Virus record (IMG/VR): IMGVR_UViG_3300021961_000065
Location: 1 to 64,000 of that record
Reading direction: 5' to 3' (one strand)
Origin: a virus
DNA length: 64,000 bases
Below, in pieces: positions 1-64,000 of the stretch. How positions within the stretch are numbered: position 1 is the stretch's first letter; the number at the start of each line of letters is the position of its first letter. The notes beneath the pieces are model-generated. The model was given only the letters and a program-made list of their open reading frames with translations. It was not told the DNA's origin and ran no database searches. A program made the translations under genes and the position numbers.

Positions 1-937
1 TCGTAAGTATGGCATAGACTTTCAGGATAAAAGAATATGGGATTGTCAGTTAGTGCATTTCATGCTAACAGGTCAATCAAAACCATATCCTAGCTTGAAT
101 CAAGTCTGTGAACACTATGGACTAGAAACTAAACTAGACGTAGTCAAAGAAGAATATTGGAAGAATGGCATTGATACTAATGAGATTCCAAGAGATATTC
201 TAGATGAGTATTTGCTCAAGGATTTAGAATTAACAGAGCAAGTGTATTTAAAACAGTTAGAAGATCTTGAGGCTAATCCACATCTTAAAAGACTAATCAG
301 CTTACATAATCAGGACTTGTTAGTTCTTGAAGAAATGGAGTTCAATGGTGTTTTATATGATCAAGATAGGTCAGAGATCTTAGGTAATGAATTGGAGGAA
401 CAGATTGCAAAACTCGATAAAAGACTTTATACATTCCATAATTTTGACATGTTTAATCCCAGTAGTGTTGATCATGTTAGTGCCTTATTATATGGGGGTA
501 TTATTAAGTTCCGTGTTCAGGAACCTGATGGGGTATACAAGTCAGGACAAAAGCAAGGACAAGTAAAACTTAGATGGATAGATAAAGAAATAGAATTTCC
601 TAGACTTGTCAAACCACTAAAAAACAGTGAGTTAGAAAAGGAAGGTTTATTCTCTACTGATGAACAAACACTTAAAAGTTTAGGTGGTTCTAAAAAAGCA
701 TCAGAAGTTATTAAGATAATCTTGACAAGAGCAGTTTTAGAGAAGAGAATGACTGCATATTATAAAGGTTTGGTAAATTTGATAACAGAGCAGAATTGGG
801 AAAAGGGTCATATCTATGGACAACTAAACCAATGTGTGGCTCGAACAGGACGACTATCAAGTAGTAAGCCTAACTTACAAAACTTTGATGGTGAAATTAA
901 AGGTTTATTATTATCACGATATAAGGAGGCAATATGA
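1..937 (+). CDS. Family A DNA polymerase, N-terminal part (3'-5' exonuclease to thumb), copy A, cut by window start
   Basis: Proofreading exonuclease and first part of a T7/Pol I type replicative polymerase. The frame is open to base 2, so the gene begins upstream of the window; exonuclease motifs I and II are missing here but present in the copy B homologue at 43786. Visible are the exonuclease III region (YLLKDLELTEQVY) and, near the end, TGRLSSSKPNLQN, the family A signature just before motif A. The protein stops about 15 residues after that signature, before any catalytic polymerase motif; the rest is encoded at 1142-1867. A strong GGAGG lies inside its last codons and serves the next gene, which overlaps it by 4 bases (ATGA). 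Confidence 0.9.
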   Translation, partial: RKYGIDFQDKRIWDCQLVHFMLTGQSKPYPSLNQVCEHYGLETKLDVVKEEYWKNGIDTNEIPRDILDEYLLKDLELTEQVYLKQLEDLEANPHLKRLISLHNQDLLVLEEMEFNGVLYDQDRSEILGNELEEQIAKLDKRLYTFHNFDMFNPSSVDHVSALLYGGIIKFRVQEPDGVYKSGQKQGQVKLRWIDKEIEFPRLVKPLKNSELEKEGLFSTDEQTLKSLGGSKKASEVIKIILTRAVLEKRMTAYYKGLVNLITEQNWEKGHIYGQLNQCVARTGRLSSSKPNLQNFDGEIKGLLLSRYKEAI

Positions 938-1128
938 GTAACGATAACTATACCCCTGACTATGATGAAGGTATGCAACTTCAATCAGATCAGGAAGAAG
1001 CTTATGTAGTTCATACAGTAAATGACATCAATACAATCATTCAAGAAGTAGGTGTTGAGATTGTTATGGAAAATCTTAATGACTATTCAACTGAACAGAT
1101 TGTTAAATGGTTAGCCAAACACTATTAA
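934..1128 (+). CDS. Small acidic protein inserted between the two polymerase halves, copy A
   Basis: 64 residues, not recognised. It starts in an ATGA overlap with the upstream polymerase gene behind a good GGAGG and ends 13 bases before the downstream polymerase gene, so it is very likely translated with both. The N-terminal half is acidic and low in complexity. The C-terminal half looks helical, and its last about 30 residues align loosely with the end of the copy B insert (44930-45187): both have DI..(I/L)I, a mid-helix EGxE- or EVGVE-like turn, and end in a basic-aromatic K(H/R)Y. The N-terminal halves do not resemble each other. It may help assemble the split polymerase, which is inference from position only. 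Confidence 0.7.
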   Translation: MSNDNYTPDYDEGMQLQSDQEEAYVVHTVNDINTIIQEVGVEIVMENLNDYSTEQIVKWLAKHY

Positions 1129-1141
1129 TGAGGCATTACTA

Positions 1142-1867
1142 ATGTTATTACAAGCAGATGCAAAACAACTAGAGTGGGTAGGTGCTAGTTATCTGTCTCA
1201 AGATCAAGTAGCTATTGATGAGATATGGCAAGGCACAGACATGCACTCTGATAATCAGAAGAGGTTTGGACTACCTAGTAGATTGATTGCTAAGACATTC
1301 GTATTTAGATTGATCTATGGAGGCAGTGCTTGGTCTTATGCTAATGATCCTAACTTCAAAGATGTAGGTGATGAGAAGTTTTGGGAAAAGATCATTAATG
1401 ACTTCTATGGAAAATATAAACAGTTATATCAGTGGCACGAAGAGATTGTATTCAAAGCCACAAGAGATCACAAACTTATCATGCCAACAGGACGGACTTA
1501 CTTTTATGAGCCTGAGGTTAAGTATGGTAAGATTAAGTATCCTCGAACTAAAATACTAAACTATCCAGTTCAAGGACTAGGTGCAGATTTAATGGCGATA
1601 GCTCGAGTCTCATTGAGAAATCGTCTTAAAGGTCGTGATGGAGTAAAGATGGTAAATACTGTTCACGATTCTATTATCCTTGACTTTGATCCAAAAGTAT
1701 GGGATAATGTTACATTGGTCAACATAGTTGATAAATGTTTCGAAGATGTTCCTGATAATTTTACTAAGTTATTTGGAATAGATTTTAACTTACCTATGCG
1801 TGTCGAGTGTCAAATAGGACAAACATGGGGTGATATGGAGATAATAAATGCAAATCACAGTAATTGA
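1142..1867 (+). CDS. Family A DNA polymerase, C-terminal catalytic part, copy A
   Basis: Palm and fingers of the replicative polymerase, 241 residues. Motif A is DAKQLEW with catalytic Asp at residue 6, right at the start. Motif B is R47, K51, F55, Y59-G60 (RLIAKTFVFRLIYG); F55 matches E. coli Pol I Phe762. Motif C is VHDS with Asp176; the usual Glu of VHDE is Ser177. The protein cannot bind primer-template alone as a normal family A enzyme, since thumb and exonuclease lie in the gene at 1-937, so the two must work together. GAGG precedes the ATG by 8 bases. The end overlaps the SSB gene by 20 bases. Confidence 0.92.
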   Translation: MLLQADAKQLEWVGASYLSQDQVAIDEIWQGTDMHSDNQKRFGLPSRLIAKTFVFRLIYGGSAWSYANDPNFKDVGDEKFWEKIINDFYGKYKQLYQWHEEIVFKATRDHKLIMPTGRTYFYEPEVKYGKIKYPRTKILNYPVQGLGADLMAIARVSLRNRLKGRDGVKMVNTVHDSIILDFDPKVWDNVTLVNIVDKCFEDVPDNFTKLFGIDFNLPMRVECQIGQTWGDMEIINANHSN

Positions 1868-2369
1868 TGTTGGACAACCCAACACACATGCAACTAAGAA
1901 TGGTAGATCTTATCAATCAATGGAAGTAACATACAAGAATGATAGTGGTCAAGTTCAATCTAAGAAGTTAATGTCATTCAGTAATCCTGATGTGTTTAAA
2001 CAGGCTAAGGATTGGCAAAAAGGTGACACAGTAGATATTAATACACAGAAAGATGACAATGGTTATTGGCAGTGGATTAGTATTGGTGCTGATGCAATAG
2101 CACAAGCTAGTAGTAGTACAAGTAATACAAGTTCTAAAACAACAAGAGTTACAGGTAGTAACTACGAAACTAAAGAAGAACGAGCACAACGTCAAGTTAT
2201 GATCGTAAGACAATCCTCAATCTCATCTGCTATTTCAGCTTTAACTGCTGAGGGCAAACGTCCTTCAGTTGCAGATATTTTAGGTATGGCTAAAGAGTTC
2301 GAGAACTATGTAATGGATAACAAATCTGTTGATTCAGTAACAGACATGGAAGACGATATTCCTTTATAA
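1848..2369 (+). CDS. Single-stranded DNA-binding protein, copy A
   Basis: 173 residues. The N-terminal about 80 residues look like an OB-type beta barrel (ITVIDVGQPNTHATKNGRSY onward, conserved in copy B). A Ser/Thr/Asn-rich linker around residues 85-100 follows, then a helical segment, then an acidic tail ending DMEDDIPL. That tail resembles the DDDIPF tail by which SSBs recruit replication proteins; copy B ends EDDVPF. Its place between polymerase and exonuclease genes matches T7 gene 2.5 logic. The stop overlaps the ATG of the exonuclease (TAATG), indicating coupled translation. The name rests on tail and context rather than a recognised family motif. Confidence 0.72.
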   Translation: MQITVIDVGQPNTHATKNGRSYQSMEVTYKNDSGQVQSKKLMSFSNPDVFKQAKDWQKGDTVDINTQKDDNGYWQWISIGADAIAQASSSTSNTSSKTTRVTGSNYETKEERAQRQVMIVRQSSISSAISALTAEGKRPSVADILGMAKEFENYVMDNKSVDSVTDMEDDIPL

Positions 2370-3067
2370 TGAAAGCTTTAGTCGACATGGATTTAGTGTG
2401 CTTTCGTTGTGCAGCGAGTGCTGAGAACGATGATGTTGGTATAGCTATCTATCGTATGAATGAATTGTTTGATCAGATTATTGAGAAGACAGGTTCAACA
2501 GAATACGAAGCTTATCTAACAGGTTCTAGTAATTTTAGGAAGACTATCTATCCTGAATACAAAGCACATAGAAGAGCACCTAAACCTGTGCACTTAGAGG
2601 CTTGTCGTGATTATGCGATGCAGTCTCTGAATGCAGTAATTGCTCCTGATGGGTTAGAGGCAGATGATGCCTTGGGAATAAATCAAACAGATAATACGAT
2701 AATATGTTCCCTTGATAAAGATTTACTCCAGATACCAGGACGACATTTTTCCTGGGAGATCAGTGGCAAAGGATGGACAAGACCTGATACTTTTGTTGAA
2801 CAGACAGAGCTTGAGGGTCTTCGTCTATTTTATGAACAATGTCTTAAGGGTGATACATCTGATAACATTAAGGGTATAGAGAAGATTGGTGATAAAAAGG
2901 CAAAAACTCTCCTTAGTTCGTGTCCATCTGAACTCGATATGCTTCGTGTTGTCAGAAACCTTTATGGTAATGATGATGAGTTTCTTATGAACGCAGGATG
3001 TTTATGGATCCTACGGGAAGAGAACTCTTATTACAAGGAAAGATTTAATGCCCTTATTCAAAAGTAA
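2369..3067 (+). CDS. 5'-3' exonuclease / flap nuclease (T7 gp6, T5 D15 type), copy A
   Basis: 232 residues, in the size range of phage-type PIN/H3TH nucleases. It removes RNA primers and degrades host DNA in related phages. Metal-binding acidic motifs appear in order: DMD near residue 6, the basic arch IYPEYKAHR, EADDALG, SLDKDLLQIPG, then GDTSDNIKGIEKIGDKKA, the helix-three-turn-helix that binds duplex DNA. It is coupled to SSB by TAATG and overlaps the endonuclease gene by 20 bases. Confidence 0.9.
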   Translation: MKALVDMDLVCFRCAASAENDDVGIAIYRMNELFDQIIEKTGSTEYEAYLTGSSNFRKTIYPEYKAHRRAPKPVHLEACRDYAMQSLNAVIAPDGLEADDALGINQTDNTIICSLDKDLLQIPGRHFSWEISGKGWTRPDTFVEQTELEGLRLFYEQCLKGDTSDNIKGIEKIGDKKAKTLLSSCPSELDMLRVVRNLYGNDDEFLMNAGCLWILREENSYYKERFNALIQK

Positions 3068-3434
3068 GTTTGAAAAGACAGTGTGGGATAAACTTAAACA
3101 AGTATTCTCAGCCTGTAAATATGAACCTAATAAATATTCTTATATCCAACCTGCAATAGAACGCACTTACATTCCTGACTTTAAACCTGGCACTGCTGAG
3201 ATTTACATCGAGGCTAAAGGTAAACTAGACTTAGAGACTAGAAAGAAGATGGTGTGGTTTAAACAGTGTAATCCAAAGACTCGTATCATATTCCTATTTA
3301 TGAATCCTGATGTTAAGATTCGTAAAGGAAGTAAGACGACTTACTGGATGTGGGCAGAAGACAACGGATTCGAATGGCTTGATGCCAGAAAGGATTGGAT
3401 AAGTGATTATAAAAAACTTTGTAAGAAACGCTGA
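3048..3434 (+). CDS. Endonuclease I / Holliday junction resolvase (T7 gp3 type), copy A
   Basis: 128 residues, close to T7 endonuclease I (149). It is expected to act as a homodimer that resolves branched phage DNA and breaks host DNA. The catalytic PD-(D/E)xK core is visible: an upstream Glu in FEKTVWDKL, then YIPDF and IYIEAKG (Asp, Glu and Lys of the active site). LDLETRKKM and the C-terminal FEWLDARKDW are conserved in copy B. The gene begins inside the exonuclease gene and ends inside the next small gene. Confidence 0.88.
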   Translation: MPLFKSKFEKTVWDKLKQVFSACKYEPNKYSYIQPAIERTYIPDFKPGTAEIYIEAKGKLDLETRKKMVWFKQCNPKTRIIFLFMNPDVKIRKGSKTTYWMWAEDNGFEWLDARKDWISDYKKLCKKR

Positions 3435-3600
3435 TGGTAGCTGTTCTTTTAAATGTGAGGTAGATGACAAAGAAGCAGAAGCTTTAATTCAATTTGCTGT
3501 AATAAATCTTATTGATATGGGAATCATTAATGTTGAAGAACAAGAAGACATTGAGTCAGAGGTAAATAGTTATTTAAATTCTGGAGGTAAACTCTCATGA
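3403..3600 (+). CDS. Small conserved protein with GTG start, copy A
   Basis: 65 residues, family not recognised. It starts with GTG inside the endonuclease gene; the homologue in copy B (47478) uses the same GTG at the same place, which supports this start. The fold looks like a short beta-hairpin (D-G-S-x-x-F/F-K-x-E-V) followed by acidic helices. It ends with the 4-base ATGA overlap leading into the metallophosphoesterase. It is conserved in both copies in the same slot, so it is real, but no function can be assigned. Confidence 0.75.
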   Translation: MIIKNFVRNADGSCSFKCEVDDKEAEALIQFAVINLIDMGIINVEEQEDIESEVNSYLNSGGKLS

Positions 3601-4382
3601 GGAAACACATGGTGATACCTGATTGTCAAGTAAAACCAGGACATTCAGTGCAATATTTAAGATGGATAGGTCAATACATTGTTGACAAACAACCTGATGT
3701 AATTGTATGTATAGGAGACTTTGCAGATATGCCTAGTCTTTCTTCGTATGATGTAGGTAAAAAGATGTTTGAAGGTAGAACATATAAATCAGACATCAAA
3801 GCAGTTCACAAAGCTATGGAAAGTTTATTAGCTCCTCTATGGAGATTACAAGAGAGACAACGTAAAGCTAAACGAAAGCTTTATCAACCTAGAATGGTTC
3901 TTACTTTAGGTAATCATGAAGATCGTATAGATCGAGCTATTAATAATGATCGTAAATTAGAAGATTTAATTAGCATAGGAGACTTAAATTATGATAAGTA
4001 TGGTTGGGAAGTGTATCCTTTTCTTGATGTGGTCGTTGTTGATGGTATTGCTTATAGTCACTATTTTGCAAGTGGTGTCATGGGAAGACCGATTACATCA
4101 GCTAGAACGCTCATTACTCGTAAGCACATGTCGTGTTTCGCAGGACATCAACAAGGTAGACAGATCGCTTACGGAAGCCGTGCAGATGGAAGAGAGATTA
4201 CTGCTATTATTGCAGGATCATGCTACGAACACGATGAGGACTATTTAAGTTCACAAACTAACCAACACTGGAGAGGGTTCTATATGCTCCATGAGGTTAA
4301 TGATGGTGCTTTTGATGAGATGGCAGTAAGCATTAATTATCTTCGTCAAAAGTATGGTAAAAAGCTTGACAAAAGCGTTTAA
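3597..4382 (+). CDS. Calcineurin-like metallophosphoesterase, copy A
   Basis: 261 residues. Dinuclear metal-site motifs are present in order: PDCQ near residue 9 (the first D with Gln replacing the usual His), GDFADM, GNHEDR, then SHYF and GHQQ in the C-terminal third. Phage enzymes of this class hydrolyse phosphoesters; substrates range from nucleotides to protein phosphates, and here it is unknown. Its place between nucleases and nucleotide metabolism suggests a nucleic-acid or nucleotide substrate. The last codons contain a consensus sigma-70 promoter. Confidence 0.85.
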   Translation: MRKHMVIPDCQVKPGHSVQYLRWIGQYIVDKQPDVIVCIGDFADMPSLSSYDVGKKMFEGRTYKSDIKAVHKAMESLLAPLWRLQERQRKAKRKLYQPRMVLTLGNHEDRIDRAINNDRKLEDLISIGDLNYDKYGWEVYPFLDVVVVDGIAYSHYFASGVMGRPITSARTLITRKHMSCFAGHQQGRQIAYGSRADGREITAIIAGSCYEHDEDYLSSQTNQHWRGFYMLHEVNDGAFDEMAVSINYLRQKYGKKLDKSV

Positions 4383-4394
4383 ACGAGGTATAAT
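4366..4394 (+). promoter_or_regulatory. Consensus sigma-70 promoter inside the end of the phosphoesterase gene
   Basis: TTGACA (4366-4371), a 17-base spacer, then TATAAT (4389-4394): a perfect consensus pair at ideal spacing. The spacer contains the 10-base palindrome CGTTTAAACG, a possible operator. The expected start of transcription, about 4401, falls just past the ATG of the next gene at 4397, so the transcript would mainly serve the genes downstream of it. Copy B has no equivalent at the same place. Confidence 0.72.
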
Positions 4395-4396
4395 AT

Positions 4397-4690
4397 ATGA
4401 TACATCCATTAGAAAAGATCTTTGAAGAAGCAGTAGAACAAGCATCAGATGGTAAGGGTGAAGAAAGACATGGTAATGGTAAATGTTTTCTTACTCAACC
4501 TTGGGTTAGCTTAGCAGATACACATGGTACAGGGTTCTTAACTGGACAAGCTCAGAAGAAGATCATGGAAGCAGTAAAGAATAAAGAAGACTCTAACTAT
4601 TTATGGTATAAAAGAGAGATGTTAGGAGCTATAAACTATTTAGCTATGGCATTGTTATATGAAGAAAGGATAGATGATGGTCGACACTAA
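4397..4690 (+). CDS. Conserved helical protein, possibly a MazG/DUF5664-like nucleotide hydrolase, copy A
   Basis: 97 residues, mostly helical. Conserved with copy B are HPLE at the start, GKGxERHG, the segment GFLTGQAQKK and the final helix REMLGAINYLAMALL. The pattern of a charged ERHG loop, a central helix and an Ala-rich last helix recalls small all-alpha NTP pyrophosphohydrolases that phages place near ribonucleotide reductase. No full family motif is certain, so this is a weak call. GAGG 8 bases before the ATG would serve read-through transcripts. It overlaps the following small gene. Confidence 0.6.
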   Translation: MIHPLEKIFEEAVEQASDGKGEERHGNGKCFLTQPWVSLADTHGTGFLTGQAQKKIMEAVKNKEDSNYLWYKREMLGAINYLAMALLYEERIDDGRH

Positions 4691-4817
4691 CCCACATACT
4701 GGAGAACGTATAGTCTCTAAACTTAGAAATAAAGATAAGTTTGATGAGAACTTTGATCGTATCTTTCGTAAAGACAAGAAAGAAGACAAAGAGAATGATA
4801 AGAAATCTAACGTTTGA
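4677..4817 (+). CDS. Small highly charged protein, copy A only
   Basis: 46 residues starting at the second of two adjacent ATGs (4674, 4677) inside the end of the preceding gene. The N-terminus NPHTGERIVSKL is followed by a Lys/Asp/Glu-rich tail. It overlaps the next gene at 4795 by 23 bases, typical of this compact operon. The corresponding spot in copy B has no such gene, so it is an accessory gene. No function recognised. Confidence 0.5.
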   Translation: MVDTNPHTGERIVSKLRNKDKFDENFDRIFRKDKKEDKENDKKSNV

Positions 4818-4986
4818 AGAGCTTAAAGAAGAGCTCTGCAAGATGGAAGAGACAGAGTTATTAGAATTATTAGACATTGAATCAGAAGAAATTGTAGAAA
4901 AGTTTCAAGATAAGATAGAAGATAATTTTGATAAATTACTAGAAGAAGTTGATAATTTAAAAGAGGAGATAGATTCAGATGAGTAA
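4795..4986 (+). CDS. Small acidic helical protein upstream of ribonucleotide reductase, copy A
   Basis: 63 residues from the ATG at 4795. I chose this over an earlier in-frame ATG at 4741 because the copy B homologue (48732) starts at the matching residue. It is a nearly continuous Glu/Leu-rich helix with coiled-coil character; E-L-L-E-(L/I)-L-D-I-(E/D)-S is shared with copy B. It overlaps the reductase ATG by 8 bases in this copy. It could be a small partner or regulator of the reductase; that is inference from constant linkage. Confidence 0.7.
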   Translation: MIRNLTFEELKEELCKMEETELLELLDIESEEIVEKFQDKIEDNFDKLLEEVDNLKEEIDSDE

Positions 4987-6853
4987 TTTACCTAGTGTAT
5001 ATCAAGACGTGATTGCGATGTCTCGATATGCAAGATTCATACCTGAGAAAAACAGACGAGAGAACTGGAGTGAAACAGTAGATCGTTTAGTTAATTACCT
5101 AGAAACAAAGACACCTGATTTAAAGAAGGAACTTAAAGAAGTTAAAGAAGCTGTTCTTAACCTTGAAGTTATGCCTTCTATGAGATTATTAATGACTGCA
5201 GGAGAAGCCTGTGAGCGAGACAACATCTCTGCTTATAACTGTTCTTACCTAGCAGTTAATAATAAACGAGCATTTAGTGAAGCTCTATACATCCTAATGA
5301 ATGGGACTGGTGTAGGTTTTAGTTGTGAGAGACAGGAGATTGATAAGTTGCCCTCTATCCCCTTAGACCTTGATACCTGTGATGACTTAATTGTTGTCGA
5401 AGACAGTAAACTTGGTTGGGCAAAAGCTTTCAAGAAACTCCTGTCATCACTTTATGAAGGAGATATTCCTACGTTTGACTTCTCTAAAGTTAGACCTGCA
5501 GGAGCTAGACTAAGAACATTTGGAGGTAGAGCCAGTGGTCCTGATCCATTAAAGAAACTATTTACTTTCGTAGTGGATACGTTTAAACATGCTAAAGGAC
5601 GTAAGCTTAACTCTATCGAAGTACATGATATTATGTGTATGGTAGGAGAAATCGTTGTAGTTGGAGGTGTAAGACGTTCTGCTCTTATCTCTTTATCTAA
5701 CTTAACTGATCGCAGAATGCGTGAAGCTAAAATGGGAGCCTGGTATAATGATCACCCACATCGAGGTCTTGCCAACAACTCAGTTGCCTATACAGAAAAG
5801 CCTGACAGTGAAACTTTCATGGAAGAATGGGTATCATTGGTTAAGTCTAAATCAGGTGAACGAGGTATCTTTAATCGAATCGCTGCACAGGATCAAGCGA
5901 ATAAATGGGGACGTAGAAGTCCAGATTTCAGTTATGGAACCAATCCTTGTTCAGAGATTATACTCCGTGATAAACAATTCTGTAACCTTACGGAAGTGGT
6001 CGTACGAGCAAATGATACAGAAGAATCCCTTGCAAGAAAAGTTCGACTTGCCACTATTCTTGGTACTATCCAATCGACTCTAATAGACTTTAAGTTTCTA
6101 TCTGCTGAATGGAAACAGAATACAGAAGAAGAAAGATTACTTGGTGTATCAATGACAGGTATTATGGATGCTGAGATTACTTCTAATCCTAATCCTGAAA
6201 TGTTAGAAAGGTTAAGAGATGAAGCAAGAAAGACAAACGAAAAGTATGCTAAGAAATTGGACATCCCTGTTTCTGCATCAATTACTTGTGTTAAGCCTAG
6301 TGGTACTGTTTCTCAGCTTGTGGACAGTGCAAGTGGTATACATACACGACACAATGACTATTACTACAGACGAATCAGAATGGATAAAAAGGATCCAATC
6401 TATACGTTCTTAAAAGAAAAAGGTGTAGAAGTAGAAGATGAAGCTTATAGACCTGACTCTACTGCTGTGTTTACATTCCCTATGAAAGCTCCTAAAGGTG
6501 CTATTCTTAGAGATGGACTAACAGCTATTGAACAGTTAGAGAACTGGATTATATATCAAAGACATTGGTGTGAACACAAACCTTCAGTCACTATCTCTGT
6601 TAAAGATGATGAGTGGGTTGAGGTAGGTGCATGGGTATGGAAGCATTTTGATGAGATCAGTGGCGTATCATTCTTACCTCACAGTGATCATACTTATCAA
6701 CAAGCTCCTTACGAAGACTGTACTAAAGAGCAGTATGAAGAGCTTCTTGCTAGAACTCCTAAGACTATTGATTGGACAGAGTTTACAGAAGAGGAAGATA
6801 ATACCATTGGTCAACAAACATTAGCTTGCACTGCAGGCAGTTGTGAGATATAA
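4979..6853 (+). CDS. Adenosylcobalamin-dependent (class II) ribonucleotide reductase, monomeric type, copy A
   Basis: 624 residues, a little shorter than the Lactobacillus monomeric enzyme. It makes deoxynucleotides aerobically or anaerobically using vitamin B12 and needs no small subunit; none is present. Active-site residues are visible: Cys88 in NCSYL, Cys324 and Glu326 in NPCSEI (thiyl radical Cys and its Glu), Cys335 in FCNLTE, and the C-terminal shuttle pair Cys617/Cys622 in CTAGSC. The long N-terminal nucleotide-binding cap of the Lactobacillus enzyme looks reduced. Start follows GAGG in the preceding gene. The stop overlaps the next ATG. A host that makes or imports B12 is implied. 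Confidence 0.93.
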   Translation: MSNLPSVYQDVIAMSRYARFIPEKNRRENWSETVDRLVNYLETKTPDLKKELKEVKEAVLNLEVMPSMRLLMTAGEACERDNISAYNCSYLAVNNKRAFSEALYILMNGTGVGFSCERQEIDKLPSIPLDLDTCDDLIVVEDSKLGWAKAFKKLLSSLYEGDIPTFDFSKVRPAGARLRTFGGRASGPDPLKKLFTFVVDTFKHAKGRKLNSIEVHDIMCMVGEIVVVGGVRRSALISLSNLTDRRMREAKMGAWYNDHPHRGLANNSVAYTEKPDSETFMEEWVSLVKSKSGERGIFNRIAAQDQANKWGRRSPDFSYGTNPCSEIILRDKQFCNLTEVVVRANDTEESLARKVRLATILGTIQSTLIDFKFLSAEWKQNTEEERLLGVSMTGIMDAEITSNPNPEMLERLRDEARKTNEKYAKKLDIPVSASITCVKPSGTVSQLVDSASGIHTRHNDYYYRRIRMDKKDPIYTFLKEKGVEVEDEAYRPDSTAVFTFPMKAPKGAILRDGLTAIEQLENWIIYQRHWCEHKPSVTISVKDDEWVEVGAWVWKHFDEISGVSFLPHSDHTYQQAPYEDCTKEQYEELLARTPKTIDWTEFTEEEDNTIGQQTLACTAGSCEI

Positions 6854-6990
6854 TGATCGCTACAATTCAACCAATATGTGGAGTTCAATTAGGCATAGAG
6901 TTTACTGAAGCAGAAGTAAATGGTACTGAAATAAGTTACTGCTTGATTGATTTATTAATAATCAGAATTCAATTAGCGTGGTATAAATAA
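6853..6990 (+). CDS. Small hydrophobic protein between reductase and SLOG genes, copy A only
   Basis: 45 residues. The ATG overlaps the reductase stop (TAATG) and its own stop overlaps the ATG of the SLOG gene (TAATG), so it fits exactly between them and is very likely translated. The sequence reads as a beta-rich half followed by a hydrophobic stretch (CLIDLLIIRIQLAW) long enough for a short membrane or buried helix. In copy B the reductase stop overlaps the SLOG start directly, so this gene is an insertion or loss difference. Function unknown. Confidence 0.65.
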   Translation: MIATIQPICGVQLGIEFTEAEVNGTEISYCLIDLLIIRIQLAWYK

Positions 6991-7364
6991 TGAAAGTATG
7001 TATAATTGGTTCTCGCTCTATCGATAAAGCAGAAAAGGTCTTCCCTATCATAGATCGCTTTATCAAAGAGCATGGCACAGGCACTCTCACCTTCCTCCTA
7101 GGGAGTGCCAAAGGTGTCGATCCATTGTCGAAGAAGTATGCTGAGACTCGAGGAATAGATGTGGTAGAGTTTATACCTTATCATCTAATAGACCCTACAG
7201 CAGACTTTGACAGTAAGTATTTCTTTGTTAGAACTAAACAGATGATAGATAACGCAGATAAAGTTCTAGCTATCTGGGATACTCGTAGTAAAGGTACAGA
7301 GTATGGTATTAAGTATGCCCAGAAAAGAAATCTACCAGTGATGGTAGTTAAAGTCCCTGACTAG
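6990..7364 (+). CDS. SLOG-superfamily nucleotide-binding protein (YspA/DUF2493-like), copy A
   Basis: 124 residues. Starts with beta strand VCIIGSRS, typical of SLOG Rossmann-like domains, followed by the phosphate-binding GSAKGVD loop near residue 40 and a conserved ending KGTEYGIKYAQ. Family members bind nucleotides or nucleotide-like ligands; some are linked to NAD metabolism, others to defence signalling. Its constant place after ribonucleotide reductase in both copies favours a role in nucleotide salvage or sensing, but this is inference. Confidence 0.75.
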   Translation: MKVCIIGSRSIDKAEKVFPIIDRFIKEHGTGTLTFLLGSAKGVDPLSKKYAETRGIDVVEFIPYHLIDPTADFDSKYFFVRTKQMIDNADKVLAIWDTRSKGTEYGIKYAQKRNLPVMVVKVPD

Positions 7365-7376
7365 GGAGACATGTAT

Positions 7377-7407
7377 GGTAGTAGGGGTTCGCCTCTCCTC
7401 TACTACC
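7377..7407 (+). ncRNA. Conserved hairpin before the last early gene, copy A
   Basis: Left arm GGTAGTAGGGG (7377-7387) pairs with CCTCTACTACC (7397-7407), 11 base pairs with one G-U, around a 9-base loop containing GCCTC. The copy B hairpin at 51190-51229 has different arm sequences but keeps perfect pairing and a GCCTC-containing loop, which is covariation. It is not followed by a T run, so it is more likely a structured leader or processing site than a terminator. Confidence 0.6.
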
Positions 7408-7427
7408 TTACTTTACAGGAGACATAT

Positions 7428-7643
7428 ATGTTTGAATATGTTTTAGTTGTATATATCAACAACACACCTATGTATAAGGGCAACTTTGAATCATGTGCCC
7501 ATGCTACAGACTATGTTAATAAATGCTTAATAAATACAATAGAGCCTAAAGACTTTAGGACTGCTTGTCTTTATCAAGATTATATAAACCTACCTGCCAA
7601 TTTCCATCCATTTTATCCTGGTAAGGAATGTTCCAAAGATTAA
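7428..7643 (+). CDS. Last early gene, small conserved protein, copy A
   Basis: 71 residues from the ATG at 7428, chosen because GGAG lies 6 bases upstream and because the copy B homologue starts at the equivalent residue. Shared features: (F/L)EYVLV, GNF(E/K)SCAHA, a C-terminal Pro-rich YP and a Cys near the end. Four Cys are present; the beginning is beta-like. No family recognised. It follows a conserved hairpin and is the last gene before the converging late operon. Confidence 0.75.
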   Translation: MFEYVLVVYINNTPMYKGNFESCAHATDYVNKCLINTIEPKDFRTACLYQDYINLPANFHPFYPGKECSKD

Positions 7644-7675
7644 TTGGAGGTAGTTTAAACGATCCCCAGTTAATC
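7638..7675. terminator. Inverted repeat between converging early and late operons, copy A
   Basis: GATTAATTGG (7638-7647) pairs with CCAGTTAATC (7666-7675), 10 base pairs with one G-U, spanning the stop codons of both converging genes. It could stop transcription from either side, though the T runs are weak. The loop includes TTTAAA. No matching repeat is evident at the same junction in copy B. Confidence 0.4.
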
Positions 7676-8410
7676 AATGAATGGACTCTTTCCTTGAGCT
7701 ATTCGTTTCTTAGCATGTTCTATAGCTTTTTTCTTTATAGCTTCAGGAAATTCTTTATCATTAGTCATTGTTAATAGTTCTTGTATCTCTGCTTTAGTTA
7801 GAGTAGGTACGATAGAAGGTATTAATACTTTCTTACCATCTATTGTAGGTTCAATAGAATACTCTGTCATTACATAACCATCTGGTCTTTCTAAAGGTCC
7901 TAACCATCCTGCTCCTTTATAAGTACCATCTTTTCTAACTCCACCAATAGACTTCATAATAGTATCAAGAGGTACTTCTTTACCTTCTACTTTAGTAATA
8001 CCCTGTAGTAGTTTTCCTAATACTTGAGGATTATTGATATCTATTTTGTCATTAGCTTTAACTCCAATAGATTGTGCTACTATCTTTTCATAATTAGCTT
8101 GACTAATATCTTTCTCACCTCTTCGATCTGAAGCAGGTCTCCACAGAGATATAACATCTTTAACAGACTGTGTAGGTTTACCTTTAGCAGGACCTTCTCC
8201 TGCAAAGTATCTATATACTTGATCAGCAGAAGCTTTAATACCTTCTTCTACAGTCTTAAACTCTCTAAAAGACTTAGCATCTGCAGTTTTAAGGTTTGTT
8301 GGGTTATTGCTGCCAGTAGTATTATCTGATTGCGATACTACTGGCTCACTGCTTTTGTGAGGGAGATACTCCTGTAAGCCCCAATGAGGGGATAGCAGAG
8401 TAAAACTCAT
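7670..8410 (-). CDS. Virion peptidoglycan hydrolase domain (P5/lysozyme-like) plus conserved tail module, out of frame with the internal virion protein, copy A
   Basis: About 246 residues if started at the ATG at 8410, which lacks a clear ribosome site; the frame is open to 8533. After a Ser/Asn-rich linker comes a domain with F-x-T-x-E-x-G-I-K-A, RYF, V-x-D-V-I-S-L-W-R-P, and NYEKIVAQSIGV. I recognise this as the small phage lysozyme-like domain seen in phage structural lysins. A widespread C-terminal module with WLGPLERPDGYVMTEYSI, IPSIVPTL and AKKRIAQGKSPF follows. In copy B the equivalent protein is one continuous chain, so this is either the +1 frameshifted end of the gene at 8346-10208 or a sequence error. 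Confidence 0.7.
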   Translation of the reverse strand: MSFTLLSPHWGLQEYLPHKSSEPVVSQSDNTTGSNNPTNLKTADAKSFREFKTVEEGIKASADQVYRYFAGEGPAKGKPTQSVKDVISLWRPASDRRGEKDISQANYEKIVAQSIGVKANDKIDINNPQVLGKLLQGITKVEGKEVPLDTIMKSIGGVRKDGTYKGAGWLGPLERPDGYVMTEYSIEPTIDGKKVLIPSIVPTLTKAEIQELLTMTNDKEFPEAIKKKAIEHAKKRIAQGKSPFID

Positions 8411-10208
8411 CTGCTGCTTGGTCAAGAGACATACCTGAAGTATGATAGAAAGCCCTAAAGCTAGCATTAATTTCTTTAACTGCTCTACTGAAAGTAGATC
8501 CAACAGGTAGACCCTGGATTGCAATAGTACCATCTTCTCTCCTTACTGTCTTTAACTGCAGATCAGGATTAGCTTTTATAAATTCTCTTGTAGTATTTTC
8601 TAATACTTTAGAGTAATTCATGATATTCTGATTAGCATTCATTACATTTGTAGGATCTAGTTTACCATATATTTCTCTAATAGAAGGGTCTTGTAAAGAA
8701 TTAATTAGGTTTCTAGTAGCAAGAACTCCCTCTTGTTGAGAGAGGTTTTCATTACCAATAACACGATTGTTTTTATCTATAGCATCATCAAACTTAGGAA
8801 TATCATTCTCATTTATTTTAGCTGATTTCAAAGTTCTTTCAGTATAATCTTGTAAAGAAGACTTACCTTTAAGTTCTTTTTTAGGTTTAATAGCTCTTGT
8901 CGAATAACCATCATCATCAGGTGTACCAATAGTATAGGTAGACTTTTTAATATCTTTCCATGATTCAGTTATAAATTCAGATCTAAGCAATTCAGGATAG
9001 TCTTTAGCCATATCCATTAGGTAATTAAATTTGTATAAGTCTTTACCCTCTGCTTCTAGATCTCTAGCTACCCTTTTAATAGCTATGTTTTTATTAATTG
9101 CTACATCATTATCTAATTCTTGACGTGTATAAGTTCCATTAGCTGTTCCTATAAAGCCCTCTTTTAATTTAGTAATCTGTTGTTGAACGTGAGTGATACC
9201 ATCTTTAAGAGCAGGATTATCAGGAGAAAGTCCATTATTAAGCATCATTTTACGAACATCTAAATTCAAGTTTGTTTCAAGCTGATTTAAGGCAAGCTCT
9301 TTATTAGGAGCATCAGAGTTTATAATCTCTAAAGCAGAATCTGAGAAATGATTAATAAGTGTTTCTTGATCCATAGCAAACTGACCTGAAGAAGAATAAG
9401 CATCAGCATCTAAAGCTTGTATAGATACTCTTGCATCTTTCATAAAGTCTAGCTTAGTTTTATTCTCTTTCAGAGCTCCCATGATATTAACATCAACCAT
9501 ATAAGCTTGATAGTCTGTACCTTGAGGAGTTTGATACTTAGGTTGCCAAGGAAATACACCTAAAGCTGTTCCTGTATCTACAAGCTTTTTAATGTCATTT
9601 TCCATAGCTTGTTGTTGCTCTTTAACTACGTTGACATCTTGTTTAACACGAGCAGTAATGTTTAATACATCTGCTATCTTAGAGGCATGACCCATAATCT
9701 CACCTGCATAAGCAGGATTTCTTGATATAGATTCTCTTATAATCTTAGAAAGTCTTTCACCTAACTCAAACTCTTTCATGATTCCTTGTTCTTTAGCTCT
9801 TACTAATTTAGAAGTTTGTTCGTCTAAAGCAGAAGTAATACCTTGAGTTTGTTTATTTAATTCTGTATTAAGAACCATAGGATAAGATTCATCATATCCT
9901 GAACTTTCTTTAATCATTTGAAGTTGACCTTCAGACTGAGCAATACCTTGCTCTAGGTTCTGAATACCCTGAAGACTACGATTAGCTCTATCTTCTTCAA
10001 GTTGTTTAATTTGTTCTGTAACATCTGCTAGTGTAGATTGTTTATCATAAGCTTTATAGGCATCTATTCCTGTCGTAACAAGACCAGAAATAAGTTCTCC
10101 TGTGGCAGCCTTCTCCATACCTTTAGACTTATCTACAACTCCTTGCTGTACATAAGCTTTAAAGTTAGAAGGTGATATACTTTGTTGAAAATCAGGTGCT
10201 TTTGGCAT
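8346..10208 (-). CDS. Internal virion protein (T7 gp15-like position), copy A
   Basis: 620 residues, largely helical, rich in Gln, Lys and Glu. It starts MPKAPDFQQ and is expected to be part of the ejected internal core. The first about 580 residues correspond to the N-terminal part of the copy B protein at 51493-53829; shared features include PxxxQxxVVDKSxG-like starts and coiled-coil segments around residues 60-150. It ends in SPSQKQ in a frame different from the lysozyme-like domain that follows, with a 188-base overlap. Placed after the giant internal protein, as gp15 and gp16 neighbour each other in T7-like phages. Confidence 0.75.
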   Translation of the reverse strand: MPKAPDFQQSISPSNFKAYVQQGVVDKSKGMEKAATGELISGLVTTGIDAYKAYDKQSTLADVTEQIKQLEEDRANRSLQGIQNLEQGIAQSEGQLQMIKESSGYDESYPMVLNTELNKQTQGITSALDEQTSKLVRAKEQGIMKEFELGERLSKIIRESISRNPAYAGEIMGHASKIADVLNITARVKQDVNVVKEQQQAMENDIKKLVDTGTALGVFPWQPKYQTPQGTDYQAYMVDVNIMGALKENKTKLDFMKDARVSIQALDADAYSSSGQFAMDQETLINHFSDSALEIINSDAPNKELALNQLETNLNLDVRKMMLNNGLSPDNPALKDGITHVQQQITKLKEGFIGTANGTYTRQELDNDVAINKNIAIKRVARDLEAEGKDLYKFNYLMDMAKDYPELLRSEFITESWKDIKKSTYTIGTPDDDGYSTRAIKPKKELKGKSSLQDYTERTLKSAKINENDIPKFDDAIDKNNRVIGNENLSQQEGVLATRNLINSLQDPSIREIYGKLDPTNVMNANQNIMNYSKVLENTTREFIKANPDLQLKTVRREDGTIAIQGLPVGSTFSRAVKEINASFRAFYHTSGMSLDQAADEFYSAIPSLGLTGVSPSQKQ

Positions 10209-10211
10209 TTG

Positions 10212-13200
10212 TTATTCCTTAATTGGTGATAATTTTCTATTTACAACCATGTCATAATAATCCTGAAGAACAGGATCGTTTTCTTTTACATTCTTGAGAA
10301 TATTAACAATAGATTGCATATCCTCTGTTCTTCCATCACTATTTAATAAATAAGTAAATAGAGAGCCAGTTCTAGTAGTAGTTGCTCTAGCAGCCTGACG
10401 ACTAAGTACTTCTTTATAAATTTCATTTAGTTCAGATCCTGAGAAGTTACCTTCTTGTCTTAGTAGGTTCATTTCAAAGTTAAGTAGTTTAAACTTTGTC
10501 TCTGCATCTGCTCTAGTTCCTGTAAATACATCAATAAAAACACTATCTAAATCACTGATAGCATCTTTAACTTTCTGTTGTGCAGATCTTTTGAGTTCTT
10601 CTCCACGTCTTAGTTCAGCTTCTTTAAAGGTAGTAAATCCTAAAGCTTGCCAAAACGCATCTGTTTTAGTTATTTCTAAACCTTTAGCAAAGCCATTCTT
10701 AGTATAAAGATCTTGCATTCTCCAAGCACGTCTTGCTTTAGAAACATTAGAACCTAAAGAAGTAGCTTCTAAAAGAGCAGGCATTACTTCAAACATAGAA
10801 TCGCCAGTAATGTCTCTGTATTTAAATATGTTTTCTGCTTTAGATACAGACTCCATGATTCTACCTACAGCTTTGTTAAAAGGTATATTAGGAGCCTGAG
10901 CTTGTCTGTCTCCCATAAACCATGCAACTGATTGGAACAATCCATGTAATACTTCAATAGGAGCATTCGTAGCACTTACAGAAGCTGAAGCAGATATACT
11001 TACATCTGATTTCTCATCCATTAATAACTCAGAAAGATATTCAATGGATAGGTCTATAGCTCCTTTTTGTAGAAGTTCAGCATTAGCTTGTATTTCAGGA
11101 TTATCATGATTAGCAAAATAATCATAGATTAGTTTACCTGCTCCACCTATTGTTCCATACTTAACTCCATGTAGTAGGACTCTATTACCTACTAACATAG
11201 CTCTTTGACCTCTAGTTAAGTTAGTACCATTATCTTGTAATACTTGTACTAAGCCTTTAACGTTAATAGCTTGGAACTGTGTTAAGAAGGATAAAACAGG
11301 TTGTCTTTGAAATTGAAGAGCTCCTGCTCGAGACATCGAACCTGCTTGTTTCCATGCTTCAAAAGCTAACTGATTAATATTAGCTTTAGTAGTCCAATCC
11401 TTACCTGGATTAGCTGCTTTCCATCTTTCTTTATTTTGTAAGAACATACCTACCAAGTTGCTTAATTCAGATACACCATATCCATATTTATTAAAACCAC
11501 CTGCAACTACACCTTCAGCAGTTTGTACAGGTCTTAGTATTTTACCTGGAATAGAGGTTCCTTCATCAAAACTTCTAATACGTCTTCCTAATACTTCATG
11601 AGCAGCCAAGTTCTGGTTAATTGTTTCAAGAACATTAGCTTCTTTAAGTGCTTTCAATTCAAGATCATATTCTAATTTAGCTTTAGGATCTTTAATCATA
11701 ATACTTTTAACAGCTTGAGAATCAAAGCCCAATAGTTCTGAAGCTAATAAAGGTGTCTTTGTAAAAGTAGCCTTAGCTGTTTTAGGAAACACAGTAGCTT
11801 GTTCTATAAACATAGAGGGTTGAATGATCCAGTGTCTCATAGGAAGTACATAAGTAATCATAAGTCTAGTAGCTAAAGCCTTACCTAGGGTAGAGGCACC
11901 AGTAATACCCATACTTGCTAACTTTCTAAGTTCAGAAGCAGGTACTTTAAATGTACGAGACTCAAGAATATCAGCCATTGACTGTAGAGAGTTAAACCAT
12001 ATTCGATCAAAAGACTTAACATCACCTGCTTGAATAAAGTGATCATGTCTTAGCCATGCAGATTGAGCATCCTTAACCATTTGTTCTAAGGCAGGAGAAG
12101 CTGCTTTACCTTTTGCAGTAGCTGATATTTCATTTAATGAAGTAGGATAAGTATCTCCAGGGATTACATCTTTAAAGTCTTTTACAAACTTCTGTGTAAA
12201 AGCTTTCTCAAATTGAGATCCTGCTGCTGTAGAAGTAATTCTACGAGCACTTTCATGAAGAGCCTTTAAAGGATCCATGATAACATTGTCATCTTTAAGG
12301 TATCTAACACCTTCAGCTCGAGTCAGAGCATTTTTATAGTTGTCAGTATCCATCTTATAAATAGCAATATGATCAGATATACTGTTAGCTACTGACTTTT
12401 CAGGAGACATTACAACAGCATCTGGAACATAATTAGGTGAATTAGGATCAGACATCTCTTTAACTAATAAGTCTGCCTCATATTTAGTAGTAGCTGTACC
12501 TTTAACTTCTGTAAAGCTATCTGGAACAGGTCTATTAGTTCCTCTACCATATTCAATACCATTATGTTTTACATAAATAGGTTTAGTCTTAATAAAGAAA
12601 TGACTTTCATATTGTTTGTAATAGTGTCCAGGAATCTTATTAATAACTCTTTGAGGTAGAATCTTAAGCTCTGATTTTCCTTTAGCACTGATTAAAGCAT
12701 AGTCAGCAGAGGCTCCAGTTACATCCTTCTGTCTCTTACTGAGTCTTACTAATTCTTTACCAGAAGCTACATTAACAGTAGAGTCCTTAGCATTAAAGAT
12801 ATTACCTTTGGATTCATCAGGTACATATTTAACTATTTTTCCTGAATCAATATCTAATACTTCTGCAGGTACTTCAGATAAAAGTATACCTTTTTTCTGA
12901 TTAAACTGTTTAGCAAACATAAGGGTCGGTCGATTATTTATATAGATACCTTTATCATAACCCTCTGCATATAGTCTAGTTTTCTCACCTTGATTGGTAA
13001 TTTCAAATAGAGTATCTTGAACAGTTCTCCATTCTTTCTGAAGAGCATCAAGTCTTTCTAATTGTTTAGTTGTAAGCTTATCTCCTAAACGAACACCATT
13101 TACTTCTATATTAGATAATTCAGAAACACTATAAAGATCTATACTTTCTGCTTCCATCTTTCTAGCAATATGACCCATGTAAGGATTGATGTCCCTACTT

Positions 13201-15005
13201 ACTTTAACCATATTGTCCATCTTTTCAGTAACACGATTTAAAAGGTTTTCAGCTTTCTCACTTACACCTTTTCTAGCCATCTCTGCCCATTTAGGAAAGT
13301 AACCAGTTCCTGAAAAGTATTCACTGATACTAGATGTTTTATATGCTCCTGCGTTTAAACCACCTATAAAAGACATAGTCTCAGAATCTAATCTATTGTC
13401 TTCTATTACAGGATTATCTAGTAAGTCATACTTCTTCTTAAAGCCATATTCAATTTGAAACTCACCTTTATCTAATGTTTTAGCTTTAGATTTAAGGAAA
13501 GCATCAGCATCATACACTTTATTAGTTTTAAGGTCTCTTACTTTAATAGCACCTGGTTCATCCATAGCTTCTACTAAAGGTCTTAATTGTTTAATTCCAT
13601 GTTCAACAGCAGCTTTACTAGCAAACGCATAGTCAGGACCTTGAGTAAATACCATCTCACCTTCAAGAACATTATCTACCATGTTAAAAGTAGAGGCAGG
13701 TTGATTATGATGTAGCTTAGTAGACTGAGCAATATTAAAACGTCTTTCAAAGTCAGCAAAACGAGCAGGAGAATCTACAATATTATCATCAAATAAAGAA
13801 TCATAGATAATCTTAGCTGAATCTGACATTCCTTCTTTTTCTTTTAGTCTTCTATTAATATCAGGAATAGGACCATTTTGATCTGTCTTTTTACCAGTCT
13901 TAGCTAATACATTCTCAGCTATGATAGCTTCTTGAGAAGTACCCATAGCATCTGCAAGAGATGCACCATCAGGACCATCTAAAGAAGTAGCTAGAGTATC
14001 ACCTGCTAGTTTAGGATTAGCTGTAACTGTGGCTACTGCAGGAGAATCTTTAGGATGTGTTAGTCTATTATATTGAGTTTTAAGAGGTTTCCATGCAAAA
14101 GGAATCATCATACCTATTGCTTCCATAGTAAATAGAGCAGTCTCTTTATCCTTAGCTATACCTTTTTCTACAGCCTTATCAGCAATAAGTTCTAACTCAC
14201 CTCCTACCCAATTAAGAGCCTGAGTAGCGTAGGCTTCATCAAATTCTTTCTCTACACCCATCCATTTAGCAAGAAACTTAGGATCTAAGTCATCAAACCA
14301 ATTCTGTAGTTTGTCTACACCTAATTTAGTATTAGTCTTTTCTTCCCATTCTTTTCTATAACGAGCAATATCAACTTCTTTACCTTTAAGAAGGTCAACA
14401 GTTAGTCCTGCTAATGAATAAAGAAACTGAGGAATCCCTTTAATAGTACCCACACCTAAGTTACCTACAAGAGATGCTGCTTCAGCACTAATAGGTTTAG
14501 CATAGTCTTCATCGATAGATTTAAGAAACGTTGTATTTTCTTTAATAGCTTCTATGTTATTATTGTTTACACGCTCATTTACAGAATCAACAACTTGATC
14601 TTGACCTTCCATATCTAATGTTGATTGTCCTAGTTCAAGAATAGCTATATCTTCTATGTATTTATCTTTAAGAGATCTAGGAATAAAACCACCTAAACTA
14701 TACTGACGAAGCATTCTTTGCTTTTGATCTCTAGGAATAGTTTGATCACCCATAAGGTTAGCTATAACTAACTTATTCTTTTCATTGGCTTCTGCTTGAT
14801 AAGCTACTTCTGCGTTTTGATATACGTCAGAATAACCTACTTGAGTGAAGTCATCATACGTTTTATTATAAACATCTACAGCATTATCCATATTAGACTG
14901 AGAAGCTAAATAAAAAGCCTTCTCTTTTGCCTCTGTTTCTGATAAAGGTCTGCCCTTAAGCTCTTCACCTTCAAACTGAAGCAGTGTCGTATTTTCAAAT
15001 TCCAT
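10212..15005 (-). CDS. Giant internal virion protein (T7 gp16-like position), copy A
   Basis: 1597 residues, the largest gene of copy A. Mostly helical with no recognised enzyme motif. By size and place between the gp14-like and gp15-like proteins it is the long core protein that crosses the cell envelope during DNA ejection in T7-like phages. Ala/Gly-rich amphipathic stretches occur in the C-terminal third (for example the segment around GTIGGAGKLIYDYFANHD). The hydrolase activity carried by T7 gp16 appears instead in the neighbouring protein. Homologue in copy B: 53829-58982, 120 residues longer. Confidence 0.78.
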   Translation of the reverse strand: MEFENTTLLQFEGEELKGRPLSETEAKEKAFYLASQSNMDNAVDVYNKTYDDFTQVGYSDVYQNAEVAYQAEANEKNKLVIANLMGDQTIPRDQKQRMLRQYSLGGFIPRSLKDKYIEDIAILELGQSTLDMEGQDQVVDSVNERVNNNNIEAIKENTTFLKSIDEDYAKPISAEAASLVGNLGVGTIKGIPQFLYSLAGLTVDLLKGKEVDIARYRKEWEEKTNTKLGVDKLQNWFDDLDPKFLAKWMGVEKEFDEAYATQALNWVGGELELIADKAVEKGIAKDKETALFTMEAIGMMIPFAWKPLKTQYNRLTHPKDSPAVATVTANPKLAGDTLATSLDGPDGASLADAMGTSQEAIIAENVLAKTGKKTDQNGPIPDINRRLKEKEGMSDSAKIIYDSLFDDNIVDSPARFADFERRFNIAQSTKLHHNQPASTFNMVDNVLEGEMVFTQGPDYAFASKAAVEHGIKQLRPLVEAMDEPGAIKVRDLKTNKVYDADAFLKSKAKTLDKGEFQIEYGFKKKYDLLDNPVIEDNRLDSETMSFIGGLNAGAYKTSSISEYFSGTGYFPKWAEMARKGVSEKAENLLNRVTEKMDNMVKVSRDINPYMGHIARKMEAESIDLYSVSELSNIEVNGVRLGDKLTTKQLERLDALQKEWRTVQDTLFEITNQGEKTRLYAEGYDKGIYINNRPTLMFAKQFNQKKGILLSEVPAEVLDIDSGKIVKYVPDESKGNIFNAKDSTVNVASGKELVRLSKRQKDVTGASADYALISAKGKSELKILPQRVINKIPGHYYKQYESHFFIKTKPIYVKHNGIEYGRGTNRPVPDSFTEVKGTATTKYEADLLVKEMSDPNSPNYVPDAVVMSPEKSVANSISDHIAIYKMDTDNYKNALTRAEGVRYLKDDNVIMDPLKALHESARRITSTAAGSQFEKAFTQKFVKDFKDVIPGDTYPTSLNEISATAKGKAASPALEQMVKDAQSAWLRHDHFIQAGDVKSFDRIWFNSLQSMADILESRTFKVPASELRKLASMGITGASTLGKALATRLMITYVLPMRHWIIQPSMFIEQATVFPKTAKATFTKTPLLASELLGFDSQAVKSIMIKDPKAKLEYDLELKALKEANVLETINQNLAAHEVLGRRIRSFDEGTSIPGKILRPVQTAEGVVAGGFNKYGYGVSELSNLVGMFLQNKERWKAANPGKDWTTKANINQLAFEAWKQAGSMSRAGALQFQRQPVLSFLTQFQAINVKGLVQVLQDNGTNLTRGQRAMLVGNRVLLHGVKYGTIGGAGKLIYDYFANHDNPEIQANAELLQKGAIDLSIEYLSELLMDEKSDVSISASASVSATNAPIEVLHGLFQSVAWFMGDRQAQAPNIPFNKAVGRIMESVSKAENIFKYRDITGDSMFEVMPALLEATSLGSNVSKARRAWRMQDLYTKNGFAKGLEITKTDAFWQALGFTTFKEAELRRGEELKRSAQQKVKDAISDLDSVFIDVFTGTRADAETKFKLLNFEMNLLRQEGNFSGSELNEIYKEVLSRQAARATTTRTGSLFTYLLNSDGRTEDMQSIVNILKNVKENDPVLQDYYDMVVNRKLSPIKE

Positions 15006-15014
15006 TAATTAATC

Positions 15015-15830
15015 CTATACATTAAAGATGTTAATAAAGTCTTTTGACATTCCTGAAGCCATTGTAGCCATGTTTGTCCATTGATTAGCCTGTACTCCTG
15101 CCTGGTATCCTTTAGAAGCTGCAGTAGCAGCACCAATATTATATCCTGATTGTTCTTGAGCAAACCCTTGAGCTACGTTAATTTGTCCTATGTTAGCTGC
15201 AGCTTGAGTTGCTAAACCTCCTACTGCTCCAGTAAAGCTAGATGTACCTGCCATACCTATTCCTGCTCCACCTGTTGCTGCTGTAATTTGACCTGTTTTA
15301 ATCCTTTGCTCTCTTACTTGAGCTATCCGTTGCAATCTTGCTTGAACAGCATTTTCTCTTTGTCTAGACTCTTCTAATTTCTTAGCTTCAGCTACTCGTT
15401 GTGCCTCAAACTTTGATTGTTGACCTGCATATTTTCTAGATTGAATTTGAGAAGCAACATTAAGACCAAGACCTGCTATAGAAGTAGCTTGTGATAAAGA
15501 AAGACCTGAAGTTGCTAACTTAGCTACACTTCCTAAGCCCTGTCCCATATAACCAAAGCTACCCATACCAAAAGCAGAATATCCTCCATAAGCAATAGCT
15601 GCTACTGCTGCTACTTTTGCTATTGTTTTAACAGCTTTTTTATATTCAGGAAGACCTGTATATGGATTAATAGTACCAGAACCACCATACATTTTTAATA
15701 ATAAAGCTTCTTCTGGATTAATATGAGCAAGCATTGTATCACCTTCTTGCCCTTTACCTGCAATATCATGATATAATTCTTTAAGTAATTCTACTTTTTC
15801 TTTAGTAGATAAGTTTCTTATTAAACTCAT
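15015..15830 (-). CDS. Internal virion protein (T7 gp14-like), copy A
   Basis: 271 residues. An Ala/Gly-rich hydrophobic segment (VAAVAAIAYGGYSAFGMG) lies around residues 70-90. A charged coiled coil (KYAGQQSKFEAQRVAEAKKL and on) comes next, then a Gly/Ala-rich C-terminal half. This order matches internal core proteins that form the outer-membrane part of the ejection channel. Copy B has a shorter 205-residue homologue lacking the first about 60 residues. Neighbours are the nozzle side and the giant core protein, as in T7 gene order 12-13-14-15-16. Confidence 0.72.
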   Translation of the reverse strand: MSLIRNLSTKEKVELLKELYHDIAGKGQEGDTMLAHINPEEALLLKMYGGSGTINPYTGLPEYKKAVKTIAKVAAVAAIAYGGYSAFGMGSFGYMGQGLGSVAKLATSGLSLSQATSIAGLGLNVASQIQSRKYAGQQSKFEAQRVAEAKKLEESRQRENAVQARLQRIAQVREQRIKTGQITAATGGAGIGMAGTSSFTGAVGGLATQAAANIGQINVAQGFAQEQSGYNIGAATAASKGYQAGVQANQWTNMATMASGMSKDFINIFNV

Positions 15831-15840
15831 AGTGTCTCCC

Positions 15841-16146
15841 TTATAATACTTTTTTAGTTAATATTTGTTGCATTCCATCTGTTGTTGTAACTATAAAATT
15901 GGTTGGCATCATACCAAACATCTTATTAAATTTAAGATCAAGTATAGTTTCTGGTAATCCATATATTTCTTTTATACCCATAGCTTTAATTTTAGGTATA
16001 ATAATATTATCCCAAACATGTAAATATCTTTTATAAGTATCAGGACTCCATTGGATTGAATCCATGTGAAGCATCCATCCAGGAAGATCCTTATCATATC
16101 TTATATGGACATATCCATTACCTGGTTCTTCGTATAATATATTCAT
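15841..16146 (-). CDS. Small virion-associated protein, GNAT-like fold suspected (T7 gp13-like position), copy A
   Basis: 101 residues. Starts with a beta-hairpin (ILYEEPGNGYVHIRYD), followed by KRYLHVWDNIIIPKIKAMGIKEIYGLPET and a closing beta region. The copy B protein keeps LYEExGNGYV, TYKRY and EVYGL. Short proteins with an acetyltransferase-like fold occupy this slot in many podoviruses, but no acetyl-CoA motif is plain here. Its start overlaps the nozzle stop by one base. Confidence 0.65.
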   Translation of the reverse strand: MNILYEEPGNGYVHIRYDKDLPGWMLHMDSIQWSPDTYKRYLHVWDNIIIPKIKAMGIKEIYGLPETILDLKFNKMFGMMPTNFIVTTTDGMQQILTKKVL

Positions 16147-18395
16147 TAAACATTAGAAGTTGCTGTGGCAGGGAACGCCCATCCTAGTAACTTCATATCT
16201 TTTCCTTCTTCTGAATTTATCTTTAAACTTATTGTTTTACCAGAACCTCTTAGCTTATTCTTTGTTATAATAACTCCATCACCATAGTCAAAAGGATCTC
16301 CTGATCCAGTAGGTATGTAGTTTCTTAATAAACGATAAGCTTGGAATTCTGATCCCCATTTACCACTATTAGCACTATTTGACCAATTCCATTGTGATTG
16401 TACTTTACATGATGATTGGTTATTAAGAATTAAATTAGATCCTGAAGCTATATAGCCATCTTCTGTACGAGTAAAATAGAAGAATACATAAGGTATTTGT
16501 TTGTCTCTCATAACATCACCAAACAACTCATAACCTGTTACAAGATAACTAGTATAGCTAACTCCTGTACCATTTTCTGTTACCCAATCTTTAAATGACA
16601 AGTTATTAAATTTAGATAGAGTAAAAGAAGTACCTACTATAGTTAAATAACTAAATTGTGAACTTCTATTTAATAACAAATCTTCTGTTGTTACTACAGT
16701 ATCAGAATTACTATCTATAACTGTATCTCCACTTGTAACTAATACAGATTGATCAAAACTAGATACGGCATAACCAGGTACTTCAATATAGTCAGCTACA
16801 TAAGGTGAATTAGTTGCAAGATCACTAAATGTATTTGTGTACCAAGCTTGGAGTGTAAGATCATATACAAGTTCCTTGGTATACTTATTTATATAATTAT
16901 TGTTCGTATAAGAAGTACTATCATTATATAACCAACGTACTCTATTTTCTTTCTCATCATAGAATCCTTTACAGTTGTTTTTACCAATGTCAGGAATACC
17001 TAAATATAAAGATTGAATTGTTGTAAGTGATAAAGATTCAGCTTTAAATCTTCCTGCTACAGAGTCTGTAGATAATAAATAAATACCTGCTTTAGACCAA
17101 TATACAAAGTTACCCCCTACATTAACTACAGATTTAGAATTTAAGATTCCATTTGGAGAAATCTTACTTGCTTGGAAAGAAGTAGCTACGAAACCATTAG
17201 TATCTCCATAAACTTCCCACACACCATTCTCTGCAAAGACAAGTAAAGATGATTGAGAAGAAATTATCTTAACAATACGAGTAGCTTCTGGTATCTGAAT
17301 AGTACCCCCATCAGAGTCAATAATGTCATTAATACCAGGATCTGTAGGATCAGCTTCTTGATGACATTTACCTAAGTCTGTATTAGATGTTACAACTTTA
17401 GTAAAGAATATATATCCTGAATAATTAGGAGATTTAGCATCACCATTTGTAACACTAGAATCAATACCTGAATAGAATATACGTTGAGCATAAGAAGCAA
17501 TAGTAGATATATTACCTGTTTCTGTATCTGAATTAAGTCCTGTAACATCTGTTCCTGCTTCTCTAGAAGAACCTCTATCAAAGGCATCTATAATGATTGA
17601 ACCTCTAGCTACTGTATAACGTGATTGTGAGTTCTTTTGTAATACTACTGGATCAAACTTTTCATAATTAGCATCGGCTGAATTACTAATCTTACCAAGA
17701 GTCCATGAATCAGAATTACTTGGATATTTACTTAGAGCAGTAAATGTTTCAGCTAAAGCATCTCCTCCTCCTTTAGTAACAATGTTTTCATTCCAACCTT
17801 GGTTACGAAGATTATACTTATGCTCATCTGATAGAGTAGCAGGTCTTTCATCATCTCCTAAACCATCTACTAATCCCCATATATCTCTAACTTTAATATC
17901 AATAGTAGATTGAGTTACTGTATCTGTTGTACTATTGTAAGAAAGAAGTACAGGTTTATCTATGTCTTTAGAAACAATAATTAACTGATTGTTAATAACA
18001 GCAGTTTCTATATTATTGTTAGATAGTCCTGTTATCGTAATAGAATTACCACTATTTAATAAATTAGCACTAGGAGCTGAAGTTAAGAGATCTATAAACC
18101 ATAGTTTATTTTTAACACGAATAACACCAATAGCTACAGATGAGTTACCACTAGGAGTATCCCATCTATGAAAAGATTGTTTACCTTGTTTAATATCATC
18201 TGCTGTTAAACCTGTAGAAGTCTTTGCATAGGCACCTTCATAGTCTAAACCTAGTCTACGAGAGCGTGAGCCATCTCTATTGAGTACAAAGTTTTGTTCG
18301 TCAATAGAAGCATTCTCTGGAAATGTAAGAGGACTCGCCTCTGTAATTAGACCCTTGACAAAGGATCTAAAGACTTTCTCGGTTTTAGCTGCCAA
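16146..18395 (-). CDS. Tail nozzle protein (tail tubular protein B), copy A
   Basis: 749 residues, the size of T7 gp12. The start region has FRSFVKGLITEASPLTFPENA and SRSRRLGLDYE, typical of podovirus nozzle proteins, where the N-terminus folds onto the adaptor. The centre is beta-rich with FAENGVWEVYGDT and DEKENRVRWLYND, a beta-propeller-like region. It forms the distal tail tube with the adaptor at 19482. Strong homology with copy B over the full length. Confidence 0.88.
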   Translation of the reverse strand: MAAKTEKVFRSFVKGLITEASPLTFPENASIDEQNFVLNRDGSRSRRLGLDYEGAYAKTSTGLTADDIKQGKQSFHRWDTPSGNSSVAIGVIRVKNKLWFIDLLTSAPSANLLNSGNSITITGLSNNNIETAVINNQLIIVSKDIDKPVLLSYNSTTDTVTQSTIDIKVRDIWGLVDGLGDDERPATLSDEHKYNLRNQGWNENIVTKGGGDALAETFTALSKYPSNSDSWTLGKISNSADANYEKFDPVVLQKNSQSRYTVARGSIIIDAFDRGSSREAGTDVTGLNSDTETGNISTIASYAQRIFYSGIDSSVTNGDAKSPNYSGYIFFTKVVTSNTDLGKCHQEADPTDPGINDIIDSDGGTIQIPEATRIVKIISSQSSLLVFAENGVWEVYGDTNGFVATSFQASKISPNGILNSKSVVNVGGNFVYWSKAGIYLLSTDSVAGRFKAESLSLTTIQSLYLGIPDIGKNNCKGFYDEKENRVRWLYNDSTSYTNNNYINKYTKELVYDLTLQAWYTNTFSDLATNSPYVADYIEVPGYAVSSFDQSVLVTSGDTVIDSNSDTVVTTEDLLLNRSSQFSYLTIVGTSFTLSKFNNLSFKDWVTENGTGVSYTSYLVTGYELFGDVMRDKQIPYVFFYFTRTEDGYIASGSNLILNNQSSCKVQSQWNWSNSANSGKWGSEFQAYRLLRNYIPTGSGDPFDYGDGVIITKNKLRGSGKTISLKINSEEGKDMKLLGWAFPATATSNV

Positions 18396-18399
18396 TTAA

Positions 18400-18669
18400 T
18401 TATTCCTCAGTAGATTGTTCTTCTTTTTCTTTAATAGTCTTTTTAAGATCTTTAACAAACTCTTTGTTTTCTGCTTTCTTTTCGAAACGATCTTTGTTAT
18501 TTAGTAGATAGTTACGAACAGCTATTTGTGCTACAGCACTTGATGTAAAGAATCCTGCTAGTTCTTGTGGTGTTTGTCCACCTTGAGTAAATTGTATTTT
18601 ATAATGTCCAGTACCTGGAGCATTAACAATCTGTATCTCCTTACCATTTGGGGTCATAAATGTATCCAT
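18400..18669 (-). CDS. Small conserved virion-module protein, copy A
   Basis: 89 residues. N-terminal half is beta-like and contains HYKIQFTQGGQTPQELAGFFTS, conserved in copy B as HLKFQFGSGGELPEQLGGHFTS; the C-terminal half is a Lys/Glu-rich helix. Both copies place it directly upstream of the nozzle gene. No function recognised. Confidence 0.7.
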   Translation of the reverse strand: MDTFMTPNGKEIQIVNAPGTGHYKIQFTQGGQTPQELAGFFTSSAVAQIAVRNYLLNNKDRFEKKAENKEFVKDLKKTIKEKEEQSTEE

Positions 18670-18683
18670 TGTTTATCCTTAAG

Positions 18684-18920
18684 TTATTTAATTTTAGACT
18701 TTTTATAGTTCTCTTTGTTTTCTTCTCTAGTTTGAATAGTTCTAGCCATAGAGTCTTTAACTATGTTTTTCATACCTTCATAGAGCTTCTTACCTGCTTT
18801 GATAGGTGAGGGTGGTTTACCTTCGCCCATATTAGCTTTAGTAGAGTTAGCATCACGAATAGCTGCTATCTCTTCAGCAGTCATTTCGCTAGGTTTTTTA
18901 CCTTTATATAAATCTCCCAT
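18684..18920 (-). CDS. Small basic hypothetical protein, copy A
   Basis: 78 residues, hydrophilic and basic, with TAEEIAAIRDAN early and a Lys/Glu-rich end. It shares a one-base overlap with the upstream gene at 18920. Not recognised. Copy B has only one unrelated-looking protein (62458) in place of this and the next gene. Confidence 0.6.
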   Translation of the reverse strand: MGDLYKGKKPSEMTAEEIAAIRDANSTKANMGEGKPPSPIKAGKKLYEGMKNIVKDSMARTIQTREENKENYKKSKIK

Positions 18921-19336
18921 TAGTTTCCTCCCATCATTTTACGAGCTTTTCTTTCAGCTTCTCTAGCCCAAGACATACGATCTTCTGATGGTTCTGACTT
19001 AGCTGATAAAGTACCAGTAGCTGTTTCTTTTGATTGACTCAAATTATTAACATAGTCTTGTACAATAGGATTATTAGAATAGCTCTCTGCAGAAGAAGTA
19101 GATTCTTTTACACTAGATTTAGAATTATAATTAGGTCCTTGTCTAAGCACATCATCAGATTGTCTTACTACTGAAGTTTGAGGAGCTGTTGATTTACGAG
19201 GTACTGTATAATCAGGTCCTTTTGAAGTATCAGTAGGAATATACTTAGGTTTTTTTAGATTAGCTTTATATCTTTCATTAGCTTCTTTATTAGCTTTTTC
19301 ATAAGAAGGTTGTTTGTACTTTTTCATGAGTGGCAT
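18920..19336 (-). CDS. Low-complexity basic/Ser-rich protein, copy A
   Basis: 138 residues, rich in Ser, Lys, Pro and Thr and probably disordered. It starts MPLMKKYKQPSYEKAN and ends AREAERKARKMMGGN. It lies between the adaptor and nozzle genes. There is no clear homologue in copy B, where a shorter charged protein sits. Possibly a minor virion protein; inference from location only. Confidence 0.6.
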   Translation of the reverse strand: MPLMKKYKQPSYEKANKEANERYKANLKKPKYIPTDTSKGPDYTVPRKSTAPQTSVVRQSDDVLRQGPNYNSKSSVKESTSSAESYSNNPIVQDYVNNLSQSKETATGTLSAKSEPSEDRMSWAREAERKARKMMGGN

Positions 19337-19338
19337 GA

Positions 19339-19482
19339 TTAATATCCTTGTTTTTTAGGTTTAACTATCTTTTTCATAGGTTTCTTTTTCATTGTTTTCA
19401 TAGAAGTTTTCCTTTTCTTAGTTGATTTACCATATTGTTCTTTGTGAACAAATGCCTGAGTATTGCTCGTTAGTTGTGACAT
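19339..19482 (-). CDS. Lys-rich peptide whose N-terminus copies the major capsid protein, copy A
   Basis: 47 residues. The first 17 residues match the capsid N-terminus (21388-22368) at 12 positions: MSQLTSNT, then AF and QY. The remainder is extremely basic with repeats of K-K-K-P-M-K-K. Copy B has the same gene (62700-62864, 54 residues), so it is conserved. The ATG overlaps the adaptor stop (TAATG on the minus strand). It may be brought to the shell through the same contacts as the capsid N-terminus and there bind DNA; this is inference. The standing alternative is chance duplication of a translation-start segment. Confidence 0.75.
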   Translation of the reverse strand: MSQLTSNTQAFVHKEQYGKSTKKRKTSMKTMKKKPMKKIVKPKKQGY

Positions 19483-20258
19483 TAGTAGTTAGGTTTTCCT
19501 TTCACTCCTGGTTTACGTCCATAATTACCAAAGGTAATTCCATTCTTTAGTTTCCATGCCTCTTGAGACATTCTACGTTTCTGTGAAACGGATACTTGTT
19601 CAGCCTTAGGATTACCCATTTGTTTTAATGTAATAAAGCAAGTAGACTTAGCTTCTGCTAATAAGTATGTAAACATTTGAACAGGAAGATCAGGTGTAAA
19701 AGAATCTGTTATACTAAAAGCAACTGATCGTTTGCCATGACACTGTGTCTTACTACTTACAAGAGTAGAATTAACAGCACTATCATAAGAATCAAATACA
19801 AGATTGTCATCATCAAATGAAGTAAAGTATTGAGGAGGTTTATCATTATAAATTAATAAAGATATACCTGTTGTATCTGTTACTGTAGTTACATTAGATG
19901 CAGAACTATCTCTTTGATTCAAGATATAAAGAAAGTCTTCAGGAGTCTTATAGAGAATCTCTTTATACTTGTCCTTAGTATCTGTAAGTTTTCTACAATT
20001 ATAATTAAGCTTCTTAAGATCAATAATAGTTTCAGGTAGACTCATGTGAGTAGGTCTTGCTGAAGTACCACTACTATCTAATTGAAACAACTCATAGAGA
20101 AAAGGAAAGTCTTTACCATCTATAATGTTATAATAAGTTGATTTAATAATCTGTGCTACTTGTAAGGCTTCGACTGTATCATTAATACTATTAATTTCAT
20201 CAGAGTCCATATCTGACATGATGTCTTGTACCATTTCAAGTAGTGTCATTTTAGCCAT
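19482..20258 (-). CDS. Head-tail adaptor (tail tubular protein A, T7 gp11-like), copy A
   Basis: 258 residues, larger than T7 gp11 (196). Starts MAKMTLLEMVQDIMSDMDSD, then helical QVAQIIKSTYYNIIDG, a signature of podovirus adaptor proteins. Beta-rich middle with the insert TVTDTTGISLLIYND, and a helical return LPVQMFTYLLAEAKS. It connects portal to nozzle. It is the most conserved protein between the two copies (about 85 percent by eye). Confidence 0.85.
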   Translation of the reverse strand: MAKMTLLEMVQDIMSDMDSDEINSINDTVEALQVAQIIKSTYYNIIDGKDFPFLYELFQLDSSGTSARPTHMSLPETIIDLKKLNYNCRKLTDTKDKYKEILYKTPEDFLYILNQRDSSASNVTTVTDTTGISLLIYNDKPPQYFTSFDDDNLVFDSYDSAVNSTLVSSKTQCHGKRSVAFSITDSFTPDLPVQMFTYLLAEAKSTCFITLKQMGNPKAEQVSVSQKRRMSQEAWKLKNGITFGNYGRKPGVKGKPNY

Positions 20259-20262
20259 AATT

Positions 20263-20835
20263 TTATCCTAGAAATAAAACAGTTAAACCTGCTTCAGTTG
20301 GAGTAATATTAGTTCCTGAAGAAGTACCATCTCCTCCTACAAACATGGATAGTGTTTGACCTGCTGTTGCATTAACTAAACCACTAGAAGCTAAAGTAAT
20401 TTTATCAGCTCCATTAGTAGGTTTAGCAACAGTTGTTAATCGAGCTCCTACAGAACCATTTAAAGCATATTTAAAGTTATAAACTGAACCTGAAGCAATA
20501 GCTGCTGTTGTAAAGTTAATCCAGAAATCTACATAATAAGTACCTGCTTGATTAAGAGTAATGATACCACTTGCAGGAGTTGTAGTTAAAATAGACACAT
20601 CACCTTGTGTCCATTCTCCACTTGGATTAAGAAGTGAATAAGCAGAAGCACCTGCTAATGTATGAGCAGTAGCACCTGCTGAGATGTATAGATCTGCATG
20701 AGCTTTACCTGGAGGGTATGTCCATGCACCAGAACCTGATCCATTAGAAATATATACTTTACCACTTGTAGCAGCAGCTACACCCTTAGGCTCATGTATA
20801 TCTGGATCTGTGATAATGTTATGTTGTATAGTCAT
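20263..20835 (-). CDS. Beta-rich virion protein, decoration-like, copy A
   Basis: 190 residues of Gly, Thr, Ser and Ala with alternating beta strands. The middle GTYYVDFWINFTTAA and the later NFKYALNG resemble the jelly-roll (C1q/TNF-like) fold of phage surface proteins. The first 50 residues look like a short fibre stalk (SGKVYISNGSGSGAWTYPPG). Lies between a terminator and the adaptor gene. Could be a head fibre or decoration protein. Partial homologue in copy B at the window end. Confidence 0.65.
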   Translation of the reverse strand: MTIQHNIITDPDIHEPKGVAAATSGKVYISNGSGSGAWTYPPGKAHADLYISAGATAHTLAGASAYSLLNPSGEWTQGDVSILTTTPASGIITLNQAGTYYVDFWINFTTAAIASGSVYNFKYALNGSVGARLTTVAKPTNGADKITLASSGLVNATAGQTLSMFVGGDGTSSGTNITPTEAGLTVLFLG

Positions 20836-20861
20836 TTAATATATATTCCTAAAAGATAAGG

Positions 20862-20879
20862 GAGGGTCCGAAGACCCTC
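20862..20879 (-). terminator. Hairpin terminator after the capsid gene group, copy A
   Basis: On the minus strand GAGGGTC, a TTCG tetraloop, GACCCTC, then CCTTATCTTTT. A 7-base-pair GC-rich stem capped by the very stable UUCG loop with a modest T run. It lies downstream of capsid and its 162-residue follower, as the T7 late terminator lies just after the capsid gene, and probably lowers expression of the tail genes relative to capsid. Confidence 0.7.
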
Positions 20880-20887
20880 ATCCTTAA

Positions 20888-21376
20888 TTAGTTTTTGTCG
20901 TAAACGTATTCAACGACAAGTCGAGCTTTACCTGTAAGTAAATCGTCAACGTTAGGAGCAACTACAACTTCTCCTGCAGTAGCACCGATTGTTTTACCTA
21001 CTAAAGCACCTGCACCAGTAACAACGTTACCTGCAGTGCCAATAGCTGTTTGTGTAGCCTCATCAGCTTCCACCAAACCATCAGCATCGATAGCAACACC
21101 TGCAGAATTATACAATCCAACAACTAAGTCTGTTGTAGTAGATGTAGAAGTAAATGCTACATCAACATATAACTTAGCTGAAACGATTGTTGCGTTTGCA
21201 GGAATAACATATTGTAAATTGCTAGTACCAGAAGCAGGGAGATTATCATAAGAGAAATCCCATTGGGCTCTTTTGATAATACCTGTAGATGCTGTTTGAG
21301 CACCTTTACTTCCATCTGTTGTTCTAGCACCATAGTGGTTAGCAACACCACGCTTTGCGTCTACTTCATAAGTCAT
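20888..21376 (-). CDS. Virion structural protein following capsid, decoration-like, copy A
   Basis: 162 residues, Ala, Thr, Val and Gly rich, beta-type. Residues 45-90 (LQYVIPANATIVSAKLYVDV) and the last strand KARLVVEYVYDKN suggest a small beta sandwich. It sits directly after capsid and before the terminator, so it should be made at high level like capsid, which favours a head decoration or shell-associated protein. No exact family recognised. Confidence 0.65.
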   Translation of the reverse strand: MTYEVDAKRGVANHYGARTTDGSKGAQTASTGIIKRAQWDFSYDNLPASGTSNLQYVIPANATIVSAKLYVDVAFTSTSTTTDLVVGLYNSAGVAIDADGLVEADEATQTAIGTAGNVVTGAGALVGKTIGATAGEVVVAPNVDDLLTGKARLVVEYVYDKN

Positions 21377-21387
21377 GTGATGTCTCC

Positions 21388-22368
21388 TTAGTAATTAGAT
21401 GGATGAGTTAAAATTACACCCAACGTGTCAACACGTTGAGCACCAAAACCGAAGCGAGAAGTAACTTGATACTTGTCAGCTCTTTCTTCGTTGTCTCTCC
21501 AACCTTCTGTTTTTGGAGCACGTCTCCATGCGTGCATAATTGGCTTGCATGAATCATCAGCCACACACATAAATACGTTTGCTTTGTCACCAACAGCAGC
21601 AGTTTCAGATGTTAAACCATATGAAGAAGCATTGATAGCTTCAGTAGCTGTTAATGTAGGTAAGAAGTTAGAAGTATAGATGTCGAAACCAAAGATATTC
21701 TTAACGAATTTATGATCACGAGCAAAACCTTCTGTTACAATACCATCAAACATTGGGTTATTTGAAACGTTAACTAAGTTTTGTAAGCTATTTAATGTAG
21801 CTTCAACAACTGGATCAACGATAGCAATACGACCACCTGCAGGAACATTAGCTTTATCAAATGCTAATTTCATAGCGATAAAGTCTTCTAATGTAATAGT
21901 TCTTGCATTAGCTGCAGCAGAACCTACCCAACGATGTGGACGACCATTAACTAAGTTAAGGTTAGCTGCAGTTTGACCTGAGTTAGCAGCAGCTAAATAT
22001 TTAGTTTCGTGGTTTTCACCAAGAGCACGTGTAGATTCCATAGCTCTCATAGACATTAATGTGTCTACTTGTGAACCATCTTCACGTAAGTCGTCAGAAA
22101 CTTTCCAAGCATCACCAACATAGTCAGTAATAGCAAGTGTTAAGTTACCTGTGTCAATAGGTGAGAAATTTAAAGGTGTATCCTCAGCAGCATCTTGAAG
22201 AGTTACTGTACCTACTGTTTTAATGTTTAAAGTTGTACCTGAACCAAAGTCAGTTACATCTCTCCACATTCCTTCTGGCAATAGATAGTCATGTAAGTTT
22301 TCAAGGATAAACTGAGAATACTGTTGAGCTTCAATAAAAGCTGTAGTATTAGAAGTTAATTGTGACAT
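21388..22368 (-). CDS. Major capsid protein, copy A
   Basis: 326 residues, size of T7-like coat proteins with HK97-type fold. It lies between scaffold and decoration genes and is downstream of portal. The N-terminus MSQLTSNTTAF leads to a helical arm (QQYSQFILENLHDYLLP). Later segments GRIAIVDPVVEATL and FGFDIYTSNFLP are typical of phage coat P-domain and loop regions. The GC and G/C-ending codons are higher than in flanking genes, as expected for a highly expressed gene. Its first 17 residues recur in the small peptide at 19339-19482. Confidence 0.88.
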   Translation of the reverse strand: MSQLTSNTTAFIEAQQYSQFILENLHDYLLPEGMWRDVTDFGSGTTLNIKTVGTVTLQDAAEDTPLNFSPIDTGNLTLAITDYVGDAWKVSDDLREDGSQVDTLMSMRAMESTRALGENHETKYLAAANSGQTAANLNLVNGRPHRWVGSAAANARTITLEDFIAMKLAFDKANVPAGGRIAIVDPVVEATLNSLQNLVNVSNNPMFDGIVTEGFARDHKFVKNIFGFDIYTSNFLPTLTATEAINASSYGLTSETAAVGDKANVFMCVADDSCKPIMHAWRRAPKTEGWRDNEERADKYQVTSRFGFGAQRVDTLGVILTHPSNY

Positions 22369-22381
22369 TTAAGTCTCCTTG

Positions 22382-23101
22382 TTAATTGTTTAATTGTCGT
22401 TTTACTTTTTCACCTGCAATTCGCCAAGCATTAAGCATATCTTTAGTAGAAGCACCTTTAGGTACTCTAGCAGATAACTCATCTGTTGCTTTATTATTAG
22501 ATAAAGATTCTGTATTTACAGTACTTTGTGATTTTGCAACTGTTGTAGCTCTGTTATCAAAACCTGCTAATTTTAAAACAACATTTGGAGATGTTGCAGA
22601 TAAATTGTGTAATTGTTCTAGTGTCATACCTGACTCTTTTGCTAAGGTATTATAAACTTCTTCAGCTTTACTTCCATACTTTTCAGTAAACTTGTCAGCT
22701 ACTGAACGAGCATTAGTTTGAGCTTTAGTTAGTTTTTCCCTTTGCTGTAAGGTTTGATTAACTAGATCCATGATTCTATCTTGGTTTATTTCACTCGTAG
22801 AAGTGGTAGCTTCTTGAGGTTGAATACCAGACTTTATTTCATCAAGTAACTCTTCTGTTGTTCTACGTTTAGCAAGTTCCTCTTTCAAATGAGTCATTTC
22901 TTCCTCTAGGGTTTTGATATGCTCTTGTGCATGAGGCACTGATCTTAACGCATCATCAACAGATTTATACTTTTTACCTTCGCCTACAAACTCTTGAGCT
23001 TCTGTCGGTATCTCAAAAGGTCTAGCTTGGGTATCTTGTTGCTGAGTCTCTTGGGTATTTGACTCAACAGCTTGTTCTTGTTTAACTTGTTCTTCACTCA
23101 T
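22382..23101 (-). CDS. Capsid assembly scaffolding protein, copy A
   Basis: 239 residues, acidic and Gln/Glu-rich. The disordered N-terminus is followed by PTEAQEFVGEGKKYKSVDDALRSVPHAQEHIKTLE, the start of a coiled coil (about residues 45-100), which is the standard scaffold signature. The C-terminus is basic (GEKVKRQLNN), as in other scaffolds where it binds the coat protein. Located between portal and capsid. Confidence 0.85.
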   Translation of the reverse strand: MSEEQVKQEQAVESNTQETQQQDTQARPFEIPTEAQEFVGEGKKYKSVDDALRSVPHAQEHIKTLEEEMTHLKEELAKRRTTEELLDEIKSGIQPQEATTSTSEINQDRIMDLVNQTLQQREKLTKAQTNARSVADKFTEKYGSKAEEVYNTLAKESGMTLEQLHNLSATSPNVVLKLAGFDNRATTVAKSQSTVNTESLSNNKATDELSARVPKGASTKDMLNAWRIAGEKVKRQLNN

Positions 23102-23322
23102 TATTTTTCTCCTTGGTCAGGAATAAGATTATATAATTTAGAAAAAGCTTTTTGGATGCCTAATTGATAAGCTTGGTATTGACTCCAAGCAGGTTTATCA
23201 AAAGTTTCTTCATCTATTGCTTTTCTTTGAGCAAGTTGAATCTGCTCGAGACAGTAAGCTTTGAGCTCTTCAAACACTTGTTGTTTTGTTAAGCTCTTAG
23301 CTTTATCTGATTTTAAATCCAT
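23101..23322 (-). CDS. Small helical protein between portal and scaffold, copy A
   Basis: 73 residues, helical and charged, with YCLEQIQLAQRKAIDEETFDKPAWSQYQAYQLG. The ATG at 23322 is almost exactly where transcription should begin from the promoter at 23329-23357, and no ribosome site precedes it, so it may be read from a leaderless transcript. Its stop overlaps the scaffold ATG. No family recognised. Confidence 0.65.
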   Translation of the reverse strand: MDLKSDKAKSLTKQQVFEELKAYCLEQIQLAQRKAIDEETFDKPAWSQYQAYQLGIQKAFSKLYNLIPDQGEK

Positions 23323-23328
23323 ATAACT

Positions 23329-23357
23329 ATTCTAACATAATTGATTAAAAAAGTCAA
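23329..23357 (-). promoter_or_regulatory. Sigma-70-like promoter for the scaffold-capsid operon
   Basis: On the minus strand TTGACT (23357-23352), 17-base spacer, TAGAAT (23334-23329). It lies in the short gap between the portal stop and the next ATG. Expected transcription start is about 23322, at the ATG of the 73-residue gene. Confidence 0.62.
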
Positions 23358-23360
23358 GGT

Positions 23361-25148
23361 TTAAATTAACCCTGCTCCCTGTAAGACAGACTCATTTAAG
23401 TCGTCTTCAATAGGTTCTTGTGCTTGCATCTGAGCTTCTTGTTGAGCAGACATAGCTAACTTCTGTGTTTCAGCATTTTCAAAGATAGCTGCGTTGTCTT
23501 TAATAAACTCATAAGCTTCAAAACCCATGTACTCTTCCACCATCTTAGCTAATTGTTTAGCAGAGATATGTGGTGAAATCATTTGTCCAATCGGACTATT
23601 AAATAAACCTATAATGTTTTGAATTAACTGTGCTCGTGCTGCATAATGTCTAGCACCTATAGGACGTAATTTACCTTTAGCTGTAATATCTTCTTTAGTA
23701 ATAGATATAAAGTCAGCAACACCTAAGTCGTTATCCATTACTTTAGCAATCTCTGCAACATCTAAATTACGTCTAGCTGTTTCAAGCATTGTATTTAAAA
23801 TAGGTTCTATAAATTCTATTTCAAATTTATTAACTTTGTTTTGGAAAATACGACCTGCAGCATTTTGTAATTGTTGTACTTCAAATGCTGTTTTTTCACC
23901 TGGACTACGAATACCCATAGCTTCTCTAGGTGCTCCTGCCATTTCTTCCATAAGTTGTAATAACATACCAATTTCATTATTAACTTGGAAAGCAGCAGGA
24001 TTAGGAGGCATCATATCTACATCACCATCTTCAGGAATATGAATTACTGATTCAGGACCCCATTCAAATGGTTCTACATCACCTTTAATTCTAATTGGTG
24101 GATGTATTGTTAAATCTAGTGCATCTGCTTTTAAGTTTTCTAAATGGTCTACTCGATATTGCATACCTACTAAATTATCTAAAGGACCCATCGCATATAA
24201 ATTATCAGGACGATTTCTCCATCCTACATGATGTTTATTATCTTTACCTAAGTAAGATGGATTTTCTATATTACGTAATACATAACTACGATCTACAATA
24301 GTAATAATTCTATTTTCAAGTAACTCATCATCATGTTCACTATAAATAGTTCCTTCAAATTCTAATATTTCTACTAAACCTGATTGATAATATTCTTGTA
24401 ATGAACCAAAACCATCAATGTGATAAGCTTCTGCTTTGTTAATATCTTCTAATCTAAATTGAGTTATATTACGTCTTACATCCATAGTTTTATTAAAAGA
24501 ATCTATGTTGTATTGTAGATCAGGTCGTTTATCAATATCTAATTTAAGTTCACCTACTGTTTTTACATATCGTGTAAATTTAGGAGTATCTTTAAATGCT
24601 TTAGCTGTTGGATTAAAAATAATATCAAATGGTGATATTCTTTCTAGTTTAGGACCAGTATAAGTAACTATTTCTTCTTTTGTAATAGGATCAATATGTT
24701 TTTCTGTAATATAGTTTACTTCTGCAAAAGAATTACCATAATCAATGTAGTCATATACTAATTGAGCTACTGTTTCTCTAAAACCTGATTCTTTTAGTTT
24801 AGTTTTTAAATAGGCTTCAATCGCTTTACGTTTTGCTGTAGTTGTATCTTCTAAAGAAGCTCCTTCCCATTTCATCCAGTTATCATTAGGAAATAAAGCA
24901 TCCATGTAGTTAGCATGAAGATTATCTCTAATCTGAGTTAATTTAGGAAGTGTTGTTTTATTCTTCCAAGGAAGTTTAGAGTTAGTTGTTTTAGTGGTAT
25001 CAGTTGCAAATAGATAGTTTCTTAATTCTCTCCATTCTTCTTCTTTATCTTGTCTTTGAATCCACCAATTATTGTAGAGATGTCCTAGCTGTCTTGCTAA
25101 ATTTTCTCTAGCTAACATTTGTTTAATTTCTGCGACTTTTCCTGCCAT
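23361..25148 (-). CDS. Portal (head-tail connector) protein, copy A
   Basis: 595 residues, within the range of podovirus portals. Sits directly downstream of large terminase, the usual order. Contains MEEMAGAPREAMGIRSPGEKTAFEVQQLQNAAGRIFQNKVNKFE-type text, in short the conserved GE(K/R)TA-x-E-V-x-x-L segment of portals near residues 410-430, followed by the long helix that lines the tunnel. Forms the dodecameric DNA gate. C-terminal tail is Gln/Glu-rich. Confidence 0.88.
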   Translation of the reverse strand: MAGKVAEIKQMLARENLARQLGHLYNNWWIQRQDKEEEWRELRNYLFATDTTKTTNSKLPWKNKTTLPKLTQIRDNLHANYMDALFPNDNWMKWEGASLEDTTTAKRKAIEAYLKTKLKESGFRETVAQLVYDYIDYGNSFAEVNYITEKHIDPITKEEIVTYTGPKLERISPFDIIFNPTAKAFKDTPKFTRYVKTVGELKLDIDKRPDLQYNIDSFNKTMDVRRNITQFRLEDINKAEAYHIDGFGSLQEYYQSGLVEILEFEGTIYSEHDDELLENRIITIVDRSYVLRNIENPSYLGKDNKHHVGWRNRPDNLYAMGPLDNLVGMQYRVDHLENLKADALDLTIHPPIRIKGDVEPFEWGPESVIHIPEDGDVDMMPPNPAAFQVNNEIGMLLQLMEEMAGAPREAMGIRSPGEKTAFEVQQLQNAAGRIFQNKVNKFEIEFIEPILNTMLETARRNLDVAEIAKVMDNDLGVADFISITKEDITAKGKLRPIGARHYAARAQLIQNIIGLFNSPIGQMISPHISAKQLAKMVEEYMGFEAYEFIKDNAAIFENAETQKLAMSAQQEAQMQAQEPIEDDLNESVLQGAGLI

Positions 25149-25158
25149 AATAATTTCC

Positions 25159-26688
25159 TTAGTAAGTTACTCCCCCAAAACGAGAGTGTGTTTGTATACG
25201 ACTTGTCATATTAATAACATTACCTCTACCTTTTGGTACGATTGAAATAGCAATAGCATTGGCTAGTGCATCTTTAATATCATCGTGAGGAGGATGTCTT
25301 TGTGTTAATTCTTCTTCTAATGGTTGGCAATTACCTCCTTTGTAATGCCATATTTGTTTATTATCATATTTAGGTTCTAAAATAGCACTAATACGTTGTC
25401 GTTTATCACCCATATGTCGTGTAGGTCTATACTCATCAATAGCAAGAGGTATACCATTAGGTCGTAAATAACTATCTTTTAATTCTTTAACAATAAGTTG
25501 TTGAGCTACAGTAATTTCAGCTCGTAGTTTTCTAAATCCCCACTTTTCCCAAGAACGTAATATATGAGAATAGTAATCAACAATTTTATCTGTTTTAAAA
25601 CGATCTATATCTAAGACATAATAATTAGCTTGACTATCTACACCAATGATAACAAGAGCTGTATAGTCAGCTTTTTTACGTAAACTAAAAGCAAAGTCAA
25701 TCGCTGCATATATATTTAATTTACGATCTCGTATAAACCAGTCGCCTTCTTTATTTGTTAAAACTGAACGATCATAATATTGAAAATCATCTACATTTAA
25801 ATTAGCTGTTTCTTTACTATTAGGATCATTATAATATTGTGCAAAGAATTGAGTTTGATCTACATATTTAGCACGAATACGAGCTAATTCTCTTGCATCA
25901 AATCCAAATGATTTACCATCTTTACGTTTTTGTTTACTCCAAAGAAACTCACCATTAGTTTCTACTACTCGTTGAAATAATTCATAGACTGGCTCTTCTT
26001 CAAGCATTTCTCCTTCATCATCATAAATGCTTTCTTTCATGTTTACCATTGTGTCATATATATCTCTGGGGTGATAACGAGTACCAACAACCCACTCAAA
26101 AGCACCAGGATTTTCAATGGAAGCCAGTTGACTATATGCTGACGATACTTTATCTCGTCCCTCTTCAGTATAAGCATTACCAGGCACAACAATGTCGTCA
26201 AGCACAACAACATCAGCATGGAAACCAGTAGTATTTGAAGTAAGTCCAACTGCTTTAACACTGGCATCTCTTACTCCTTCCTCTTTTCTTTTTGGATGAT
26301 CAACAGCTATTTCAGCTACTGCCCATCGTTCTCTTTTGCCCTCTTCAGGATGTAACATTTCAGACCAATAACGTCTATAAATTGGACTATCTATAATTTG
26401 TTTAATTTGATATAATTGTTTTTCAGCTAAATCTGCTGTAGCTGATACATATAATATAGTAGTTTCAGGATGTTTAGTTAACCACCAAGCTGTTCTATAT
26501 GCTACTAATTTAGATTTCATATGTCCACGAGGAAGTAATACAAGTTGATTGTTTTTAGCTTCTTGTCTAGTCCACCATTGTATTAATTCTTCATGTATAG
26601 CTCCCATCATTAAATGAGGAGCTACTAATTTAATAAACGTTAGTAAGTCTTCTTCTGCTGCTTGTCTAATTTGGTCAATTTGACTCAT
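25159..26688 (-). CDS. Terminase large subunit (packaging ATPase-nuclease), copy A
   Basis: 509 residues. ATPase: Walker A-like LPRGHMKSK (residues 52-60), Walker B VVLDDI (161-166), then a coupling-motif-like VGTRYHPRD. C-terminal nuclease: AAIDFAFS with the first metal Asp, and HPPHDDIKDALANAIAIS with the last Asp pair. Packages concatemeric DNA through the portal. The Walker A, lacking the usual GxxGxGK spacing, is like those of T7-type and related terminases. Starts right after a group of small basic genes. Confidence 0.92.
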   Translation of the reverse strand: MSQIDQIRQAAEEDLLTFIKLVAPHLMMGAIHEELIQWWTRQEAKNNQLVLLPRGHMKSKLVAYRTAWWLTKHPETTILYVSATADLAEKQLYQIKQIIDSPIYRRYWSEMLHPEEGKRERWAVAEIAVDHPKRKEEGVRDASVKAVGLTSNTTGFHADVVVLDDIVVPGNAYTEEGRDKVSSAYSQLASIENPGAFEWVVGTRYHPRDIYDTMVNMKESIYDDEGEMLEEEPVYELFQRVVETNGEFLWSKQKRKDGKSFGFDARELARIRAKYVDQTQFFAQYYNDPNSKETANLNVDDFQYYDRSVLTNKEGDWFIRDRKLNIYAAIDFAFSLRKKADYTALVIIGVDSQANYYVLDIDRFKTDKIVDYYSHILRSWEKWGFRKLRAEITVAQQLIVKELKDSYLRPNGIPLAIDEYRPTRHMGDKRQRISAILEPKYDNKQIWHYKGGNCQPLEEELTQRHPPHDDIKDALANAIAISIVPKGRGNVINMTSRIQTHSRFGGVTY

Positions 26689-26931
26689 TTATTTCTTTCT
26701 ATATTTAGCTGTTTTTTTAGCTATTGATTTAGGCTGTGCAACAAATTGTTTACCTTTACGTTTACCTTCTGCTTTAGCTGCATTAGTAGCTTTTTTTTCA
26801 GAAAGACTTAATGCTTTCCATGCTGCATCAGGTAAGTATCTTTTCTTTCCTTCACTTTTACTACCATCAGAAGTTCTCCACTTCTGTTTAGTCCAAGCTT
26901 TTAAACTCTTTTGTGATTTAGCAAGAGCCAT
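26689..26931 (-). CDS. Small basic conserved phage protein (DUF5872-like)
   Basis: 80 residues. KWRTSDGSKSEGKKRYLP followed by WKALSLSEKKATNAAKAEG is a pattern I recognise from a widespread phage and bacterial family of small basic proteins. Very rich in Lys and Ala. One of five small genes packed between lysis and terminase. Function unknown; it may bind nucleic acid. Confidence 0.75.
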   Translation of the reverse strand: MALAKSQKSLKAWTKQKWRTSDGSKSEGKKRYLPDAAWKALSLSEKKATNAAKAEGKRKGKQFVAQPKSIAKKTAKYRKK

Positions 26932-27119
26932 TATTTATAACCTCCTCCTGCTTTTTTATATTCACTAGCAAGTAACTGAGCTTTACGAGCTGACCATTGT
27001 CCAGGATTACCACCTTTACTACCTGCTTTAATCTTTTCAAATAAACGTTTACGCATTGTAGGTTTTGTATAATTACCTGCTTGATTAACTTTACTTTTTG
27101 TTTTGCTTTTCGTTTTCAA
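26931..27119 (-). CDS. Small basic conserved phage protein
   Basis: 62 residues, Lys/Gly-rich. KPTMRKRLFEKIKAGSKGG followed by PGQWSARKAQLLASEY matches a family common in marine phage genomes. It overlaps the upstream small Cys-rich gene by 29 bases and the next gene by one base. Function unknown; probable nucleic-acid binding from charge. Confidence 0.75.
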   Translation of the reverse strand: MKTKSKTKSKVNQAGNYTKPTMRKRLFEKIKAGSKGGNPGQWSARKAQLLASEYKKAGGGYK

Positions 27120-27267
27120 GTTGTTTCATCCTTTCTAGTCTAGCTTCTCTTGTCATATACAACCAATGTTCTAGATCATCATAATTTCTGTAACATGATC
27201 TACATCTTGCTTTACCTGCTACATTTATCATACGACAATCCCCAGTACAAGGACTGTCGTCTACCAT
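27091..27267 (-). CDS. Small Cys-rich protein, DUF1289-like
   Basis: 58 residues. SPCTGDCRM near the N-terminus and CRSCYRNYDDLEHWLYMT after a short gap match the DUF1289 pattern (CxGxC, then CxxC with a Trp and a following helix), four Cys in all. Such proteins are predicted metal or Fe-S binders of bacteria. Start overlaps the upstream gene stop by a few bases and the end overlaps the next gene by 29 bases, consistent with a true gene in a tight cluster. Confidence 0.65.
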   Translation of the reverse strand: MVDDSPCTGDCRMINVAGKARCRSCYRNYDDLEHWLYMTREARLERMKQLENEKQNKK

Positions 27268-27542
27268 TTAACTTTATGACTCCAATAACGAGCACTTAAT
27301 TTACTTGGATTTGGATCTTGTGCATTATGTCTTGCATAGTAAGATTTCTTACGTGCTTTATCTTTAGCAGACGTAGGATTTTTACCTGCACCTCGTACAC
27401 CTTGTTGTCCAAACCTAATTGTTTTAACTTTATCTCCTACTTTAGCTACAACAACATGAGATTTAGTAGGATGTCCTGGAGTACGTTTAGGTTTGTTATA
27501 ACCTGATACTCCTGCTTTTTCTAGTCTAGAGTCTTTAGCCAT
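27261..27542 (-). CDS. Small basic conserved phage protein (DUF6321-like)
   Basis: 93 residues from ATG 27542, which has AGGAAA 5 bases upstream; an earlier in-frame ATG at 27590 would overlap the previous gene more and lacks family support. KAGVSGYNKPKRTPGHPTKSH, short of that whole string, and VRGAGKNPTSAKDKARKKSY are typical of this family. Basic, likely DNA-associated, function unknown. Confidence 0.75.
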   Translation of the reverse strand: MAKDSRLEKAGVSGYNKPKRTPGHPTKSHVVVAKVGDKVKTIRFGQQGVRGAGKNPTSAKDKARKKSYYARHNAQDPNPSKLSARYWSHKVKW

Positions 27543-27543
27543 A

Positions 27544-27678
27544 TTATTTCCTTTTTTTACTTTTACCTGCTTTTGATAATGCAATAGCAATAGCTTGTTT
27601 TTGTGGTTTACCTGCTTTCATTTCTTTACGAATATTTGCAGAAATAGTTTTTTGTGATTTACCTTTTTTAAGGGGCAT
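27544..27678 (-). CDS. Very small Lys-rich protein
   Basis: 44 residues, 14 of them Lys or Arg. The core [21 protein letters not shown] resembles a family of tiny basic proteins (DUF6496-like) found in phages and bacteria, where a Pro-Lys-Gln-Ala-Ile-Ala-Ile-Ala run is typical. Start overlaps the endolysin stop by 11 bases. Function unknown. Confidence 0.65.
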
Positions 27679-28105
27679 AATGTACTCCATTTTTATCAAT
27701 AATTAATATTTGTCTTAAAGCTTTATCACCTTCTTTAGGAAAAGAAATATGTATCCAAGCATCATATTCTAAAATTAATTGATCAAATTCAATAGATGAA
27801 TCAGCCAAAACTGAAAATACATCATCGACATCGCCATAACGATCACAAGTAAAATCAGCAGCAAGACCAAGTATATGTCTGCTTGTTCTTTTTGACCCCA
27901 AACGATCATTGAGAGCCTCACACCTAAAACCACTACTAATATTAATAGGATTACCACCAAGCTTAGTCCTAACATCTTCTAACCCTTTCGCTAAAGTTTT
28001 TAAATTCTCTATTTGCTCTTCATTAGGAGTGTTAGCTATTCCATATCGTGAAGCTGTTTGAGATCTTGTAAATTCATTTAATGTAAAATGTTCTGATAAC
28101 TTCAT
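27668..28105 (-). CDS. Endolysin, M15-family peptidase
   Basis: 145 residues. Zinc-dependent D-Ala-D-Ala-type peptidase that cuts the cell wall at lysis. Start motif [13 protein letters not shown] is typical of the M15_3 group; zinc ligands are in [16 protein letters not shown] (His and Asp) and WIHISF (second His). SGFRCEALN precedes the first zinc motif, as in the family. No signal peptide. Directly follows the holin gene with a 4-base overlap, forming a lysis cassette. Confidence 0.88.
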
Positions 28106-28494
28106 TTAGTTAAGCCTTTACTTTTCTCCCAAGTTCTTAAACTTGCAAGACCAAGCATGGCTAAAGTTAGTTCCATTAATACATCTGTTTGTAATTGAGG
28201 TAATGTTATAGTAATGCCAAGTAATGTACACACCCACTGAGCCAATGGGGATAAAACAAACACCCAAGCAAAACCAAACCCAGAGACCCAACCAAGGAAA
28301 GGACGCCAACCACTAACCCAAATAGAGCGATGGCTAGCTTCGATTTTATTCGTTTCAGCTTGAGTAAGACTAATCTGTGCTGCATTATCAATAAGAGCTT
28401 TTTCAATTTCTTGTTTAGCTTTTTCTTTTGCATTGTTGTCAGGTATTAGTTTATCTAGTACAGTACTTATAATTGGTAAAATAGCTTGTATCAT
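28102..28494 (-). CDS. Holin of the 3TM / gene-transfer-agent type
   Basis: 130 residues. A charged N-terminal helix (residues 15-50) is followed by a WVSGWRPFLGWVSGFGFAW membrane region and one or two further hydrophobic segments (about 60-110). This matches the 3TM holin family used by phages and gene transfer agents. Releases the endolysin at 27668. Starts in an ATGA overlap with a small membrane protein gene. Confidence 0.85.
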   Translation of the reverse strand: MIQAILPIISTVLDKLIPDNNAKEKAKQEIEKALIDNAAQISLTQAETNKIEASHRSIWVSGWRPFLGWVSGFGFAWVFVLSPLAQWVCTLLGITITLPQLQTDVLMELTLAMLGLASLRTWEKSKGLTK

Positions 28495-28658
28495 TTAGAC
28501 ACAATCTCCTTCAATCGTAACACAGTCTCCTTGAGAACAGTGTACATTTTTATTGTTTTTACTTGTATAGTTTCTTTGAGAGCGTGGAGTGGATCTCGGA
28601 TAATTTCGTAAGCCACGAGTATCACACAAACTGAAATCAAATGAAGTGTCATAGACAT
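28491..28658 (-). CDS. Small membrane protein in the lysis cassette
   Basis: 55 residues, starting at an ATG with AAGGAG 10 bases upstream. N-terminal membrane helix LHLISVCVILVAYEII (about residues 5-20), then an amphipathic, Lys-rich helix. The stop overlaps the holin ATG (ATGA). It lies fully within another frame at 28495-28698. I prefer this frame because of its ribosome site, its membrane helix and its coupling to the holin. It may be an antiholin, spanin part or holin helper. Confidence 0.6.
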   Translation of the reverse strand: MSMTLHLISVCVILVAYEIIRDPLHALKETIQVKTIKMYTVLKETVLRLKEIVSK

Positions 28659-28698
28659 CTTTGTTTCTCCTTAATAATTGACATAATCTAGATAACAT
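28495..28698 (-). CDS. Alternative overlapping frame in the lysis cassette
   Basis: 67 residues, basic, with five Cys and no membrane helix. Its ATG overlaps the stop of the upstream gene (TAATG), which is the only support. It fully overlaps the small membrane protein at 28491-28658. It may be only the entry frame by which ribosomes are passed on, or a nested pair similar in plan to phage Rz/Rz1. Low confidence. Confidence 0.25.
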   Translation of the reverse strand: MLSRLCQLLRRNKDVYDTSFDFSLCDTRGLRNYPRSTPRSQRNYTSKNNKNVHCSQGDCVTIEGDCV

Positions 28699-28910
28699 TA
28701 AAACATCCTTGTTATAAGTTCTACTGCATTTACTTTACTAATTATAATACTTGATCCTACAATACTACCAAAACCTACAATAATAGTCCAAAGAAGTTTA
28801 TTAAGAACATTTTCTATTTTATCTATACGAGCATGTATATTAGCGTACCTTTCGGCACACAGTTCTTCATGAGATCTAAGTTCCTGTTCTACTTCTTTTG
28901 CTGTTGTCAT
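28698..28910 (-). CDS. XhlA-like lysis accessory protein
   Basis: 70 residues. The N-terminal charged coiled coil (EVEQELRSHEELCAERYANI and on) is followed by one membrane helix (WTIIVGFGSIVGSSIIIS). This is the layout of the XhlA hemolysin/holin-helper family, which works with holin and endolysin. It is the first gene of the lysis cassette. Confidence 0.65.
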   Translation of the reverse strand: MTTAKEVEQELRSHEELCAERYANIHARIDKIENVLNKLLWTIIVGFGSIVGSSIIISKVNAVELITRMF

Positions 28911-28911
28911 A

Positions 28912-29481
28912 TTAAAATTCTATCCATCCAGTTATAATATACTTGTCTCCACCAATAGGTGGGTTTCCTCTGTGTGTATGTGTAAAGGCTGCAGGAAATA
29001 TTACTACATCTCCTTTACTTGGTTTGTATCTGTATTGTTGATAAAGAAATTCTGTTTCACCTGCTTCAAAGTCATCGTTAAGATAAGCAGTCCATACTAA
29101 AACTCTATTAGATGAATCTCTATCTGTAGCTTCAGCATGCCAAACATGATACCCTTGACCTGGTTTAGTTAATTGTATCTTCATTGTATATGATTTATGT
29201 TGAGCTAATGTGTGTACAATATTATATTTTTTAGCATACTCACTATAACAATCTGACCAAAATACTTTATTAAACTCATTTATTAATTCAGGAGTCGTAT
29301 GATGTAAAGGATAGCTAGGAAGAAAAGTAAATTGATCTTGTTTTTCTAATTTAGGAACTTTTTCTATACTTTGTCTATCTTGTGTAAATCCATTTGTATG
29401 TGCTATATTAAAATAGTTTATTACTTTATTACAGAACTCATCACTTAATACATTTTTATAAACTTCTATAAAATTATCCAT
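28912..29481 (-). CDS. 2-oxoglutarate/Fe(II)-dependent dioxygenase (prolyl-hydroxylase-like)
   Basis: 189 residues. Double-stranded beta-helix core: HVWHAE with the first iron ligands, a middle FEAGETEFLYQQYRYKPSKGDVVIFP, distal His in THTHRGNPP, and a 2-oxoglutarate-binding Lys or Arg near KYIITGW. The phage family hydroxylates proteins, nucleobases or small molecules; the substrate here is unknown. Part of a four-gene, notably AT-rich cassette between fibre and lysis genes. Confidence 0.8.
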   Translation of the reverse strand: MDNFIEVYKNVLSDEFCNKVINYFNIAHTNGFTQDRQSIEKVPKLEKQDQFTFLPSYPLHHTTPELINEFNKVFWSDCYSEYAKKYNIVHTLAQHKSYTMKIQLTKPGQGYHVWHAEATDRDSSNRVLVWTAYLNDDFEAGETEFLYQQYRYKPSKGDVVIFPAAFTHTHRGNPPIGGDKYIITGWIEF

Positions 29482-29496
29482 GTTATGTTTTATCCT

Positions 29497-29916
29497 TTAT
29501 ATTAATTCATTTACTATTAGTTGAGACCATTTGACTGCATCTTTTGTTTTAATTCTGTAGTCATAACTAATAGGATTACTAAATAAACTATTAGTATCTT
29601 TATATCTACTTTGATTTATTGTATCCATCCATATTACAATATCAGCATTAAATATATTTCTAATTTCTTCAGTAGGTGCTACAAAATCTGTTATAGTATG
29701 ACTATAATTATTACTTATAGTTTTTAATCTAGTTGCTTGTCTAAGCCTTCCTTCATAACTAAAATCCCAATCATTACTTAAAGCTCTAACCTCATCTGCA
29801 TTTATTCTAATAAAGTTTGTTAGTTTACCTAGTTCATTGGCTAATGTAGTTTTACCTGATCCTGGTAAACCCATTACTAATATCTTTAGTTTCTCCAAAA
29901 CTCCATTCCTTGACAT
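29497..29916 (-). CDS. APS-kinase-like P-loop kinase
   Basis: 139 residues, shorter than typical adenylylsulfate kinase (about 190). Walker A GLPGSGKTT (residues 16-24), then NADEVR, and TDFVAPTEEIRNIF at the spot of the FISPFR loop of APS kinases. IVIWMDT and SRYKDTN come later. With the sulfotransferase next door, production of the sulfate donor PAPS is an attractive role. Other small-molecule kinases have the same fold, so the substrate is not certain. Start overlaps the sulfotransferase end by 31 bases. Confidence 0.65.
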   Translation of the reverse strand: MSRNGVLEKLKILVMGLPGSGKTTLANELGKLTNFIRINADEVRALSNDWDFSYEGRLRQATRLKTISNNYSHTITDFVAPTEEIRNIFNADIVIWMDTINQSRYKDTNSLFSNPISYDYRIKTKDAVKWSQLIVNELI

Positions 29917-30611
29917 TTATCTATAATATCTTGAGTAGGAGTTGTTGTTGATTTACTTAATGTAGATCGTAAAGAATGTAAGTTTGCATCACCATAAGCC
30001 TCTTTATCTAATTCTTTATATGTTGATTTTATATTATTAAATGTATGTTCATAATAATTTTCATTTAAAAACTTATATATCTTTTGTAAAGTTTCTTTAG
30101 GTTTATTAATTAAATTATTATACTCAACAATATGTATACAATCTTTATAATTATTAAAACCTATTTTTAAATTATCATAAGGATCTTGTAAAAGAATATC
30201 ATCTTTAGTTAATAAAAGATTACTATCTATATTAATTTTTGTATTTTTAATAGACATATAAATTTCAGATATATCTCTAACCATACATATTATCTTAGGT
30301 TTTATTTTAAAATAATGTAAAATATCAGTAACTTTACCTGTCCAAACTCTATTCTTATCAAATATAACTTCTTGTGTTATATCAGAATAATAATATTTAA
30401 TAAAGTCTCCTATATAACTTTCAACTTGAGTCACTTTAGGAAAAGCTTTAAATAAATCTAAATCATTAATTGTAGTAGCAATAGTTTCCATAATTTTAAC
30501 TACAGGTGAACTTGGTCCTGAATAAAAATTAGGATTTTGATTTAGTATAGCAGAAAGTAATGTACTTCCTGATCTTGGTAATCCTGATATAAAATATAGT
30601 TTTTTTGTCAC
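29886..30611 (-). CDS. Sulfotransferase
   Basis: 241 residues. 5'-phosphosulfate loop GLPRSGSTLLSAIL (residues 10-23) and 3'-phosphate site MVRDISEIYMSI (Arg and Ser about residue 112-120) are clear. It transfers sulfate from PAPS to a hydroxyl or amine of a sugar or protein. Very AT-rich coding with many Asn, Ile and Lys. It overlaps both neighbours, so it is read with the kinase and the double oxygenase. Likely targets are host surface glycans or phage tail proteins; inference. Confidence 0.82.
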   Translation of the reverse strand: MTKKLYFISGLPRSGSTLLSAILNQNPNFYSGPSSPVVKIMETIATTINDLDLFKAFPKVTQVESYIGDFIKYYYSDITQEVIFDKNRVWTGKVTDILHYFKIKPKIICMVRDISEIYMSIKNTKINIDSNLLLTKDDILLQDPYDNLKIGFNNYKDCIHIVEYNNLINKPKETLQKIYKFLNENYYEHTFNNIKSTYKELDKEAYGDANLHSLRSTLSKSTTTPTQDIIDKCQGMEFWRN

Positions 30612-31708
30612 TTAAAGTAAGGACCTTCTAACCATGTTACACAACTATATCGTACTCCTTCTGTAACAGGTTCTACTCCATGTAACATATAACTAGGAAA
30701 AACTATTATAGTACCTTTTTCTTGAGGCGGGTAAAACTTTTTATGTGTAGTTTGAATATAAAACTTACCACCTTTGTAGTCATCATTAAGAAAAGCTAAT
30801 ACTGTTAGTTTTCTAGTTTCGTTACTATGTTTATGTATTGTATCTACATGAGGATAATAACGTCCATCTTGTTTATAAATTAAAAATTCAGATTGGTTAG
30901 TATGTGTTACATTATATTTCCACCAATAATTATTAGCATTTAAACCAGTAGCAGCTAATGTAGCACTAATACCTACATTAGGTTGTAATATAACTCTTTC
31001 AACATCTCTAATATTTTTATCTAAATTATTATCACCTATATAAGCAGGTTCTTTTTTAATACTATCTTGACTATAAGTATTAATAAGATTTTGACAAAAA
31101 CTATCTGTTATATGATTCTTAAATATAGCACAGTCAGTTAATCTATTATTTATAACTGTAGAAGGTTTTGGTATTCCTAAAGATTCTCTGCTATCATACT
31201 TTTGATCTGCATGAGGACCATCTGCATCTACATAGTGTAAGAATACTTGAGCCTGCCACTGTCCCTCTGTATATTTGTTTCTCCAATGTTCTAAATCCAT
31301 ACCACGATAAAGAACAGCATCTCCTACTTCCATATCTATTTTATTATGTTCCATATAAATAGACCAAGGTTTACCTTCAAATCCTAAAGTAAGAGTAGCT
31401 GATATTTCACAAGCAGGTCTATCTGTATGTTTTTTTAACTCATCATTAGGTTGATATAACCTAGCATAAGAATAAGTAGGATATAATTTTTTACCACTAG
31501 CTTTTTCAAAATAAGGTAATAAATCCTCAAGAAGCTCATCAAAGTTTTTTTGTCCATAGATACCATAAGATAATGGACATTGTTTATCTTTTGTAGCTTC
31601 ACCTTTATTTACTAAATCTTTTAATAAATTAGTATATCGTTTACAAGTATTTCTATTAATAAATTCTTTTAAATGAACGTATCCATTTTTATCGAAATCG
31701 TTGGTCAC
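30608..31708 (-). CDS. Tandem two-domain 2OG-Fe(II) oxygenase
   Basis: 366 residues with two beta-helix domains. Domain 1 (about residues 80-165) has KKHTDRP with the HxD ligands and a distal His in LEHWRNKY. Domain 2 (about 260-360) has YYPHVDTIHKH (HxD), MLHGVEPV (distal His) and RYSCVTW (2-oxoglutarate Arg). Both metal sites look complete, so both may be active. Shares the 4-base overlap with the sulfotransferase. Two-domain forms may act on two sites of one substrate. Confidence 0.8.
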   Translation of the reverse strand: MTNDFDKNGYVHLKEFINRNTCKRYTNLLKDLVNKGEATKDKQCPLSYGIYGQKNFDELLEDLLPYFEKASGKKLYPTYSYARLYQPNDELKKHTDRPACEISATLTLGFEGKPWSIYMEHNKIDMEVGDAVLYRGMDLEHWRNKYTEGQWQAQVFLHYVDADGPHADQKYDSRESLGIPKPSTVINNRLTDCAIFKNHITDSFCQNLINTYSQDSIKKEPAYIGDNNLDKNIRDVERVILQPNVGISATLAATGLNANNYWWKYNVTHTNQSEFLIYKQDGRYYPHVDTIHKHSNETRKLTVLAFLNDDYKGGKFYIQTTHKKFYPPQEKGTIIVFPSYMLHGVEPVTEGVRYSCVTWLEGPYFK

Positions 31709-31727
31709 GATTATCCTTTCTAATTAT

Positions 31728-32036
31728 TTAGACTGAAACTTTAGTCCAGGTGTCTGTAGTCCAATCCCATTGATAGTCTTCTATTAAATTACCTTCTGCA
31801 TCTTCTGCAAGAGCTCCTGCTGTACTTTGATGAACAGCATCAGGTAAAATTCTAAACGTGTTTGTAGTAGGATCATACCAATAATCATAACTTTCTATAG
31901 AATCAGGACAATCTTTCCATTCCATTGAAGAATGTACTTCAAATTCATTTCCAGAATCTACTACTTCTAAAACTCGATAGCCTCTATTATCTTGTCCTTT
32001 AGATTCATTTGTATTAACTAATGCTTTTTTTGTCAT
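31728..32036 (-). CDS. Tail-fibre-associated small protein, copy A
   Basis: 102 residues. Contains RVLEVVDSGNEFEVHSSMEW followed by KDCPD, a pattern seen in short proteins next to tail fibre genes of marine phages, then Trp-rich C-terminus (DYQWDWTTDTWTKV). Beta-type. Possibly a fibre chaperone or fibre-tip component. Lies directly after the Gly-rich fibre gene. Confidence 0.6.
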   Translation of the reverse strand: MTKKALVNTNESKGQDNRGYRVLEVVDSGNEFEVHSSMEWKDCPDSIESYDYWYDPTTNTFRILPDAVHQSTAGALAEDAEGNLIEDYQWDWTTDTWTKVSV

Positions 32037-32048
32037 AATTTATTCCTA

Positions 32049-33017
32049 TTAATATTCTACGATAACGCTACCTGCTTGACCTGCTAAACCAGGACAACTA
32101 GATATTAGATGACCTCCTCTACCTCCTGCACCTGTACCTCCACCATAGATACTAGCTCCTCCTACCATAAGAGAACCAGTAGAATGACTCAGTACAGAAT
32201 GAGCATAACCTCCTGCAAAGTTTGCATTACCTCCTGTACCATTTCCAGGATTTCTTGGGTTTTTAGGTGGGTTAGAGTTAGCACAATAAGCTCCTTGACC
32301 TCCAGTAGCAGAACAATAAGCTCCAAATGAAGAAGTACCTCCTGTTCCTCCATTTTGTCCACCACTTCCATTATTATTTGGATTACCTCCTGAACCTACA
32401 GTAACAGGTACATTAGTTCCTGATGGAAATGAAATAACTTCTATAGCTGCTCCTGCTGCTGCTGCTCCATAATTACCTGCTGTGTTATAACAATATACTC
32501 CTCCACCTCCACCACCTACAACAGTTACTTTAACTTTTTCTACTGTTCCTGGATTAGTCCATGTACCTGGTGAAGTAAATACTTGCATGTTAGAAAAACC
32601 ACCTGCTGCCGCAGCAAGAGTAGTCCATGTCATTGTACCATCACCATCAGAGGCTAAGTATTGACCTGCTGTACCATTACCTGGAACATTAAGTTCATCA
32701 GCACCTACAGCATTAGAAGCAATAGAATCAGCATTAACTGCACCAGTTGCTATATGTTCATTACCAATAGCATCATTTGCAATCTTAGTTCCATCAACTG
32801 CATCAGCAGCTAATTTACCAGTAGTCACTGCAAGGTTATCAATGTCTGCTGTAGCTACTGTATTTTTAGATGCCAGTGCTCCGTCTGCAGAATTGACGTA
32901 TGCTTTAATTTGTGATCCAGTAACTTTCTTACTGGTACCTGCTTCGTTGATTTCAAACTCATTGGCATCTGCTGCTACCGATGCTGCTGTTAAGTCTGAG
33001 ATTTTAATGTTTGCCAT
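32049..33017 (-). CDS. Tail fibre with glycine-rich receptor-binding end
   Basis: 322 residues. N-terminal KISDLTAAS and a repeated helix-strand stalk (DGTKIANDAIGNEHIATGAV) of phage tail fibre type; the middle contains GTAGQYLASDGDGTMTWTTL. The last about 170 residues are Gly/Asn-rich (VVGGGGGGV, GGTGGTSSFG, GGGTGAGGRGG), like the polyglycine layers of phage adhesins that contact receptors. This part should vary with host. Confidence 0.78.
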   Translation of the reverse strand: MANIKISDLTAASVAADANEFEINEAGTSKKVTGSQIKAYVNSADGALASKNTVATADIDNLAVTTGKLAADAVDGTKIANDAIGNEHIATGAVNADSIASNAVGADELNVPGNGTAGQYLASDGDGTMTWTTLAAAAGGFSNMQVFTSPGTWTNPGTVEKVKVTVVGGGGGGVYCYNTAGNYGAAAAGAAIEVISFPSGTNVPVTVGSGGNPNNNGSGGQNGGTGGTSSFGAYCSATGGQGAYCANSNPPKNPRNPGNGTGGNANFAGGYAHSVLSHSTGSLMVGGASIYGGGTGAGGRGGHLISSCPGLAGQAGSVIVEY

Positions 33018-33020
33018 CTT

Positions 33021-33935
33021 TTAATAACTCCTTTTCCAAGCTCCGTTAGTGTGTTTGTAAATTTTAATATTACCAGTCCAAGCTCCATTCCATTTAACAT
33101 AAGGAAGAAACTCTTTCCAAGATCCATCATCTTTGTAGTAAGGTTCTGATGAGAATAAAGTTGTAACACCATTACCTACCATTGTTGCTGCTATAATATT
33201 GCCTTCAGCTTGTATACCTGTTCTTACATCAGTACCATTCTCAAGTACTCGTATATCACCTGACTCTGTAATACGAGTAACATCTGTTGTCCCACCTTCA
33301 ACAAATCCATTAAGTATTTTAACTGCAGATGGACTTAAAGTACCTGTACCTGTTTTATCAAACAGACCATATTGTATTCTAATACCTGCAGAAACTTTAG
33401 AACCTAATGATGCTAAACTTGATTCTGCTAATTGATTTCTATAACCTATAGCAGATACAGCTCCTGCACTTACAAGATTAACTGTAGGGAATTGAATCCT
33501 TGTACTAACTCCTAATTTACTACCTACAGCTTGTAAACTACTAAATACAAGACTTGTTGTATTAGGATAAATATTAGTAGTAGCTTCACCTACTAATGAT
33601 ATATCTGCTTGAGATTTACCTGTACCTAAAGGAGCTAATGTAGCTGTTCCTGTTAATGAGGTAGCTCCTGAGTAGTCCATTCGTACTACATCAGTTATAG
33701 TACCTGTACTATTAAATTCACTGTAACCAAATACAGTTCGTTCTGCTGCTGATATTTTAGAACCTAAAACATCTAAATTAGAGAAACCATACTTAGTAAG
33801 TAAACCTACAGAGCTTATACTACTAGAAGCTGATACACTTGCAAAAGCTTCTACAAAGTTTTCAGTTATTCGAGTGTCAGACGACTGCGTAATGCGAATG
33901 TCGCCATTTTCGAGTATTCGAAAGCCGTCTGCCAT
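33021..33935 (-). CDS. Repetitive tail fibre or tail protein
   Basis: 304 residues. Three repeats around LDVLGSKISAAER, LQAVGSKLGVSTR and LASLGSKVSAGIR, each followed by an aromatic residue, give a beta-type stalk. The N-terminal RILENGDIRITQSSDTRITE has an echo near residue 225 (RITESGDIRVLENGTDVRT), framing the repeats. Ends with KWNGAWTGNIKIYKH, which resembles a small carbohydrate- or tip-binding domain. Lies among fibre genes. Confidence 0.7.
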   Translation of the reverse strand: MADGFRILENGDIRITQSSDTRITENFVEAFASVSASSSISSVGLLTKYGFSNLDVLGSKISAAERTVFGYSEFNSTGTITDVVRMDYSGATSLTGTATLAPLGTGKSQADISLVGEATTNIYPNTTSLVFSSLQAVGSKLGVSTRIQFPTVNLVSAGAVSAIGYRNQLAESSLASLGSKVSAGIRIQYGLFDKTGTGTLSPSAVKILNGFVEGGTTDVTRITESGDIRVLENGTDVRTGIQAEGNIIAATMVGNGVTTLFSSEPYYKDDGSWKEFLPYVKWNGAWTGNIKIYKHTNGAWKRSY

Positions 33936-33947
33936 TTAAATAAGTCC

Positions 33948-34340
33948 TTAAGCTATTGTAAGGTCAATATTGCCAGTTGAAAACTGTAATGTGTCTCCAT
34001 CATTAACAACTTTAGAAGCAGTCATAGAACCATGCCATAACAAGTTTCCTGCAGATACAGCATCAAAAATACCTATGTGAGTAATTGTGCCCCAGTTACC
34101 TCCACTTGCAGTGAAAGAAATATCTGCTGAGTTAGATGTTGTACCACCTGGTGATGATGCTGCATCAAAAGCTGCTGATTCTCTTGCATAGCCTGAACCT
34201 GATACTTCAGTACCTCCTCCACTATCTGAAGGTGCTGCAGTAAATAATCCTACATACCATGCTGTTGGTCTTGTAGCAGAGCCAGTTGTCATCATCCAAT
34301 CTAATAACAATTTCTCTGCGTAATCTGATAAAGCTGCCAT
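33948..34340 (-). CDS. Small tail-fibre-module structural protein
   Basis: 130 residues. Starts with a helix (LSDYAEKLLLDWMMTTGS), then WYVGLFTAAPSDSGGGTEV and a beta-rich Gly/Ser body ending IDLTIA. This layout is common in phage structural proteins encoded beside fibres of marine phages, possibly a head or tail decoration. Function not known in detail. Confidence 0.65.
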   Translation of the reverse strand: MAALSDYAEKLLLDWMMTTGSATRPTAWYVGLFTAAPSDSGGGTEVSGSGYARESAAFDAASSPGGTTSNSADISFTASGGNWGTITHIGIFDAVSAGNLLWHGSMTASKVVNDGDTLQFSTGNIDLTIA

Positions 34341-34359
34341 ATTATAAGTCTCCTCTTAA

Positions 34360-34704
34360 TTAAGTTATTTTAAACCAAATATCACCATCACTACCTCCTG
34401 AAGGTGAAGCTGTGCTAACAGTAACACTCTGGGTGATACTGGCATAATTGTTATAGACTGTTTGCATAGATGTTAAATAGTCTACACCATTAACTGTTAA
34501 ACTTGTTACTGACAATCCACCTGCATTAAGAATGTCATTGTTATTCATATCAAAATCATTCAACATCTGGTTAGGTTCACCAGATGGATTGTTTCGATAT
34601 AGAACCTTATTATTAAATTCGTCTTCTATTTGGTTAAAACTAGCGTTTAGTGCTGTGGTACTAGCGTAACCTGATGCTATGTCACTTACTGTAATTTTAG
34701 CCAT
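34360..34704 (-). CDS. Fibre-attachment protein (T7 gp17 N-terminus-like)
   Basis: 114 residues. Begins VSDIASGYASTTALNASFNQ, then DDFxNKVLYRNNPSGEPN-type text and NDFDMNNNDILNAGGLSV, a motif (L-D-M-N-x-N-x-I-x-N) found at the base of many phage tail fibres. It probably anchors the fibre to the tail. Overlaps the HNH gene by 8 bases. Confidence 0.7.
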   Translation of the reverse strand: MAKITVSDIASGYASTTALNASFNQIEDEFNNKVLYRNNPSGEPNQMLNDFDMNNNDILNAGGLSVTSLTVNGVDYLTSMQTVYNNYASITQSVTVSTASPSGGSDGDIWFKIT

Positions 34705-34954
34705 TACGTTTCCTTCTTGCCTCTTTTGTTAAATTAGTTTTAGCAGAAACAACTCTAAGGTTACTTCTACTATTAGAACCACCATTCTTTAAAGTCTTAA
34801 CGTGATCTACTTGTTTTGGATCACCTACTTTTAATCCCATCTTCTTACGAGCGGCATTACGAGCTGCTCGATCTTTTACTCGTGTCGGTTTCTTTTTCTT
34901 TTCCCAAGAGAGTTCTTTCTTGTAGTCTCTCTTTCCTTTAGTCATGTAAGGCAT
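34697..34954 (-). CDS. Small HNH endonuclease-like protein
   Basis: 85 residues. Very basic N-terminus, then VDHVKTLKNGGSNSRSNLRV, the HNH core with DH, central Asn and a later Asn. No CxxC zinc pair is seen. HNH proteins next to terminase genes assist packaging cleavage in several phages; the position beside the putative small terminase supports this. A homing role is possible but no intron is seen. Confidence 0.75.
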   Translation of the reverse strand: MPYMTKGKRDYKKELSWEKKKKPTRVKDRAARNAARKKMGLKVGDPKQVDHVKTLKNGGSNSRSNLRVVSAKTNLTKEARRKRNG

Positions 34955-35505
34955 TAGTCTTTTTCTCCATTAACAACTTTAAGACCAATCCGTTCCATAT
35001 CTGTTTCAAGTTCTTTTCGAGCTCCTGCTTGAATTTTACGTTCACGCTCTATTTCTTCTTTGCTAGGTCGTCCTCGTTTTACTTCGTATCCTTTTTCAGC
35101 AAGATACTTAGAAGCTTGTACTCCTTTAGCATCATTATCTCGTGAAGCATGAATCAAAGCTTTTAAGCCTAATGCTTTTAGTTTAATATCTAATTCCTCT
35201 CTCCATGATTTAATTTCATCTTTGATAGCAGGTAGAGTGTCGTTAGCTAACTTGTTCCAATGATCCCAAGAGCTAAACACATCTGTAGCGAATTCATATT
35301 CATATTTAGGAACATGATCGTAAGACAAGTAAATCTTTTTAAGTGAATAATATAATTTGCCGTCTCTCTCAATATTATCAGATTTAAGCGTAAAGATAGG
35401 AGGAAACTTTTCTTCTGTTCCATAGCGAAGTTCCCAAAATAAACTTTGGGTACGATAACGACCTATGTCGTCTTTCATGACAGAATGAAACTTTTTTAAA
35501 TCCAT
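34954..35505 (-). CDS. Putative small terminase subunit (AT-hook-like motif)
   Basis: 183 residues; first gene of the late operon. N-terminal KFHSVMKDDIGRYRTQSLFW and a helical middle, then KRGRPSKEEIERER, whose GRP is AT-hook-like and should bind AT-rich DNA. I recall phage packaging proteins of this layout. It sits at the end of the late module, far from large terminase. The small subunit role is inferred from DNA-binding motif and place; it could be another packaging or regulatory protein. Confidence 0.5.
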   Translation of the reverse strand: MDLKKFHSVMKDDIGRYRTQSLFWELRYGTEEKFPPIFTLKSDNIERDGKLYYSLKKIYLSYDHVPKYEYEFATDVFSSWDHWNKLANDTLPAIKDEIKSWREELDIKLKALGLKALIHASRDNDAKGVQASKYLAEKGYEVKRGRPSKEEIERERKIQAGARKELETDMERIGLKVVNGEKD

Positions 35506-35533
35506 AGTAAAGAGGAAAAGATATTATATGAAT

Positions 35534-35562
35534 AGTATAACAAAAAAATATATTCTTGTCAA
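35534..35562 (-). promoter_or_regulatory. Leftward late promoter, sigma-70 type
   Basis: On the minus strand TTGACA (35562-35557), 17-base spacer, TATACT (35539-35534). Near-perfect. Predicted start about 35527, 22 bases before the ATG at 35505. It would drive the whole late module and implies use of host RNA polymerase. Confidence 0.75.
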
Positions 35563-35623
35563 GTAATATTTGAGATATTTATAAAAATATCGAAAATGAA
35601 GTAATTGTCGTTTTGTAGTATAG

Positions 35624-35694
35624 TAATTACTAATTACTGTTATTAGTTATTATAGTAATTAGTAATACTACATAACTACAGTAATTAGTAATTA
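35624..35694. repeat. Iteron-like repeats and perfect 16-base inverted repeat
   Basis: AGTAATTAGTAAT occurs at 35654-35666 and 35680-35692, and inverted at 35626-35638. The outer copies extend to a perfect 16-base inverted repeat (35624-35639 with 35679-35694). Only A and T plus a few G/C. Such clusters are typical of initiator-binding iterons or of multiple operators. Confidence 0.65.
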
Positions 35695-35716
35695 GACATA
35701 TTAAGTTCAGAATAGT

Positions 35717-35754
35717 TTGATAGATTTTACTTATCATAATACTATGTGATAAGT
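35717..35754 (+). promoter_or_regulatory. Rightward promoter overlapped by an operator-like palindrome
   Basis: TTGATA (35717-35722), 17-base spacer, TACTAT (35740-35745). A perfect 8-base inverted repeat ACTTATCA (35729-35736) and TGATAAGT (35747-35754) flanks the -10 box, the ideal place for a repressor. TTTTACTTAT recurs right after. No repressor gene is recognised in the window. Confidence 0.5.
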
Positions 35755-36197
35755 TTTACTTATGGATACCTAGTAGCTATGCTATGCGAGAGGTCGTTTT
35801 TACCTCGAGCACGATAATTAGTTCCCCCTGACATTAGGAATTTCTATGAGATAATTATTTGTTGTAATGCAATCTGTCCTTGTCATGGGTGTGTTCCCCC
35901 CTGTACCCTTCCAGACAGTGACATATATTTAACATGTACCAACAATTACTTGAGGAGACTGATGAGTTGTATTGTATTATTTACACTATTGCCACTGTAA
36001 CTTATTGATTTTATTGTAAGAGATACATTATTATTCTTAACTGTCATATATTACTCTAACTATATTCTAAATAGTTATATAACGTACATTCTACAGGAGT
36101 TTCCCATGACTGTCGTGCTCATATTTTTTCTGTGTGCTTCGCACTCTATTTAATATTCGCATCATTCATTACCCACGCTCAATCGCCGCTCGGGCTT

Positions 36198-36313
36198 ACA
36201 CACTCACTCTAGTTTACCACATGGTTCAAGACCTTCCGTTCACTGCGTTCACTTCAGCGAGAAATGCTTCGCATTTGTCTTGACCTCATGTGATCACTAG
36301 ATTACGAGTGTGT
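36198..36313. repeat. Long imperfect inverted repeat with inner hairpin
   Basis: Left arm 36198-36232 and right arm 36277-36313 pair over about 35 positions with several mismatches; both arms contain CTAG and CATG blocks and end in ACACAC or GTGTGT. The 44-base centre holds the hairpin AAATGC-TTC-GCATTT (36262-36276) and a tandem 9-base repeat CGTTCACT(G/T) at 36237-36254. The TGCTTCGCA core also occurs at 36135-36143. It is GC-richer than its surroundings. Confidence 0.6.
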
Positions 36314-36362
36314 ATTACACTTATTTCATTATTATAAATCTATATTTTTTTAGGAGCTTATT

Positions 36363-36551
36363 ATGAACGACAAATTAATCTTTGGTTTTGACGAATGGAT
36401 GCTTGACTTAATTCACTATCATGAAATGAATATGGAGCAAGCCATGCAACTTGCTCATATTTGTTACGATGAAGATGAATATGATCCATGGAATGATACA
36501 ATATTCGATACTCTCGAAGAGTACGAGCTTGACGAGGGACAAGTTTATTAA
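36363..36551 (+). CDS. First early gene, small acidic protein
   Basis: 62 residues with many Asp and Glu. AGGAG 8 bases upstream. Helical N-terminal FDEWMLDLIHYHEMNMEQAMQ, then an acidic tail. Followed directly by a strong terminator, so it forms its own short transcript, as immediate-early phage genes often do. Acidic size and first position suggest a host-takeover or DNA-mimic protein; inference. Confidence 0.7.
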   Translation: MNDKLIFGFDEWMLDLIHYHEMNMEQAMQLAHICYDEDEYDPWNDTIFDTLEEYELDEGQVY

Positions 36552-36569
36552 CCCTCTAAACCTCAAAGC

Positions 36570-36608
36570 GAGTGCCTCTCTCTTTCGTGAGAGAGGCTCT
36601 CTTTATTT
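36570..36608 (+). terminator. Rho-independent terminator after the first early gene
   Basis: GCCTCTCTC (36574-36582), loop of 6, GAGAGAGGC (36589-36597), extended by GAG/CTC after one mismatch, then TTTATTT. A strong 9- to 12-base-pair hairpin. Confidence 0.8.
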
Positions 36609-36635
36609 ATTATTTAACAAAAAGGAAACTATATT

Positions 36636-37088
36636 ATGTCTAAACAACTTACATTTGATAAAAACTTACTTACTCAACATAGCTACACTGTTAAATCTGA
36701 ATTTGATAAGCTCGAGGGTTTAGAGCCGTTCAATTTCATACAGTCCTTGGTGAAAGGTAAGTCAGCTAACATGATGCTTGCTCTTGCAGAAAGTATCCTA
36801 CGGCAAGCTAATTACGATCAGTTCAAGAAGTACAACTCACCACTAGAACGAGATGTATCGAGCTTAATCATCAAATCAAAAGCAATACGAGAGGAAAACA
36901 AAGCTCTAATCGCAGAGCGTATGGCTAAGAAAGATGCTCAATCAGACACTGTTGAACAATCTGTAATCGTTGTAAATGAAGATGGCAAGCAGATTGGTGC
37001 AAGAGTAGAGGTTCTTGCAGAGCGTGGCAGACCTGAGATTGAGTATGCTCAAGAGTCAACATCAGCAAATGGGGGTGCAGTAGCGTAA
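36636..37088 (+). CDS. Early protein of unknown function
   Basis: 150 residues. Good AAGGAA site upstream. Mostly helical; a middle region RDVSSLIIKSKAIREENKAL looks like coiled coil, and the end is disordered with GRPEIEYAQES. Flanked by terminators on both sides, so it is a one-gene transcript, probably highly expressed. No family recognised. Confidence 0.72.
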   Translation: MSKQLTFDKNLLTQHSYTVKSEFDKLEGLEPFNFIQSLVKGKSANMMLALAESILRQANYDQFKKYNSPLERDVSSLIIKSKAIREENKALIAERMAKKDAQSDTVEQSVIVVNEDGKQIGARVEVLAERGRPEIEYAQESTSANGGAVA

Positions 37089-37108
37089 GCTACTCCCCCT
37101 TTTTTTTT
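37071..37108 (+). terminator. Rho-independent terminator overlapping the gene end
   Basis: GGGGG, a 3-base bulge, AGTAGC (37079-37084), loop GTAA, GCTACT and CCCCC (37089-37099), then nine T. Contains the stop codon of the upstream gene. Very strong. Confidence 0.85.
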
Positions 37109-37188
37109 GCTAAGACGGCAGGGGACCAGGGGTCGGTCACTTGTACAAATACGCAACTTTTGACTTATACTTTTACAGGAGTTTTTGT

Positions 37189-37383
37189 ATGAACGAAATT
37201 TTTGATGTAGTTATAGCAGCAATAGGTACAGTATTATTTACTGGACTAGCAATCTATACATATTTTATAGATGGATCATCTGCATTATTGTTCATGTTTA
37301 TCTGTGGAGCAACAGCATTTGGTTTGATATTAATCTCAATAGTTAGTTATGTCATTGATATTACTGGGGGTAAAAAGAAATGA
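37189..37383 (+). CDS. Small two-helix membrane protein
   Basis: 64 residues from ATG 37189, which has CAGGAG 8 bases upstream; the earlier in-frame TTG lacks this. Two hydrophobic helices (about residues 5-24 and 31-55) with a short polar link FIDGSS, and a KKK end. Likely acts in the host inner membrane, for example in superinfection exclusion; inference. Confidence 0.65.
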   Translation: MNEIFDVVIAAIGTVLFTGLAIYTYFIDGSSALLFMFICGATAFGLILISIVSYVIDITGGKKK

Positions 37384-37538
37384 CTTATACAATTATATTC
37401 CAACACAATGGACAAAACTTAAATTGGATCTCGGGCCTGCCCTCACTTGAGCAGGCTCGAGCTCACCTTAAAGACTGGGTGCAATATGCTAAGCCAGGTG
37501 ATAACTTTGTAATACAAGAAGGGATTGATGAATGTTAA
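37380..37538 (+). CDS. Small early protein
   Basis: 52 residues, in ATGA overlap with the membrane protein gene and overlapping the next gene by 7 bases. Starts MTYTIIFQHNGQN; an amphipathic helix SLEQARAHLKDW follows. Possibly a small alpha/beta protein. Function unknown. Confidence 0.55.
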   Translation: MTYTIIFQHNGQNLNWISGLPSLEQARAHLKDWVQYAKPGDNFVIQEGIDEC

Positions 37539-37714
37539 CAATAAAAGATGCAGAAGTTCTTAACTATGATACACTATTAGAAATGTGGGCAGAAGAATAT
37601 ATTTTGTATCACAACAAGCTTCCACATAAGAATATAAAGTTCCGATACAAATTGGAATTGTTAAATGAAATCAATACTTTACGTAAACAACAACAGTTGG
37701 AGAAGTCCGAATGA
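37532..37714 (+). CDS. Small early protein
   Basis: 60 residues, helical and charged, LTIKDAEVLNYDTLLEMWAE at the start and many Lys and Gln at the end. Overlaps neighbours at both sides (ATGA at 37711). Function unknown. Confidence 0.55.
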   Translation: MLTIKDAEVLNYDTLLEMWAEEYILYHNKLPHKNIKFRYKLELLNEINTLRKQQQLEKSE

Positions 37715-37893
37715 AAAGTACTATATATGAAGTTTTAAATCGTAATGGTAAAAGCCTTGGCTTTGTACAAGGTAAAGACATTGAAGAATGTAATTCAATG
37801 GCTGAAGAATTTTATGGTGATAACTTTTATTCTTTACACAGAGTTACAAGTTATCCTGGATCAATCGATGTTAAAATTGGAGGTAGTAACTAA
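37711..37893 (+). CDS. Small early protein
   Basis: 60 residues, alpha/beta; IYEVLNRNGKSLGFVQG, then a helix with acidic residues and RVTSYPGSIDVKIGG. Coupled at both ends by overlapping stop and start codons. Function unknown. Confidence 0.55.
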   Translation: MKSTIYEVLNRNGKSLGFVQGKDIEECNSMAEEFYGDNFYSLHRVTSYPGSIDVKIGGSN

Positions 37894-38024
37894 TGTATAA
37901 TAGAGAAAGAGAAAAGTTATATGACAGTTGGCTAACTGATTATGATAAATATCTTGATGATCAATGGCAACGACAAAATGATCAAGAACGTCAACAATGG
38001 GAAGAGGAAAATAAAAATGAGTAA
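37893..38024 (+). CDS. Very small charged early protein
   Basis: 43 residues, start overlaps the upstream stop (TAATG). One long charged helix with Asp, Tyr, Trp and Gln (YDSWLTDYDKYLDDQWQ). Ends overlapping the next ATG. Function unknown. Confidence 0.5.
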   Translation: MYNREREKLYDSWLTDYDKYLDDQWQRQNDQERQQWEEENKNE

Positions 38025-38181
38025 ATTTCATTTTGAAGTAGAAGAACGACACTTATACAAGTTTGATATAAACGCTAATGATCGTGATCAAGCAATACGA
38101 ATATTTACTGAACATGCTTCACTTTATATGAAAGATGATACTTTAGAAAATATTCATTTAGATTATGAAGTTACTGAATAA
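38017..38181 (+). CDS. Small early protein
   Basis: 54 residues from ATG 38017, chosen over 37942 because that earlier start would overlap the preceding gene fully. F-H-F-E-V-E-E-R beta start, then NDRDQAIRIFTEHASLYM helix, and a closing strand; a compact beta-alpha-beta protein. Function unknown. Confidence 0.55.
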   Translation: MSKFHFEVEERHLYKFDINANDRDQAIRIFTEHASLYMKDDTLENIHLDYEVTE

Positions 38182-38192
38182 GGAATATAACT

Positions 38193-38378
38193 ATGAAAGT
38201 AACTTGCGATAGATGCAATTTATCAATCAAATATAAAGGGGACTATTTGTTCAATGATGGACAATTTTTTGGAGATAATGGAGACCGAATATTATTTAAA
38301 TTAAATGAAGTTATTTGTTCACATTGTATAGAAGAACTCGCAAGAGTAGGTGATCCACATGTGCGTGTGCAGCCTTAA
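38193..38378 (+). CDS. Small zinc-ribbon-like protein
   Basis: 61 residues. CDRC at residues 5-8 and CSHC near 42-45 can form a four-Cys zinc site; two beta hairpins lie between. Such small zinc proteins of phages often bind nucleic acid or host polymerase. Function unknown. The structured leader 38379-38560 follows. Confidence 0.6.
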   Translation: MKVTCDRCNLSIKYKGDYLFNDGQFFGDNGDRILFKLNEVICSHCIEELARVGDPHVRVQP

Positions 38379-38560
38379 ATGCTGATGAGCAGCCAGACTT
38401 TAATCCATGTCTTTAAATTTGATTGGTCAATCTCAGCGACTTAAAACTGAAATCTGTCGCAACATGCAGTCGACATTAACTCACTGTCTGAGTGGAAGTA
38501 ATGGCAGTGATTCCCAAAAAAACACATTCTGCCATTTAATTTTTTAGAAGGAGCTTAACT
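38379..38560 (+). ncRNA. Structured untranslated leader with possible attenuator
   Basis: 182 bases with no convincing gene. Hairpin GCGAC/GTCGC at 38436-38460; TCACTG (38481-38486) can pair with CAGTGA (38505-38510); AATGGCAG (38500-38507) can pair with CTGCCATT (38529-38536), followed by TTAATTTTTT. The last two hairpins share bases 38505-38507, so they exclude each other, as in transcription attenuators. The ribosome site of the next gene (AGAAGGAG) lies right after. Confidence 0.4.
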
Positions 38561-39034
38561 ATGGGTTTAGATATGCACTTACTAGGTGAGCGTTATATAT
38601 GGAAACATACTAACGAACCTCAAGAAGATTTACTACGTAACAAAGTAGCACAAGCAACTGGCTTTAAACCTAATCAAGTTCAAGGTATTAAATTAGATCT
38701 TGGTTACTGGAGAAAAGCTAACCACATACATAATTGGTTTGTTGAAAACATACAAAGTGGTGAAGATAACTGTCGTCAATATCATGTTGAAAGATCTGAG
38801 TTAATGGATCTAAAACATATATGTCAACGTATCATGGATCGTGTAGAAAATGGTGATGAATGGAAGTCTTATGCAGAAGAAGTATTACCATGCTGTGATG
38901 GCTTCTTCTTTGGTAGCACAGAGATTGATGACTATTATCTTGAAGCTTGTAAAGAAACCATACGCATTATTGATAACATCATTACTGACCCTGCATTAAC
39001 TGATGTTGATTTGTATTACGCATCATCATGGTAA
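38561..39034 (+). CDS. Conserved phage protein of unknown function
   Basis: 157 residues. GLDMHLLGERY, YWRKANHIHNWFVEN, VLPCCDGFFFGSTEIDDYYLE are marks of a hypothetical family that I recognise from many phages and some bacteria. Helical with conserved Tyr, Trp and His. Strong AAGGAG site. No activity is known to me. Confidence 0.78.
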   Translation: MGLDMHLLGERYIWKHTNEPQEDLLRNKVAQATGFKPNQVQGIKLDLGYWRKANHIHNWFVENIQSGEDNCRQYHVERSELMDLKHICQRIMDRVENGDEWKSYAEEVLPCCDGFFFGSTEIDDYYLEACKETIRIIDNIITDPALTDVDLYYASSW

Positions 39035-39162
39035 AGTACATAATATTATTAATGTGTGTATTACATGTATTACAAATACAAGCTAGTGTTGTAATTATAG
39101 AACCTGATGGTGATGTAAAACAATGTTATATAGATTCATCAGGTATTATGATATGTATTTAA
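39028..39162 (+). CDS. Tiny secreted peptide
   Basis: 44 residues. N-terminal signal peptide (KYIILLMCVLHVLQIQA-S, cleavage likely after residue 19), followed by a mature part of about 25 residues with two Cys (QCYIDSSGIMICI) that could form a disulfide loop. Overlaps the end of the upstream gene by 7 bases. Could act in the periplasm during infection, for instance on superinfection; inference. Confidence 0.55.
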   Translation: MVKYIILLMCVLHVLQIQASVVIIEPDGDVKQCYIDSSGIMICI

Positions 39163-39172
39163 GGAGAGATTT

Positions 39173-39346
39173 ATGTCATGTGATCCAAATAAAGAAGCTA
39201 TACTAGAACAGATGTATGAAGAGTGGTATGACTTTTACAAAGAAGAAGGTTTCATAGGTGAGCAGTTATGTATACTTGCAGAAGAAGCTGCTTTAAATCA
39301 ATATCAATCAGGTGATTTTTACCAAGGAGATTATGATGTCGAGTAA
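39173..39346 (+). CDS. Small acidic early protein
   Basis: 57 residues, acidic. AAGGAG 8 bases upstream. Helical (EAILEQMYEEWYDFYKEEG) and ending GDFYQGDYDVE. Overlaps the next gene by 11 bases. Function unknown. Confidence 0.55.
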   Translation: MSCDPNKEAILEQMYEEWYDFYKEEGFIGEQLCILAEEAALNQYQSGDFYQGDYDVE

Positions 39347-39530
39347 ATTTGTACGTTGGACTTTACTAGCTCAAACAGAAGATGGATTAGATTACGATGT
39401 GTCGAGCCACGTTCCAGTGGGCCTCGACAATCGTCTTAATGATTTTCTAGATGATCTAGAACAATACTGGGATGAGGAGGATCTTGATCCAATAGAATGG
39501 GAAGGAGAAGATGATGCAAGGAGTAAATAG
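39336..39530 (+). CDS. Small acidic early protein
   Basis: 64 residues from ATG 39336, best spaced (6 bases) from GGAG. SSKFVRWTLLAQTEDG beta start and a strongly acidic C-terminal half (DEEDLDPIEWEGEDD). May be a DNA mimic by charge. Overlaps the ArdC-like gene by 20 bases. Confidence 0.6.
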   Translation: MSSKFVRWTLLAQTEDGLDYDVSSHVPVGLDNRLNDFLDDLEQYWDEEDLDPIEWEGEDDARSK

Positions 39531-40407
39531 TAAAAACATAGCTAAGATTATTACTGATCGAATCTTAGAAGAACTTAAGAAAGATCCAGGTCAATGGATT
39601 AAATCTTGGTCTGCTGCTAATCGTCCAGTTAATTTAGTAACAGGTCGTGAATACACAGGCTGTAATTGGCTATGGTTATCTATGATGCAAGGTCACGAAG
39701 GTAACGATACTAATGAATGGTGTACTTATAACCAAGCTAAAGAATTAACAGGTCTTGACTATCCAATTAAGAAAGGTAGTAAAGGGCAACCAGTTATTCT
39801 TTACAAACCACAAAAGATTGCAACACTTGATAAAAAACAAAACAAAATGAAAGACAAAGTTGTTCCTTTAATGCGAGTGTTTCAGGTATTTAATCGTAGT
39901 CATATCATTGATTTACCACCACGAGAAATACCAAATGAAGAAGAAAACAAACTAGAAAAAGTAGAAGTGTTTGTTAATCATCACAAGTTAAACTTAAAGA
40001 ATGGTTTTGATCACGCTTGTTTTATACCAAGTAAAGATGAAATTCACATGCCATACATTACAAACTTTAAGTCAACAGAAGATTACTATGCTACGCTTCT
40101 ACATGAAATGACACACTGGACTGGTCATGAGAAACGACTTGATCGTAAACTTAAAACTAGTTATGGTACAGAAGCTTATGCTTTTGAAGAATTAGTTGCA
40201 GAGTTAGGTGCAGCTATGTTATGTAATCATCTTAATATTCAAGGTAAACTACAACACACAGAGTATATTGCTAGTTGGCTAAAGGTATTACAGAATGATG
40301 AAAAGGCTGTGTTACGTGCATCAGCACAAGCACAAAAAGCATTTGATTATATTGTAGGAGTTACTAATGACAAAACAACAGCAAACGTGGTTAATGCACC
40401 TGCTTGA
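39511..40407 (+). CDS. ArdC-like antirestriction protein
   Basis: 298 residues. N-terminal ArdC-N (DUF1738) single-strand DNA-binding domain with ITDRILEELKKDPGQWIKSW, GREYTGCNWLWLS and PIKKGSKGQPV (to about residue 130). C-terminal zincin-like metallopeptidase domain with HEMTHWTGH (His198, Glu199, His202) and a later FEELVAELGAA with the third ligand. ArdC of plasmids protects entering DNA from restriction. GGAG precedes the two possible ATGs (39511, 39514). Confidence 0.85.
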   Translation: MMQGVNSKNIAKIITDRILEELKKDPGQWIKSWSAANRPVNLVTGREYTGCNWLWLSMMQGHEGNDTNEWCTYNQAKELTGLDYPIKKGSKGQPVILYKPQKIATLDKKQNKMKDKVVPLMRVFQVFNRSHIIDLPPREIPNEEENKLEKVEVFVNHHKLNLKNGFDHACFIPSKDEIHMPYITNFKSTEDYYATLLHEMTHWTGHEKRLDRKLKTSYGTEAYAFEELVAELGAAMLCNHLNIQGKLQHTEYIASWLKVLQNDEKAVLRASAQAQKAFDYIVGVTNDKTTANVVNAPA

Positions 40408-40555
40408 TTTTGAACAACAACGAATGTCATTTTCAGGCAGGTTATATTTAATTAAATTAGCTGAATCTATGGATATAGATGTACAAACAGATGTTGAAGA
40501 TTTGTATGCAGAATATCCTGAACAATTTATGCAAATTACTGGAGGTATGCTATGA
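40367..40555 (+). CDS. Small helical early protein beside VbhA-like gene
   Basis: 62 residues, helical. Overlaps the ArdC-like gene end by 41 bases and the VbhA-like start by 4 bases (ATGA). Contains RMSFSGRLYLIKLAESMDID. Function unknown; coupled translation with VbhA-like protein makes a joint role possible. Confidence 0.55.
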   Translation: MTKQQQTWLMHLLDFEQQRMSFSGRLYLIKLAESMDIDVQTDVEDLYAEYPEQFMQITGGML

Positions 40556-40734
40556 ATAGACAGATCAGAGAACATCGAGTAAAAGAAGCATTAGCATCAT
40601 TAGAGATAGAAGGATTAAAGATTAGTGATTATTGTCAATCACAAATCAAGGAATACATCGAGGGGCGCATGACACACAAGATGTTATTACAGATGCTAGA
40701 TGAATGGTATTTAACGGAGGTCGTTAAACGTTAA
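40552..40734 (+). CDS. Orphan VbhA-like antitoxin (possible Fic inhibitor)
   Basis: 60 residues, the size of VbhA. The helix VKEALASLEIEGLKIS holds the inhibitory motif [S/T]xxxE[G/N] as Ser16-Leu-Glu-Ile-Glu20-Gly21; in VbhA this Glu blocks the ATP site of the Fic toxin VbhT. The remainder (QIKEYIEGRMTHKMLLQML) matches the conserved second and third helix with E-G-R/E-M/I-T. No Fic motif HxFx(D/E)GNGR is seen anywhere in the window, so it has no toxin partner here and may disarm a host Fic protein. Confidence 0.72.
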   Translation: MNRQIREHRVKEALASLEIEGLKISDYCQSQIKEYIEGRMTHKMLLQMLDEWYLTEVVKR

Positions 40735-40751
40735 ACATTAAGGAGAAATTT

Positions 40752-40910
40752 ATGAAAACTGTGTGGGCTATCTTTACTGATGAAGATAGATTAGATAGTA
40801 TATGGGCTAATAGAACTAGTGCTGATGCCTATGTTAAACAAGAAGAAAAGAAAGATCCTGGAGTTGAGTTATATCCTTGGGAACTTCCATTAAACAACTG
40901 GAGTAAATAA
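40752..40910 (+). CDS. Small early protein
   Basis: 52 residues with AAGGAGA 7 bases upstream. KTVWAIFTDEDRLDSIWANR start suggests an alpha/beta fold; many Lys and Glu in the middle and YPWELPLNNW at the end. Function unknown. Confidence 0.6.
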   Translation: MKTVWAIFTDEDRLDSIWANRTSADAYVKQEEKKDPGVELYPWELPLNNWSK

Positions 40911-40912
40911 TT

Positions 40913-41053
40913 ATGACATTTGCAACTGATTTACTAGATGAGTTTTGTATAGAAGCAGGATTTGTAGACTGGGAAATTGTTAGATTGTCTGATGAATCCC
41001 CTTACTATGGAGACTATGTTGTTAGATTTATAGAAGGACCTATTGACAACTAA
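40913..41053 (+). CDS. Small acidic early protein
   Basis: 46 residues, acidic helix then beta (YYGDYVVRFIEGP). It directly follows the previous gene with 2 bases between them. Its last bases contain the -35 box of the next promoter. Function unknown. Confidence 0.5.
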   Translation: MTFATDLLDEFCIEAGFVDWEIVRLSDESPYYGDYVVRFIEGPIDN

Positions 41054-41071
41054 AAGATTTTCTGTTAGAAT
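41043..41071 (+). promoter_or_regulatory. Sigma-70-like promoter upstream of the zinc protein
   Basis: TTGACA (41043-41048), 17-base spacer, TAGAAT (41066-41071). Expected start about 41078, only 9 bases before the ATG at 41087, which has no ribosome site. Confidence 0.6.
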
Positions 41072-41086
41072 GGAATTTTATTTCAT

Positions 41087-41290
41087 ATGAAAGCAGTTCC
41101 TATGAGATGTCTAGCTTGCAATAAAGAGCTCTCAGACTTCGAAGCTACAAGAAAATCTACTCAAACAGGTGAATATATAGACTTATGTAATACGTGTTAT
41201 CGTACTATTAAAGATGTAATATTGCCTCAAGAACGTGAAGACTTACGAGATGTAATAGAAGATGATGATGAAGAAAATGGGGAGTACTAA
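41087..41290 (+). CDS. Small four-Cys zinc protein
   Basis: 67 residues. CLACNKEL at residues 8-15 and CNTCY near 34-38 form a probable zinc site; the C-terminus is strongly acidic (EDDDEENGEY). A second in-frame ATG at 41102 (MRCLACNK) is an alternative start. Similar proteins are common in marine phages. Followed by a bidirectional terminator. Confidence 0.65.
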   Translation: MKAVPMRCLACNKELSDFEATRKSTQTGEYIDLCNTCYRTIKDVILPQEREDLRDVIEDDDEENGEY

Positions 41291-41303
41291 ACTCCCCTTT
41301 GAT
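41279..41303. terminator. Bidirectional terminator between zinc protein and pqqA-like gene
   Basis: GGGGAGT (41279-41285), loop ACTAA, ACTCCCC (41291-41297), then TTT on the plus strand; on the minus strand the stem is followed by ATTTTCTT. Serves both converging genes. Confidence 0.7.
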
Positions 41304-41304
41304 A

Positions 41305-41376
41305 TTACTTGTTACATACGTACATAGTAACTTCAAAACCAAATCTCATTTCTGTTGCTGATGGTTTAGTCCACAT
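41305..41376 (-). CDS. pqqA: PqqA-like peptide (pyrroloquinoline quinone precursor)
   Basis: 23 residues, exactly the length of Klebsiella-type PqqA. Starts MWTKP and ends GFEVTMYVCNK. The conserved E-V-T-x-Y is at residues 15-19: Glu15 and Tyr19 are the two residues that are joined to build PQQ. Arg11-x-Gly13 and the final N-(K/R) also match. GGAG lies 7 bases before the ATG on the minus strand. Read against the operon between two plus-strand genes, with its own terminator. No pqqB-E genes are present, so host enzymes would process it. The match is over nearly all positions, so chance is unlikely. Confidence 0.85.
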   Translation of the reverse strand: MWTKPSATEMRFGFEVTMYVCNK

Positions 41377-41393
41377 AATGTTTCTCCATTTAG

Positions 41394-41422
41394 TTGATTA
41401 ATATACTTTTTTAGTATATAAT
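41394..41422 (+). promoter_or_regulatory. Sigma-70-like promoter of the replication operon
   Basis: TTGATT (41394-41399), 17-base spacer with inverted repeat ATATACT/AGTATAT, TATAAT (41417-41422). Leads to the primase gene at 41488. The AT-rich stretch after it reads TATAAT-like in the other direction too and could feed the pqqA-like gene. Confidence 0.6.
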
Positions 41423-41487
41423 AATATTATACTATAAATACGATATAGTGTAATCAGTACGATCTTGATAAGGAGCTAAGTTAAATC

Positions 41488-42186
41488 ATGAGTGCTTTTT
41501 TACAGCATTTACCCTGTCCTAATTGTGGTAGTAAAGACAATCTAGGTGAGTATGAAGATCATTTCTTCTGCTTTGGATGTCGTTATCACAAACATAAATC
41601 AGACACAAAATCATTAAGAAAACGAATAACTGTTAAACAAGAAACAGTGTATACTCCTGTCCAGGACATGGAGTTAACAGATGAACTACCTTCTGTTGCA
41701 AAACAATGGCTATTGAAGTATGGCATTACAATGGAAGATGCTAAAGAATATAATTTACAATGGAATCCTAATATGAATATGCTAATGTTATTAAAAACAA
41801 AATACTATTGGCAAGCAAGATTATTTGATAAAGCTAAACCAAAGTATTTATCTAAAGGAAAGAAACCTGTACAAATATATGGATATGGTACAGAACGAGT
41901 TACACTATGTGAAGACATAATTTCTGCTATCAAGTTAGCTCGAGTCTCTCCTGAGATGTGTGCTTCTCCTCTTCTAGGAAGCACAATCTCTTTCGAGGCC
42001 CTTCGCTTTTATAAGAAAAAATATAACAGAATCACAATATGGCTTGATCGAGATAAAGCTAAAGAAGCAATAAAGATAAGTAAATTGTTTCAACAATATG
42101 GAACTAAGAGTGATGTTATTATTACTCCTCTTGATCCAAAAGAATACAATAGAACGGAGCTTAGAGAATGGTTGAATTACAGATAA
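41488..42186 (+). CDS. DNA primase (T7 gp4 primase half)
   Basis: 232 residues. Zinc finger Cys10-x2-Cys13 and Cys28-x2-Cys31 for template recognition, then a Toprim domain with LCEDIISAIKLAR (Glu of the active site, here after Cys instead of the usual Thr/Val) and TIWLDRDKA (Asp pair). In T7 primase and helicase are one protein; here they are separate, with the helicase starting 19 bases before this gene ends. AAGGAG site upstream. Confidence 0.85.
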   Translation: MSAFLQHLPCPNCGSKDNLGEYEDHFFCFGCRYHKHKSDTKSLRKRITVKQETVYTPVQDMELTDELPSVAKQWLLKYGITMEDAKEYNLQWNPNMNMLMLLKTKYYWQARLFDKAKPKYLSKGKKPVQIYGYGTERVTLCEDIISAIKLARVSPEMCASPLLGSTISFEALRFYKKKYNRITIWLDRDKAKEAIKISKLFQQYGTKSDVIITPLDPKEYNRTELREWLNYR

Positions 42187-43415
42187 TAAGATTATTCTGT
42201 GTAAATAAAGATGAGTATAGTCGTTACTATAAATACGTTGATACGACTTACATGAAAAACAATTATCCTTTGTTACATAAATTGTTTCAAATGGTATTTA
42301 GTTTCTATGATAAATATGATAAAGATAACATTACACCTAATGAACTCTTTACAATGTATCAAGCTAACTATATTACAGATGAATCAGAACAAAAAGAAAT
42401 AAAAGAACTTATTGATACCATCTTTGATTCTGAAGAAAACACAGCTATACGAGATTTATTACAGACACATAAAAGACGTGCTCTTGCAGGTAACCTTGCT
42501 AAAGTAGCTTTAGATGTAGAAGAAGGTAAAGTAGAAGCTGAAAAACTACAGGAACTTTTTAGTGACTTTGAATTACAAGCAGTAAATGAACAAGAAATTA
42601 ATGGCTGCACAGATGATTTATCAGACTTATTACATCAACAATTTGATGAAGTGGGGCTTCGTTGGAGACTTAACTTCTTAAATAAATCATTAGGTAGTCT
42701 ACGTCAAGGAGACTTTGGCTTTATCTTTGCTAGACCTGAAACAGGTAAAACTACTTTCTTAGCTTCAGAAGTATCTAATATGATAAAATATACAGACAAA
42801 GAAATACATTGGTTTCATAACGAAGAGGGTGCACGTAAAGTGCAAACTCGAGTCTATCAAGCAGTGCTTGGAGTTACAACACAACAACTAAAGAAACACG
42901 AAGAACGTTGTAAACAAAAGTATTATGAAGAAACATATAAAGATGGACAGAAAAGAATCTTTATACATGATGTTAATGAATCTTCACACATCAAAGTAAT
43001 TGAAGGAATCTTAAAACAAAAGAACCCCGGGCTTATAATACTTGATCAAATTGATAAGATAAAAGGATTTAAAGCAGATCGTAATGATCTTGAATTAAAA
43101 GTATTATATCAATGGGCTAGGGAACTTTGTAAAAAGTATGCTCCAGTTATTGCCGTCTCCCAAGCTAGTGGTGAGGCAGAGGGTGTACCATTTCTAACAA
43201 TGGATATGGTAGACTCATCCAAGACAGCCAAACAAGGAGAGGCTGATTGGATTCTAGGTATAGGTAAGGATAAAGATAATACCTCTCGTATAAGGTATCT
43301 AAATATCACTAAAAATAAGCTCCTTGGTGATAGCGATTCCTTACCTGCACTTAGACATGGTAGTGCTAGAGTACTAATTAAACCTGAGGTAGCTCAATAT
43401 GAAGACATCGTTTAG
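42168..43415 (+). CDS. Replicative helicase (DnaB/T7 gp4 helicase type)
   Basis: 415 residues. N-terminal helical part (to about 165), then RecA-like ring ATPase: Walker A ARPETGKTT (residues 188-196), Walker B PGLIILDQID, and VIAVSQASGEA followed by SSKTAKQGEADWILGIG and ITKNKLL (arginine finger area). Unwinds DNA ahead of the split polymerase and interacts with primase. The Walker A has Arg-Pro-Glu in place of the usual Gly-rich start, as in some phage helicases. Confidence 0.88.
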   Translation: MVELQIIRLFCVNKDEYSRYYKYVDTTYMKNNYPLLHKLFQMVFSFYDKYDKDNITPNELFTMYQANYITDESEQKEIKELIDTIFDSEENTAIRDLLQTHKRRALAGNLAKVALDVEEGKVEAEKLQELFSDFELQAVNEQEINGCTDDLSDLLHQQFDEVGLRWRLNFLNKSLGSLRQGDFGFIFARPETGKTTFLASEVSNMIKYTDKEIHWFHNEEGARKVQTRVYQAVLGVTTQQLKKHEERCKQKYYEETYKDGQKRIFIHDVNESSHIKVIEGILKQKNPGLIILDQIDKIKGFKADRNDLELKVLYQWARELCKKYAPVIAVSQASGEAEGVPFLTMDMVDSSKTAKQGEADWILGIGKDKDNTSRIRYLNITKNKLLGDSDSLPALRHGSARVLIKPEVAQYEDIV

Positions 43416-43560
43416 TAAAAGAGAATGTAATATTTGTGGTGAGCCTGCTCTTATATGGTATAAAAACAAATGGTGGTGTGCTTTTTGTACAAGTATGGGT
43501 GAATTTAATATGAAAGGATATTGTAAACATGAGAAGACTGATGATAACGATCCATCGTGA
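43399..43560 (+). CDS. Small zinc-ribbon protein
   Basis: 53 residues starting inside the helicase end (ATG overlap of 17 bases). CNICGEPALIW and WWCAFCTSMG form a four-Cys zinc ribbon; a further Cys-His pair (GYCKHEK) follows. Probably a nucleic-acid-binding helper in the replication operon. Function unknown. Confidence 0.65.
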   Translation: MKTSFSKRECNICGEPALIWYKNKWWCAFCTSMGEFNMKGYCKHEKTDDNDPS

Positions 43561-43789
43561 TTATGATGCAACAAATGATATAACTAATCCTACTATGAAA
43601 AAGATATATTCATATATGCAAAGAGGTAAAACATATACTCGTAAAGATATAGCAAAAGACCTGTCCCTACCTGTTCCTACAGTGACAGCTAGGGTTTCAG
43701 ATCTTCTGATGAAACATTATATAACAGAGACCCCTACTGTATGGGATGAAAAATCTAAAAGATATATAGGAGGCTTCCAAAGATTATGA
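43529..43789 (+). CDS. Winged-helix DNA-binding protein
   Basis: 86 residues (72 or so if started at the ATG at 43541). Helix-turn-helix GKTYTRKDIAKDLSLPVPTVTARVSDLL, short of that run, with recognition helix PTVTARVSDLL and a wing around TPTVWDEKSKRYIGG. Could regulate transcription of the operon or help replication initiation. Placed between zinc ribbon and polymerase, ATGA overlap to the latter. Confidence 0.75.
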   Translation: MRRLMITIHRDYDATNDITNPTMKKIYSYMQRGKTYTRKDIAKDLSLPVPTVTARVSDLLMKHYITETPTVWDEKSKRYIGGFQRL

Positions 43790-44940
43790 ATGTATTAACA
43801 ATAGATGTAGAAACTACCATATCAAATAAAGGTAATCCTTTTGATACAACTAATAAATTAGTATATGTAGGATGTAAAGATAACGAGCAACCTACTAAAG
43901 TATTTAGTATTGAATACAATCAAGAACCTTATAAAGATAAACTTAATAAGATTCAAGCTATGATAAATGATGTTGATTGGTTAGTAGGTTTTAATATTAA
44001 ATTTGATTTATCTTGGTTAAAAAGATATGGAATTAAATTTGATCACAAAAGAATATGGGATTGTCAGTTAGCTCACTTTATTATGACAGGACAAGAAAAA
44101 CCATATCCTAGTTTAAATGGAGTCTGTGAACATCACGGACTTGAACAAAAGATAGATATTATTAAAGAGCAGTATTGGTCTAATGGCATTGACACTCCAA
44201 ATATACCAGAAGAATTATTACAAGACTATCTTAAAAAAGATGTAGACTTAACAAGAGAAGTTTATAAAAAACAAATGTATGTATTATATAAAGATACTAA
44301 TCAAGCTAATCTTATACAATTACATTTTAGAGATTTAGCAGTGCTTCAAGAAATGGAATACAATGGGATGTTATATGATCAACAAAGGAGTAAAATACTT
44401 GGTGATGAATTGGATGAACAAATTGGGAAACTGGATAGACGACTGTACGATTTACATGGATTGGATTCTTTTAACCCTTCTAGCGTGGATCACCTTAATG
44501 CTTTCCTTTATGGTGGGAGGCTTAGCTTCCGTCGTAAAGTACCTGATGGTGTTTACAAGACGGGGGCTCGTAAAGGTGAACCAAAGGAAAAATGGGAAAC
44601 GTATGAAGTAGAATTACCACAACGTTGTAAACCTATTGCAGGATCTGAACTAAAAAAAGATGGATTATATTCAGTAGATGATAGTACAATTAAAAGATTA
44701 AAAGGAGCAAAAGATATTCGTGATTTAATACTAACAAGAGCTACATTACAGAAACGACTTACAGCATACTATAGAGGCTTAGATGAACTTATCACAGAAA
44801 ATAATTGGAAACAAAACAAACTACATGGAGTCCTCAACCAATGTGTTGCTAGAACAGGACGACTCTCAAGTAGTAAACCCAACTTACAAAACTTTGATTC
44901 AGAAATTAAAGGCTTGCTTTACAGTAGATATGAGTCATAG
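43786..44940 (+). CDS. Family A DNA polymerase, N-terminal part (3'-5' exonuclease to thumb), copy B
   Basis: 384 residues, complete. Exonuclease motif I DVETT (Asp7, Glu9), motif II GFNIKFD (Asn70, Asp74), motif III Y148-x3-Asp152 in YLKKDVDL. The C-terminal TGRLSSSKPNLQN precedes the end by about 20 residues. As in copy A the chain stops at a turn just before motif A (EIKGLLYSRYES). The proofreading site looks intact. Homologue of 1-937. Confidence 0.92.
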   Translation: MNVLTIDVETTISNKGNPFDTTNKLVYVGCKDNEQPTKVFSIEYNQEPYKDKLNKIQAMINDVDWLVGFNIKFDLSWLKRYGIKFDHKRIWDCQLAHFIMTGQEKPYPSLNGVCEHHGLEQKIDIIKEQYWSNGIDTPNIPEELLQDYLKKDVDLTREVYKKQMYVLYKDTNQANLIQLHFRDLAVLQEMEYNGMLYDQQRSKILGDELDEQIGKLDRRLYDLHGLDSFNPSSVDHLNAFLYGGRLSFRRKVPDGVYKTGARKGEPKEKWETYEVELPQRCKPIAGSELKKDGLYSVDDSTIKRLKGAKDIRDLILTRATLQKRLTAYYRGLDELITENNWKQNKLHGVLNQCVARTGRLSSSKPNLQNFDSEIKGLLYSRYES

Positions 44941-45187
44941 TAAAAAAGTAACAGTAGCTATTACAGGCATTGATGATTATTTTCGTAATAATTGTCCTCG
45001 CTCTGAAAGATTAAAAGATCTTTATGAACATATAGAACGCAAAGGATTAAATGTAGCCTGGGCAGAATATGTATCTAAAGATATAGAAGATCTTATTATG
45101 ATAGAAGGACCTGAATTTTTACTTAAACATATGTCTGTTAGTGCTAAAGATAAACTAATAAAGTACATGAAAAAGAGGTATCTTTAA
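44930..45187 (+). CDS. Small protein inserted between the two polymerase halves, copy B
   Basis: 85 residues from ATG 44930, overlapping the upstream polymerase gene by 11 bases; a much longer in-frame start at 44783 would sit inside that gene and is unlikely. Helical, basic: SHSKKVTVAITGIDDYF, then LKDLYEHIERKGLN and a conserved end. The last about 30 residues match the copy A insert loosely; the rest does not. Its stop overlaps the ATG of the catalytic half (TAATG). Confidence 0.72.
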   Translation: MSHSKKVTVAITGIDDYFRNNCPRSERLKDLYEHIERKGLNVAWAEYVSKDIEDLIMIEGPEFLLKHMSVSAKDKLIKYMKKRYL

Positions 45188-45912
45188 TGTTATTACAAGC
45201 AGATGCAAAACAACTAGAGTGGGTAGGTGCTGCTTATTTATCTCAAGATCCTGTAGCTATTAATGAAATATGGGGATCAGTAGATATGCACAGTGATAAT
45301 CAAAAACGATTTGGTCTACCTAGTAGATTGATTGCTAAGACTTTCGTGTTTAGATTAATCTATGGAGGCAGTGCTTATAGTTATGCACATGATCCTAACT
45401 TTATGTCAATAGGTAGTGAAAAGTATTGGCAAACTATTATAGATAACTTTTATGATAAATATAAAAGATTAGGTGAATGGCATAAAGAAATCTATGAAGA
45501 AGCAGTTCGTGAACGTAGATTAGTAATGCCAACAAATAGAGTCTATAACTTTGAATCTGAAGTTAAAGGCAATAAAGTATATTATCCACGTACTAAGATA
45601 TTAAACTATCCTGTACAAGGATTAGGCGCAGATCTTATGGCGATTGCTCGTGTGTCGTTAATGACTAAACTACGTGAGATGAAAGACATAGTTATGGTTA
45701 ATACAGTACATGATTCAATAATACTTGATTTTAATTCAAAAGTATGGGATAATATACATATAGTCAATTTAGTTGACAAATGTTTCAATGAAGTTCCAGA
45801 TAACTTTCACAAATTATTTGGGAAAGAGTTTAACTTACCTATGAGAGTCGAGTGTCAAGTAGGACCCACATGGGGATCAATGGAGATAATAAATGCAGAT
45901 AAACGTAATTGA
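45187..45912 (+). CDS. Family A DNA polymerase, C-terminal catalytic part, copy B
   Basis: 241 residues, same length as copy A and about 70 percent identical by eye. Motif A DAKQLEW (Asp6), motif B with Lys51, Phe55 (Pol I 762) and Tyr59, motif C VHDS (Asp176, Ser177). The first 47 bases from the preceding TAATG are identical to copy A at 1140-1186, well above the general level. Coupled to the insert gene by TAATG and overlaps SSB by 20 bases. Confidence 0.92.
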   Translation: MLLQADAKQLEWVGAAYLSQDPVAINEIWGSVDMHSDNQKRFGLPSRLIAKTFVFRLIYGGSAYSYAHDPNFMSIGSEKYWQTIIDNFYDKYKRLGEWHKEIYEEAVRERRLVMPTNRVYNFESEVKGNKVYYPRTKILNYPVQGLGADLMAIARVSLMTKLREMKDIVMVNTVHDSIILDFNSKVWDNIHIVNLVDKCFNEVPDNFHKLFGKEFNLPMRVECQVGPTWGSMEIINADKRN

Positions 45913-46429
45913 TGTAGGACAACCAACCACTCATGCTAGTGCTAATGGTAGATCATATGAAATGATTGAAGTTGCATACAAGAATGAGAACGGGCAAATT
46001 CAACAAAAGAAGTTAATGTCATTCAAAAACCCTGACGTTTACAAACAAGCTTTAACATGGGAGAAAGGTGCAACAGTCCATATACAAGCTGAGAAAAACG
46101 AAAAAGGTTATTGGGAATGGATTGGCTTAGGAGATGTACCAGTAGCTAGTGCATCACCATCATCACAACCTAGTAAATCTAATAGCAATACTAGAGTTAC
46201 TGGTTCTAACTATGAAACCAAAGAAGAACGTGCAGCACGACAAGTAATGATTGTTCGGCAGTCATCTATCTCTTCAGCAGTCAGTGCTTTAACAGCAAGT
46301 AATAATGTTCCTTCAAGCAACGACATTCTATCTCTTGCAAAAGAGTTTGAAGATTATGTTATGGGTAATACTACTGTTAACAAAGCTGATGGTGGAATAG
46401 ATAACTTTGAGGATGATGTTCCTTTTTAG
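45893..46429 (+). CDS. Single-stranded DNA-binding protein, copy B
   Basis: 178 residues. OB-like N-terminal domain (INVIDVGQPTTHASANGRSY), a Ser/Pro/Asn linker near residues 85-100, a helical KEERAARQVMIVRQSSISSA segment and an acidic tail ending EDDVPF. The tail is nearly identical in form to the bacterial SSB tip. Unlike copy A, the stop does not overlap the exonuclease start; a hairpin lies between. Confidence 0.75.
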   Translation: MQINVIDVGQPTTHASANGRSYEMIEVAYKNENGQIQQKKLMSFKNPDVYKQALTWEKGATVHIQAEKNEKGYWEWIGLGDVPVASASPSSQPSKSNSNTRVTGSNYETKEERAARQVMIVRQSSISSAVSALTASNNVPSSNDILSLAKEFEDYVMGNTTVNKADGGIDNFEDDVPF

Positions 46430-46440
46430 GGACATCTTCT
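46415..46440 (+). terminator. Hairpin at the SSB-exonuclease border, copy B
   Basis: GATGTTCC (46415-46422), loop TTTTTA, GGGACATC (46429-46436), 8 base pairs with one G-U, then TTCTTTC. It overlaps the SSB stop codon. Could partly stop transcription so that SSB exceeds exonuclease. Copy A lacks it; there the genes overlap. Confidence 0.4.
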
Positions 46441-46446
46441 TTCATT

Positions 46447-47142
46447 ATGTTAGCTCTAATTGATATGGATATAGTATGCTATCGTTGTGCTGCTTCAGCA
46501 GAAAACAATGATCTAGGAATAGCTATATACAGACAGAATGAATTACTTGATCAGATATTAGAGATGACAGGAGCTACAGCATATAAAGCTTACCTATCAG
46601 GTCAAAAGAACTTTCGTAAACAAATCTACCCAGAATATAAAGCTAATAGAAAGCAACCTAAACCTATACATCTGGATAACTGTAGAGACTATGCGATGCA
46701 GGAACAAAATGCAGAACTCGCACCTATAGGATTAGAAGCAGATGATGCTCTAGGAATAAATCAGACTAAAGACACAGTAATTTGTAGTTTAGATAAGGAT
46801 CTATTACAGATCCCTGGACAACATTACTCATGGGAAATTAGTGGTAAAGGATGGAAAAAACCACACATATTCAGAGAAATTACTGAAATAGAAGGACTTA
46901 AACTATTCTATGAACAATGCCTTAAAGGAGATCGAACAGACAATATACGAGGCATAGAAAAGATTGGAGATAAAAAAGCAAACTTAATATTAAAACCATA
47001 CACAACAGAACTAGAAATGTTTAATGTAGTCAGAGATATGTATGGTAATGATGAAGAGTTTTTAATGAACGCTAATTGTTTATGGATATTACGAGATGAA
47101 AACGAAACGTTTACAGAACGCTTTGCCAAACTTCAAAAGTAA
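46447..47142 (+). CDS. 5'-3' exonuclease / flap nuclease, copy B
   Basis: 231 residues. DMD, IYPEYKANR, EADDALG, SLDKDLLQIPG and GDRTDNIRGIEKIGDKKA in the same order as copy A. Primer removal and DNA degradation in related phages. Its end overlaps the endonuclease gene by 47 bases. Confidence 0.9.
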   Translation: MLALIDMDIVCYRCAASAENNDLGIAIYRQNELLDQILEMTGATAYKAYLSGQKNFRKQIYPEYKANRKQPKPIHLDNCRDYAMQEQNAELAPIGLEADDALGINQTKDTVICSLDKDLLQIPGQHYSWEISGKGWKKPHIFREITEIEGLKLFYEQCLKGDRTDNIRGIEKIGDKKANLILKPYTTELEMFNVVRDMYGNDEEFLMNANCLWILRDENETFTERFAKLQK

Positions 47143-47506
47143 ATTTGAACGTAGTATTTGGGAACAGTTAATAAAAGAATACAAGACTTGTCAGTATGAA
47201 TGTGACTCGTACAAATACGAACAACCTGTTATTATAAGAACCTACACTCCTGACTTTAAGACAGGTAAACATAAAGTATACTTAGAAACAAAAGGTAAAT
47301 TAGATTTAGAGACTCGTAAGAAAATGATATGGTTTAAAGAATGTAATCCTAATGTACGGATTATATTTTTATTTCAAAATGCTGATGTTAAACTACGTAA
47401 AGGTAGTAAAACATCTTATAGTGAATGGGCAACAAAGAATAACTTTGAATGGTTAGATGCTAGAAAGGATTGGATAAGTGCATATAAAGAAATGCTCAAA
47501 GAATAA
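47096..47506 (+). CDS. Endonuclease I / Holliday junction resolvase (T7 gp3 type), copy B
   Basis: 136 residues with an 8-residue longer N-terminus than copy A. FKSKFERSIWEQL, YTPDFKTG and YLETKGKLD (catalytic Asp, Glu, Lys), RKKMIWFKECNP and the end EWLDARKDWISAYKE. Overlaps on both sides with neighbours, as in copy A. Confidence 0.88.
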   Translation: MKTKRLQNALPNFKSKFERSIWEQLIKEYKTCQYECDSYKYEQPVIIRTYTPDFKTGKHKVYLETKGKLDLETRKKMIWFKECNPNVRIIFLFQNADVKLRKGSKTSYSEWATKNNFEWLDARKDWISAYKEMLKE

Positions 47507-47675
47507 AGATGGTTCATTTAAATTTGAAGTTGAAGTGAACAAAGATGAAGCTGCCTATTTGTTTAATTATGCTCTTAATGATTTAATAAAAGCAGGGTTT
47601 ATGCACGTAGATTTAATTACTGAAGCTGAATATGAGCTTAATTTATTTAGAGAAGATGGAGGAGATCTATCATGA
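47478..47675 (+). CDS. Small conserved protein with GTG start, copy B
   Basis: 65 residues; same length and same GTG start inside the endonuclease gene as copy A (3403). KNKDGSFKFEVEVNKDEAAYL and the end LNLFREDGGDLS match the copy A protein. The conserved unusual start argues for coupling to endonuclease translation. Function unknown. Confidence 0.75.
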   Translation: MHIKKCSKNKDGSFKFEVEVNKDEAAYLFNYALNDLIKAGFMHVDLITEAEYELNLFREDGGDLS

Positions 47676-48433
47676 AACATTTAGTGATACCTGATTGTCA
47701 AGTTAAACCTAAAGTAGATATATCTTATTTATATTGTATTGGTAACTATATAGTGGCTAAACAACCTGATGTTATTGTATGTATAGGTGACTTTGCTGAT
47801 ATGCCTAGCTTATCAAGTTATGATACAAATAAGAAATCATTTGAAGGACGTACATACAAAGCAGATGTTAAATCTGTTCACACAGGAATGGAACTACTTT
47901 TAGGTCCTTTATGGGAGTATCAAGATAGACAACGTAAAGATAAAAAGAAGATGTACAGACCTCGTATGATATTGACGTTAGGTAATCATGAAGATAGAAT
48001 AGATAGAGCGATTAACACAGATCGTAAACTTGAAGATTTAATTAGTATAGGAGATCTAAACTATGAACACTATGGTTGGGAGGTGTATCCTTTTCTTGAC
48101 GTGGTTGTGGTCGATGGTGTTGCTTACTCACATTATTTTGCAAGTGGTGTCATGGGAAGACCAGTTACATCAGCACAAGCTCTCATTAATAAAAAGCACA
48201 TGTCATGCTTTGCAGGACACCAACAAGGACGACAAATTGCCTATGCAAGAAAAGCAGATGGCACTGAAATTACTTGTATTATAGCAGGTAGTTGTTATCT
48301 ACATAATGAAGACTATCTATCTTCACAAGGTAATAATCACTGGAGAGGGATCTATATGTTACATGAAGTAGATAATGGGGCTTTCGATGAGATGGCAGTT
48401 AGTTTAAGATATTTAATGAAGGAGTATAAGTAA
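47672..48433 (+). CDS. Calcineurin-like metallophosphoesterase, copy B
   Basis: 253 residues, eight shorter at the C-terminus than copy A. PDCQVKP, CIGDFADM, LGNHEDR, YSHYFASGVMG and GHQQGRQ carry the metal site. ATGA overlap from the previous gene; its stop overlaps the next ATG. The promoter found in copy A at this gene end is absent. Confidence 0.85.
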   Translation: MKHLVIPDCQVKPKVDISYLYCIGNYIVAKQPDVIVCIGDFADMPSLSSYDTNKKSFEGRTYKADVKSVHTGMELLLGPLWEYQDRQRKDKKKMYRPRMILTLGNHEDRIDRAINTDRKLEDLISIGDLNYEHYGWEVYPFLDVVVVDGVAYSHYFASGVMGRPVTSAQALINKKHMSCFAGHQQGRQIAYARKADGTEITCIIAGSCYLHNEDYLSSQGNNHWRGIYMLHEVDNGAFDEMAVSLRYLMKEYK

Positions 48434-48735
48434 TGCACCCATTAGAAACAATATATAAAAAAGCAGTAGAACAAGTTACAAGTGGAAAAGGTAATGAAAG
48501 ACATGGTGATGGTGATGACTTTATGTTACAGCCTTGGGTTAACATTACTAGACTACATGGACGTGGTTTTCTAACAGGACAGGCACAGAAGAAACTAGAA
48601 GAGGCAGTCCGTAATCGAGTCGGTCATAACTACGACTGGTATGAGCGTGAGTTACTTGGTGCTATCAATTACTTAGCTATGGCATTACTTGCTGAATATG
48701 AGATTGGTAAAAGTACTACGGAGGAACTACATTGA
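48433..48735 (+). CDS. Conserved helical protein, possibly a MazG/DUF5664-like nucleotide hydrolase, copy B
   Basis: 100 residues. HPLETIYKKAVEQ, GKGNERHGDG, GFLTGQAQKKLEEA and ELLGAINYLAMALL match copy A. All helical. The call to a nucleotide hydrolase rests on general pattern and on linkage with ribonucleotide reductase; not certain. Start overlaps the phosphoesterase stop. Confidence 0.6.
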   Translation: MHPLETIYKKAVEQVTSGKGNERHGDGDDFMLQPWVNITRLHGRGFLTGQAQKKLEEAVRNRVGHNYDWYERELLGAINYLAMALLAEYEIGKSTTEELH

Positions 48736-48914
48736 TTACTATTGAAGAATTAGCTGAACAGCTAGAAACATTTAGTGAGGTAGACTTACTAGAGATACTA
48801 GACATTGATTCAAAAGAATTAATTGCTAGGTTTATAGATAAGATAGAAGATAAGTATGAAGATCTTGTATCTGAATTTACTATTGATTTAAATGAGGAGA
48901 ATGAGGATGATTAA
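48732..48914 (+). CDS. Small acidic helical protein upstream of ribonucleotide reductase, copy B
   Basis: 60 residues, apparently with a TTG start, 7 bases after GGAGG. IEELAEQLETFSEVDLLEIL parallels copy A at 4795. Acidic, coiled-coil-like. The end overlaps the reductase start by 8 bases. Linked with the reductase in both copies. Confidence 0.68.
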   Translation: MITIEELAEQLETFSEVDLLEILDIDSKELIARFIDKIEDKYEDLVSEFTIDLNEENEDD

Positions 48915-50784
48915 TTTACCATCGGTATATCAAGACGTTATTGCTATGTCTAGATATTCTAGATATATTCCTGAGAAAAAACGTAGAGAAACTTGGGATG
49001 AAACTGTAGATAGATTGGTAAACTATTTAGAAAGTAAAGCACCAGAATTAAAGAAAGACTTAAAAGAAGTTAGAGAAGCTGTTCTTAACTTAGAAGTAAT
49101 GCCTTCTATGCGTTTATTAATGACAGCAGGTGAAGCTGTAGAGCGAGATAATATTGCTGCTTATAATTGCTCTTACCTTGCTATTAATAATAAACGTGCT
49201 TTTAGTGAGGCTCTTTATATCCTAATGAATGGTACTGGTGTTGGTTTTAGTTGTGAACGACAAGAGATTAATAAACTACCTGCAGTACCTACTGAAATGT
49301 CAGAAGTCAAAGACATTATTGTCGTTGGAGATAGTAAACTTGGATGGGCGAAAGCCTTCAAGAAATTGTTATCCAGTCTTTGGGAAGGAGATATACCACA
49401 GATTGACTACTCACATATTCGACCATTAGGAGCTAGACTAAAGACATTTGGAGGACGAGCTAGTGGTCCAGGTCCCTTAGAAAAACTATTTAAATTTGTT
49501 ATTAACAAGTTTGTAGAGGCTAAAGGACGTAAACTAAACTCTATCGAAGTACATGATATTATGTGTATGATTGGTGACATTGTTGTTGTAGGTGGTGTAA
49601 GACGATCAGCTTTAATTTCTTTAAGTAATCTAACAGACAGACGTATGAGAGATGCTAAAACAGGTGCTTGGTGGGAAAAAGATGAACATCGTAGACTTGC
49701 TAATAACTCAGTAGCTTACACAGAAACACCTGATAGTGAGACTTTTATGGAAGAATGGCTATCTTTAGTTAAATCTAAATCTGGAGAACGAGGTATCTTT
49801 AATCGTGTTGCTGCTCAGAAACAAGCTAACAAATGGGGAAGACGTGATCCTACTTTAGATTATGGTACTAATCCTTGTAGTGAAATTATTCTACGTGATA
49901 AACAATTCTGTAACTTAACTGAAGTTATTATTCGTGCTAATGATACAGAAGAGTCTTTAACTAGAAAAGTCAGACTAGCTACGTTGTTAGGCACTATACA
50001 ATCTACACTTACTAACTTTCAATTTTTATCTCATGATTGGATTAAAAATACAGAAGAAGAAAGATTACTTGGAGTATCATTAACAGGGATTATGGATTGT
50101 AAACTAACTTCAAACCCTGATTCTAAAATGTTAGAAAGGTTAAGAGATGTTGCAAGAAAAACAAATGAAACATACGCTAAAAAACTGGACATTCCTGTGT
50201 CTACGTCAATTACTTGTGTTAAGCCTAGCGGCACTGTGTCTCAGCTTGTTGACTCTGCTAGTGGTATACATACACGACACAATGACTACTACATTAGAAG
50301 AATACGTATGTCTAAAGCAGACCCTATATATGACTTCTTAAAAAACAAAGGTATTGAAGTAGAAGATGATTTGTTTGATAAAAGTAAAATAACGGCTGTA
50401 TTTAGTTTCCCTATGAAATCACCTAAAGGTGCTATACTTAGAGATGGTATGACAGCTATAGAGCAATTAGAAAACTGGCTTATTTATCAACGTCATTGGT
50501 GTGAACATAAACCTTCTGTAACTATATCTGTTAAAGATGATGAATGGATTCAAGTAGGAGCCTGGGTATGGAAACATTTTAATGAGATTAGTGGAGTTTC
50601 TTTCTTACCTCATGATGGTGGATCATATCAACAAGCTCCTTATGAAGACTGCACTAAAGAACAGTATGAAGAGTTGTTAAGTCGTACTCCTAAAACCATA
50701 GATTGGTTAGACTTTATTGAAGAAGACGATAATACAATAGGACAACAAACATTAGCCTGTACGGCAGGAAGCTGTGAGATATAA
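48907..50784 (+). CDS. Adenosylcobalamin-dependent (class II) ribonucleotide reductase, monomeric type, copy B
   Basis: 625 residues from ATG 48907, which matches the copy A start and is 6 bases after AGGAG; two earlier in-frame ATGs (48892, 48901) are less likely. Active-site Cys in NCSYL, NPCSEI (with Glu) and FCNLTE, and a C-terminal CTAGSC redox pair. About 80 percent identical to copy A by eye. The stop overlaps the SLOG gene ATG directly. Confidence 0.93.
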   Translation: MINLPSVYQDVIAMSRYSRYIPEKKRRETWDETVDRLVNYLESKAPELKKDLKEVREAVLNLEVMPSMRLLMTAGEAVERDNIAAYNCSYLAINNKRAFSEALYILMNGTGVGFSCERQEINKLPAVPTEMSEVKDIIVVGDSKLGWAKAFKKLLSSLWEGDIPQIDYSHIRPLGARLKTFGGRASGPGPLEKLFKFVINKFVEAKGRKLNSIEVHDIMCMIGDIVVVGGVRRSALISLSNLTDRRMRDAKTGAWWEKDEHRRLANNSVAYTETPDSETFMEEWLSLVKSKSGERGIFNRVAAQKQANKWGRRDPTLDYGTNPCSEIILRDKQFCNLTEVIIRANDTEESLTRKVRLATLLGTIQSTLTNFQFLSHDWIKNTEEERLLGVSLTGIMDCKLTSNPDSKMLERLRDVARKTNETYAKKLDIPVSTSITCVKPSGTVSQLVDSASGIHTRHNDYYIRRIRMSKADPIYDFLKNKGIEVEDDLFDKSKITAVFSFPMKSPKGAILRDGMTAIEQLENWLIYQRHWCEHKPSVTISVKDDEWIQVGAWVWKHFNEISGVSFLPHDGGSYQQAPYEDCTKEQYEELLSRTPKTIDWLDFIEEDDNTIGQQTLACTAGSCEI

Positions 50785-51155
50785 TGAGAGTTTGTATAAT
50801 AGGTAGTCGTAGTTTAGATAAGGCAGAGATAGTTCTTCCTATTATAGATAAGTTCTTTAAAGAACATACAGTTAAACCTCAAGTTATTATATCAGGAGGA
50901 GCTAAAGGAGTTGATCACTTTAGTCAGTTGTATGCAGAACATAATGGACTTGACTTTATACAAATATTGCCGTATCATTTATTGGATACCACCACTGAGT
51001 TTAACAGTAAATACTTTTTTATTCGTACCAAGCAGATGATAAGTAACGCAGATAAGGTACTTGCAATATGGGATACAAAAAGTAAAGGTACTGAGTATGG
51101 TATTAAACTTGCTCAGAAGTTAGATATACCAGTGATGGTTGTTAAAGTACCATAG
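50784..51155 (+). CDS. SLOG-superfamily nucleotide-binding protein (YspA/DUF2493-like), copy B
   Basis: 123 residues. VCIIGSRS start strand, SGGAKGVD phosphate loop, and KGTEYGIKLAQ near the end. In this copy the loop is the canonical GGAKG; copy A has GSAKG. Directly coupled to the reductase (TAATG). Role in nucleotide pool sensing is inferred. Confidence 0.78.
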   Translation: MRVCIIGSRSLDKAEIVLPIIDKFFKEHTVKPQVIISGGAKGVDHFSQLYAEHNGLDFIQILPYHLLDTTTEFNSKYFFIRTKQMISNADKVLAIWDTKSKGTEYGIKLAQKLDIPVMVVKVP

Positions 51156-51179
51156 GTTTCCTTCCTTTTTGTCCTATGG
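51150..51179 (+). terminator. Weak hairpin after SLOG gene, copy B
   Basis: CCATAGG (51150-51156) pairs with CCTATGG (51173-51179) around a T/C-rich 16-base loop with five T in a row; flanking bases extend it by two or three pairs. It begins inside the last codons of the upstream gene. Possible terminator or mRNA 3' stabiliser. Confidence 0.35.
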
Positions 51180-51189
51180 TATGCTATGG

Positions 51190-51229
51190 TGCTGTAGTAG
51201 TTAGGTTGCCTCGCCTAGCTATTACAGCA
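51190..51229 (+). ncRNA. Conserved hairpin before the last early gene, copy B
   Basis: TGCTGTAGTAGTTAGG (51190-51205) pairs over 16 positions with 51214-51229, two G-U pairs, loop TTGCCTCG. The same position in copy A has a hairpin with other arm bases and a loop that also holds GCCTC. Base changes are compensated on the opposite arm, so selection on RNA structure is likely. Confidence 0.65.
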
Positions 51230-51249
51230 TTATTTTATATGGAGGTTAT

Positions 51250-51462
51250 GTGCTTGAATACGTATTAGTACTCTATCTTAATGATGAGCCTAACTATATA
51301 GGTAACTTTAAGTCATGTGCTCATGCTAATAGATACATACAAAACTGTTACTTTAGTACAGTTATGCCTAGTGACTACTATGTATCATGCCAACATCAAG
51401 ACTATTTATTTTTACCTGAGGGTTTTGTAGCCTCTTATCCTGAGGATTGTTCCACAGATTAA
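51250..51462 (+). CDS. Last early gene, small conserved protein, copy B
   Basis: 70 residues with a GTG start 4 bases after GGAGG; an out-of-frame ATG overlaps it. LEYVLVLYLNDEPNYIGNFKSCAHA matches copy A in most places, and a C-terminal YPEDCSTD. Cys are partly conserved. Function unknown. Follows the conserved hairpin. Confidence 0.72.
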   Translation: MLEYVLVLYLNDEPNYIGNFKSCAHANRYIQNCYFSTVMPSDYYVSCQHQDYLFLPEGFVASYPEDCSTD

Positions 51463-51492
51463 TAGGAGGAAAATCTATATCCTTCCATTCAA

Positions 51493-53829
51493 TCATAGTA
51501 AGCTATCTAAATAATTTATAGTTTCACTAGGTAATTTTGTTTTCCATTTATTACCATTAGCTTCTATTAATTTATCTACATTACCTAAACCATAATTATA
51601 AGCAGCTAAAGCTTTTTCTTTATCGCCTCGATAGTAACTAACTAATTTATCAAGATAGTTTTGTACCCATTGAGCTTGTTCCATTACAGTAGAAGTTTCA
51701 AGATCTATTGAAGGTAATCCAAATCCAGGATCTTTTGCTGTACTAGGTAGTATTTGGAATTGTCCTAAAGCACCTTTACTAGATTTAATAAGTTTACCTG
51801 CTTTATCTCGATGTCCTTCTTTAGATTCTACAGGACCTAACTCATTAACTACAAAGTCTAAATCAAGTTCTTTAGCTTTTGTTTGAGTTATAGGAGGTTC
51901 TTGTTCTACAGGAGCAGTTGTAACTCCTTCTGTAGGTGTCGTCTCTACAGGTTGTTCATTAACTATAGGAACAGTTTCTTCTTGTACTTGTTGTTGTACA
52001 GCTTTAAGACTATCTAAAATACCTTTATTAGATTCAACAGCCATTACTTTACCATAGGTTTTAATACTGTTATTTAATGGTACTACATACTTATTATTAA
52101 AATCATTTTTAGCACCAGGTACAATAACTAAACCTTGACCATCTGTTTTAATAGTAAGCCCCAAAGTAGCAGCTTCTGCTTCCATTTGTTTATAAATTGT
52201 AGGAACAGCGTTTTCAATACTTTGAGCTAATGCACTTTGACGAGTTGCATCTAATGATCTAACATCATCACTTGTTACAAAGTTTGATGCTATACCTGCC
52301 ATAATTTCAGTATATAATTTATATTTATCAGCAGGACTATCCATTTTATTATTATAGGCTTCTTCAATACGATCAAATAAAGAATTAGCTACTTGAGTAC
52401 CTTTAGTATCTCCTGATAATTTAGTTAAAGATATTTGAACTCCTTCTTGTACCATTGATTTATTTTTATTAAGAGGACTTATATTTAACATTTCATCTAA
52501 TGATGATATTCCTGTATTGCCTTGTTTTTCAAACATTCTATTAATATTATCAATAAAACCAACGTATTCAGCACTATTAAATTGAATACCAAACGTATTA
52601 CCTACAGTAGCTAGTTTTTCTAACATACCTGCTACTTCTGTAGTAGCTCCAAATTTATTTCTAAAATCTATTTGTATTTGATTTTCAGTAATAGATTTTT
52701 GATTTTCAATATAAGTTTTAATATCACTAAGATTTTTATAGTTTTCAATCGTAGTTAAAGAATCATTTAATCTATCTTTATAACGAGTAAGCCGTTCTTT
52801 AACTTCAGGATTATTTAATCCATAAGGAGAAAATGTTAATTCAGCATCCATAATACGATTTTGAATATATGTTTTAGCATTAGCTTTAGCTGTTGCTAAT
52901 TCATTAGGAGACAATTCTTGTCTTGTTACAAGTTGTCCAGTTTGAGGATCTACATTTGTAATAGTAAATATTTTTTCTATTTCATTTACATCACTATATT
53001 GTCTACTTAATGAAATTTTATCAAAAGTACCATCTTTAATAGCTCTACGAAGTTGTAATTTATCAACATCTTCACCACGTTTAGCTTCTCTAGATAAAGC
53101 ATCATCTCCAAATTTAGCTTGTCTTAAATATTGATTAAAAGCATCCATCGCATTAGAATCTAATTGACCATTAGGTCCTCTAAATATTGGATTATTTAAA
53201 TTAAGATTATTATCTTTAGCTTCTTTATAAATCTCTTTAAACATCCATTCATCCATACCTGCTTTAGAGGTAGCCATTTTGTCGTCAAGTTTAATACGAT
53301 TTTCAATACCATTTAAATCAAGTACAGTTTTACCATGAGAAAGAATTTCTGATTTAAGATAAGGATATTGTGTTACTTTATCTTTAAGTATTTGTTTTAC
53401 TCGTTGATCAAATTCAAAACCAGTAATACGTTCTTGTGACTTTGCTTTGTCTAAGAATTGTTTTTGTGTATCAATATCTGATAAAACATTATTAATAGAC
53501 TGGTTAACTTCTTCAGCAGAACCTGATTTTTGACTTGGTAGTTTAGCTAATTCAGCTTCAGACTTTTGTAAACCCTGTTGTTGTTCTAGTATTTTAGAAG
53601 GACTAGCAGATTCATAAGCATTAATTTCATCGTCTATTTCACCAGTAATTCCTTGAAGAGCATTGAGTTCAGCAACATCTTTATAAATAGCTGTAGATAA
53701 TTTAGCTGCATTAGTAAACGCATTAATGTTTGTAGCAGCACCATAGCCTGCTGATTTATCAATTACTGGTTGTTTAACAAAAGGAGCAACATTTCTTTCT
53801 CCTATTTCATCTGTAAATCTATTTGCCAT
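51493..53829 (-). CDS. Internal virion protein with C-terminal lytic transglycosylase domain, copy B
   Basis: 778 residues. The first about 600 are helical, matching the copy A protein at 8346-10208. After a Pro/Thr/Glu linker (residues about 610-650) comes an SLT-type transglycosylase domain: ELGPVES with the catalytic Glu, GALGQFQILPSTA, and KALAAYNYG. It opens the cell wall at DNA entry. Copy A instead has an unrelated lysozyme-like domain here. Confidence 0.85.
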   Translation of the reverse strand: MANRFTDEIGERNVAPFVKQPVIDKSAGYGAATNINAFTNAAKLSTAIYKDVAELNALQGITGEIDDEINAYESASPSKILEQQQGLQKSEAELAKLPSQKSGSAEEVNQSINNVLSDIDTQKQFLDKAKSQERITGFEFDQRVKQILKDKVTQYPYLKSEILSHGKTVLDLNGIENRIKLDDKMATSKAGMDEWMFKEIYKEAKDNNLNLNNPIFRGPNGQLDSNAMDAFNQYLRQAKFGDDALSREAKRGEDVDKLQLRRAIKDGTFDKISLSRQYSDVNEIEKIFTITNVDPQTGQLVTRQELSPNELATAKANAKTYIQNRIMDAELTFSPYGLNNPEVKERLTRYKDRLNDSLTTIENYKNLSDIKTYIENQKSITENQIQIDFRNKFGATTEVAGMLEKLATVGNTFGIQFNSAEYVGFIDNINRMFEKQGNTGISSLDEMLNISPLNKNKSMVQEGVQISLTKLSGDTKGTQVANSLFDRIEEAYNNKMDSPADKYKLYTEIMAGIASNFVTSDDVRSLDATRQSALAQSIENAVPTIYKQMEAEAATLGLTIKTDGQGLVIVPGAKNDFNNKYVVPLNNSIKTYGKVMAVESNKGILDSLKAVQQQVQEETVPIVNEQPVETTPTEGVTTAPVEQEPPITQTKAKELDLDFVVNELGPVESKEGHRDKAGKLIKSSKGALGQFQILPSTAKDPGFGLPSIDLETSTVMEQAQWVQNYLDKLVSYYRGDKEKALAAYNYGLGNVDKLIEANGNKWKTKLPSETINYLDSLL

Positions 53830-56800
53830 TATTGTTCTCCTTGAATTTCTACGGGTCCTACAGTAACATTTTCGTTTTCTTTAGGCTCTGTTTGTTTTAT
53901 ATTAAAGCGTTCTTTTAACATTTCTACGGCTTTTTTAGTAGAAGGTTTGTCTATACGTTCTAGTTTATTAATTACATTATTAATAAATTCATTAGTTTCT
54001 CGTTCTTGAGATCTAAATACTCTTCCTAAAATACTTGATTCAATATCAGAACGAGCTGCTCTTCTATCAAAAGCAACTATTTGTTTTTGAATAGCTATCA
54101 TATCATCTTTAGTAAAGAATTTACCACCTTGCTCTAATACTGTAAGTGTTTCACCAACTACTTTCATTTTAGCTGTAGCTGTTTCAACTGTGTCCATACT
54201 ATTTTTAACTTCAGGACTATTAAAGATTTTTACCATTTGTTTGTAAACATCTTCAGCTACTTGTTTATTACGTTCATTACGTTTATTTTCATTTGAAAGT
54301 ATTGCATACATTTCATTTTCATTTACAGTTCTAAAACCAAACTTCTGAGCTGCAAGCTCTGCTTGTGTTTTTTGTAATTGTAAACTATTGCCAAATGATG
54401 TAAGAATTTCACCTGATTCTGCTTGTACATAAGATTTAGTAATATTACTCATACCTGATACAAATTCAAATATTCTAGGAAGGGCTGAAGACATATCTTC
54501 TTTAGTAATATCTTTAGTTCTTATATAAAAATCAAAAGTATCAAATGCTTTAAATAAAGATTGAGAACCTTGTATTGCAGGTATTCTAAATGTACCCCCT
54601 TTTTCAGTAAATACATCTTGTATATTATAGATAAACTCAACAAAAGCAAAAGGAGTTCCTGAATTACCTACAGGAGATACAGAAGTTGAGTAGTCTATAT
54701 TAGGTCGTTTACCTTCTCCATCTTGAGCTAATTGATAAAATAATTCATTAACAACATAATTAGCTAAACCTCGTTCTATTAAAGCTCTAGTATTCTCATC
54801 TAATTGATCATCAGGATGTTGTTTATCTAACCAATCCATTAAGAATTTACCAAAGTAAAAACCAGTAGCACCAAAGGCTAATACTTGTCCTGCAAAGAAA
54901 CGTCCTCTTTGGAATTTAGTAAGATTAGTTGCATTATTTTGAAAAAACACATTACCTATCTTTTGAACAACAGCAAGGAATTGGAATAAACTACTTGTTA
55001 AACCTTTTTGGAAATTAAAAGCACCTTGTCTTGTTTGTGATCCTGAAATTCTCCATCCTTCATAGAAAATATCATCTTGAGTACGTTTATCTTTTAAATT
55101 AAAATCTTTACCTGCTAATTTACGTTTGTTCATCATAGCAATATTAGCAAAAAATAATCTGTTTTGAAATTCAGCAAAGTTAAAACCAATAGTACGAGCT
55201 ATACCAACAGCTCCTCTTATAGGTGATGTTGCTACGTTTACTGTTTGTTGTAATTTAGAAGGATTAATAGGATTATATTTATCTCCTAATAACTCGTTTA
55301 CCATCATGTTAAGAGAAGCAGACTGAGCTAATCCTGATTTATTTACAGCTTCTACCCAAGCTTCAAACTCAGGTACTTTCATAATTCTAAAACCTGGCAC
55401 ATCTGTAACTTGTAATAAACTATGAACCATTTGTTTAATGGCTTCTCCTGCAGGTTTACCTTTAAATTTATCTGCTTCAGCTAATAAACGTAAGTTAATT
55501 AAAACAGACATAGAGGTATCTCTTAAAATTGTATGAGGATTACCTGCCATCCACCCTACCATTTGAGTCGTTTGAACAAAAGGCTGTCGTAAAACGTTTA
55601 AAGCAATATATAAAGTAGAAGCAACTTTATTACCTAAAGAAGTAATTTGTTGTCCATCTAACTTTCTAAGAATAGAGTTAGTTCTTTTATTAATAAAATT
55701 AGGAGTTACCCATTCAAAACCATCATATACTTTATTAACAAACTCGTTAACTAATCCCTCACCTTTAGTTAAATAAGTTTGTTGTGCTTCATAATATTTA
55801 TATTTATTTAAAGCTGCTCTATATTTATTACGATTAACGTTAGCATTAATTATATCTGATTCTGATCTAGGAAATATAGGGTCACCTTGAGCATCTCGTT
55901 TAAGAAACTCAGGATAAGTCCTTACAAAGTATTCTTCAAATACTCTAAGATGTGGATCTAATAAATTAAGTCTATCTAAAGCTCGATGAGACTTAGCAAG
56001 AGCAGTCATCATATCTTCTAGATTATTATTCTTAAAGTTACGATTTAAATACTCGCCTCTAGCTTTAGCACTTGATGCAGAGGCTACATAAATTTCTTGA
56101 TCTGCTTTAATATCATTATATGTATTTTCTGCACGTCTTGGGTCAACTACACGATATGCAGGATTACCATCTAAATCCATAGGTAAGTCTGCTTCCATCT
56201 TTTTAGCAAATGCTTTAGCATCTTTAATAGTGTCAGCAGTTCCTACTACTTGTCTGTATTGAGCTAATACTTCAGGTTGTTGTTTAAACTTACCATTAAC
56301 AAATAAAGAAGCAGGTTCTATTTCTATAAAATAAACGGCTTTATGTACTGTAGGTAAATAGCCAGGTACCTTATCTAAAACTTGTGTAGGTAATGAATCA
56401 ATTTGAAATTTAGTTGCATCAATAACACCATATTCATAAACATCAATACGTTTATTTAAATTAAAGGGGTCTTGCTGTGGAAAACGTAATTGAACAATTT
56501 GTCGTCCATATTTATCATAAGGAATACCATCTTTTACTTTATCAAATACAAGTTCAGTTCCTGCTTTAGCTTCAAAATCCCAAATTAAACCTATGTCTTC
56601 TTTAATAAAAGGGAAGTCTGTTTTAACAGGTTGTAACATTGTATCTAAATTACCTTTATTATATAAAGCTTCTTTAAATCCATTAGCTACTAAATCTTCT
56701 TTAAATAGTTTATTAGTATAAGCATAGTCAAGTTTAGTTATTAACTTAATTGTTTGTATATCTGTATATACATCATCAATTAATTTAGTACGTTTAGAAG

Positions 56801-58982
56801 ATTCAATTTGATCAAATAAAGATCTATGTAATGTCACTAAATCAGAACGAGATATATCTTTTAATCCATTAACAAATAAATGATTTAATGTTTCAAATAC
56901 ATAACTTGAGTGAGGTGATTTAGCTATTTTATTAATTTCTTTTACAATAGCACGAGTATTATAGTTTGTTTTTTCTGCTGCTCTTTGATAACCTTGTGAT
57001 AACCAATTATCAAATTGAGCTCCTAAACTCATAATATTATTACTAAATATATCTGCTGCTTTAGCAATACCTTCACTACCAAAGTAAGTTGTTCTAGGAG
57101 CTAACCCTTCAGTGTCGTATACATATAAATCAAGAGGATCAAAAGGTCTATCAAATTCTAAAGTAATACTTAGAGTACGTTCACTACCTTCTAAGTTATT
57201 TTTAAATTCAGCCATATCATTTGCATCTAATACGTCTTTACCTTTACGTTCTTTAAAGTCTTGTAAGTTAAAGAATTTAGATTCTTTCATAAGAGTATCA
57301 GGTGTATACTTTTTACCTGTATCTAAATCTTCAATATAAAGATCTAGTTTACCTCTATTTTTAACAAAGTTTTTTAAATCACCATAGGCAGCTTTACCTT
57401 GATCTATTAAGTCTTGTTTAATTTTATTATAGATACCAATAGCTTCTTGTCGTGAGTAAATCATGTAGCTATCGTCTTTACCAAAACGAGCTTTACCAAA
57501 GATGTTATTTTGTGCTAATGTAAATTTAGATTTATTTAAATGTAATTTACCTTGGCTTTCTGATACAATAGCTTGTAATAAATCAGCATATTGTAAACGT
57601 GCCTCATAGTTTTGAAGAGGATTAAAATAGTTTTCTGTAAATATATTACTAAAATCTTCAGTTAAAGTTCTTAGTTTATGTTCAAGAGAAGGTGTGTTTT
57701 TAATATCAGACGTAAAGTTGTCTGCTTGATTTAATAAAGTATCATGAATAATGTTAAACTTTTGATTATTTAATTTACTTGCTATATTGTTAGTAGGATC
57801 TATAATAGCTGTAAGTGCTAACTCGCCACCTGCTTTAGGGTTTGCTTGTATTACATTATCAAGAGGACTACCATCTGCGATATTTTCAGCACGTCCATTT
57901 TCATAAACACGAATACGTTCACGTACAGTTTTACCTGTTTGTGGATCAAGATATTCTACTGTTGTATATCGTTCATTATATTTACGAGATATAAAGTTTT
58001 TACCACCCTTAGCAAGAGGATAAGCTATTAAAGCAGTTTCAATAATTAAACTACCTTGATCTTTGTTTTTAAAAACACCATATTTAGCCCCTGCTTCAGC
58101 TAAAGTTTGAATACCATCACTAATAGCTGTTTCACCTTTACGAACCATACTATTTCTAAACTCTTCACCAATTCCTACTTTATCAGCATATTGTTCTAGT
58201 GTTAACATATGTGCTGCTCTATGAATAGGATTATTAGCTTCTTTCATTAATACGTCAGCACGTTCAGCTAGTGTTTCCCAAGTAACTTCACCATTATCAA
58301 TAGCATCTTTAGTAGCAAGTGCCCATCTAGCTCCTAAATTACCCATTACTTCAGGTATTTGAGTAAAGAAATTAACTAAAGCACCTGTCTCTGCTGTTGT
58401 TTGTTTACCCCATTGTTTCCAATTAATACTACCATTTTTGTTTTTAGGTATTTCAGAACCAAAGGTCATTTCAGAATTATTAAAGAAATCAATTACATTA
58501 CCTGTTAACTGTTTATCTTCTTGTAAAGATTGATAATCTTTTTTCTCTTTACGAGAATCTACAATCGTTGATAAATGAGCATCTTGATTTTGTTCTTCAA
58601 CATCAAATTTACCACCTGGAAGTGTTGCTATATTTTCAACAAATATATCTTCTTTATCTTGAGGTGTAAAGACTCCTTTATAGTAGTCAGCAATTAATTG
58701 TCGTTTAGTTAGATCATCATATTGAGGATCATCAATAATATCAGCTACGGCTGACTTATAGTTATTAGCTTCTGTTTGTTGTATTTGTGCATCTTTTAAA
58801 TCTCGATCTTCAGTAATACCATTCTTTAAATCTTCAGACATTTTAAAGATGTCTTCAAAATCAGCACTACCATCTAAACCTATAGTATATATAGCTTCTT
58901 CATTAGCCGTAGGCTCATTCATTAGAAGCTGTTTATTTTCAACCTCAGGTACTATAAAGTCTTTAGGTAAAGTAAGTCCCAT
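53829..58982 (-). CDS. Giant internal virion protein (T7 gp16-like position), copy B
   Basis: 1717 residues, the longest gene in the window. Helical, with Ala/Gly/Phe-rich amphipathic stretches late in the chain (FFAGQVLAFGATGFYFGKFL). Homologue of 10212-15005; the C-terminal end is extended (KENENVTVGPVEIQGEQ). Overlaps the next gene by one base. Presumed core channel protein. Confidence 0.78.
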   Translation of the reverse strand: MGLTLPKDFIVPEVENKQLLMNEPTANEEAIYTIGLDGSADFEDIFKMSEDLKNGITEDRDLKDAQIQQTEANNYKSAVADIIDDPQYDDLTKRQLIADYYKGVFTPQDKEDIFVENIATLPGGKFDVEEQNQDAHLSTIVDSRKEKKDYQSLQEDKQLTGNVIDFFNNSEMTFGSEIPKNKNGSINWKQWGKQTTAETGALVNFFTQIPEVMGNLGARWALATKDAIDNGEVTWETLAERADVLMKEANNPIHRAAHMLTLEQYADKVGIGEEFRNSMVRKGETAISDGIQTLAEAGAKYGVFKNKDQGSLIIETALIAYPLAKGGKNFISRKYNERYTTVEYLDPQTGKTVRERIRVYENGRAENIADGSPLDNVIQANPKAGGELALTAIIDPTNNIASKLNNQKFNIIHDTLLNQADNFTSDIKNTPSLEHKLRTLTEDFSNIFTENYFNPLQNYEARLQYADLLQAIVSESQGKLHLNKSKFTLAQNNIFGKARFGKDDSYMIYSRQEAIGIYNKIKQDLIDQGKAAYGDLKNFVKNRGKLDLYIEDLDTGKKYTPDTLMKESKFFNLQDFKERKGKDVLDANDMAEFKNNLEGSERTLSITLEFDRPFDPLDLYVYDTEGLAPRTTYFGSEGIAKAADIFSNNIMSLGAQFDNWLSQGYQRAAEKTNYNTRAIVKEINKIAKSPHSSYVFETLNHLFVNGLKDISRSDLVTLHRSLFDQIESSKRTKLIDDVYTDIQTIKLITKLDYAYTNKLFKEDLVANGFKEALYNKGNLDTMLQPVKTDFPFIKEDIGLIWDFEAKAGTELVFDKVKDGIPYDKYGRQIVQLRFPQQDPFNLNKRIDVYEYGVIDATKFQIDSLPTQVLDKVPGYLPTVHKAVYFIEIEPASLFVNGKFKQQPEVLAQYRQVVGTADTIKDAKAFAKKMEADLPMDLDGNPAYRVVDPRRAENTYNDIKADQEIYVASASSAKARGEYLNRNFKNNNLEDMMTALAKSHRALDRLNLLDPHLRVFEEYFVRTYPEFLKRDAQGDPIFPRSESDIINANVNRNKYRAALNKYKYYEAQQTYLTKGEGLVNEFVNKVYDGFEWVTPNFINKRTNSILRKLDGQQITSLGNKVASTLYIALNVLRQPFVQTTQMVGWMAGNPHTILRDTSMSVLINLRLLAEADKFKGKPAGEAIKQMVHSLLQVTDVPGFRIMKVPEFEAWVEAVNKSGLAQSASLNMMVNELLGDKYNPINPSKLQQTVNVATSPIRGAVGIARTIGFNFAEFQNRLFFANIAMMNKRKLAGKDFNLKDKRTQDDIFYEGWRISGSQTRQGAFNFQKGLTSSLFQFLAVVQKIGNVFFQNNATNLTKFQRGRFFAGQVLAFGATGFYFGKFLMDWLDKQHPDDQLDENTRALIERGLANYVVNELFYQLAQDGEGKRPNIDYSTSVSPVGNSGTPFAFVEFIYNIQDVFTEKGGTFRIPAIQGSQSLFKAFDTFDFYIRTKDITKEDMSSALPRIFEFVSGMSNITKSYVQAESGEILTSFGNSLQLQKTQAELAAQKFGFRTVNENEMYAILSNENKRNERNKQVAEDVYKQMVKIFNSPEVKNSMDTVETATAKMKVVGETLTVLEQGGKFFTKDDMIAIQKQIVAFDRRAARSDIESSILGRVFRSQERETNEFINNVINKLERIDKPSTKKAVEMLKERFNIKQTEPKENENVTVGPVEIQGEQ

Positions 58983-58985
58983 GTA

Positions 58986-59603
58986 TTATCCTACGTTAAA
59001 TGTATCGAAATAGTCACTACTAAAAGTTCTAGAGGCTGTCTTAGGTACTTCAAAAGGATTACCTACTCCAAAATCACGAGCTACATTCATACCTAAAGTA
59101 GATAAGTTTTGATAACCTTGCATTTCCATACCAGTTGTAGCTACTTGAGAAGCATATGTTCCTATTTGTTGAGTTGTTTCACTCATAGAACGTCCTGCCA
59201 TTTCAGCACCTGTTAAGTTAGCTTGTTGATAGGCTTCTTGAGTTAATAAAGAACCAGTAGCTCCACTAGCCACAGAAGTACCAGGAAATGCTACACCACT
59301 TTGTGCTAAGTTTGCTATAATATTAGATCGTTTAAGATACGATTCTCGAGTTAACTGCCTTCGTTGCTTTTGTATATTAGCTTCAGCTACTTTTTGTTTC
59401 TTTTCTTCAAGAATTCTAGCTTGTTCTGCACGTTGTTCTTCTGCTTTTTCTTGTTTTTTACCAAGTCGTCTTTGTTGTATCATTGAATAAGCTGAAGCAA
59501 CATAACCTATAGGTCCTAAATATTTACCTACAATACCTGCTTTATCTGCAAATTTACCTACAGCACTTACAACACTTGTAACAGCATTAACAGCACCACC
59601 CAT
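58986..59603 (-). CDS. Internal virion protein (T7 gp14-like), copy B
   Basis: 205 residues. Hydrophobic Gly/Ala/Val start (VNAVTSVVSAVGKFADKAGI), then charged coiled coil RRLGKKQEKAEEQRAEQARI and a Gly/Ser/Thr-rich remainder. Shorter than copy A at the N-terminus. Outer part of the ejection channel by analogy with T7 gp14. Confidence 0.72.
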   Translation of the reverse strand: MGGAVNAVTSVVSAVGKFADKAGIVGKYLGPIGYVASAYSMIQQRRLGKKQEKAEEQRAEQARILEEKKQKVAEANIQKQRRQLTRESYLKRSNIIANLAQSGVAFPGTSVASGATGSLLTQEAYQQANLTGAEMAGRSMSETTQQIGTYASQVATTGMEMQGYQNLSTLGMNVARDFGVGNPFEVPKTASRTFSSDYFDTFNVG

Positions 59604-59923
59604 TATAATACTCCTTTAACAATATATTGATACTCAGTTCCATGATTAATTTCAGCTAGTTCACCTGTATATTCACCACCAAATAAAGCATTAAACTTTA
59701 TTTCTTTTGGTGTTTTAGATAAACCATATACTTCATTAATCCCTCTTCTTTTTAATACTTTTCTAATAACTTCACCTATTTTACGATAACGTTTATACGT
59801 AGATAATGACCATTCTTTACACTCAATATGAAGTATCCATTTCTTCATATAAGGTTCCCAACTAATGGCTACATAACCATTACCATCTTCTTCATATAAG
59901 ATTGTTTTTGTTGAATCATGCAC
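59603..59923 (-). CDS. Small virion-associated protein (T7 gp13-like position), copy B
   Basis: 106 residues. ILYEEDGNGYVAISWEPYMK, then TYKRYRKIGEVIRKVLKRRGINEVYGLS and a final beta stretch. Matches copy A 15841-16146. Overlaps the nozzle gene by 8 bases and the next gene by one. Function in virion assembly is inferred from place. Confidence 0.65.
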   Translation of the reverse strand: MHDSTKTILYEEDGNGYVAISWEPYMKKWILHIECKEWSLSTYKRYRKIGEVIRKVLKRRGINEVYGLSKTPKEIKFNALFGGEYTGELAEINHGTEYQYIVKGVL

Positions 59924-62213
59924 GATCTAATGTTACTACAGGTGTTGCCCATCCTAATAAAACCATATCTTTACCTGCTTCTGATTCTATCTTTAAACTT
60001 AAGGTTTTACCTGATCCTCTTATTTTATTCTTTGTTACAATAACTTCTTCACCATAATCAAAAGTATCTGTAGGTCCACTTGGTATATAATTTCTTAATA
60101 AACGATAAGCTTGAAATTGTGTACCCCATTTACCACTGTTAGCACTATTTGCCCAATTCCATTGAGCTTGCACTAAACATGATGATTGTTTATCTAATTC
60201 TAAATTACCACCTACTTCTGTATAACCATCTTCTGTTCGTTTTAAATAAAAGAAAATGTAGTTAGCTTGTTTACGTCTCATAATATCATTATATAATTCA
60301 TAGCCAGTTACAAGATAACTTGAATAATCAGCCCCTACATTATCTACTGTATACCAGTCTTTAAATTGTAAACTACTAAATTTAGAAATTGTAAATTGAG
60401 TTCCTTTTATAGTAAGATAACTAAATTGTGAACTTCTATTTAAAGGAGTATCAATAGTTATAACTACAGGATTACTACTACTATCAATAACTGTATTTGT
60501 ATTTACAACAACATTTGTATCTTGTTCTGCAATTACATAACCTGGTATTTGAATATAATCAGCAATATAAGGAGAACCTGTTGCTAAGTCTGCAAATGTA
60601 TTTGTATACCAAGCTTGTAATGTTAAATCATAAATTAATTCTTTATTGTATTTATTTATGTAATTAGTCGTATTATAAACAACATCATTATTATCATTGT
60701 ATAACCAACGTACTCTATTTTCTTTTTCATCATAATAACCTTTACAAAAGTCTTTACCTAATTCAGGAATATCTAAATATAAAGATTGAATTGTTGTTAA
60801 TGATAAAGAAACAGCTTTAAAACGTCCTCCTGCAGCATCAGGAGTAAGCATATAAATACCTGCATTAGACCAATAAAAGAAAGCTCCATTAACAAAAACA
60901 ATAGAGTCAGCATTAAGTACACCATTATCAGATATTTTACCTAACTGAAAAGAGGTTGCATTAAAACCACCTGTATCACCATAAAGTTCCCATACACCAT
61001 TTTCTGCAAAGATTAATAAAGAAGCTTGAGACGGCACAATTTTAATAATCTTGCTACAATCAGGTATTTGTACAGTACCTCCATCAGAAGCTACTACATC
61101 ATTTAAAGCTGAATCTGTTGGATCAGTTTCTTGATGACATTTACCTAATTGGTCATCTGACGTTACTACTTGAGTAAAGAAAATATAACCTGAATAATTA
61201 GGTGATTTAGCATCAGGATCAGTTACATTAGAAACAATACCTGAATAAAAAAGTCGTTGAGCATAAGCAGCAATAGTAGTTAATGATCCTGTTTCTTGAT
61301 CTGTATTAAGACCTGTTACATCTGTATTAGTTTCTCTACTAGAGCCTCTATTAAAAGCATCTATAATAATACGACCTTTAGCTACTTGAAAACGAGAAGT
61401 AGCATTTTTTTCAAGAATAGTAGGATCATACTTTTCATAGTTAGCATCTGTAGCATCACTATTTTTACCTAATACAAAAGCATCAGCATTACTAGGATAA
61501 CCTCCTAAAGCTCCTCGTGTAGCATTAAGAGCATCAGTTGTAGCTACTGTAGGAGTTGCAGGATCATTATCATCATCCCATTGAGTACTAACTGTAACAA
61601 TGTTTTCTGCCCAACCTTGATTTCTAAGATTATATTTATGTTCAATAGATAATGCTGCAGGTCTTTCATCTACATCTAAACCATCCTCAAGTCCCCATAT
61701 ATCACGTACTTTAATATCAATCGTAGTTTGAGTAACAGTATCTGTAGTAGAATTATAAGATAATAAAACAGGTTTTGATAAATCTTCAGATACTAAAATA
61801 CATTTATTATTAATAACAGCAGTTTGTAATTTAGCATTACTTAAATCTGTTACTGTTAAAGCACTACCACCATTTAATAAATTAGCACTAGGATTAGCTG
61901 TAAGTAAATCTACAAACCATAGTTTACCTTCTATTCTAATAATACCAATAGATACAGAACTAGACCCTCCTGGTGTTGTCCAACGATGAAAAGACTGTTT
62001 ACTTTCTTTAATAGTATCTACTGTTAAACCTGTACTATTTAATTGATACAAGTTTTCATAGTCAATACCTAGTCGTCTTGAACGAGAGCCATCTCGATTC
62101 AGAACAAAGTTATTTTCATCAAGAGAAGCATTTTCAGGAAAAGTAAGAGGACTTGCCTCAGTAATTAAACCTTTTGTAAAAGATCTAAATGCCTTTTCAA
62201 TAGCTTTAGCCAC
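59916..62213 (-). CDS. Tail nozzle protein (tail tubular protein B), copy B
   Basis: 765 residues, 16 more than copy A, mainly from an insert near residue 210-235 with many Asp, Thr and Ala (WDDDNDPATPTVATT). FRSFTKGLITEASPLTFPEN start and FAENGVWELYGDTGG and DEKENRVRWLYND in the centre. Distal tail tube. Confidence 0.88.
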   Translation of the reverse strand: MAKAIEKAFRSFTKGLITEASPLTFPENASLDENNFVLNRDGSRSRRLGIDYENLYQLNSTGLTVDTIKESKQSFHRWTTPGGSSSVSIGIIRIEGKLWFVDLLTANPSANLLNGGSALTVTDLSNAKLQTAVINNKCILVSEDLSKPVLLSYNSTTDTVTQTTIDIKVRDIWGLEDGLDVDERPAALSIEHKYNLRNQGWAENIVTVSTQWDDDNDPATPTVATTDALNATRGALGGYPSNADAFVLGKNSDATDANYEKYDPTILEKNATSRFQVAKGRIIIDAFNRGSSRETNTDVTGLNTDQETGSLTTIAAYAQRLFYSGIVSNVTDPDAKSPNYSGYIFFTQVVTSDDQLGKCHQETDPTDSALNDVVASDGGTVQIPDCSKIIKIVPSQASLLIFAENGVWELYGDTGGFNATSFQLGKISDNGVLNADSIVFVNGAFFYWSNAGIYMLTPDAAGGRFKAVSLSLTTIQSLYLDIPELGKDFCKGYYDEKENRVRWLYNDNNDVVYNTTNYINKYNKELIYDLTLQAWYTNTFADLATGSPYIADYIQIPGYVIAEQDTNVVVNTNTVIDSSSNPVVITIDTPLNRSSQFSYLTIKGTQFTISKFSSLQFKDWYTVDNVGADYSSYLVTGYELYNDIMRRKQANYIFFYLKRTEDGYTEVGGNLELDKQSSCLVQAQWNWANSANSGKWGTQFQAYRLLRNYIPSGPTDTFDYGEEVIVTKNKIRGSGKTLSLKIESEAGKDMVLLGWATPVVTLDRA

Positions 62214-62456
62214 TTAGTCTTCCTTTGTAAGTTCTAGTTTTTCGTTTACTTTTTTAGATTGTTTCTTTTGTTGAGCTGTTAATAAATAGCTACGAGCTGT
62301 TACATCAGCTACTCGTTCTGATGTAAAATGACCCCCTAGTTGTTCAGGTAGTTCACCACCACTACCAAATTGAAACTTAAGATGAGCAGTAGTAGGGCAT
62401 ACAAATAATTGTAATTCTTTACCACCTTCTGTTTCATACGTTCTTATAATTTTCAT
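62214..62456 (-). CDS. Small conserved virion-module protein, copy B
   Basis: 80 residues. HLKFQFGSGGELPEQLGGHFTS corresponds to copy A 18400-18669, followed by a Lys-rich helix. It directly precedes the nozzle gene. Function unknown. Confidence 0.7.
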   Translation of the reverse strand: MKIIRTYETEGGKELQLFVCPTTAHLKFQFGSGGELPEQLGGHFTSERVADVTARSYLLTAQQKKQSKKVNEKLELTKED

Positions 62457-62457
62457 T

Positions 62458-62697
62458 TTATGTCCTTTGAAGTTTCTTTTTACGATCTTCGTTATCTTTA
62501 CGTAATTGTTCTGTACGTTCTTTAGATTCTTCTACTTGATCTTTCATAGAAGGATGAGTATAGTTACCTTCATCATCTACATTATATTTATTTAAAAACT
62601 CATCTATATCTTTATAGTGAGGTAAGTCAGCCCTTTCTTTTTGAGCATCTTCATATATAGTTGATTCTCTTTTTTGTTTTTTAGGCATAGTGCTCAT
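62458..62697 (-). CDS. Small charged protein between adaptor and nozzle, copy B
   Basis: 79 residues, highly charged: many Lys, Glu and Asp. Start MSTMPKKQKRESTIYEDAQ, with DEFLNKYNVDDEGNYTHP in the middle. It takes the place of two different genes in copy A (18684-19336). Probably disordered. Function unknown. Confidence 0.6.
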   Translation of the reverse strand: MSTMPKKQKRESTIYEDAQKERADLPHYKDIDEFLNKYNVDDEGNYTHPSMKDQVEESKERTEQLRKDNEDRKKKLQRT

Positions 62698-62699
62698 TA

Positions 62700-62864
62700 T
62701 TAGTAACCTTGTTTTTTAGGTTTAGCCATTTTCTTCATTGGTTTCTTTTTAGGCATAGGTTTCTTTTTCATAGGATGTTTCATAGTTTTTTTACCTTTCT
62801 TAGTTGATTTACCATATTGTTCTTTATGAACAAAGGCTTGAGTGTTGCTCGTTAATTGTGTCAT
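62700..62864 (-). CDS. Lys-rich peptide with capsid-like N-terminus, copy B
   Basis: 54 residues. MTQLTSNTQAFVHKEQYGKS start is nearly the same as in copy A and matches the copy A capsid N-terminus at most of its first 17 positions; the rest is Lys, Met and Pro (KKKPMPKKKPMKKM) and ends KPKKQGY in both copies. The Lys-rich part is 7 residues longer here. ATG overlaps the adaptor stop. Confidence 0.75.
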   Translation of the reverse strand: MTQLTSNTQAFVHKEQYGKSTKKGKKTMKHPMKKKPMPKKKPMKKMAKPKKQGY

Positions 62865-63640
62865 TAGTAGTTAGGCTTTCCTTTAATACCTGGTTTACGA
62901 CCATAGTTTCCAAATGTAATACCATTTTTTAGTCTCCAAGCTTCTTGGCTCATTCTACGTTTTTGAGATATAGAAGCTTGTTCTGCTTTAGGATTAGGCA
63001 TTTGTTTTAAAGTTAAGAAACAATTTGATTTAGCTTCTGCTAATAAATAAGTAAACATTTGTACAGGTAAATCAGGTGTAAAAGAATCTGTTATACTAAA
63101 AGTTACTGATCTTTTACCTTGTGCTTTTGTTTTAGAAGAAGACAATGTAGAGTCTATAACACTATCATAAGAATCAAAAACTAAAGTTTCATCATCAAAA
63201 GATGTAAAATAATTAGGACTTTGGTCATTATAAATATTTAAAGTAATACCTGTAGCATCTGTAACAACAGTTACATCAGAAGCAGAGCTATCTCGTTGAT
63301 CTACAATATACATAAAATCTTCAGGTGTTTTATAAATAATTTCTTTATATTTATCTTTAGTATCAGTTAACTTACGACAATTATATTTAATAAATTTAAG
63401 ATCTATAATATCTTCAGGTAGTCTCATGTGTGTAGGTTTTGTATTATCACCTGAAGCTTGTAACTGAAATAACTCATATAAAAATGGCATATCACGACCA
63501 TCTATAATATTATAGTATGTTGATTTAATTATTTGGGCTACTTGAGTGGCTTCTTGAGTATCATTAATACTATTAATTTCATCAGAATCCATGTCTGACA
63601 TTATGTCTTGTACCATTTCAAGTAGTGTCATTTTAGCCAT
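62864..63640 (-). CDS. Head-tail adaptor (tail tubular protein A, T7 gp11-like), copy B
   Basis: 258 residues, same length as copy A with few changes. LLEMVQDIMSDMDSDEINS, QVAQIIKSTYYNIIDG, and FGNYGRKPGIKGKPNY at the end. The stop overlaps the Lys-rich peptide gene start. Confidence 0.86.
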   Translation of the reverse strand: MAKMTLLEMVQDIMSDMDSDEINSINDTQEATQVAQIIKSTYYNIIDGRDMPFLYELFQLQASGDNTKPTHMRLPEDIIDLKFIKYNCRKLTDTKDKYKEIIYKTPEDFMYIVDQRDSSASDVTVVTDATGITLNIYNDQSPNYFTSFDDETLVFDSYDSVIDSTLSSSKTKAQGKRSVTFSITDSFTPDLPVQMFTYLLAEAKSNCFLTLKQMPNPKAEQASISQKRRMSQEAWRLKNGITFGNYGRKPGIKGKPNY

Positions 63641-63649
63641 AATTTATTC

Positions 63650-64000
63650 CTAGTCTAAGAAGAGAGCTACTAAACCTGCTTCAGTTGGAGTAATATTCTC
63701 TCCTGAAGAAGTACCATCTCCTCCTACGTGTATTGATAATAATTGACCTGCTGTTGCATTTACAGTGCCTGTAGAAGATAAAGTTAATTTATCAGCACCA
63801 TTAGTAGGTTTAGCTACTGTACTTGTTCGAGTACTTGTTGTACCATCTAAAGCAAATTTAAAGTTATAAACAGATCCTGAAGCTATAGCTGTTGTTGTAA
63901 AGTTAATCCAAAAAGTAATTAAATAGTGACCTGCTTGATTAAGTGTAATAACTCCACTAGCAGGTGTTACAGTAAGAATATCTTCATTACCTGAAGCTGT
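63650..64000 (-). CDS. Beta-rich virion protein, decoration-like, copy B, cut by window end
   Basis: C-terminal about 116 residues of the homologue of 20263-20835; the beginning lies outside the window. Gly/Thr/Ser-rich beta sequence ending VALFLD, against VLFLG in copy A. Stop TAG at 63650-63652. Presumed head fibre or decoration protein. Confidence 0.65.
   Translation of the reverse strand, partial: TASGNEDILTVTPASGVITLNQAGHYLITFWINFTTTAIASGSVYNFKFALDGTTSTRTSTVAKPTNGADKLTLSSTGTVNATAGQLLSIHVGGDGTSSGENITPTEAGLVALFLD

Follow-up and report, generated by a model that had tools for sequence, protein, structure and literature searches.

A 23-codon pqqA gene with a host-like upstream element in a virus related to phages of methylotrophic OM43 bacteria

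The pqqA locus and its genome context

The stretch of viral DNA discussed here, hereafter the window, is 64,000 nucleotides long and belongs to a virus record of 74,813 bases. The terminase of the record shares 78% identity with its counterpart in Methylophilales phage MEP401, and the helicase of the window shares 53% with the MEP402 helicase; both Methylophilales phages infect marine OM43 methylotrophs. Judged by these similarities, the window is part of a virus record near MEP401/402, and the presence of genes for terminase, head and tail proteins identifies the surroundings of pqqA as a genuine phage genome. The pqqA frame is arranged head-to-head with the phage primase gene and tail-to-tail with a small zinc-ribbon-like ORF (Table 1).

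Table 1 Features of the pqqA region, with positions counted in the window
Feature	Position	Strand	Basis
Zinc-ribbon-like small ORF, 67 aa, convergent with pqqA	41087..41290	+	Weak zinc-finger matches only; weak phrog_10364 match
Terminator-like hairpin, bidirectional, between pqqA and the opposing ORF	41279..41297	both	Perfect 7-bp stem
pqqA, 23 codons, peptide MWTKPSATEMRFGFEVTMYVCNK	41305..41376	-	PF08042 and TIGR02107, both above curated cut-offs
Ribosome binding site GGAG, 7 nt 5′ of the pqqA ATG	41384..41387	-	Sequence
-10 box TATAAT of the predicted pqqA promoter	41426..41431	-	ATTACA-17-TATAAT, 10/12 consensus matches
Proximal operator-like site ATCAAGATCGTACTGAT	41453..41469	-	10 consensus positions matched
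Distal operator-like palindrome CTCATGATTTAACTTAG	41476..41492	-	16.6 bits, host-trained matrix
DNA primase gene, divergent from pqqA	41488..42186	+	phrog_47, E=1.5e-20
DnaB-type helicase	42168..43415	+	PF03796, E=2.7e-13

The frame begins with ATG, ends with TAA and translates to the peptide given in Table 1. This peptide scores 43.3 bits (E=3e-11) against the Pfam PqqA family PF08042, for which the cut-off is 21.1, and 44.7 bits against the NCBIfam equivalog TIGR02107, for which it is 20. Both reacting residues, Glu15 and Tyr19, are present in the E-x-x-x-Y spacing, and 60 Markov-shuffled 64-kb windows yielded no PqqA-like frame. On these sequence grounds, the 23-residue peptide is a genuine PqqA. 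A sequence search of solved structures with the peptide gave no match, and PHROGs has no family for it.

A first-pass annotation of this DNA had proposed the PqqA identity, the two reacting residues, a ribosome site 7 bases ahead of the ATG and a position antisense to the early operon. All of these were borne out; pqqA also has a promoter-like region of its own, and the other viral pqqA copies carry an AGGA/GGAG-like site a few nucleotides upstream. The same annotation had credited the gene with its own terminator. A terminator-like stem does exist (two such hairpins were observed against 0.2 expected from shuffles), but it is not pqqA's own, since it is terminator-like on both strands and also faces the opposing gene. 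This hairpin 3′ of pqqA is kept in the closest relatives of the window (L374-L377), and a related one is found in L380/L381. Neither the window nor the rest of the 74.8-kb record was found to carry pqqB-E, as the annotation had stated for the phage, and the co-location with these genes that is usual for PqqA, but optional, is not seen in this record. Their lack does not exclude membership of the PqqA family because orphan copies in Methylophilaceae are likewise without pqqB-E (PMC4109929).

In the 74.8-kb record, two related phages have probably been joined into a chimera, since a MEP401-like replication module (DNA polymerase, exonuclease, and RNR) is present as two colinear but diverged copies, and there are also two large tail genes. 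The module copies, at window positions 1-7640 and 44000-51500, have about 50-78% amino acid identity. The second copy has a 99.99% match, along 7.2 kb of compared sequence, in L374, an independent contig of 43.6 kb. The chimeric appearance lends some weight to the idea that pqqA is a chance reading frame or stems from host contamination of the viral assembly. However, pqqA keeps its position next to the phage primase in a set of independent contigs (L374-L381), and it also occurs in complete genomes of cultured phages. Together with the shuffled windows, these observations refute the idea, to which we give practically no credence.

Distribution and conservation of phage pqqA

A tblastn search of 50,697 phage records with the window peptide found PqqA at 87-96% identity in Venkman, MEP401, MEP402, P19250A, MEP301, and one spring-water virus (MW202481), and at 73% identity in four Melnitz myophages. 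The remaining matches, over three different PqqA queries, were a mislabelled Acinetobacter phage contig and one marginal match (E=5). PqqA queries from Klebsiella and Methylorubrum gained no further phage in these records. The matches labelled Acinetobacter phage MD-2021a were rejected as phage evidence; the contig (L008, CAKLQF020000010.1) looks like bacterial DNA because it carries pqqABCDE and other chromosomal genes. Venkman and MEP301 represent two distinct groups, Melnitz is a myophage, and MEP401/402 belong to the Zobellviridae (PMC10580990), such that the cultured phages with pqqA (Venkman, MEP301, MEP401/402, P19250A, and Melnitz) span several unrelated lineages. None of those examined has the gene annotated as pqqA; the site is either empty or occupied by a hypothetical ORF on the opposite strand.

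In IMG/VR, searches with DNA patterns, which provide a lower bound on prevalence, identified PqqA peptides in at least 120 contigs, and all of the matches listed are open over their 23-25 codons and follow a purine-rich ribosome site. Since the first pattern forces residues 11-19, a second scan was run with residues 1-10 only. Among the matches listed from that scan, R[FY]GFE[VI]T[ML]Y with Glu15 and Tyr19 intact was present in 119/119 peptides, and E-[VI]-T-x-Y is kept in all 199 viral PqqA peptides that were located. The first-pass annotation had named conservation of E-V-T-x-Y in homologous phage loci as a check on its proposal, and these counts provide that conservation. Among the matches listed, the immediate neighbors of viral pqqA form 106 different pairs. 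About 200 viral pqqA loci were inspected for pqqB-E, and none carries them.

At the nucleotide level, third codon positions of viral pqqA are scrambled while the peptide is fixed, with a dN/dS of about 0.1, a value to which residues 11-19 contribute as positions fixed by the search pattern. Trp2 and Pro5, both outside the pattern-fixed residues, are invariant. With that dependence on the pattern, the ratio is what purifying selection on an auxiliary gene would give.

Within the window's own lineage, PqqA is present in 31 of 43 contigs and in 8 of the 9 that are at least 36 kb long; the 12 contigs that lack it are mostly fragments, and one of them is 36 kb. The closest relatives keep pqqA, its promoter region and its place beside the primase, with an identical peptide at the same site in L374-L376 and a near-identical one in L377. 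A second viral group (L286-L326), with some members of up to 340 kb (L293 and L324), carries another PqqA type, MWTKPTYxKIRLGFEVTMYFK.., and the stretches analysed are likewise without pqqB-E.

The upstream element of phage and host pqqA

PqqA of Methylophilaceae is of the type ..ATEMRFGFEVTMYV[MC]N[KR], and the viral peptides are of the same type. Moreover, the commonest viral PqqA, MWTTPAATEMRFGFEVTMYVMNK, is found unchanged in an OM43 single-cell genome (L213) and in many Methylotenera. Methylophilaceae have 3-12 pqqA copies and usually one pqqBCDE set (PMC4109929), and stand-alone pqqA is therefore normal in this family. In a methylotrophic PQQ producer with five pqqA copies, the copies differ in expression level (PMC9851590).

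Motif discovery upstream of phage pqqA returned T[AC]ATG[AG]TTTT[CA]..[TG]A. The phage element, CT[AC]ATGA-NNN-TCAT[TG]AG, is palindromic and has a fixed spacing from the -10 box; the best case, in L031, is the perfect palindrome CTAATGA-TTT-TCATTAG. Because the reversed motif resembles a ribosome site followed by a start codon, the loci were split by the direction of the upstream gene. Where this neighbor is co-directional, 63 of 78 nonredundant phage upstreams contain the motif, and its log-likelihood is 462 vs 58-70 for shuffled sequences. The concern that the motif is an artefact of the ribosome site and start codon of a divergent gene is real where the neighbor is divergent, the window included. 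For the group as a whole it was rejected, on the basis of the co-directional loci and of a test trained on host sequences. In that test, a scoring matrix was trained on host pqqA promoters only, and its threshold of 8 bits was exceeded in 58-61% of phage pqqA upstreams, compared with about 1% of the regions ahead of other genes in these phage loci and about 1% in shuffles.

On the host side, T[CA]ATGA-NNN-TCAT[TG]AG or close forms precede pqqA in 40 of 47 cases. The -10 box lies 61-62 bases from the start of the site in hosts; in phages the distance is 38 bases in most cases and 60-61 in a minority. Hosts also have a second, weaker site at +23 (22 cases), which corresponds to 38 from the -10 box. 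In host genomes the strict palindrome is rare, with 1-4 copies in each of eight genomes, and pqq genes are what it most often precedes: of 16 genomic sites inspected, six lie ahead of pqqA at a distance of 111-142 bp and one lies ahead of pqqB. It was not found before xoxF/mxaF, where the best matches (10-12 of 14 positions) are at background level, and a role as a general methanol regulon site was rejected on that ground. In Methylophaga (L173 and L180), pqqA is preceded by the variant CTMAGGA-NNN-TCCTKAG, in which both half-sites are changed together. In MEP402, the operator is weak or absent. Host pqqA operators in Methylophilaceae were recorded in L129-L246, with L331, L335, L339, and L341 as examples. 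In two Methylophilaceae genomes (L340 and L342), the palindrome lies between divergent genes for small secreted-looking proteins, which are possibly further members of the regulon.

In the window, the -10 box follows the start of the distal site by 61 bp, and the layout is that of hosts, including the +23 proximal site. The latter is 23 bp from the distal site and overlaps the -35 position, with a chance of 0.0024 for such a match at a fixed place. Since the distal site shares bases with the start codon of the divergent primase gene, it is weak as a single instance. The spacing between GGAG and ATG of the primase gene is unusually long, 12 nt, and is filled by the operator-like palindrome (window 41476-41503); the same protein might therefore also affect primase expression. 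Taken with the group-wide comparison, the window pqqA appears to share its control site with the pqqA copies of the host. The position of the site, centred near -42, suggests that the putative regulator is an activator; it may instead be a repressor.

The likeness of both gene and operator to those of the host, together with a palindrome that is better conserved than the DNA around it, is also what would be expected of an ancient host fragment carried without benefit, or one kept for its operator (e.g., for titrating a host regulator) with an incidental peptide. The peptide itself argues against such a passenger: it is fixed, at the low dN/dS given above with residues 11-19 set by the pattern, despite scrambled third codon positions, and Trp2 and Pro5 are invariant beyond the reach of that pattern. 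In addition, the gene occurs in more than 100 different neighbor settings, and a ribosome site is retained throughout. We consider a mere passenger very unlikely.

Proposed role during infection and relation to known systems

With PqqD as its helper, PqqE links the conserved Glu of PqqA to the conserved Tyr (PMC5715301), and a Gluconobacter cell-free extract converted added PqqA to PQQ, as cited in PMC9851590 (its reference 26). What is seen directly in the genomes, i.e., the identity of PqqA, its conservation, its orphan state, its host specificity and the upstream element shared with hosts, leads us to propose that phage pqqA is a stand-alone auxiliary gene that would supply PqqA to the host enzymes and so sustain PQQ-dependent methanol dehydrogenase; we put the probability of this reading at roughly three in four. 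From the sequences we infer the following course of transcription, regulation, processing and benefit. During infection, the promoter that belongs to phage pqqA would drive its transcription; the RNA polymerase would probably be that of the host, acting with the regulator of chromosomal pqqA. Host PqqD would hand the phage peptide to PqqE, which would join Glu15 to Tyr19, and host PqqB, PqqC, and proteases would finish PQQ. The supply of cofactor for methanol dehydrogenase (XoxF/MxaF) would in this way be maintained after host gene expression declines, allowing electron and carbon flow to continue. Because one PqqA is consumed per PQQ, the phage peptide would keep up the cofactor supply, and the fact that PqqA alone in the pathway must be made continually would explain why phages carry pqqA without the enzymes. 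The virus thus probably keeps host methanol oxidation running while it replicates. In support of supply, the tblastn matches in phage records point to Methylophilales/Methylophilaceae hosts. Against it, the substrate may not be limiting, since Methylophilaceae already have several pqqA copies. The 12 contigs of the lineage that lack PqqA, the weak or absent operator in MEP402 and the overlap of the window's distal site with the primase start codon also count against this reading.

The first-pass annotation had left the choice between supply and a decoy. A PqqA made on its own would bind PqqD/PqqE regardless of whether its processing is finished, and the phage has no pathway enzymes; the peptide could accordingly occupy these proteins, lower host PQQ and starve methanol oxidation. 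However, loss of the reacting Glu and Tyr was seen in none of the 119 peptides of the unbiased sample, and a decoy acting through such loss was rejected. Moreover, the commonest viral peptide is identical to the PqqA of a host, the phage gene bears the host's own promoter element, and hosts already make PqqA from their 3-12 copies (PMC4109929). The unbroken Glu15/Tyr19 pair and the host-type promoter therefore disfavor inhibition, which we regard as quite unlikely, and of the two earlier proposals it is supply to the host enzymes that is favored. The modified peptide or PQQ might also serve another end, such as signaling or superinfection exclusion; a peptide family annotated as PqqA is co-expressed with defence systems in ocean data (PMC11118758). 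In this case, the annotated phage records tie PqqA strictly to phages of Methylophilales, which points to methylotrophy instead, and the sequence does not depart from a standard precursor, making such an end highly improbable.

A PqqA in a phage of methylotrophs has been reported before. The Lake Baikal Methylophilaceae phage contig VP_266 (2020) encodes PqqA and methanol dehydrogenase, and PqqA was proposed there to raise PQQ for the dehydrogenase (PMC7678222). VP_266 represents a T4-like population with a phage methanol dehydrogenase, whereas the window is MEP401-like and none was seen in it; beyond that report, pqqA is found here across unrelated lineages and with a host-type operator. The orphan pqqA genes of Methylophilaceae (PMC4109929; PMC9851590) resemble the window copy in their 23-residue type, their lack of linkage to pqqBCDE and the same palindromic upstream element, but they are chromosomal, while the window copy is phage-borne and antisense to the early operon. 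In reservoir-sediment viruses, pqqA, pqqD, and pqqE are listed as viral auxiliary genes; in the parts of that paper available to us, they are framed in terms of phosphate solubilisation, with no link to methylotroph phages or regulation (PMC13188868). The publications on MEP401/402, MEP301, and Melnitz do not mention phage pqqA, and no report of an operator before pqqA was found in the open-access literature. Three points seem to be new: how widely pqqA is spread among phages, its having been missed in isolates, and the operator shared with hosts. With slightly more confidence than doubt, we regard a host-regulated 23-codon pqqA as a near-universal convergent trait of Methylophilales phages that has been overlooked because it falls below annotation limits.

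Cyanophage psbA, which encodes the D1 protein, is the familiar case of a phage gene that renews, during infection, a part of the host's energy metabolism that is quickly exhausted, and it is carried by unrelated phages that infect a single host group. By analogy, phage pqqA would act alike in infection and be its methylotroph counterpart, with the phage plugging into the cofactor-supply regulon of its host; PsbA is a protein subunit, whereas PqqA is a consumed cofactor precursor peptide. In coastal and fresh waters, the Methylophilales (OM43 and LD28) have an important part in methanol oxidation, and an unannotated pqqA in several unrelated lineages would imply that control of C1 oxidation by viruses has gone unnoticed. 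If so, the 23-residue peptide would be a marker for methylotroph phages, and the shared operator would make the regulator of PQQ supply directly searchable. The cultured phage-host pairs (Venkman, MEP401/402, Melnitz, MEP301, and P19250A) make the function testable now.

Two further observations concern the neighborhood of pqqA in the window. DNA polymerase A (window 43786-45912) is split between two ORFs that flank a small one, a possible intron; the same arrangement has been reported for MEP401/402. Upstream of the pqqA region (window 39511-40407) lies an ArdC-like anti-restriction N-terminal domain together with a zincin metallopeptidase, which we assign provisionally to the ORF at that position.
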